Below, piece by piece: positions 1-24,263 of a stretch of DNA of 24,263 nucleotides; the first letter of the stretch is position 1, and every line of letters starts with the position of its first letter. Source of the stretch: a virus; the IMG/VR virus record IMGVR_UViG_3300009528_000122, positions 1 to 24,263 of that record; one strand, given 5' to 3'. The position numbers were made by a program, and so were the translations under genes. The notes under the pieces were generated by a model, which saw only the letters and a list, made by a program, of their open reading frames with translations, did no database searches and was not told the origin of the DNA.

Positions 1-2
1 CA

Positions 3-242
3 ATACGAGAGTCAGCCGATGCAAGACGTAGGGCTATGGGCGAGGGGGCTAGCTCCGATCCCACGCCCAAGCAGGTGATTAGGTTCGCTTGGAGGCGGGT
101 TAGGGACGGAAAGACGCCGCCCCAGGTTAGATTGCGCTATCTAGAGCGGATAGGCGAGTACCTAGGGCTGTGGGGCAGCAAGGCCAAGCCCAAGGAGACG
201 CCAGAGGCAATCCCGCCCGTGGTCGAGGAAGATGAGCCATAA
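3..242 (+). CDS. Probable terminase small subunit, C-terminal part (5' end outside window)
   Basis: The reading frame is open to the left edge of the window, so this is probably the end of a longer gene; the first ATG inside is at 36 and lacks a good ribosome site. The visible part has a basic helical stretch, then a segment reading PPQVRLRYLERIGEYLGLW, followed by an acidic Pro/Glu tail. A short helix of the form 'vrlraLelLGkylGlf' is common near the C-terminus of small terminase subunits. Position just upstream of the large terminase and its small-gene cluster fits that role, which is DNA recognition for packaging. The family call is by resemblance only; it could instead be an unrelated small DNA-binding protein starting at 36. 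Confidence 0.5.
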   Translation: MRESADARRRAMGEGASSDPTPKQVIRFAWRRVRDGKTPPQVRLRYLERIGEYLGLWGSKAKPKETPEAIPPVVEEDEP

Positions 243-393
243 GCGAGCCATCGTATCTAGGCCTCGCATGGGCACGGTTCAGGGCGAGCGCTTCGTATCT
301 AAACTACTTTACCTATGTACTATAGTGCGATCATGCAGATACAAACACGTGAGAAAGGCGGGGGGACACCGAAGCGCGGGGGGACACCGATAG
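232..393 (+). CDS. Possible 53-aa basic ORF overlapping the previous stop
   Basis: An ATG inside the end of the preceding gene opens a 53-codon frame that runs through the repeat region and ends at 393. The product would be basic and Arg/His-rich, ending in two copies of AGGHR that simply reflect the DNA repeat at 358-390. GAGGAA lies only about one base before the ATG, too close for a normal ribosome site. It could equally be non-coding; low confidence. Confidence 0.2.
   Translation: MSHKRAIVSRPRMGTVQGERFVSKLLYLCTIVRSCRYKHVRKAGGHRSAGGHR
243..301 (+). repeat. Imperfect direct repeat GCGAGC-n2/3-TCGTATCTA (two copies)
   Basis: GCGAGC followed by TCGTATCTA occurs at 243-259 and again at 284-301, with 2 and 3 bases between the two blocks. 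GTATCTA appears a third time at 395-401. The copies lie in the gap between the probable small terminase gene and the next well-supported gene. Spaced short direct repeats next to terminase genes are the usual form of binding sites for packaging or regulatory proteins, but nothing here proves such a role. Confidence 0.5.
358..390 (+). repeat. 15-bp perfect direct repeat GCGGGGGGACACCGA
   Basis: GCGGGGGGACACCGA occurs at 358-372 and 376-390, separated by three bases (18-bp period). It lies upstream of the 439 gene and downstream of the GTATCTA repeats. It could be an operator, a packaging-site element or a simple tandem duplication. Confidence 0.7.
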
Positions 394-413
394 AGTATCT
401 ATGTCACCTAGCC

Positions 414-426
414 CGCGTGTAATTTT
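414..426 (+). promoter_or_regulatory. GCGTGTAA box, copy 1 (putative -10 region)
   Basis: GCGTGTAA at 415-422 continues into ATTTT. TGTAAT at 418-423 resembles a -10 hexamer. It is followed directly by the ribosome site GGAGAAGGGAG of the 439 gene. The same octamer recurs at 629-636 and 892-899, each just before a small gene. No convincing -35 hexamer is visible. Confidence 0.45.
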
Positions 427-438
427 GGAGAAGGGAGA

Positions 439-618
439 ATGGGCATGAAGTGGCAGGTCACGTTTCTCGATGGTAGGCCAGACGAGGAAGTTGAGGCAGA
501 TTCCTGGAAGCCCCACGACTACGGGTGGGTTTACTTCATCCGCAAGGATAACCCCGAAGAGAAATTGGTTGCCGCCTTTCACTCCAACATTCTGAGGTCT
601 ATCAGGCTTATGGAGTAG
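439..618 (+). CDS. Small hypothetical protein, 59 aa
   Basis: The frame starts at ATG 439 behind a clear Shine-Dalgarno stretch (GGAGAAGGGAG, 427-437); a second in-frame ATG at 445 is equally possible. The product is 59 residues with alternating hydrophobic and aromatic residues (WQVTFLDG, YGWVYFIR, VAAFHSNILRSI). This pattern suggests a small beta-sheet domain with a short C-terminal helix. It has no cysteines, signal peptide or membrane segment. No family is recognised. It belongs to the run of tiny genes between the two terminase subunits, which in phages often encode regulators or host-directed proteins; function here is unknown. Confidence 0.7.
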   Translation: MGMKWQVTFLDGRPDEEVEADSWKPHDYGWVYFIRKDNPEEKLVAAFHSNILRSIRLME

Positions 619-628
619 CCTGTACCGT

Positions 629-639
629 GCGTGTAAAAT
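629..639 (+). promoter_or_regulatory. GCGTGTAA box, copy 2 (putative -10 region)
   Basis: GCGTGTAAAAT at 629-639 lies between the stop of the 439 gene and the ribosome site GAAGGAGGGG of the 655 gene. It matches the boxes at 415 and 892. Confidence 0.4.
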
Positions 640-654
640 TTGAAGGAGGGGAAC

Positions 655-885
655 ATGCAGACGCGATCTACTGTGGCCCCGCACTACATATCTGGGAACG
701 GGCTTTGGAACGTCTTCAGTATGAAGAAGGGCTACGATATCGTCTGTGGTTCCTGTCACTTTACCTACCATGACAAGGTGCCGTTCTTAGTGGATGGGGC
801 TCGCAGTATCTGTTCTTGTTGTGGGGTGGTTAACGCTTGGAGCCATAGCCACTTCCAGGCGGCGTATGATGCATCGTCTGTGTGA
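655..885 (+). CDS. Small protein with paired zinc knuckles, 76 aa
   Basis: ATG 655 is chosen because the very strong ribosome site GAAGGAGGGG (642-651) lies four bases before it; an in-frame TTG at 640 overlaps that site and is unlikely. The protein has CGSC at residues 31-34 and CSCC at 53-56. These two pairs are spaced as in a zinc-ribbon (treble-clef-like) fold, with a histidine- and aromatic-rich surround. Such mini zinc ribbons bind nucleic acid or proteins; the target is unknown. It follows the 439 gene by 36 bases and carries its own upstream GCGTGTAA box. Confidence 0.75.
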   Translation: MQTRSTVAPHYISGNGLWNVFSMKKGYDIVCGSCHFTYHDKVPFLVDGARSICSCCGVVNAWSHSHFQAAYDASSV

Positions 886-891
886 GCGGGC

Positions 892-903
892 GCGTGTAAT
901 TTT
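892..903 (+). promoter_or_regulatory. GCGTGTAA box, copy 3 (putative -10 region next to ATG 910)
   Basis: GCGTGTAATTTT at 892-903 has TGTAAT at 895-900. Only nine bases (TTTTAGAAA) separate this hexamer from ATG 910, and they contain no Shine-Dalgarno motif. If TGTAAT is a true -10, transcription would start at or next to the ATG, giving a leaderless or near-leaderless message. Confidence 0.45.
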
Positions 904-909
904 TAGAAA

Positions 910-1209
910 ATGGACTACCATTGGCACCGCCTAGGTGAGAGGTGTTGGTGTGGGGATTTAACTGCACCTGCGCGGTTCTACTGGAACGGGGAGAAGGAAG
1001 TGTTACAGGAAAAGGTTGAAAGCGCATATATGGCCTATTTAGAGGAGAAGAACCCTGAGTTGTGGGAGAAGCTAAATCCCTTCGAAATCAAGATCGGCCC
1101 AGGGGACGTTGAGGTTCCCCCGCCCGTTACGGTGACCATGAAACCGCAACTTGAAAAAGAATCAAGTTGGGGAGGGAAGCGAGTTGGAGCAGGAAGGCCG
1201 AGGAAGTGA
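910..1209 (+). CDS. Hypothetical protein with GGKRVGAGRP tail, 99 aa
   Basis: ATG 910 is the only reasonable start and has no Shine-Dalgarno; see the box at 892-903. The N-terminus contains His/Cys residues (HWHRLGERCWCG) that could bind a metal. The middle is a charged helix. The C-terminus ends in GGKRVGAGRPRK, a basic Gly-rich motif well known from the N-termini of small terminase and other phage DNA-binding proteins. Here it sits at the C-terminus, which is odd. It may contact DNA; the function is not known. The stop codon overlaps the GTG of the next frame. Confidence 0.7.
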   Translation: MDYHWHRLGERCWCGDLTAPARFYWNGEKEVLQEKVESAYMAYLEEKNPELWEKLNPFEIKIGPGDVEVPPPVTVTMKPQLEKESSWGGKRVGAGRPRK

Positions 1210-1337
1210 CATATCACTGCCCCCGCTGCGGCAGGTTCCTTCGGCTGACTTTGGGCCAAGATGGTGCTTACTGCGTTCTGATAGGATTCTGTTCAAGGGA
1301 ACGGATATCCGTCATTCTTGACGCGTTTCGCTGTTAA
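1206..1337 (+). CDS. Small zinc-ribbon-like protein, 43 aa
   Basis: A GTG at 1206 overlaps the TGA of the previous gene (GTGA), a typical translational-coupling arrangement, with AGGAAGG (1191-1198) as ribosome site. The 43-residue product begins with a CPRCG knuckle (residues 5-9), with further cysteines near residues 23, 29 and 43. This spacing is compatible with a single small zinc-binding domain. It is too short to assign a function, and the GTG start makes it less certain than its neighbours. Confidence 0.5.
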   Translation: MTYHCPRCGRFLRLTLGQDGAYCVLIGFCSRERISVILDAFRC

Positions 1338-1362
1338 GGCAGAAGGCATGGAGGGGGCGCTG

Positions 1363-1578
1363 ATGGATCAGGCTGATGCGGTAAAGATGATTCTCATAAT
1401 GGCTGAGGCTGATGGCGGGTGTACTTTCTGTGCCAAAGCTCTCTTTGAGGAAGCAGTGTACCACTGGCCTGATGTGGACTGGCTCGCTGTCGCAAAGGCT
1501 CTGCCGTCAGACAAGTGGCACAAAAGCCGCACCGCTGAGTTGCTTGAGGCTGCAATAAAGGAGTCGTCAGAACGCTGA
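1363..1578 (+). CDS. Small hypothetical helical protein, 71 aa
   Basis: ATG 1363 is preferred because GGAGGGGG (1350-1357) lies five bases upstream; ATG 1348 and a TTG at 1318 are in the same frame but have poorer sites. The product is predicted to be helical (MDQADAVKMILIMAEADGG, then LFEEAVYHWPDVDWLAVAKAL), with a CTFC pair near residues 20-23. No family is recognised. It is the last gene before the TATAAT box at 1603. Confidence 0.65.
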   Translation: MDQADAVKMILIMAEADGGCTFCAKALFEEAVYHWPDVDWLAVAKALPSDKWHKSRTAELLEAAIKESSER

Positions 1579-1599
1579 TGAACGGCCCTTTGATTCGTG

Positions 1600-1608
1600 T
1601 GGTATAAT
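1600..1608 (+). promoter_or_regulatory. Extended -10 promoter TGGTATAAT
   Basis: TGGTATAAT is a perfect extended -10 (TGnTATAAT), with hexamer TATAAT at 1603-1608. No good -35 is visible, as expected for extended -10 promoters. The next ATG is at 1617, only eight bases after the hexamer, so the start site would fall on or beside the start codon. It probably drives the 1617 gene and, if the hairpin at 1791-1815 is read through, the terminase and portal genes. Confidence 0.7.
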
Positions 1609-1616
1609 ACTAGAAA

Positions 1617-1772
1617 ATGGATGACGGCTGGGAGCGCGAGCTAATCCAAGACGTTAAGCAGGCGCTTGGGGTCGTAGCGAAATACGGCACCGAGAAATCC
1701 GTCATCCTCCTTCACTTCGAGGGGAGGAAGTATAAGGGAGTCAAACTGAAGGACTGGGAAAAGAAAACCTAG
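1617..1772 (+). CDS. Small hypothetical protein, 51 aa, probably leaderless message
   Basis: The frame begins at ATG 1617 directly after the TATAAT box and has no Shine-Dalgarno, which fits translation from a leaderless transcript. The 51 residues form an acidic-then-basic protein: an N-terminal helix (WERELIQDVKQALGVVAKYG), a strand (SVILLHFEGRKYKG) and a Lys-rich end. The phage context suggests a small regulator or nucleic-acid-binding protein, but no family is recognised. The stop at 1770-1772 abuts the conserved RNA element that precedes the terminase gene. Confidence 0.6.
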   Translation: MDDGWERELIQDVKQALGVVAKYGTEKSVILLHFEGRKYKGVKLKDWEKKT

Positions 1773-1820
1773 CCCGAAGACACAACGCTAGGGCCTTGGC
1801 GAAAGCCAGGGCCTTTTCAT
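1773..1820 (+). promoter_or_regulatory. Conserved RNA element copy 1: 5' arm plus GAAA hairpin and U-tract
   Basis: The element begins CCCGAAGACACAACGCTAGG (1773-1792). Then comes a stem of 1792-1800 paired with 1805-1813 (one U-G wobble), capped by the GNRA tetraloop GAAA (1801-1804), then TTTT and CATT. It looks like an intrinsic terminator, but it sits right before ATG 1822 of the terminase. Copy 2 at 12390-12440 has an identical 5' arm and a stem that differs by compensatory changes. CTAGC (1769-1773) can also pair with GCTAG (1787-1791), giving a small stem stacked on the hairpin. Confidence 0.75.
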
Positions 1821-1821
1821 T

Positions 1822-3204
1822 ATGTATAAACCCAACAGCGACGCCCAAAGGGATTTCATCCTAGACGATGAGCACGAGGTAGTTGTCGGCTCTGGTGGGC
1901 AGGGGGCGGGGAAGACCCACGCTGCGATCACCAAGGCCATCCGCTATATACGGAAGTACCCAGGTGCCTACGGGATGTTTGTCGCCGCTGACTATGGAAG
2001 GTATCAACTGGGGCTAAAGAGGATTTTCGACAAACTCTGCCCCCCGCAACTGAAACCCCAGATCAACAACCGCCACCAGACGATCTCCCTGAGTAATGGG
2101 TGTGAGATTTATTGGCGGTCTGCGGTGGAACCTAGCTCCACAAGGGCTTCTGAGTTGGCCTTCGCGGTCTATGACGAAGCCGCGCTGAACTCCCCCGCTG
2201 AGGGGTTTGAGTGCTACGACACGTTGCAGGGGAGACTGCGGCAGGGCACGCGGGAGATGTGGGTAGACACGGTTCACGTTCCCGAAGACAACCCCGACGT
2301 GGAGGTCTTATCCGTCGAGGGTCACAGGAGCTTCATCCGAGTTGACTATTTCCCCCAGATGTGGCTCACCACCACTCCTAGGGTGGGGAGTTGGTTCAAC
2401 CAGGTCTTCGACAGTGGAACCGATCCCGAAATCTGCGCGATTTACCAGTTCCAGACTGAGGACAATGAAAAGAACGTCGGTAGGGGCTACCTGAAGCGGC
2501 TTCACAGGGTCTACAAGGGGGCGCTGTTTAACCAGGAGGCGCGTGGGGAGTTCATTGGCGCACAGAACCTCACCTACCCCACGTTCGACCGCCAGAAGCA
2601 CGTCCACGAGCCGCCACAGGACTTCAAGATGGTGGTGGCTGGTGTCGATTGGGGCTGGAACTCTGCCTTCGTCGTAGAGGTCGTGGGGTTCACGTCCACG
2701 GGTGTCGCCTTCGTCATAGATGAGTTCCACGCCGAACAGCACCCCGCCGACCTCATCGTGCGGAAATGTCAGGAGCTAAGAGACAAGCACAAGATCAAGT
2801 ATTTCTTCTGTGACGCCTCAGAACCCACGTTGATCTCCCACCTGGTGCGTTCTCAGATTCCCGCGTTCAAGGCCCATTTCAACAACGACAAGATTTACCG
2901 CGTGGCGGCTGTCGCCTCGCGGTTCGAGAAGGCGGAAGGGACATTCGCCTATCGTCTATACGTCACGCCCACCGCTACGCACCTGATCAACGCCCTGCGG
3001 CTTTCGGGTGAGATGCAGAAGCCTGGGACTGTTACGGAGGTCAAGTCGAAGGCGGGCAGGGACGACCCCATTGACGCCCTTGAGTATGCCGTTACGGACG
3101 GTGAGAGAATCCTGGGCACCCCGTTCTCGGTGGATTACCCCATGACCCCCTCGAAGAACTCGCCTGTGAGGAGTGCTATGAGTATTCCCTACCGAATGGT
3201 TTAG
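1822..3204 (+). CDS. terL: Terminase large subunit (packaging ATPase/nuclease)
   Basis: This 460-residue protein is the DNA-packaging motor. Its ATPase domain shows Walker A GGQGAGKT (residues 25-32), Walker B AFAVYDEA (113-120, D118/E119) and a TTTP coupling motif at 183-186. The C-terminal RNase H-like nuclease domain supplies the expected acids: D276 in AGVDWGWN, D331 in FFCDAS and D418 in DDPIDALEY. Length matches the family, so it looks complete. It would cut the concatemer and pump DNA through the portal encoded ten bases downstream. The ATG lies just after the hairpin U-tract with no clear Shine-Dalgarno, which is unusual for an essential gene and suggests special translational control. 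Confidence 0.95.
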   Translation: MYKPNSDAQRDFILDDEHEVVVGSGGQGAGKTHAAITKAIRYIRKYPGAYGMFVAADYGRYQLGLKRIFDKLCPPQLKPQINNRHQTISLSNGCEIYWRSAVEPSSTRASELAFAVYDEAALNSPAEGFECYDTLQGRLRQGTREMWVDTVHVPEDNPDVEVLSVEGHRSFIRVDYFPQMWLTTTPRVGSWFNQVFDSGTDPEICAIYQFQTEDNEKNVGRGYLKRLHRVYKGALFNQEARGEFIGAQNLTYPTFDRQKHVHEPPQDFKMVVAGVDWGWNSAFVVEVVGFTSTGVAFVIDEFHAEQHPADLIVRKCQELRDKHKIKYFFCDASEPTLISHLVRSQIPAFKAHFNNDKIYRVAAVASRFEKAEGTFAYRLYVTPTATHLINALRLSGEMQKPGTVTEVKSKAGRDDPIDALEYAVTDGERILGTPFSVDYPMTPSKNSPVRSAMSIPYRMV

Positions 3205-3213
3205 GAGATCAGG

Positions 3214-5082
3214 ATGCGAAGAGACGCCTACTCGGACAGACAAATCCCCGACAAGAAGCTGGACGAATACATTCAGCGGGCCAAGGAGTATAACCAGCCC
3301 CGCATTGATCTCCATAAGAAGGCTTACAAGTTCCGCATGATGGAGCAGGAGGTTGCTGTTCCCTTTGGGGCCAGGAAGACGGCAATCGAGCTAAAAAACG
3401 CCTTCGTTCACGATATGTGCCTGCGAACCTCGGCTTCTATCGTTAAGAATCCCCCTCGCATCGAGGCTGTCCCTGGCGACATCACAATGGAGGCTGAGAG
3501 GGTCGCTTCAAGGAAAGAGAGACACACAAAGGGCGCATTGGCGCGGATGAACCAAGAGGCGGGGTTACAACAACAGCCCTTCCCCCGCGCCTCATTCTCC
3601 CAGGTGTCTCTAGGGATGGGCCTCTATGAGTTCCTGTGGAGGCCCGACAGGTGGAGTTATTTCCCTAAAAGGAAGAGGCAGGAAGAGGCCAGGGCTTTCC
3701 TCAAGAGGGTCGAGCAGCATAAACGTCAAGCGCGGTTCCCCTTCTCCTGGCGGGCGCTCGATCCTATGACCTACCACCCCCTCTATGGAGACGAGGGTGC
3801 AGATTTCACCCTTGTTGAAACCTGGAGGCCGCTGGTAGATGTCGAATCGACCTTCGGGGCTAAGAACACAAGGGGCCTCTTGGAAGGAACCGAGAAGACT
3901 AAAGGCGGCCATGTTCCTTCGAGGGTGAAGTTTGAGACGATCTGGACGAACACTCATGTCTTCTATCGTATTGAGGGGAAGACGATCCAGCGGTTTGAAC
4001 ATGGCTATGGCCGCATCCCCTTGTTCGAGGTACGTGGGGCTACAACCGAAGCGAATGTACCAGGGAAGGATTCGCTACCTGTAACCTTTGCCCTTCTCAA
4101 GTTTGCGCCCCTTATCGACACCCTCTTTACTACGTTGACCAACGCCTTGCTCGTCAGCGGCATCCCAACGCCGTTCGTGGAGCCTGACGAACGAAACCCG
4201 ATGGTGGCACACCTCTTCGGGCCTGATGGTAGGCCGCTGCCGATTGATATTGAGATCGGGGCCATGAACATTGCGCCAGGGAAGATCAGTATGCCCCTTG
4301 CCCAAGGGATGCCCAACATGCTCATCGAATCGATCAACGCCGTTATGGGGCTGGCTGAGTCGAGCATGTTGCCCAAGGTCTTAAGGGGCGAGGGGGTTGG
4401 CTCCGACTGGTCGGGGTATCTCGCCCAAACCGTACTCCATATCGTTCTCACCCTCCTGGGGCCGATTGTCTCTAATCACGAAGCGGCCTTGGCAGACATG
4501 GTGAAGTTCTACTGGAGCCTTATCGAAGACAAAGCACAGACAGATGTCTGGGTCTGGGCAGCGCAGAGGCCGAGGGGCGGAAAGTGGGCACCTTTAGGGC
4601 CAGAAGATATAGACGGATTCTATGAATGTCGCGTTCACCTTCGGCCCGCGCTGCCCAGAGACGAACACCTGCGAGCACAGACAGGGCTTCAACTCTGGCA
4701 GTCAGGGGCCATCGACCTCAGAACCTTCCTTACCGACTGGCTGGACATTGAGTACCCCGAAGAGGTCGAGGAAAAGATACAGCTAGAACGGCTATTCAAG
4801 AGAGAAGAGGTAGACCAAATCCTCCTGACACAGCTTATCGAGAGGTTGGCGGGGGAGAGTCCCGCGATAGCGGCGATTGGGGAGCAGTTGGGGCTTATAG
4901 CGCCTGAAGGGATGCCTGGGATGCCTATGTTACCGCCTGAGCTACAACAGGGGCTTCCTGGCGCATTTGGCGCTGGGATGGCACCTGGGCCACCAGGGGG
5001 CATGGGGGCCGTGCCCAACATTGGCGGGCGACCACCAGGCTATCCGTCTGCGCTACCTGGTGGACCCCGCATGATTCCGTAG
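3214..5082 (+). CDS. Portal protein
   Basis: This 622-residue protein directly follows the terminase, with a GGAGA ribosome site in the ten-base gap. Supporting features are the length, a charged helical N-terminus (RIDLHKKAYKFRMMEQEVAVPFG), a mixed alpha/beta body with an aromatic WRPDRW region, and a long central helical region (about 290-440). The C-terminus (about 565-622) is disordered and rich in Gly, Pro and Met. The portal ring is the packaging channel at one capsid vertex and docks the terminase and neck. Identification rests on position, size and overall pattern rather than a single motif, but I see no other candidate. Confidence 0.85.
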   Translation: MRRDAYSDRQIPDKKLDEYIQRAKEYNQPRIDLHKKAYKFRMMEQEVAVPFGARKTAIELKNAFVHDMCLRTSASIVKNPPRIEAVPGDITMEAERVASRKERHTKGALARMNQEAGLQQQPFPRASFSQVSLGMGLYEFLWRPDRWSYFPKRKRQEEARAFLKRVEQHKRQARFPFSWRALDPMTYHPLYGDEGADFTLVETWRPLVDVESTFGAKNTRGLLEGTEKTKGGHVPSRVKFETIWTNTHVFYRIEGKTIQRFEHGYGRIPLFEVRGATTEANVPGKDSLPVTFALLKFAPLIDTLFTTLTNALLVSGIPTPFVEPDERNPMVAHLFGPDGRPLPIDIEIGAMNIAPGKISMPLAQGMPNMLIESINAVMGLAESSMLPKVLRGEGVGSDWSGYLAQTVLHIVLTLLGPIVSNHEAALADMVKFYWSLIEDKAQTDVWVWAAQRPRGGKWAPLGPEDIDGFYECRVHLRPALPRDEHLRAQTGLQLWQSGAIDLRTFLTDWLDIEYPEEVEEKIQLERLFKREEVDQILLTQLIERLAGESPAIAAIGEQLGLIAPEGMPGMPMLPPELQQGLPGAFGAGMAPGPPGGMGAVPNIGGRPPGYPSALPGGPRMIP

Positions 5083-5091
5083 GAGTGTGTG

Positions 5092-5370
5092 ATGGCAGAG
5101 AACCCGCTTGAGCCTCAAGTAAAGGCTGCCGTTCAAGAGATGCGGCGGCGCATGGACATCATCGACCGTGCCGTGCCTGAGAAGACGATCCCCGTCGGTC
5201 ATCGGCAACTGTCCGCGATGGAACTCTACATGAGGGACGCCTTCGTCCCAGGCTTCAGACAAGAAGCTATCGGCCAGGCAGAGGTTGAAGACATCGCCAA
5301 GTACCTCCGCACGATCACGAAGGGTAAGAAATCATTTTTGAGGAAGCATGGCAACGTACAGCCAGGATGA
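5092..5370 (+). CDS. Small hypothetical head protein, 92 aa
   Basis: ATG 5092 is seven bases after the ribosome site TAGGAG, which overlaps the portal stop; an in-frame GTG at 5089 is less likely. The product is charged and helical (VQEMRRRMDIIDRAVPEK, then QAEVEDIAKYLRTITKGKKSFLRKHG) with no cysteines or membrane segments. Its 3' end overlaps the next gene by 23 bases, implying coupled translation. By position it may be a minor head or core-assembly protein; no family is recognised. Confidence 0.75.
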   Translation: MAENPLEPQVKAAVQEMRRRMDIIDRAVPEKTIPVGHRQLSAMELYMRDAFVPGFRQEAIGQAEVEDIAKYLRTITKGKKSFLRKHGNVQPG

Positions 5371-6520
5371 AATTGAAGAGATCATCCGCACTGTAGCGGA
5401 ACAGTACGGAATCCCCTACTGGGTGGCGTTGGGTATCGCGGGCGGGGAGAGCGGCCTGAACTGGGGCCTGTCTGGTGACAACGGCAAGTCTTACGGGCTA
5501 TTCCAGATTCACGAAACTAACATTGGTGATGTAAACAAACGGAAAGACCCTTGGTTCAACGCAACGTGGGCGATGCAGAACAGTGTTGGGCCTGGGTATC
5601 AAAGCGCTCAAGCGCAGGGGCTAACCGAGCCTACGCAAGTCTTGAGGCACGTTTGGCAGGTTGGGCAGAGGGCCGCAGGTTGGGCCATCGAGCAGAACCT
5701 TCCGAGCGCGGTTCAGTGGGCAGGTCAGGCAGAGGATTGGCCTGGAGGAGTGGTAACGATGGCAGAGACGCCAGACAAAGAGTTAAGGGAGCAGAAGGTT
5801 ACGGGCGAGGTTACGCCGCCTAGCGATCCCACTAAGGCGCTGGAGTGGGCCTTCGAGGTGATCCGCAAAGCTGTTGCCGATCCCCAGAGTCCTGAAGCTA
5901 GCCTTTGGACGGTTGCCAATCAGGTTATTCAAGACGCCATGCAGGGGCCGCAGGTGACAATCCAGACTCAGGCTTATGACATTGCGGACGAAGAGGCCAA
6001 CCGTATCTACCAGAAATACATGGGGGAACTCTCGGCGGGGAATCTCCAGTTGAACGAAGCCCTAGCGGGTATTCAGCGCGAATCGGCTGTTACTACTCGC
6101 GCTGAGACTACGGGCCAGGAGCAGAGGGCCTTCTGGGACATGATGTTGGCCCCTGGCACGGAATACCAGCCTGGATATGGGCCAGAAAGCCCGATTGGGG
6201 CGCTTCGGCAGCAGCGTGGCGCTGGCTATCAACCTCGCCCCGTAACCCAGGTGCCGACAGCAGCCCTCAGCCCGCAGACCTATCTTCAGCAGGCACAGGA
6301 ATCATTCCCAGAGGTGCCGCCAGTGACCATCCCGCCCTATCCGCAGATGCCTATGCCTACGGGTATGGGGCCGACGACAACGAGTACGACGGCTCCTGGT
6401 GGCTTTGATGTTGATTCCTTCATGGAGGCGTACAACCGAGTGTTTAGCGGGGCGGGCGCTGGTTCGGCTCAAGGGGTTTATTCTGAACTTCTACCTCCAG
6501 AATTAAGAAGGCAATGGTAA
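5348..6520 (+). CDS. Virion lytic transglycosylase (SLT-like), 390 aa
   Basis: The N-terminal ~120 residues form a goose-lysozyme/SLT-like domain: a helix IIRTVAEQYGIPYWVALGIAG, the catalytic glutamate E34 in GESGLN, then NGKSYGLFQIHE (residues 45-56) forming the GLFQI substrate-cleft motif. This enzyme cleaves peptidoglycan glycan strands without hydrolysis. The rest is Gln/Pro/Thr-rich and probably structural (residues 250-365 low complexity), ending in a predicted helix. There is no signal peptide or holin nearby, and it lies between portal and capsid genes. It is therefore more likely a virion-borne enzyme that opens the wall during DNA entry than a late lysis protein. GAGGAAGC precedes ATG 5348. 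Confidence 0.85.
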   Translation: MATYSQDEIEEIIRTVAEQYGIPYWVALGIAGGESGLNWGLSGDNGKSYGLFQIHETNIGDVNKRKDPWFNATWAMQNSVGPGYQSAQAQGLTEPTQVLRHVWQVGQRAAGWAIEQNLPSAVQWAGQAEDWPGGVVTMAETPDKELREQKVTGEVTPPSDPTKALEWAFEVIRKAVADPQSPEASLWTVANQVIQDAMQGPQVTIQTQAYDIADEEANRIYQKYMGELSAGNLQLNEALAGIQRESAVTTRAETTGQEQRAFWDMMLAPGTEYQPGYGPESPIGALRQQRGAGYQPRPVTQVPTAALSPQTYLQQAQESFPEVPPVTIPPYPQMPMPTGMGPTTTSTTAPGGFDVDSFMEAYNRVFSGAGAGSAQGVYSELLPPELRRQW

Positions 6521-6532
6521 GGGAGAGATAAG

Positions 6533-7984
6533 ATGCCATTCAACATACCACTTCCAGCAGGTGCCGCAGGCGCTGATCCTACGACCCTAGCACGCGAAGG
6601 GCGAGAGCTTGAAAGGCGTATGCGGAGTAGTGCTAGCGGCTATTCCGCAGGTACGGCGCTAAAGCCTGGCACAACGGGCATGGGCTACACGCCTATCTAT
6701 CCCCAGGCCCAGCAGTGGGATCGGCAGCAGTCTTTCTATGAGGAATACAATCTAAGACGCCTCGAACAGTTTGATAGAGACCTCGCTAATAGCATTCGGA
6801 TGGCCGAGATGGATGCTGCCTCTAATGCCCAGGTCGCTGGAATCTACGCCAGCGCGGGCATGGCGGAGGCTGCGGAAGCGGCGCGGGCAAAGGTAGAGGC
6901 GGCAAACATCGCTGCTCAGGCTATGCGTGACGTGTCCCAGATGGATAACGCCACGAGGATGCAGATCGCGGAACTCCAAGCGGAGGTCGAGCGCGAGCGC
7001 ATAGGGATGGAGCGCCGCATACAGGAGAGTAGGGAGTTCGGGCAGCCTATCAACCTCGCGTCCTACATTCACTACATGTCACAGGGGCCAGGCACGGCTG
7101 TTCCTGGCGTACTTCCACAGCAGGCCCCGCCTACACCTGTGGCCGCTACGGGCACAACGCCTATCACGAGCATGGCGAGTCTGTACCAGACGGGGATGCC
7201 AGGTCAAGCTCAGATGGGAACACCCGCTGCAATCGTTGGTGAGGGAGGCCCAGAGTTGGCTCAGGCCACCCCACAGGGCCTACAGGTCACGCCTATCGCG
7301 TCCCAGCAGGTAAAGCCTCTACAGAGGATGCTGGGCATACCAGGGATGCAGGGCGGCGGCTTAGTCGGAATGGCTGCGGGCCAGACGCTAGGCACGGTGC
7401 TGGGGGGTAGGGCAAGAAGGTCGCCACAGCAGAGCAGTTTTGGGAATATCTCGAATCGGCTTCGCCCTGCGCCGACTGACTACTCACGGTTTGCTGGGCA
7501 ACGAGGGGGGTACGGCCAGCAAGTTACGCGTGTCCAGCCGTATGGAGGGGCATCCGTGACGTATGGCGGAGGCCCGCCCCGCAGGGAAGCTGCTGGTGGT
7601 GCTGCAACGCCTACCGCTGTAACCCCTGGCGGAGGAGGAACACCAGTGATCTCTTATCACCAGCCGCCCCCAGGCGGCGGGGGTGGTATTACGCCAACAA
7701 CCCCAGGCGGAGGGACGGATTGGCAGGCGTTCATAGACCAACTCTACGGGAACGTGCCAGCGTACTCGTGGACGGGCGGACTGGAGTTGCCTGAAATTGG
7801 CGTCTCGCTTCCCTACGCGCCCTTCGGCCAGAACGTTACCGATTGGCAGCGGCTTCCTTGGCAGGTTCAACGTGGGCGAGAGTCCATGTGGCGGGCGCTG
7901 GGCATCATGCCTGAGACAGCGGCGGGGATGATGTACGCTGCCGCACCTACGGGAATCGCACAGCCCGTGCCGAGGTGGGGTTAG
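6533..7984 (+). CDS. Gln/Ala/Gly-rich virion protein with tape-measure-like motif, 483 aa
   Basis: A strong site (GGGAGAGATAAG) precedes ATG 6533. Residues about 65-170 are a long Ala/Glu/Arg/Met helix suited to a coiled coil. The rest is low-complexity Gly, Pro, Gln and Thr, with Gly-rich runs around residues 330-395. IVGEGGPEL at residues 234-242 matches the 'VGE-GPEL' motif often seen near the end of tape measure proteins. The protein is too short to be a classic tape measure, so an internal/ejection protein of a short tail is the better inference. Its stop overlaps the stop of the minus-strand gene by four bases (TTAG, 7981-7984). Confidence 0.75.
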   Translation: MPFNIPLPAGAAGADPTTLAREGRELERRMRSSASGYSAGTALKPGTTGMGYTPIYPQAQQWDRQQSFYEEYNLRRLEQFDRDLANSIRMAEMDAASNAQVAGIYASAGMAEAAEAARAKVEAANIAAQAMRDVSQMDNATRMQIAELQAEVERERIGMERRIQESREFGQPINLASYIHYMSQGPGTAVPGVLPQQAPPTPVAATGTTPITSMASLYQTGMPGQAQMGTPAAIVGEGGPELAQATPQGLQVTPIASQQVKPLQRMLGIPGMQGGGLVGMAAGQTLGTVLGGRARRSPQQSSFGNISNRLRPAPTDYSRFAGQRGGYGQQVTRVQPYGGASVTYGGGPPRREAAGGAATPTAVTPGGGGTPVISYHQPPPGGGGGITPTTPGGGTDWQAFIDQLYGNVPAYSWTGGLELPEIGVSLPYAPFGQNVTDWQRLPWQVQRGRESMWRALGIMPETAAGMMYAAAPTGIAQPVPRWG

Positions 7985-8283
7985 GATTGCCGACGACAGA
8001 TAACCATGATTGAGGACATTGCTGTCTTGGAGTCGGGATCAAGTCCACAGGCTCGCATCATTCGTTTTGTTGATGGATCGCGTGGGCCTGGGAATTGCGC
8101 TAGGCCGCAAAGAATATCCTTATTGCAGGTGATTTGCGGTTCTGGTGTGGGTGAAGGGCGTACAATTCTAGGTTGCGATGTGCCACTATCGTCTCCAAGA
8201 AGGGCGTTGGTTCCAAATCCTGCACCAAACCCGATACCCGTCAGAGCAGTGACGACTATTACAGCGGCTATGACACGTTTCAT
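7981..8283 (-). CDS. Minus-strand small secreted or membrane-anchored protein, 100 aa
   Basis: This is the only convincing minus-strand gene. It has a textbook ribosome site, GGAGG (8294-8290), six bases before its ATG, and an extended -10 box upstream. The product starts MKR followed by a long apolar stretch (residues 4-29), i.e. a signal peptide or single membrane anchor. A Ser/Pro/Thr linker (about 30-50) and a small domain with four cysteines (C53, C59, C79, C96) follow, suited to two disulphides outside the membrane. It is probably a moron-type gene that alters the host envelope, for example superinfection exclusion; that role is inferred. A plus-strand frame over the same bases has no ribosome site. 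Confidence 0.7.
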   Translation of the reverse strand: MKRVIAAVIVVTALTGIGFGAGFGTNALLGDDSGTSQPRIVRPSPTPEPQITCNKDILCGLAQFPGPRDPSTKRMMRACGLDPDSKTAMSSIMVICRRQS

Positions 8284-8303
8284 AACGAACCTCCAACACG
8301 GGG

Positions 8304-8312
8304 ATCATAACA
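8304..8312 (-). promoter_or_regulatory. Extended -10 promoter for the minus-strand gene
   Basis: Read on the minus strand, the sequence is TGTTATGAT, an extended -10 (TGnTATGAT). It is 20 bases upstream of the ATG at 8283, leaving room for a short leader with GGAGG. No clear -35 is seen. It lies in the gap before the 8328 gene, so the minus gene appears to be separately transcribed. Confidence 0.5.
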
Positions 8313-8327
8313 CGTTAAGGGTGTCCT

Positions 8328-11300
8328 GTGGCTAATTCGTGGCTCTACGAGTCAGAAGAACAACGGCGCCAGCGAGAACCTAGTATCTTTGAGGTTCTTG
8401 CGAAGCGCATAATCGAACGCCATAAACAGGCATTAGTGGCTGCTGACATTACTGTTGACCCTCGTGATATAGCCTGGCGGAAGCAGCAAGAGAAACAGAG
8501 GGCGCAGACTGCGAAATGGCAGGAAGGGGGGCTGCCCAAACTTGCTCAGAGGCCAGGTTACGTCGATGAAGGAAGGCCCCTCCTAGTTAGGGAAGCTGTA
8601 GGCGGGCTGCAACGGGCCGCTGCCCAAGGCGTGATACCGACAGCTGCGGCTATGCCTGAAGTAGCAAGGGGTGTGGGAGAATGGGCTATTACGCCCAGGA
8701 TGACAGAGCAGCAGTATGAACAGATACATGGCGTCCCTGTCGTCGGCCCTATAGCTGCACCGCATCTAGCAGGGCTAACAAGCCCTCTAGGAACCTATGC
8801 TACGGCACTGATGCCTCAGTTAACGGCTGGCATGGTTGCTGGCGGCGTGGCTGGTGGCGTTGCTGGCAAGGGCCTAGAAGCGGCGGGCGTTCCTGTTGCG
8901 GACGTAGGCCCTGTGCGTGTGGGGCCTAGTGGCGTGTTGGAGACGGCGGGGATGCTTGCGGGGCCAGCGGCGATTCCCGCCCTCGAACGGGCTGCGATGC
9001 GTGGCGTTGCACAACTCCCTACTGCTGCGCGTGCGGGTGCTGAACGTGTGATGCCGACGGTTCGACGCTTGGCGGTAGAGGAAATAGGGGGGCCGAAGCC
9101 GAAACTTGGCCGCCCCCTTAATGTAGCAGAGACGAAAGAACTGAAGGAATTAACAGCCGTAGCCTTTAAGGAGCGCACGGCAGCACAACAGAATCGCCTA
9201 ACCAAACTAGCGATGCGGGAAGGATGGGCTAGGCGCGAGGCCCCAACAGCACCCCCTGCTCCCAAGCCCGCAGCGCCTAAAGCGCCAGCACAGATTCCCA
9301 AGCCAACGACTCGTGTCTCTCGCCCCCGTCCAACGGGCGAGGTTCCCCCAACAGAACCGCCTAAACCCCCAAAGCCGCCGAAGGGCAAAGGCCCACCACC
9401 AGAGGAGCCTAGCGGTGAACTGTTGGCACGCTTCCTAGAAGGCCATCACGACGTTCAGGCTGCCAAGGCAGACTGGGCGAAGTTCCAGGGCGGCCTAGCC
9501 CTTCGCGGAAAGCAGATCGACATCTGGATGAAGGAAGGGTCTAGCAGGGCAAAGATACCTACTGGCGGCGAACGCACACCAGAAATGGAGCAGTTATACA
9601 AGGCGCTTCATGGTGAAGGGAGGCCGCCTGCCAAGTATCAGTCTGTCTACGATGATGTTGAGCCGTTCATGCGTGAGCAGGAGCGCCGTCTTTTGGCTGA
9701 CGTTCCTGAGTTCGAGCAAAGGATGTTGAAAGACCCGACTTACTTTACGCGGAAGTGGCGCAACTGGGAGATATTCGAGGACATAGCTAGAGAGGCTAAG
9801 GGCCAGCCGACTCGCGGCCCCGCGAAACCTGGGCGTAGAGTCGGGATGCCAGGCCAGGTTCCCAAGGTCATACCGCGCCGAACAATGCCTAGAACGTTCT
9901 CTGAGGCGTTAGAGGTTGGCGGCGAACCCCTCACCTGGAACCCTTATGAGATGGCAGCGATCCACGCAGCCGAGCTAGAGGAGTATCGTTTCGTTGCGGT
10001 CTTGATCCAGGCGTGGAAAGCACAAGGACGCACTCTGCCAGTGTCGCAAGCACCGCGTTCTTGGGAGACTCCGCCATATAAGGCGTTTCAGGGCAAGCCC
10101 TATACTCGCCAACCGAAGGTAGTTGAGGGCGCAGTAGAGGAGCCAGTTGGGATACGTTGGTCTGAGCCCCTAGCCGTTTCGCCAGAGGATAACAAGATGC
10201 TCCCTCACATCCTCGGTTTCGGTTTTGAGGGCTTTGAGAACTCGGCGGCCTACGTTACGAGCGTGTTCAAACGCGCCAAGGTCTTGTTTGGTCTATTTCA
10301 GTATTGGGACTTGCAGAACCGTACACTTCTTCGTGCTGCATCTCAGGCGGTGAAGCTGGCGGCTAAGGGCGATCTAGTGGGCGCTGCTGCTGAGGCCAGG
10401 GCTATCCCTGCCGCAGCTAAGGCTTGGCAAGGTGCCTTCTACCCACCCGCTAGGAACAGGCTCTGGAAGCAACTCCTGAATGATCCAGAGATAGCGATGG
10501 CGATTGAGGAAGGTGGGCTTCCTATTGGTGGCCTCGATGTCTGGAAGCGCACGATGAGATCATCGCTGGAGCCTGATCTGGTTATGAAGGCTCCCATCAT
10601 TGGGGAGATTCCCACTGCACGTTTGCCAATGGGTTTGCGGCAGGCTACCGAAGGCACACAGAAGGTAATGAATGGGATGTACCGCTACGTCGCCAGCGGC
10701 CTTTATGACTCGGCGCACCCTCAATACTGGTCTGCCTTCTACAAGAGCATTTTCAAGGAGCTACGGGCGAAGTATCCACAGATGGCCGAACGTCAGGTGG
10801 CAGCGCAGGCGGCAAAAGAAACGAATGTCTTAATGTCTAGCATCCCCGATTGGCACTCGGTCTTGAACCCACGCCTACGCCAACTGGGGCGCGGTGTTGC
10901 CTTCTCGGTTAATGAGGGCGAGGCTTGGATGCGCATGATCCCTCGTGCCATCAGGGGTAAGAACCCAGAGCTTTACCGCCAGCAGTGGGCGGCTTATCTG
11001 CTCGGAGCGTTGACTTTCGCTGAGGTTGTCAACTACGCCATGACGGGAGAACCTTTGACGGTAAACCAACTATCCCCGATAGTCATGCGGGACGGCAAAC
11101 CTACATACAACTCTAACTTTGCCCGTCCACGACTCGATGGCGATGGGCCTATCGGCAAGCATCTAAACCTTGAGGCTCCGCTTGGGCGACACATCTACCT
11201 TGACTTCATGGGGCAGGCCGACACACCGTTCCGTATGCTGAATCCACAGTTCTTCGTTATGACTCGCCTCTCGCCTCAACTCTCAGTTTTCATTCAGGAG

Positions 11301-12359
11301 CTTCAAGAAAAGCGGTTCTTTGGGCAACAGGAATTGAACTCGTTACAGGAGAAGGTATTGTTTGCGGGTGAGCAGTTGCTTGCCCCTATCCCACTCGTGG
11401 GCTTCGGCCAAGAACGCGAACGCATCGGGAACGTTGGTGCCATTATCCAGGCTACAGGCTGGAACGTCTCCTCTGAAAGACTAGGCGAACTCTTCGCCCG
11501 CCGCTACAAAGAAGAGACTGGCAGAGAGTGGGACGAAACTACAGTTATCCAGCGTCGCGAGGACGTAGCCGCACACCCTAAATTGCAGGAGATCAAGGCC
11601 GAGCGTTTGGAGAGGGGCCTAGAGTACGGCAGCGCCTTCAGTGAACGCACGGCCTACATGGACAACCTAAAGACCCAACAGAAGGAAGCCATACTGGAAT
11701 CGTTGCGAACCGATCCTACGGGTGCTAAGGCAGCCGAACTTGTCAAGGAATCTAAGGCGCAGAGGGCGCAAACCTGGCAGGTACTCAGCGATAGCCTTGG
11801 CTTGGATGGGCAGGCCCCGAAAGAGTCAGAGGTTCTACCCGACTTCTACGCTGACAAGTATATGGCTGTCGAGCGAGAGATGGACGTGTTTGGGCAGTCC
11901 ACCGACGAAGAGTGGGAACGCTATGAAGTCGAACAGCAGCAGATACTCCAAGAGGCCAAGGCCGCTGGTGTAGATGTCAACTATATCAAGAAACGTGCTA
12001 CTACCTTCTGGGATGATCCCCAGCTTGACTTGATAGAAACCTACTACCAGCAGGCCAAGGAGTCCATGCGCGAATATCAAGCCATCCCGCGCTTTATTGG
12101 CGTGCCCGACGACCTAGCGAAACGGGCTGAGGCGATCTTGCAGCAGGCGCAGGCGATGGTGGCAACTCAGGGTGTTCCCCTAGACCACGCCATCGCGGTA
12201 GTCGGGAAGGACGACCCGCAGGCGGCGATGATCGCAGCGATGGAAAGCCGTTTACGAAACCCGATGCGCACCCTGTTCTGGAAGCAACACCCCGAACTCT
12301 CGGTGTTCTGGGGGCGCGGCGCACCCGCTTACTTGACACCAGAGGCAGTCGGCGTATAA
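8328..12359 (+). CDS. Giant virion protein, 1343 aa (probable internal/ejection protein)
   Basis: The start is GTG 8328 with a modest AAGGG site six bases upstream. The layout is: a charged helical N-terminus (1-80); Ala/Gly/Val-rich segments at about 135-245 that could be membrane-active; and a Pro/Lys linker at about 304-361. A large helical body with aromatic-rich stretches follows to about 1010, then a Gln/Glu-rich coiled-coil C-terminus. Large proteins of this pattern beside a virion transglycosylase are typical of ejection proteins that leave the head with the DNA to form a conduit across the envelope; parts resemble polyvalent phage proteins. There is no identifiable catalytic motif. 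The stop codon lies inside the TATAAT at 12355-12360. Confidence 0.75.
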   Translation: MANSWLYESEEQRRQREPSIFEVLAKRIIERHKQALVAADITVDPRDIAWRKQQEKQRAQTAKWQEGGLPKLAQRPGYVDEGRPLLVREAVGGLQRAAAQGVIPTAAAMPEVARGVGEWAITPRMTEQQYEQIHGVPVVGPIAAPHLAGLTSPLGTYATALMPQLTAGMVAGGVAGGVAGKGLEAAGVPVADVGPVRVGPSGVLETAGMLAGPAAIPALERAAMRGVAQLPTAARAGAERVMPTVRRLAVEEIGGPKPKLGRPLNVAETKELKELTAVAFKERTAAQQNRLTKLAMREGWARREAPTAPPAPKPAAPKAPAQIPKPTTRVSRPRPTGEVPPTEPPKPPKPPKGKGPPPEEPSGELLARFLEGHHDVQAAKADWAKFQGGLALRGKQIDIWMKEGSSRAKIPTGGERTPEMEQLYKALHGEGRPPAKYQSVYDDVEPFMREQERRLLADVPEFEQRMLKDPTYFTRKWRNWEIFEDIAREAKGQPTRGPAKPGRRVGMPGQVPKVIPRRTMPRTFSEALEVGGEPLTWNPYEMAAIHAAELEEYRFVAVLIQAWKAQGRTLPVSQAPRSWETPPYKAFQGKPYTRQPKVVEGAVEEPVGIRWSEPLAVSPEDNKMLPHILGFGFEGFENSAAYVTSVFKRAKVLFGLFQYWDLQNRTLLRAASQAVKLAAKGDLVGAAAEARAIPAAAKAWQGAFYPPARNRLWKQLLNDPEIAMAIEEGGLPIGGLDVWKRTMRSSLEPDLVMKAPIIGEIPTARLPMGLRQATEGTQKVMNGMYRYVASGLYDSAHPQYWSAFYKSIFKELRAKYPQMAERQVAAQAAKETNVLMSSIPDWHSVLNPRLRQLGRGVAFSVNEGEAWMRMIPRAIRGKNPELYRQQWAAYLLGALTFAEVVNYAMTGEPLTVNQLSPIVMRDGKPTYNSNFARPRLDGDGPIGKHLNLEAPLGRHIYLDFMGQADTPFRMLNPQFFVMTRLSPQLSVFIQELQEKRFFGQQELNSLQEKVLFAGEQLLAPIPLVGFGQERERIGNVGAIIQATGWNVSSERLGELFARRYKEETGREWDETTVIQRREDVAAHPKLQEIKAERLERGLEYGSAFSERTAYMDNLKTQQKEAILESLRTDPTGAKAAELVKESKAQRAQTWQVLSDSLGLDGQAPKESEVLPDFYADKYMAVEREMDVFGQSTDEEWERYEVEQQQILQEAKAAGVDVNYIKKRATTFWDDPQLDLIETYYQQAKESMREYQAIPRFIGVPDDLAKRAEAILQQAQAMVATQGVPLDHAIAVVGKDDPQAAMIAAMESRLRNPMRTLFWKQHPELSVFWGRGAPAYLTPEAVGV

Positions 12360-12360
12360 T
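12333..12360 (+). promoter_or_regulatory. Consensus sigma70 promoter TTGACA-16-TATAAT
   Basis: TTGACA at 12333-12338 and TATAAT at 12355-12360 both match consensus fully, with a 16-base spacer. The -10 box contains the stop codon of the giant virion protein, so the promoter overlaps coding sequence. It would start transcription near 12367, producing a leader with the conserved RNA element and then the scaffold and capsid genes. Confidence 0.85.
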
Positions 12361-12389
12361 ATCTAGATAGCAGAATACGGAATTCTAGA

Positions 12390-12440
12390 CCCGAAGACAC
12401 AACGCTAGGGTCGTGCCGAAAGGCGCGGCCCTTTTTCATT
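12390..12440 (+). promoter_or_regulatory. Conserved RNA element copy 2: 5' arm plus GAAA hairpin and U-tract
   Basis: The first 21 bases (12390-12410) are identical to 1773-1793. The stem 12408-12417 pairs with 12422-12431 (ten pairs including two U-G wobbles) around a GAAA tetraloop (12418-12421), followed by TTTTT and CATT. The stem sequence differs from copy 1 but pairing is kept, so the RNA fold appears to be under selection. It lies between the consensus promoter and the ribosome site GGAGG of the scaffold gene. As a strong intrinsic-terminator shape it may attenuate, or be processed to stabilise, the capsid message. Confidence 0.8.
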
Positions 12441-12451
12441 TGGAGGAATTC

Positions 12452-13264
12452 ATGGCGGATAAGACTTCCGAGGCCACGGTTCAGGCGGAACAGGTGGAGG
12501 CCAAGGTCACATCTACTGAGAAGCCTGTAGAGGCTGTCCCAGAGGTAGAGCCTAAGCCTACATCCGAGACTCCTGAGCCAAAGGTACAGGAGGCTGAAGA
12601 GCCAACGAAGCTCACACAGGAGGAATGGCTGGAACAAATTGCGGCGAAGCCTGAAGAGGATCGCAAGGAGCTTCTGAAACATGGCGCATTTCAATCGCTT
12701 GTTCAAGGCGAGGTCGACGTTGGCCGAGACGCACAGCGCCGACAGACTGAGGCCCAGCTTGAGACGCAACTAGCGCAGGGGCAGCAGATCGCTACGACAG
12801 CGAAGACCTGGGACGACTTGAGCGAGGAACAGCGCGTAGCTGCGCTCAGGTCAATCGTGTTCAGCGCCCAGAATCAGGGCGCTGTGCAGGTGGTCAATGC
12901 GCTTGACGAAGCCTTTGGGCGCGAGAAGTGGATCACGATGACCGAAGAGGAGAAGCGCGTTCTCGGTGCCCAGATCGGCAGCGACCCTAACGCCTCAGTC
13001 GAGTATTTCCTTCGGGCGATGAGGGGAAACATGATGAGCCGCAACGAGAGCCAGCAGCAGATCAAGGATGAGGTTAACGCGCAACTAGAAGCGAAGTTGG
13101 CCTCGTCACGGAAGGCGGAGCCAACGCACCCAGCAATGGGGCCGACTGAGCCTGTCGAGGAGGAATTGGAATTCGACAAGGTTATGAAAGACCCCAAGGC
13201 AAGTGGTGAACAGAAGGCAGACGCCTTTGAGAAAAGGTTTGGCTACCGCCCAAGAAACATCTAA
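12452..13264 (+). CDS. Scaffolding protein, 270 aa
   Basis: ATG 12452 follows GGAGG (12442-12446) by five bases; an in-frame GTG at 12413 would read through the terminator hairpin and is rejected. The protein has a Glu/Pro/Val/Lys-rich disordered N-terminus (residues 1-60), a Gln/Glu coiled-coil middle (about 90-125) and a charged C-terminus with a basic end (KRFGYRPRNI). Composition, size and position directly before the capsid gene are typical of scaffolds, which guide procapsid assembly and bind the capsid protein through a C-terminal helix. No protease motif is seen, so it may be released intact or cut by an enzyme encoded elsewhere. Confidence 0.85.
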   Translation: MADKTSEATVQAEQVEAKVTSTEKPVEAVPEVEPKPTSETPEPKVQEAEEPTKLTQEEWLEQIAAKPEEDRKELLKHGAFQSLVQGEVDVGRDAQRRQTEAQLETQLAQGQQIATTAKTWDDLSEEQRVAALRSIVFSAQNQGAVQVVNALDEAFGREKWITMTEEEKRVLGAQIGSDPNASVEYFLRAMRGNMMSRNESQQQIKDEVNAQLEAKLASSRKAEPTHPAMGPTEPVEEELEFDKVMKDPKASGEQKADAFEKRFGYRPRNI

Positions 13265-13274
13265 GGAGAATTAA

Positions 13275-14171
13275 ATGACGACAGGCAGAACTACAACTGG
13301 TTCACTAGCTGATAGCCTGCCGACCATTATTGCCGAGGCGCGAGTAGTTCGGGAGTTCCCTGGACAGGTGCCGAAGCTGGCCGACAGATATCGGCTTTCC
13401 GAGGGCGAAGGACTCGATTGGAACGAGATCGCTCTTAGCCAGATGGAAGCTCAGAACGTCACCGAGACAACGCTTCTTGACAACCCCCAGCAGTACGCCG
13501 ATCTCTTGCTGACCATCACGCCTACTGTGACGGGAATCACGACCATCGTGACAGACCGCACCTACAGGCGGATCAGCAAGAACGTTGCGGGACAGATGGG
13601 GGGAGTTGCCCAGGCCGCTATCGAGCGGAAGAAGGACGAAGACGGTCTGACGACACTTGATGGTTCCACCATCAACCTCGGAGCAACGGCGACCCCTGTG
13701 GAGTTCTCGGACTTCGCTCACGCCGTTGACAGGGTGAGCATCGGTGACGCTAACGAGCCGAGCAACAGCCCGATCTACGGAGTGTTGCACGCCTACCATC
13801 TCACCGACATCAAGGATCAGATCGTGGCTGGTGTTGGAACCTACGCCGTTCCTTCGGGAATGACAGAGGAAACCTTCAAGCGCGGGTTCAGCGGCACGCT
13901 CGGTGGGGCCAACATCTTCGTGGACGGCAACATCCCCACTAACCAGGGCGGCGTCACCGCCGACGCTAACTCCTACATCTTCGCCCGCTTCGGGCTGATT
14001 CTCGTAGAGGGCCACAGTCCCCGCACCGCCACCAAGCGGCGTGAGGAATACGGCGGCGGGGCCGACCAACTCTTTCTCTACGACGAGTATCAGTACGGCG
14101 AGCGCCTAGCGGCAGGCACCACGGGTGCCTTCATCGCTGAGATTCTTGGCGACGCGACCGCTCCTGCGTGA
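13275..14171 (+). CDS. Major capsid protein (HK97-like fold expected), 298 aa
   Basis: TAAGGAGAATTAA gives a strong ribosome site before ATG 13275, ten bases after the scaffold stop. The sequence has a short N-arm, then WNEIALSQMEAQNVTETTLL and ITPTVTGITTIVTDRTYRRIS in the region expected to form the E-loop and spine helix. A domain rich in Gly/Asn/Asp turns follows, ending in the strand pair YGERLAAGTTGAFIAEILGD. Size (about 300 residues), the preceding scaffold and the following decoration-like genes support the call. The fold is inferred from context and pattern. It would form the icosahedral shell. Confidence 0.85.
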   Translation: MTTGRTTTGSLADSLPTIIAEARVVREFPGQVPKLADRYRLSEGEGLDWNEIALSQMEAQNVTETTLLDNPQQYADLLLTITPTVTGITTIVTDRTYRRISKNVAGQMGGVAQAAIERKKDEDGLTTLDGSTINLGATATPVEFSDFAHAVDRVSIGDANEPSNSPIYGVLHAYHLTDIKDQIVAGVGTYAVPSGMTEETFKRGFSGTLGGANIFVDGNIPTNQGGVTADANSYIFARFGLILVEGHSPRTATKRREEYGGGADQLFLYDEYQYGERLAAGTTGAFIAEILGDATAPA

Positions 14172-14195
14172 TAGGAGGAGAGGCAGGTTTAGTTT

Positions 14196-14224
14196 CCTGT
14201 TAGCGCACGAAAGAGTGCGGCAGG
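14196..14224 (+). promoter_or_regulatory. Leader hairpin next to the ribosome site of the 14238 gene
   Basis: CGCAC (14204-14208) pairs with GTGCG (14215-14219) around a GAAAGA loop. An outer CCTG (14196-14199) can pair with CAGG (14221-14224), the first bases of the CAGGAGGAGG ribosome site. The fold could limit access to that site. A second purine-rich run, AGGAGGAG, stands just after the capsid stop (about 14173) with no start codon behind it. Confidence 0.5.
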
Positions 14225-14237
14225 AGGAGGAAAATAA

Positions 14238-14915
14238 ATGACTACGAAGACTGGATTCGGAGAGGTTCGCCTCTTCGATGACTTCATCGGCGCTACTCTT
14301 GACGGCAGAATAGCTGGTGTGGCTGAGAACAGTGGTACTGCGGCCATTATCGTTGCCCAAGAGGGTGGCAAGGCCACCTGCACTACTGGCACAACCACTG
14401 GCAACAGGGCGCATCTATCGGCAGGGCTTAACTGGCAGGCTGAAAACGGCACCCTCGTCCTTGAGGTGCTATTTGAGCCTAAAACTGGTGTCGCGACGGT
14501 CGCCTACTTTGTGGGATGGACGGACAACGTTGGTCAGGAGATGCCTATCGAACTCGGTGCTTCTGACGCCATTACCAGCACAGCTGTGGATGCCGTTGGT
14601 TTCGTTTACGATACCGCTTCGGCAACTGATCGCTGGGGGTGTGTCGGCGTTGATACAAACGTTGATACAACGGTCACATTCCTGTCAGCCGCTCAGGGCG
14701 GCACGCCTGTAGTAGACACGCAACAGTGCTTGCGGGTTGTGGTGAACGTAGATGGCACGGCAGAGTTCTACATGGATGGCAAGCACATCGTCACGAAGGA
14801 AAATGCCGTCAGCCCTGATATCAGCCTTAGCCCCATCGTTTGTGTTGAGACACGGGCAGAAGCTGCGAGGACTGCCTACTCTGACTACATCTTCGCTACA
14901 GGTGGAAGGGCATAA
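14238..14915 (+). CDS. Lectin-like (LamG/concanavalin-fold) structural protein, 225 aa
   Basis: The pattern is that of concanavalin-like phage proteins: FDDFIG near the N-terminus, alternating beta strands with Gly/Asn turns, NGTLVLEVLFEPK, and a late CLRVVVNVDGTAEFYMDGKHI strand pair (about 162-180), then a last strand DYIFATG. This jelly-roll fold binds sugars or coats particles. Directly downstream of the capsid gene it most likely decorates the head or forms a fibre. The ribosome site CAGGAGGAGG lies in a structured 66-base leader. Sugar binding cannot be confirmed from sequence. Confidence 0.75.
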   Translation: MTTKTGFGEVRLFDDFIGATLDGRIAGVAENSGTAAIIVAQEGGKATCTTGTTTGNRAHLSAGLNWQAENGTLVLEVLFEPKTGVATVAYFVGWTDNVGQEMPIELGASDAITSTAVDAVGFVYDTASATDRWGCVGVDTNVDTTVTFLSAAQGGTPVVDTQQCLRVVVNVDGTAEFYMDGKHIVTKENAVSPDISLSPIVCVETRAEAARTAYSDYIFATGGRA

Positions 14916-14917
14916 GA

Positions 14918-15007
14918 GTGGGGGTCGAGGTTGTGAGCGGGACGACCGCAATGACGATGGATGTTGACTATCTGTTGGTCGAGGCCAACAGGGATTGGAC
15001 GGTATAG
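14918..15007 (+). CDS. Possible 29-aa ORF resembling the last strand of the lectin fold
   Basis: A GTG at 14918, preceded by GGAAGGG (14904-14910), opens a 29-codon frame. Its product (VGVEVVSGTTAMTMDVDYLLVEANRDWTV in two overlapping parts: VGVEVVSGTTAMTM and DVDYLLVEANRDWTV) reads like a final beta strand of a LamG-type protein, similar in pattern to the end of the preceding gene (SDYIFATG). It may be a vestige of a duplicated gene end, a frameshift-derived tail, or a tiny gene. The stop at 15005-15007 is just before ATG 15010. Confidence 0.3.
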   Translation: MGVEVVSGTTAMTMDVDYLLVEANRDWTV

Positions 15008-15009
15008 AG

Positions 15010-15693
15010 ATGGGAGGTCAAGCTGACGTAAACCTTGTAACTGCACGGCTTGACGTGCGTAAAGCCACCACGCCCCAGCGTGAAACGGAAGACGGCCATC
15101 TAGGGCCGCCACGCGCCTTGCGTGACGGTACGCTGGTAAACAGTCCCTACATCACAGCGCTAGCTATGGAGGGACGGGTCTACATCTCCTCCGACGCAGA
15201 CCAGAACGACCTGGTGACGGGGCAGGGGAGTTACGCCGACACTACCCCGACGCTGATGCTGGGCGTACCAGAAGGTGTTGCGGCGATCCCCCTAGGTGTC
15301 TTTCTGTCACAGGATGGCACAGTGGCTGGCGGGGAAATCCTCGTCCACATCGAGATCGACCACGTTGTGCGCTACGCGAGTGGGGGTACTAGTGAGGCGG
15401 TGCTTTCTTCGAGAACGGACATGCCCATACCGAACGCTTGCAGGCTCTACAGTGGGGCTACCGCTGCTGCTGGTTACGGCATTCTGGTCTTCGGCGGCAA
15501 CTTCGTTGAGGACGTTGTGCCCGCCGTAGCCGATAACATCAACTGGCACCAGTTCCTATGGACGCCTACTGTGCCCATGTTTCTAGTCGGCCCAGCGGCT
15601 CTACTTATCTACACCTACTCCGCCGCAGGCGCTGGCCCCAGCTACTACTGGAATGTCAAGTGGGCAGAGATTCCCAGTTCGGATTTGGAGTAG
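15010..15693 (+). CDS. Structural protein, tandem paralogue A, 227 aa
   Basis: ATG 15010 is chosen because both paralogues then start MGG; a TTG at 14995 is in frame but has no ribosome site. The protein is beta-rich with long matches to the next gene, including PLGVFLSQDGT, GGEILVHIEID, RYASGG, RTDMP, INWHQFLW, PMFLVGPAAL and WAEIPSSDL. It has no signal peptide or known catalytic motif. A pair of abundant-looking beta proteins behind the capsid and lectin-like genes suggests head decoration, fibre or neck components; the exact role is unknown. Ribosome site is weak (GTATAGAG). Confidence 0.75.
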   Translation: MGGQADVNLVTARLDVRKATTPQRETEDGHLGPPRALRDGTLVNSPYITALAMEGRVYISSDADQNDLVTGQGSYADTTPTLMLGVPEGVAAIPLGVFLSQDGTVAGGEILVHIEIDHVVRYASGGTSEAVLSSRTDMPIPNACRLYSGATAAAGYGILVFGGNFVEDVVPAVADNINWHQFLWTPTVPMFLVGPAALLIYTYSAAGAGPSYYWNVKWAEIPSSDLE

Positions 15694-15697
15694 TGAG

Positions 15698-16378
15698 ATG
15701 GGAGGAACAGCAGACCTAAAGCTTCTAACAGCAGACCTTGAGGTGCGGAAGGCTGTCACGCCTCAACGCGAGACGGCGGACGGTCATGTGGGGCCGCCGA
15801 GGGCCATACGTGATGGCTCACTGGTGATGAGTCCCCATGTCTGGGCGCTGGCGAAGGAAGGGCGAGTCTTCATCTCCGCCGACTCCGACCACGCTGCGGT
15901 TCTCACTACGCAGACCTCCTATGCCGATACCTCTCCTGCGCTTCTCTTGGACGTGCCGAAGGGTACTACAGCCATTCCGCTGGGCGTCTTTCTCTCGCAG
16001 GACGGGACGATAGCTGGTGGTGAGATTCTAGTCCATATCGAGATCGATGAGGTCGTGCGCTATGCAAGTGGGGGCGCTAGGGAGAAGGTGCGTTCTTCGC
16101 GCACCGACATGCCTCTGCCGAACACCTGCGATCTCTACAGCGGGGCTACCGCCGTTGCTGGTGCTGGGATTCAAGTCTTCTCTGGGAACTTCATCAACAG
16201 TTGCACCCCTGAGGTGGCGCAAGACATCAACTGGCATCAGTTTCTGTGGGTACCCGACGTACCGATGTTCCTGGTTGGGCCTGCGGCCCTGAACGTCTAC
16301 GCCTATGCCAGCGACCCTGGCCCTGAGTATTACTGGTACGTCATGTGGGCGGAAATCCCGAGTAGCGACCTGAAGTAG
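15698..16378 (+). CDS. Structural protein, tandem paralogue B, 226 aa
   Basis: This starts at ATG 15698, four bases after the stop of copy A, with GGAG (15687-15690) in the copy A tail as ribosome site. It is alignable with copy A over its whole length, with clearly more than half of the residues identical. The N-terminus (MGG-ADL), the PQRET-DGH-GPPRA segment and the C-terminal WAEIPSSDL block are almost the same. Divergence concentrates in the central region (about residues 65-90) and around residues 170-180. Keeping both copies suggests two distinct positions or ligand specificities in the particle. Confidence 0.75.
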   Translation: MGGTADLKLLTADLEVRKAVTPQRETADGHVGPPRAIRDGSLVMSPHVWALAKEGRVFISADSDHAAVLTTQTSYADTSPALLLDVPKGTTAIPLGVFLSQDGTIAGGEILVHIEIDEVVRYASGGAREKVRSSRTDMPLPNTCDLYSGATAVAGAGIQVFSGNFINSCTPEVAQDINWHQFLWVPDVPMFLVGPAALNVYAYASDPGPEYYWYVMWAEIPSSDLK

Positions 16379-16386
16379 TGGGCTTT

Positions 16387-16442
16387 GGGGTCAGGCCCAA
16401 AACTGGCCCCACTTAGTATCAAGTGCGGCCTTAGCCGCTACT
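16387..16442 (+). promoter_or_regulatory. Structured leader: two hairpins between paralogue B and the next gene
   Basis: GGGGTCAG (16387-16394) pairs with CTGGCCCC (16403-16410; one U-G) around an eight-base loop, but there is no U-tract, so a simple terminator is unlikely. A second hairpin, GCGGC (16425-16429) with GCCGC (16434-16438) and CTTA loop, is extended by AGT/ACT. It ends just before the ribosome site GAGGAGG (about 16443) of the 16459 gene. The pair could be an RNA stabiliser or a weak transcription pause. Confidence 0.55.
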
Positions 16443-16458
16443 GAGGAGGAATAAAGAA

Positions 16459-17271
16459 ATGCCTGACATGAATTACGCAGCACACCCAAGTTACCGAGGT
16501 TGGCGGCGGGATGCCGCGCTAGACACACTGGATATCGTTGTAGGCGGCGTTGCGGTCTCAAAGATTTCTGGCCCGTCTCCAAGCGTCTATGAGGATAGCA
16601 CCACACGGCTCTATCCTCTGAGCACAAGATTGGTGGTAGACGACAGGGTTTATCACTATGCCAGGGCTGGTGAGGCCCTACAAAGGTGGCAAGGTGCTTG
16701 CAACAATGACTCTTGGAGCCTTACCAACGAGGAACCCAACCAAGATGCCTCTGTCGGGGACACCGAGATTCAGGTGGTAAACACGACAGCCACCAAAAAT
16801 CAGTATCAGAATGGATGGGTAGTTATATTTACTGGCCGTGTTCAGGTGAGACGTATTCTCGCCAACGACGCTTCAGATACGACTGACACCAAACTGTACC
16901 TTGACGGCGGGTTGGAGGAAGCCATCGCCAATGGCACCACGTGGGTTACTGGCTACCCCAGCATCTACTACGACACACGACACTCCGCGTCCGACTACAA
17001 CAGCATCGTCTGCGTGCCCAATTGTGTAGTGGCTTCAGAGAGTTACTACTGGGGGCAGACCTGGGGGCCGTGCTACGGCAGGGTTATCAGTACAGTTCCA
17101 GGCGTTACCGCGTATGACCGCGAAATCTATTTCGGCGCGGAGGGCTCCCTGTACGGACATATTCAGGCTGAGGGAGATACTGCTGGTGGCTACCAGAGGG
17201 CAGGATATCTCCTGCCGAAAACTTCCTCTGGCGGCGGGGATCAGCTCTATATGCTCCAACTGGCGGTCTAG
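16459..17271 (+). CDS. Probable virion structural protein, 270 aa
   Basis: GAGGAGGAATAAAGAA gives a strong ribosome site for ATG 16459. The product is rich in Thr, Tyr, Asp, Gly and beta-forming segments (LYPLSTRLVVDDRVYHYARAG, VGDTEIQVVNTT, WVVIFTGRVQVRRIL) and ends in a hydrophobic QLYMLQLAV. This all-beta, signal-less pattern and its strong expression signals fit an abundant structural protein such as a decoration or secondary capsid protein. I do not recognise a named family. A structured 78-base leader separates it from paralogue B. Confidence 0.65.
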   Translation: MPDMNYAAHPSYRGWRRDAALDTLDIVVGGVAVSKISGPSPSVYEDSTTRLYPLSTRLVVDDRVYHYARAGEALQRWQGACNNDSWSLTNEEPNQDASVGDTEIQVVNTTATKNQYQNGWVVIFTGRVQVRRILANDASDTTDTKLYLDGGLEEAIANGTTWVTGYPSIYYDTRHSASDYNSIVCVPNCVVASESYYWGQTWGPCYGRVISTVPGVTAYDREIYFGAEGSLYGHIQAEGDTAGGYQRAGYLLPKTSSGGGDQLYMLQLAV

Positions 17272-17275
17272 ACCA

Positions 17276-17563
17276 ATGGCAAACACAACGTTCACCTCTG
17301 AAACTGCACCTAGCGGTAGCTATGGTGGGCCTGGGTGTCGTTGGTACAAACCGAGTACTCACGAGTGGAGAACCTACAATCCGTCCACGGGCCAGTGGGA
17401 TTTAGATCAGGATGGCTTCGATGCCCTCAAGGTAGTCGATCTGGCTATATTAGGCTCGCTTACCTCTGGTGTTGCCCCAGGCATAACGGGCGAGTACGAA
17501 GGAACGTTCAAGAAGATCAAGATCGTGAACGGCGTCATAACCGACTTTGAACTGGAGGGGTGA
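17276..17563 (+). CDS. Small structural-like protein, 95 aa
   Basis: ATG 17276 follows the previous stop by four bases; only a weak GGCGG precedes it, so translation is probably coupled. An upstream in-frame start at 17114 overlaps the preceding gene and is rejected. Composition is Gly/Ser/Thr/Tyr-rich, with NTTFTSETAPSGS and a C-terminal strand pair GTFKKIKIVNGVITDFELEG. The last 20 residues resemble ends of small phage collar or tail-tip proteins in a general way only. Its TGA overlaps ATG 17563. Confidence 0.7.
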   Translation: MANTTFTSETAPSGSYGGPGCRWYKPSTHEWRTYNPSTGQWDLDQDGFDALKVVDLAILGSLTSGVAPGITGEYEGTFKKIKIVNGVITDFELEG

Positions 17564-17715
17564 TGCCAGTAGTCAGGATGTCCCCAGAGGACAGCGAGGA
17601 GACGAAGGAACGGAAGCTGAAGGAGATCGAGGAGGCGAAGAAAAGCCTCGCAGCGACCCGTGAGGCGATAGAGAGGGAATTCAATGAGCCTAGCCCTCAT
17701 CACCGATACGGTTAG
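17563..17715 (+). CDS. Small charged coiled-coil protein, 50 aa
   Basis: ATG 17563 overlaps the TGA of the previous gene (TGATG) and has GGAGGGG five bases upstream. The 50 residues are almost all charged and helical (EDSEETKERKLKEIEEAK, then SLAATREAIEREF), indicating a coiled coil. The last 32 bases overlap the next gene. It could be a small assembly chaperone or an oligomerisation piece; no family is recognised. Confidence 0.6.
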   Translation: MPVVRMSPEDSEETKERKLKEIEEAKKSLAATREAIEREFNEPSPHHRYG

Positions 17716-18121
17716 AAAGGACGAACCGTGCTGGTGGCTTGTAGAGGTCGTCACAACTCCCCTCGCTATACGCAGGAGATTCAAGCAAGCCCAGCTTACC
17801 GACATGAGGGGGCGGCACAGGTATCAGATCGTGACCGTGAATCGTGGAGATCGCCTAACGCGGCACATTCACGACATGGGTGACGCAAGTTTGTACGACT
17901 GTGGCGGCCTCAATATCCCTGGCCTATGGGAGAACTCCGTCGCGCAGTTGAGGGAGATCGCGGATCAGTGGCGTATCGATCAAACGTGGGAGAAAGAGGT
18001 TATCGCTGAGGCACAAGGCCGAAGCACGCTGATAGACACCTGGCTTAAACAGGAGGAGAAAAAGAAGAAAGCCCTAGTAGGCCAGAGTGTTTACGGCCCA
18101 GGCATCTCAAGGAGGAGATAG
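17684..18121 (+). CDS. Hypothetical protein, 145 aa
   Basis: ATG 17684 lies within the end of the 17563 gene and has GAGAGGGAATTC upstream. The protein begins with a strand-rich part containing WWLVEVVTTPLAIRRRF, followed by a basic middle (RGRHRYQIVTVNRGDRLTRHIHD). A helical C-terminus rich in Lys/Glu (WEKEVIAEAQ, LKQEEKKKKAL) ends the protein. There are no membrane segments or known motifs. Position among small genes upstream of a zinc-finger protein suggests an accessory role, but none can be assigned. Confidence 0.65.
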   Translation: MSLALITDTVRKDEPCWWLVEVVTTPLAIRRRFKQAQLTDMRGRHRYQIVTVNRGDRLTRHIHDMGDASLYDCGGLNIPGLWENSVAQLREIADQWRIDQTWEKEVIAEAQGRSTLIDTWLKQEEKKKKALVGQSVYGPGISRRR

Positions 18122-18122
18122 C

Positions 18123-18833
18123 ATGGTTCAGGATCGGGTTCAAGATCAGGTACAGGATCAAATACAGGAAGCGCTCGTAGACGTGGCGGCTGAGGAGGCC
18201 CAGCAGGAAGGCGGCACGTTAAAGGTACTGAGGGACGTGACCTCAGAGCTTGAGGGCCTAATCCCAAAGGGCGAGGGCACGATGAAGCTCATGTCCAGCG
18301 CCGGCAAGCTCTCTGTCTGGAACCGCCATTCGGGGAGACAGAGCAACATCTTGACAGACCAGTTGCGCTTCCAGCTTCGCAAGAGGTTTCCCGCCAATCA
18401 CCCTATGGCTGGGCAACGGGTCTACAGTCTCAAGCCCGTAGAGGTTCCCGCTGGCACAAAGCTGAAGTGCTGGCTACACCCCGAACACGAAAAGCGGCCT
18501 TGGCTGGACGGGATCGGACTGGCGGGTAAGACCTGCCTAAGTGACAGCATCCCCACGGAGTATGCGGCCAGGGTTCACATGAGGAGAAAGCACACCACAG
18601 CCTACGATCTCATACAGGATGTGCAGGCCAGAGAAGAGAGAAGGAAGGACAGGGAGGTTCGGCAACAGCAGCTTGAAGCGTTGCAGACAATGGCTAAGGG
18701 CCAGGGTGGGCCTGCGCCAGAGATATACCACTGCCGCATCGAGAACTGCAACCGTTTCTTTGACTCCGAGTCTGGGCGGAACCAACACGAATACAGCCAC
18801 AAGAAGGATAACGATGCCAGAGGAGAAGATTAG
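18123..18833 (+). CDS. Zinc-finger protein with C2H2 finger, 236 aa
   Basis: AAGGAGGAG precedes ATG 18123; a GTG at 18087 in frame is less likely. The C-terminus holds C204-x4-C209-x12-H222-x3-H226, a classic C2H2 finger with aromatic residues (Y202, F212/F213) where the core is expected. A second, looser set (C116, C138, H152, H157) may form another metal site. The N-terminus has three to four tandem VQDQ-type units encoded by a 12-base repeat. A basic helix lies at about 168-190. It may bind nucleic acid or partner proteins; in a structural operon it could be a regulator or a packaging/ejection factor. Overlaps the next gene by 20 bases. Confidence 0.7.
   Translation: MVQDRVQDQVQDQIQEALVDVAAEEAQQEGGTLKVLRDVTSELEGLIPKGEGTMKLMSSAGKLSVWNRHSGRQSNILTDQLRFQLRKRFPANHPMAGQRVYSLKPVEVPAGTKLKCWLHPEHEKRPWLDGIGLAGKTCLSDSIPTEYAARVHMRRKHTTAYDLIQDVQAREERRKDREVRQQQLEALQTMAKGQGGPAPEIYHCRIENCNRFFDSESGRNQHEYSHKKDNDARGED
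18126..18170 (+). repeat. 12-bp in-frame tandem repeat (VQD-R/Q units)
   Basis: Three near-identical 12-base units (18126-18137, 18138-18149, 18150-18161) and a partial fourth encode VQDR, VQDQ, VQDQ and IQE. The units differ at a few positions only, mostly third codon bases, indicating replication slippage followed by drift. Confidence 0.75.
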
Positions 18834-18993
18834 GCGACGGGGCGGCGCTGTTCGCTACCGCACGATTAAACCCAAGAAGGGGCGCTATATCCATGTGGCC
18901 GTGACACGTAAGCCAGGCCCGCGAGGGGGGCGGACGGTTGCTGGCCCAGTCCACAAGACGAAGGCGGCTAAACGAAAGGCTAGGAAGCGGTGA
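18814..18993 (+). CDS. Highly basic small protein, 59 aa
   Basis: ATG 18814 is preceded by AAGAAGGA and lies in the tail of the zinc-finger gene. The 59-residue product is very basic: MPEEKIRRRGGAVRYR, then KPKKGRYIHVAVTRK, GPRGGRTVAGPVHK and a Lys/Arg end. Such Gly-Arg/Lys proteins often bind nucleic acid or condense DNA. Its stop (TGA 18991-18993) overlaps the GTG of the next gene. Likely a small DNA-binding or ejection-related protein; the specific role is unknown. Confidence 0.7.
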   Translation: MPEEKIRRRGGAVRYRTIKPKKGRYIHVAVTRKPGPRGGRTVAGPVHKTKAAKRKARKR

Positions 18994-20276
18994 GCAACAC
19001 CCGTGAGGTCATTCGCAAGGAAGTTAACAGGCTTCTCTCTGGTGGTGGGATCACCGTGAGCGCGGCGACGAACGGAACAACCACCACCCTCGTAGACGAC
19101 GCAGTGTTCAAGTCGTCTCTCTTGGATAACTACCCTTTCACGGGCGATATCATCATGCCAACGGCAGGGGATGAGGACGGGAAGTGGAAGCGCATAGCGA
19201 GCTTCGTTGCCTCAACAGGAACCTTCACAGTTGACGAAGCCTGGACAACTGGGCCAGCAGCTACAGATACCTATGAGTTGTTCCACGTCCTGCACCCCTC
19301 GCGTATAGAGGACTGCATCAGCCACGCCTTGCGGAAGATGGACTACGAGACGATGGCGATCCCGTCTCTCCTGCCCGACGCGGACATGGAAGCGTCGGGT
19401 ACAACATCCTATACCGCAGGCACGGGGGCTACGCTGGCGAAGGATACCACAGCAGCCAACGTCTTCCGTCACAGCCAAAGCCTCTCGATCACAGCAGACG
19501 CCACAGGCGGGGACGATGGGGATGCCTACGCCTATCGGCAGTTCAACGTCGTGGAAGGCGATACCTTCTATGTCTGGGCGGCTGCTAGGAATAGCGCAGC
19601 AGCTACCAGTTGCAAACTCTCAGCCTACGATGCGACGAGCGGCGTGGCTATCGAGTCGGAAACCAGCACCCAACTAGACTGGCAGATTCTAGCGTTTCCT
19701 TTCGTGATTCCTGCTGACTGTAAACTCCTACAGATACGGCCCCAAACCATGACGAACAGCGGTGTGTCTTACTGGGATCAGGTTCAGCTATTGCGGGGGC
19801 GGCAGCGCCGCTACGCGATGCCCTCTTGGGTTACGAGTAAAAGACAGGTGCGGGATACAGTCTACCGCGCTCAGGGACAGGAGCTAGAGTCTGGCGGCGG
19901 CAGGATGCCCGACGAGTGCGCTGGGGAGAAGTGGCCCCATATCTACAAGCAGGTGGAAGGTTCCACCGTCTACATCAGGCCAGACCCGCCGTTCAGTTTA
20001 GGTGGCTTGATCTTCGTTAAGTGCCTGCGACCCTACGCTGCCCTGAGCAGCGACACAGCCACCACTGACGCCGATCTGGACTGGGTTGTGGCAAAGACCA
20101 TGTTTGAGTGCTACGACCTGCTTGACAGCCCCCAGACGCCCTCTGATGAGAGATCGCTATTCAGCGTAGAGAAAGACAAATGGGCGCGTCGGGCAACGGC
20201 GTTTGACTCTCTGTTCATGCCCCACCCGCCTGGCGACTGGGGCTTCGGGGGGGAGCGCCTTTTCAGGGTTGATTAA
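18990..20276 (+). CDS. Probable neck/connector protein with inserted carbohydrate-binding-like domain, 428 aa
   Basis: It starts at GTG 18990, overlapping the previous stop. Residues about 1-125 and 285-428 resemble a head-tail adaptor: IEDCISHALRKMDYE helix, a GGxxFVKCLRPYAAL strand, and a long helix near the end (TMFECYDLLDSPQTPSDE). Between them, about 130-275, lies a beta jelly-roll-like insert with VEGDTFYVWAAARNS, SITADAT and VSYWDQVQLLRG, the pattern of carbohydrate-binding modules on many phage tails. It probably joins the portal to the tail and may display a receptor-binding surface. Assignment is by pattern and position; a tail-adaptor role is more likely than fibre. Confidence 0.6.
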   Translation: MSNTREVIRKEVNRLLSGGGITVSAATNGTTTTLVDDAVFKSSLLDNYPFTGDIIMPTAGDEDGKWKRIASFVASTGTFTVDEAWTTGPAATDTYELFHVLHPSRIEDCISHALRKMDYETMAIPSLLPDADMEASGTTSYTAGTGATLAKDTTAANVFRHSQSLSITADATGGDDGDAYAYRQFNVVEGDTFYVWAAARNSAAATSCKLSAYDATSGVAIESETSTQLDWQILAFPFVIPADCKLLQIRPQTMTNSGVSYWDQVQLLRGRQRRYAMPSWVTSKRQVRDTVYRAQGQELESGGGRMPDECAGEKWPHIYKQVEGSTVYIRPDPPFSLGGLIFVKCLRPYAALSSDTATTDADLDWVVAKTMFECYDLLDSPQTPSDERSLFSVEKDKWARRATAFDSLFMPHPPGDWGFGGERLFRVD

Positions 20277-22151
20277 ATGTCGAAGCTACAACACCCAGAA
20301 GTCATCGTCCTCAACGGTGAGCGGTACGCCATCGCCCGCGACAAGAAGGGTGCGCGGCTGTGGCGTGAGGCCACTGTCCCCGTGCAGCCTGGGGGCGGCG
20401 AGAAGCAGGTCACGTTCGATACCTGGCACCTGGGTATGGGGCACAGCCGCCTCAAACAGCCAGGGACGTATGAGTATGCGCTCGGAATAAACGCGACCCA
20501 TCCAAACAAGATCACCATTGGCCCCGAAGACGGTACGCTCGCGGCAGCGAGCGGCCATACCTTCTACCGACTAATCGAATACCAAGGATACATCTACGCC
20601 CTCGGAGTAACCACTGCTGACAACGATATCTACTACGTTCGCATTAACAGCAGTGGAGCTATAGCTGCCCAGGGTGAGGCTGAAACGAACCACGGCGGCC
20701 CGCCAGGGCAGTGCGCTGTCTGGGAAAACGAACTCTACATTCCCGTAACCGCTAACACATCTCTCAAGGTTTCTTCAGGGGCCTTGGATACCTATGTCGC
20801 TGGCAACGCTTGTGACGCTTTGCACTTCTGTCGTGTTGGGCGCGACCTCTGGGGCGTGCCGCTCGGTGACAAGGGCAAGATTTCCAAACTCCCTGCGGGA
20901 ACCTCGTGGACGTGGGGAACAAACGACACGGCCCCTGGAGATGGCACCACCTGGGGCGCTCTCTACGGCGTGGGAGATACAGGCCAAGGGATCAACTCTC
21001 TACACGAGTGGGGCCGTTGGCTGTATGTGGGGAAGCCTGATGGCTTGTTCGGGGGCGATACCGATGCGAACCAATGGAACCAAATCCCCGAAGTCATCGA
21101 AAGCTCTAGCAACTGCCTTCGCCTTGCCAAGTGGCAGGGGATGTTGTGGGCACCTTCGATCCTGGGCCTCTACAGGCACACGGGACTAAGTTCTCGAACG
21201 CAGGGGCCAGAGGTTCTGACGACAAACGCATCGTTCGTTCGTGGGGGCTACTTCACGGCGTTAGCGAAGGCTGGGCATTGGATTTATGGCGCGTTCAAGG
21301 CTCAGAACAACTGGACTTATCTCTTGACGGGTAGGCTGCGGGAACCTAACGAGCCTGGGGCTGGCGAGGTTATCTGGCACGGAGCAATAGGGAGGTTTAC
21401 AACCAGTTATACAGTTTCCGACATGCTGGTTAGCACCATTACAACGCCACCGCGCTTGTGGATGACATTCAGTGCGGGCGTTGTTGCCAACTATCTCTAT
21501 TATTTCATTCTAAACAAAGACGGCTCCATCAACCCCGCAGATAGCGGTTATCGTAGTGACATAGGCGGCACCCCTTATCTTTACTCTCCGCGTATCGATC
21601 TCGACTCGCCAGGAACGCCGAAGGCAGGGCATTTCATTGAGGTTCATACCTCTGGAACCCTTGAGGCTGACGATAAGAAATACGTCCGCATGGACGCAGA
21701 TTGGGACGGCGGTGGATTCAATCAGGTTGGGGCGAATATAGATGCCGTCGGTACGACGTTCACTCGATTGTTCTGGACAGCGGGCACCAACGATACGGGG
21801 CGGAGTCTACAACTAAGAACACAGATGGTATCGGATGCCAACGACGCCCGCCCCGTAGTAGAACGCATCACCGTCAACCTCATCGAATCCCCGCGCCGAG
21901 AGCCTGCTATCCGTTGCAGCGTGAGGCTGGCCGACAGACTCGACAAGAAGCGGTCGCTCACGCAGATGAAGACCGACATCGAGGCGCTGCTTAGTGGCAA
22001 GACCTACACCTTGACCGATCCCGACGATCCAGCGGCGGGCACCATGAAGGTTATCGTCCACGACTACGAGTATGTGGAGCGGGAACAGGTTGGAACGAAA
22101 CAGGCCGAGAAGCAGTGCGATCTGACGCTCAGGGTGGTGGAGTATTCGTAA
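20277..22151 (+). CDS. Large tail protein, beta-propeller-like (probable tail nozzle), 624 aa
   Basis: ATG 20277 directly abuts the neck-protein stop with only AGGG upstream, implying coupling. The middle (about 75-400) has repeating blocks of beta strands rich in Trp, Tyr and Gly (YRLIEYQGYIYALG, LHEWGRWLYVGKPDGLFGG, CLRLAKWQGMLWAPSILGLYR). This spacing suggests propeller blades. The C-terminal third is a separate beta domain ending in RVVEYS. In short-tailed phages the nozzle after the adaptor often has this form. It would form the tail tip and help control DNA release. A minor tail-hub protein is the main alternative. Confidence 0.65.
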   Translation: MSKLQHPEVIVLNGERYAIARDKKGARLWREATVPVQPGGGEKQVTFDTWHLGMGHSRLKQPGTYEYALGINATHPNKITIGPEDGTLAAASGHTFYRLIEYQGYIYALGVTTADNDIYYVRINSSGAIAAQGEAETNHGGPPGQCAVWENELYIPVTANTSLKVSSGALDTYVAGNACDALHFCRVGRDLWGVPLGDKGKISKLPAGTSWTWGTNDTAPGDGTTWGALYGVGDTGQGINSLHEWGRWLYVGKPDGLFGGDTDANQWNQIPEVIESSSNCLRLAKWQGMLWAPSILGLYRHTGLSSRTQGPEVLTTNASFVRGGYFTALAKAGHWIYGAFKAQNNWTYLLTGRLREPNEPGAGEVIWHGAIGRFTTSYTVSDMLVSTITTPPRLWMTFSAGVVANYLYYFILNKDGSINPADSGYRSDIGGTPYLYSPRIDLDSPGTPKAGHFIEVHTSGTLEADDKKYVRMDADWDGGGFNQVGANIDAVGTTFTRLFWTAGTNDTGRSLQLRTQMVSDANDARPVVERITVNLIESPRREPAIRCSVRLADRLDKKRSLTQMKTDIEALLSGKTYTLTDPDDPAAGTMKVIVHDYEYVEREQVGTKQAEKQCDLTLRVVEYS

Positions 22152-22345
22152 TGGATATAGAACTTAGGTTGGCCGAACTCGAACAGCGCATGGCGTTGCT
22201 CACGGAGCAGGACGAGTTGCTATCTGGCGTGAAAACACAATCACTCAGCACAACGCTTGACGAGAACTACATCCAGAAGGAAGGCAAGGTCGTATTCAGC
22301 ATCGACTTCGGCACGAAGATAGACGGAGAGACGTTCACGCCGTAG
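22151..22345 (+). CDS. Small coiled-coil protein, 64 aa
   Basis: ATG 22151 overlaps the TAA of the previous gene (TAATG), so translation is coupled; GGTGGAG lies upstream. Residues 1-25 form a short coiled coil (IELRLAELEQRMALLTEQDEL) and the rest is a beta-like region (KVVFSIDFGTKIDGETF). It may trimerise a small tail part. No family is recognised. Confidence 0.65.
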   Translation: MDIELRLAELEQRMALLTEQDELLSGVKTQSLSTTLDENYIQKEGKVVFSIDFGTKIDGETFTP

Positions 22346-22356
22346 GAGGGGAAGCC

Positions 22357-22575
22357 GTGGAAATATATGCCAAGTGGCTGGATGGGGTCGCGGACAACAT
22401 TCGTAATGGCCGTGATGCCTGGATTCCCTACACCGCCAATGCTGATCTATGTGTATTCAAGGAGGAAATGAAGAAGAGGAACATAACCCTTATCCCGCGA
22501 CGCGAAGCAGCGGATCGCCCGCGCATTGGGTTGGTTCCGATTGTGATGGAGGGATCGCAATGGGAAAGGACGTAA
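22357..22575 (+). CDS. Small hypothetical protein, 72 aa
   Basis: A GTG at 22357 follows the strong ribosome site GGAGGGGAAG. The 72-residue product has a Trp-rich N-terminus (KWLDGVADNIRNGRDAW) and a basic middle (KEEMKKRNITLIPRREAADRPR). No cysteine pairs, signal peptide or known motif are visible. The end overlaps the next gene by 16 bases. Confidence 0.6.
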   Translation: MEIYAKWLDGVADNIRNGRDAWIPYTANADLCVFKEEMKKRNITLIPRREAADRPRIGLVPIVMEGSQWERT

Positions 22576-22649
22576 CGATTCGGGCTGTACCTGCTGTTGC
22601 CACTGCTGGCCCGACAAAACCAAAGCCTAAAGGGAAGGAGGAAAAGTAG
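22560..22649 (+). CDS. Tiny Lys/Pro-rich protein, 29 aa
   Basis: ATG 22560 has GGAGGG eight bases upstream, within the previous gene. The 29 residues form a short strand-like start and a Pro/Lys tail (TKPKPKGKEEK). The following gene starts immediately at its stop. Small size makes this tentative, but the tight packing and the good ribosome site support it. Confidence 0.45.
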   Translation: MGKDVTIRAVPAVATAGPTKPKPKGKEEK

Positions 22650-23093
22650 ATGGCTGTATCTGCATGGTGGTTCGCAAACGCCTTCGTAACGGCGTTCCTG
22701 AAGGAAATGGACGTTGAGAACGCCAGCGAGTTGAGGGTCATGCTCCTGACCAACGCCAACCTGCCGAGCCAGGACGATGATGACTACATCAACGACGTGG
22801 ACGGGGATGAAGTCTCAGGTACTGGTTACACGGCGGAGGGGATGGATATTGGCAGCCCCAACATCGATAGTTCGGCGAACGTCATCAAGCTCGACGGCGA
22901 CAACTCGACTTGGAGTACCTCGACCATCACCGCCCAGTTCGCTGTTGTCTACGCCAACACAGGCACCAACACGACCAGCCCCTGTCTGTGCTTTCTAGAC
23001 TTTGGCGAGGATGAGTCGAGTTCCGCTGGCAACTTTACGATTGCCTGGAACGCTTCGGGTATCGCAACCATAACACCAACAGACTACTCATAG
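22650..23093 (+). CDS. Beta-rich phage structural protein, 147 aa
   Basis: GGGAAGGAGGAAAAGTAG precedes ATG 22650, giving a strong site. The sequence follows a pattern seen in many phage genomes: an N-terminal helix, then ELRVMLLTNANLPSQDDDDY, a GTGYTAEGM turn, LDGDNSTWSTSTITAQFAVVY and FGEDESSSAGNFTIAW. All of this is consistent with a small beta sandwich. These proteins are usually virion components of uncertain position (tail or capsid fibre). No enzymatic motif is present. It is the last clearly structural gene before the glycan gene. Confidence 0.75.
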   Translation: MAVSAWWFANAFVTAFLKEMDVENASELRVMLLTNANLPSQDDDDYINDVDGDEVSGTGYTAEGMDIGSPNIDSSANVIKLDGDNSTWSTSTITAQFAVVYANTGTNTTSPCLCFLDFGEDESSSAGNFTIAWNASGIATITPTDYS

Positions 23094-23103
23094 GGGGTAA
23101 ATC

Positions 23104-24263
23104 GTGGAAACCAAGGCACTTCTTGGAATCTGCGCTTGGCGTCACCTTGAGATTGCGACCGCCAACTGTCTACATCAGGCTGACGAAGCTGGGTACGACA
23201 TCCACTACCATTGGGGTGATGCCTTAATTTCGAGGGCAAGGTCTGTCGTCGCCTCTCAGTTCTTAAAGGACTGGGGCGAAGAGTATGACCCCCTTGTGTT
23301 CATAGACACGGACATTAAGTTCGATCTTGAAACACTGAAAAAGGTCATCGACCTTGCCCTGGAGAAGCGGGCCGTGGCTGTTAGTCCTTACGCGATACGA
23401 AGGGGCAAACACCCGTGGCTCGCCTTCCGACAGCTAGACAACGGGGAGCCAGTTCGCGTTGGCCGCCGCGCCAAGCCGATCCCGATAAAGTACGGAGCGA
23501 CGGGTTTCATGGCTATCCCCCGCGCAGTGCTTAAGAAGATGTCGGGGACGCTGCCTTATTGCACCGATCATTCAGCTAGAGGTATGTGGCCTTTCTTCCA
23601 GCCGTTCCCCCAGGAGCAGCCCGAAGGCTACACCGAGTATCTGTCTGAGGACTTCGCCTTCTGCCAGAGGGTGCAAGACCTCGGCATGGAGGTGTGGCTA
23701 AGGGCAGACACGTCGGTCGGCCACATGGGAGTGTACGAGTTTACCTTTAAGGATGTCCTCGAATACTCATCCTATCATACTGAGAAAGAATTGGCCTTGG
23801 AAGACCTGACCGATTACTGGGCCGAGCAGGGCAAGGAACTGCCCGACAAGCTCGACCCTGGTGTTGCCCAGAAGGAACTGGCCGCAGCTTGGGAGAAGGC
23901 TGACCCGCAGGCACCTGATGAGGTTGACCGCTTCTACCAGGAGCAGGAAGCCTATGTCATAGACCTCGTTGGCTTCAACTCTATGGATGCCTACTGGCGG
24001 GATGTAAGCAACCTCCTGCTGGTAAAGGGGCGGGTGGCCGACTTTGGTGGGGGCGTAGGCTCCCTTGCCATCGCCCTCGCACGGCGGGGTTGTCAGGTCT
24101 ACTACATCGACCTGCCTAGTCCGCAGCGAACCTTCGCCGAGTGGCGCTTCCGTCGGCATAGGCTGCCGAACATCGCCGCTGGCTCGTGCCTTGACGGGTT
24201 GCGCGATCTGGACGCTATTGTCAGCGCCGACACCATTGAGCACCTGCACCCCGACACGCTGCC
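23104..24263 (+). CDS. Glycosyltransferase-methyltransferase fusion (3' end outside window)
   Basis: The start is GTG 23104 with GGGGG upstream; 386 residues lie in the window and the frame is open at the end. The N-terminal domain is a GT-A glycosyltransferase: FIDTDIKFD with the DxD motif at 68-70, a KYGATGFMAIPR acceptor-site pattern (129-140), a SEDFAFCQR block (181-189) and VGH at 205-207. A helical linker follows (about 225-300). Then a Rossmann methyltransferase begins: VADFGGGVGSLAIALARRG (SAM motif I, 311-329), YYIDLP (334-339) and a later VSADTIEHL. It probably transfers a sugar and methylates it or a linked group on phage particles or host surface; the substrate is unknown. Confidence 0.85.
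   Translation, partial: METKALLGICAWRHLEIATANCLHQADEAGYDIHYHWGDALISRARSVVASQFLKDWGEEYDPLVFIDTDIKFDLETLKKVIDLALEKRAVAVSPYAIRRGKHPWLAFRQLDNGEPVRVGRRAKPIPIKYGATGFMAIPRAVLKKMSGTLPYCTDHSARGMWPFFQPFPQEQPEGYTEYLSEDFAFCQRVQDLGMEVWLRADTSVGHMGVYEFTFKDVLEYSSYHTEKELALEDLTDYWAEQGKELPDKLDPGVAQKELAAAWEKADPQAPDEVDRFYQEQEAYVIDLVGFNSMDAYWRDVSNLLLVKGRVADFGGGVGSLAIALARRGCQVYYIDLPSPQRTFAEWRFRRHRLPNIAAGSCLDGLRDLDAIVSADTIEHLHPDTL

What the first reader, a model, noticed from the sequence alone, without database searches (positions are those of the whole stretch)
1773..12440. Same structured RNA element before the terminase and before the scaffold genes
An identical 21-base arm (starts 1773 and 12390) is followed in both places by a GAAA-capped hairpin whose stem sequence differs but still pairs, then a U-tract and CATT. 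Retained identity in the arm with compensatory change in the stem argues for a functional RNA, not chance. Both sit at the 5' side of key structural operons. It may be an attenuator, a terminator-antiterminator pair or a processing/stability element. A small stem (CTAG/CTAG, longer in copy 1) can stack on it, giving a two-stem shape that recalls cis-acting antitermination RNAs.
Basis: partly seen in the sequence, partly recalled or inferred. Interest (0 to 1): 0.78.

Follow-up and report, generated by a model that had tools for sequence, protein, structure and literature searches.

The report
Paired antiterminator switches in phage late operons
An uncultured phage, and two relatives found here, carry the same small RNA switch in front of their DNA-packaging genes and their capsid genes; it looks able to stop transcription early unless a phage-specific factor, perhaps a tiny protein encoded just upstream, holds it open.

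Summary
In detail: an identical 21-mer at 1773-1793 and 12390-12410 abuts two different GAAA-capped hairpins followed by T-tracts. The hairpins are intrinsic terminators lying between a promoter and the first late gene. The 21-mer is mainly the 5' part of a second, mutually exclusive hairpin: [A/G]CCC-GAAGACACAACGCTA-GGG[T/C], whose 3' strand is the terminator's 5' strand.

Two related phages in IMG/VR (terminases 41-43% identical to the window's) have the same pair of elements at the same two places. Each has its own arm sequence, nearly or fully identical between its own two copies (G001 GGCC-GATAGCAGGAAGCGA-GGCC; G002 G[G/A]CC-RAGAGGACAACCGA-GG[C/T]C). The arm stem is 100% paired in all six copies and covaries. 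Only 1 of 102 other terminators has such a partner.

Upstream of copy 1 all three phages carry a homologous 51-58 aa ORF of no known family, leaderless in two. Best reading: RAT/BglG-like attenuation, with the small protein as the likely antiterminator that opens packaging and capsid operons together. The RNA switch is well supported by sequence; the identity of the trans-factor and the direction of the switch are inferred. No Rfam family matches. Verdict: new variant of a known kind.

The parts
1600..1608 (+). extended -10 promoter TGGTATAAT for the leader of copy 1 (no good -35)
   Evidence: one of only two TATAAT on the + strand of the window
1617..1772 (+). small ORF, 51 aa, probably leaderless; stop codon abuts the arm; homologous in both relatives; candidate antiterminator
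   Evidence: AF2 alpha-beta-beta
1772..1794 (+). copy 1 antiterminator hairpin GCCC-GAAGACACAACGCTA-GGGC (21-mer at 1773-1793)
1790..1817 (+). copy 1 intrinsic terminator (AGGGCCTTGGC-GAAA-GCCAGGGCCTT + TTTT), shares 1791-1794 with the antiterminator
1822..3204 (+). terminase large subunit, first structural-operon gene after copy 1
   Evidence: phrog_2, E 5.3e-29
12333..12360 (+). consensus sigma-70-type promoter TTGACA-16-TATAAT for the leader of copy 2
   Evidence: 12 of 12 matches
12388..12412 (+). copy 2 antiterminator hairpin GACCC-GAAGACACAACGCTA-GGGTC (21-mer at 12390-12410)
12407..12436 (+). copy 2 intrinsic terminator (AGGGTCGTGCC-GAAA-GGCGCGGCCCT + T-tract), shares 12408-12412 with the antiterminator
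12442..13264 (+). Shine-Dalgarno GGAGGA and 270-aa ORF from ATG 12452 (putative scaffold), first gene after copy 2
13275..14171 (+). conserved 298-aa ORF (putative major capsid protein), 84% identical in G001
   Evidence: identity as capsid protein inferred only

Best explanation
Both sites are transcription-attenuation switches of the antiterminator/terminator kind. RNA polymerase starts at a promoter just upstream and transcribes arm A, a 14-15-nt purine-rich loop, strand B, strand C and a U-tract. By default B pairs with C (about -15 to -22 kcal/mol) and forms an intrinsic terminator, so transcription stops before the terminase operon and before the scaffold/capsid operon. When a phage-specific trans-acting factor binds the loop and stabilises A:B (only about -6 to -8 kcal/mol alone), the base of the terminator stem is taken away and polymerase reads through. 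Having the same arm in both leaders makes packaging and capsid operons answer to one factor. The most likely factor is the 51-58-aa basic alpha-beta-beta protein encoded between the copy 1 promoter and the copy 1 element. It is made before the terminator is reached, so it would give a positive-feedback delay switch for late genes. Shown from sequence: the promoters, terminators, mutually exclusive arm hairpin with covariation, two copies per phage, and conserved ORF. Inferred: direction of the switch, the existence of a factor and its identity.
For: Six copies in three phages at the same two places. The arm stem is 100% paired with two of four pairs changed on both sides; covariation 0.533 against 0.165 in shuffles (1/500 reach it) and at most 0.30 when slid. 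In WIN copy 2 and G002 copy 2, B carries a U that pairs Watson-Crick with an A in the arm but only G.U in the terminator, so the arm is selected beyond the terminator (sequence). 1 of 102 terminators in other held loci has a 4-bp GC-rich partner at loop 12-17, against 6 of 6 here. The arm is constant within a phage but differs between phages. The copy 2 arm follows its own genome's copy 1, although the nearby capsid gene of WIN is 84% identical to that of G001. The element keeps its distance to the terminator, not to the promoter (TATAAT to terminator 187 against 52 nt in WIN, 206 against 49 in G001), which argues against a DNA operator. The small ORF is conserved at the same place in all three phages (G001-G002 46%, E 2e-14; WIN-G002 38% over 34 aa, E 2e-7) and no homologue was found in other held loci.
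Against: Only three phages, so covariation rests on few independent changes. No RNA or 3'-end data. A:B is far weaker than B:C, so without a binder the switch would stay off. The loop fold is not identical in the three phages. The small protein has no recognisable RNA-binding family and no close known fold. WIN and G002 are fragments, so another factor could lie outside them. A distant relative (G418) has promoter plus hairpin at both operons without arm or small ORF, so the hairpins may have another role there.
Confidence: 0.6

Rival explanations
1. Same attenuator, but the trans-acting factor is something else (another phage protein, a host RNA-binding protein, or a phage sRNA); the small ORF is merely the first gene of the operon or a leader peptide whose terminating ribosome covers arm A in copy 1.
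For: The smORF stop codon abuts arm A (0 nt in WIN, 2-3 nt in G001, about 10 nt in G002), so translation could modulate copy 1. WIN and G002 are incomplete.
Against: Copy 2 has no upstream ORF, so ribosome coverage cannot be the common mechanism. The loop has no antisense partner in its own genome. The element is absent from 393 Dehalococcoidia genomes, which argues against a host regulon. G001 (44.6 kb) shows no known N, Q, NusG or CAT/ANTAR protein among 33 ORFs scanned.
Confidence: 0.25
2. Processive antitermination: the arm hairpin is a nut/boxB-like or put-like recruitment site that modifies polymerase, and the overlapping terminator is a test terminator, as at lambda PR'-tR'.
For: Promoter-proximal terminators at late operons; phage-specific arms recall phage-specific boxB/N pairs (lambda and P22; PMC6023938).
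Against: The arm overlaps the terminator base exactly in all six copies and covaries with it, which a recruitment site would not need. A two-stem put-like shape is not conserved. No second RNA motif is shared between copies.
Confidence: 0.1
3. The hairpins are constitutive terminators or 5'/3' mRNA-end stabilisers or insulators, and the arm is a protein-binding or processing site unrelated to termination.
For: Hairpin plus T-tract next to a late promoter occurs in more distant relatives without the arm.
Against: A constitutive terminator between the strongest promoter and the capsid operon would silence it. Arm-terminator covariation and the 6/6 against 1/102 contrast.
Confidence: 0.1
4. The leaders are small regulatory RNAs: short terminated transcripts with a conserved seed loop acting in trans.
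For: A roughly 60-70-nt leader transcript with a conserved exposed 14-15-nt loop and a terminator has the shape of an sRNA (sequence).
Against: No complementary target above shuffled level in the phage genomes; a seed does not require the covarying arm stem.
Confidence: 0.05

Closest known systems
RAT elements of the BglG/LicT/SacY antiterminators
   Same: An imperfect hairpin just upstream overlaps the 5' arm of an intrinsic terminator and is mutually exclusive with it; protein binding stabilises it and permits read-through (PMC3369936). Asymmetric internal loop predicted in G001 and G002 arms.
   Different: No CAT-domain protein found; different RNA sequence; in phage late operons rather than sugar operons; arm sequence differs from phage to phage; candidate factor is about 55 aa without a sensor domain.
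ANTAR (AmiR/NasR/EutV) leader RNAs
   Same: The hairpin next to the terminator overlaps its proximal strand and acts as antiterminator; several leaders per genome share the element (PMC3369936).
   Different: ANTAR targets have two hairpins with loops sharing A1 and G4; here a single hairpin with a 14-15-nt loop region is conserved.
lambda PR'/tR' with Q, and lambda/P22 N with nut-boxB
   Same: Late phage operons controlled by a promoter-proximal terminator (Q, own knowledge); small RNA hairpins recognised by phage-specific small basic proteins (N-boxB, PMC6023938).
   Different: Q acts through DNA at the promoter and N through boxB plus Nus factors, both processively (own knowledge); here the RNA element overlaps the terminator itself and occurs at two operons.
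HK022 put RNAs
   Different: put is a two-stem RNA acting directly on polymerase without terminator overlap (own knowledge); the second stem here is not conserved.
Xp10 p7
   Same: A very small (7 kDa) phage protein that suppresses termination (PMC4513864).
   Different: p7 acts by binding RNA polymerase rather than a leader hairpin; no sequence comparison was made here.

Membership tests
Intrinsic terminator | GC-rich stem-loop directly followed by a T-tract | tested here: met
   all six copies
Terminator/antiterminator attenuator (general kind) | two mutually exclusive hairpins sharing a strand | tested here: met
Terminator/antiterminator attenuator (general kind) | regulated read-through in response to a signal or factor | not testable with these tools
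   needs transcription assays
RAT/BglG-LicT system | CAT RNA-binding domain protein | tested here: not met
   no Pfam hit in the small ORFs; none among 33 G001 ORFs, though the factor could lie in unsequenced parts of WIN and G002
RAT/BglG-LicT system | antiterminator hairpin overlapping terminator, with asymmetric internal loops | tested here: inconclusive
   overlap met; one internal loop predicted in G001/G002, less clear in WIN
ANTAR leader RNA | two tandem hairpins, both loops with A1 and G4 | tested here: not met
   only one upstream hairpin is conserved in alignment A3
HK022 put-like RNA | two conserved adjacent stems | tested here: not met
   CTAG stem 66.7% paired, 312/500 shuffles as high
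lambda N/nut | boxA plus boxB upstream of distant terminators, Nus-dependent | not tested
   only the overlap geometry was examined, which differs
Any Rfam family | score at or above the curated gathering score | tested here: not met
   none; best sbrA 19.7 bits against a cut-off of 45

The most novel reading that the evidence does not exclude
A self-contained phage late-gene switch: a new family of about 55-aa, often leaderless, RNA-binding antiterminators and its cognate hairpin, diverging together from phage to phage like N/boxB but acting by direct terminator displacement, with the regulator made ahead of its own terminator so that packaging and capsid operons open together by positive feedback, in phages probably of Dehalococcoidia (Chloroflexota).
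Probability: 0.42. Interest if true: 0.75.

Novelty: new variant of a known kind. Interest (0 to 1): 0.6.

Why it matters
If true, it would give phages of a largely uncultured bacterial class a late-gene timing mechanism built from a tiny protein and a hairpin of about 23 nt, and a natural set of orthogonal RNA-protein antitermination pairs. It also makes a testable prediction: each small protein should open only its own phage's leaders.

Tried and rejected
Exact loop 15-mer in IMG/VR: 24 hits, none in a leader or terminator context. Degenerate arm pattern: the G001 copies and two chance hits. Covariance model over about 1 Mb of relatives: only the six known copies. Model over 393 Dehalococcoidia genomes: plain terminators, and one GC-rich hit (29 bits, L195) that looks like chance in what appears to be coding sequence. 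More phages by terminase, portal and small ORF: only G001 and G002; 69% terminase in a Dehalococcoidia MAG contig that starts inside the gene, so the leader is not seen. Antisense target of the loop: none. Rfam weak hits: below cut-off. CTAG/CTAG stem: rejected. Fold search of the small protein: no Foldseek hit at E <= 0.001 and no Z >= 5. Phage database with small ORF, portal or capsid gene: no match.
Full report
What is there. The 21-mer CCCGAAGACACAACGCTAGGG occurs at 1773-1793 and 12390-12410 only (0.01 expected with up to 3 mismatches). Each copy runs into a GAAA-capped 11-pair hairpin and a T-tract; these are the top-listed terminator-like sites of the scanned 20 kb and the strongest two of the window in my own scan. 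Copy 2 has a 12-of-12 sigma-70-type promoter TTGACA-16-TATAAT at 12333-12360, so its transcript would meet the terminator after about 40 nt and before the SD and ATG (12452) of the 270-aa ORF. Copy 1 has an extended -10 TGGTATAAT (1600-1608); a 51-aa ORF starts 8 nt after the -10 (ATG 1617, so probably leaderless) and stops at 1772, touching the arm; terminase starts at 1822. These are the only two TATAAT hexamers on the + strand of the window. The hairpins therefore sit inside leaders, where they would stop their own promoter's transcripts.

The second hairpin. The arm is not just a repeated word. In copy 2, GACCC pairs with GGGTC across the loop GAAGACACAACGCTA; in copy 1, GCCC pairs with GGGC across the same loop. 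The 3' strand of this hairpin is the 5' strand of the terminator, so the two structures exclude each other. Computed energies are about -6 to -8 kcal/mol for the arm hairpin and -15 to -22 for the terminator, so the terminator wins unless the arm hairpin is held by something.

Relatives. The 298-aa ORF at 13275 found relatives in IMG/VR. Two of them, G001 (IMGVR_UViG_3300031554_000002, 44.6 kb) and G002 (IMGVR_UViG_3300031707_001847, 16.2 kb), also share the terminase (41-43%) and portal (50-52%). Both carry two terminators with the same kind of upstream partner, before the terminase operon and before the scaffold ORF. G001: GGCC-GATAGCAGGAAGCGA-GGCC in both copies. G002: GGCC-AAGAGGACAACCGA-GGCC and GACC-GAGAGGACAACCGA-GGTC. 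So the arm is constant or nearly so within a phage and different between phages, while place and architecture are constant. In G001 an extra ORF lies between copy 1 and the terminase, so the element marks the head of the operon rather than the terminase itself.

Covariation and controls. On the six-copy alignment A3 the four arm pairs are 100% standard pairs. Two of the four have changes on both sides (GC/AU; GC/CG/AU), covariation score 0.533 against 0.165 in shuffles (1 of 500 reaches it) and at most 0.30 with the partner slid. In WIN copy 2 and in G002 copy 2, a U in the shared strand pairs Watson-Crick with an A in the arm but only as G.U with the terminator's 3' strand; in both cases the arm has followed the shared strand. 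Of 102 distinct terminators in the other loci held, 1 has a 4-bp GC-rich upstream partner at loop 12-17; all six elements do. A covariance model finds the six copies at E <= 2e-11 and nothing else in about 1 Mb of relatives, nor convincingly in 393 Dehalococcoidia genomes. RNAalifold alone picks the terminator as consensus, as expected for a two-state element. Only three phages are available, so these counts rest on few independent events.

RNA or DNA signal. The distance from the -10 to the terminator is 187 against 52 nt in WIN and 206 against 49 nt in G001, while the arm-terminator register is fixed in all six. With the covariation this argues for an RNA element acting at the terminator, not an operator. 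WIN and G001 share an 84% identical capsid-position ORF but 29% scaffold and 41% terminase, so the genomes are mosaic; yet the copy 2 arm of each matches its own copy 1. That is what a genome-specific trans-acting factor would impose.

Candidate factor. The ORF before copy 1 is homologous in all three phages: G001-G002 46% over 48 aa (E 2e-14), WIN-G002 38% over 34 aa (E 2e-7); no shuffle of 5000 reaches either score, while WIN-G001 alone is weak (34 of 5000). It looks leaderless in WIN and G001, and in G002 its GTG overlaps the upstream gene's TGA. All three are basic (pI 8.0-9.3). AlphaFold2 gives alpha-beta-beta for two of them (pLDDT 83.6 and 71.5), without a convincing PDB relative and without Pfam, NCBIfam or PHROG match. 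Among held loci and the databases searched it was found only in the three phages with the arm. A factor encoded before its own terminator would be made from the start and would then release both operons: a positive-feedback delay. This step is inferred.

Wider family. A more distant relative, G418 (IMGVR_UViG_3300032020_000178), also has a TTGACA promoter followed at once by a GC hairpin and T-tract before both its terminase operon and its scaffold ORF, without arm or small ORF. Other relatives have promoter plus terminator before the scaffold ORF. Promoter-proximal hairpins at late operons may therefore be older than the arm, and their original role may differ.

Comparison. Among known systems the geometry is that of RAT/LicT and of the P2 hairpin of ANTAR leaders (PMC3369936): a protein-stabilised hairpin that shortens the terminator stem. 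It is a member of neither: no CAT domain found, and no dual hairpin. The phage-specific arms recall N/boxB (PMC6023938), and the tiny factor recalls Xp10 p7 (PMC4513864), but the overlap with the terminator differs from both. No Rfam family matches. Known antitermination proteins were not seen among 33 ORFs of G001. The host is probably Dehalococcoidia: a MAG contig of that class has a 69% identical terminase and a 74% identical portal.

Limits. No expression data; the direction of the switch (factor opens, rather than closes) is an inference from energies and from the logic of late operons; scaffold and capsid labels rest on gene order and size. Confidence: attenuator-type RNA switch about 0.8; small ORF product as its factor about 0.5.

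Noticed in passing
window 15002-16305: Tandem duplication (688-nt spacing, 71-73% identity) giving two paralogous ORFs of 232 and 241 aa downstream of the putative capsid gene.
   Followed up: no
L184:18873 and L184:7272 (minus strand): Distant relative G418: hairpin plus T-tract beginning at about +1 of TTGACA promoters before both terminase and scaffold operons, with similar stems (AAGGGGCCAGC / AAGGGGGCCAGTCC) but no arm.
   Followed up: partly
window 904-930 and 1611-1637: Two ORF starts share TAGAAAATGGA; the 99-aa ORF at 910 may also be leaderless (no clear -10 there).
   Followed up: partly
L073 (SOKG01000275.1): Contig binned with a Dehalococcoidia MAG carries terminase (69%) and portal (74%) of this phage group, hinting at the host.
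   Followed up: partly
window 7981-8283 (minus): Minus-strand ORF with a signal-peptide-like start (MKRVIAAVIVVTALTGIG...) in an otherwise plus-strand cluster, in the gap between 7984 and 8328.
   Followed up: no
L125/L126/L158 about 860 nt before the capsid-position ORF: GGTC-GATTCA-GACC just before a perfect 10-bp terminator in the scaffold leader; another possible arm of a different design.
   Followed up: no
window 23104-24261: ORF running off the window end; N-terminal half matches phrog_1574 (E 3.5e-21, unknown function).
   Followed up: no
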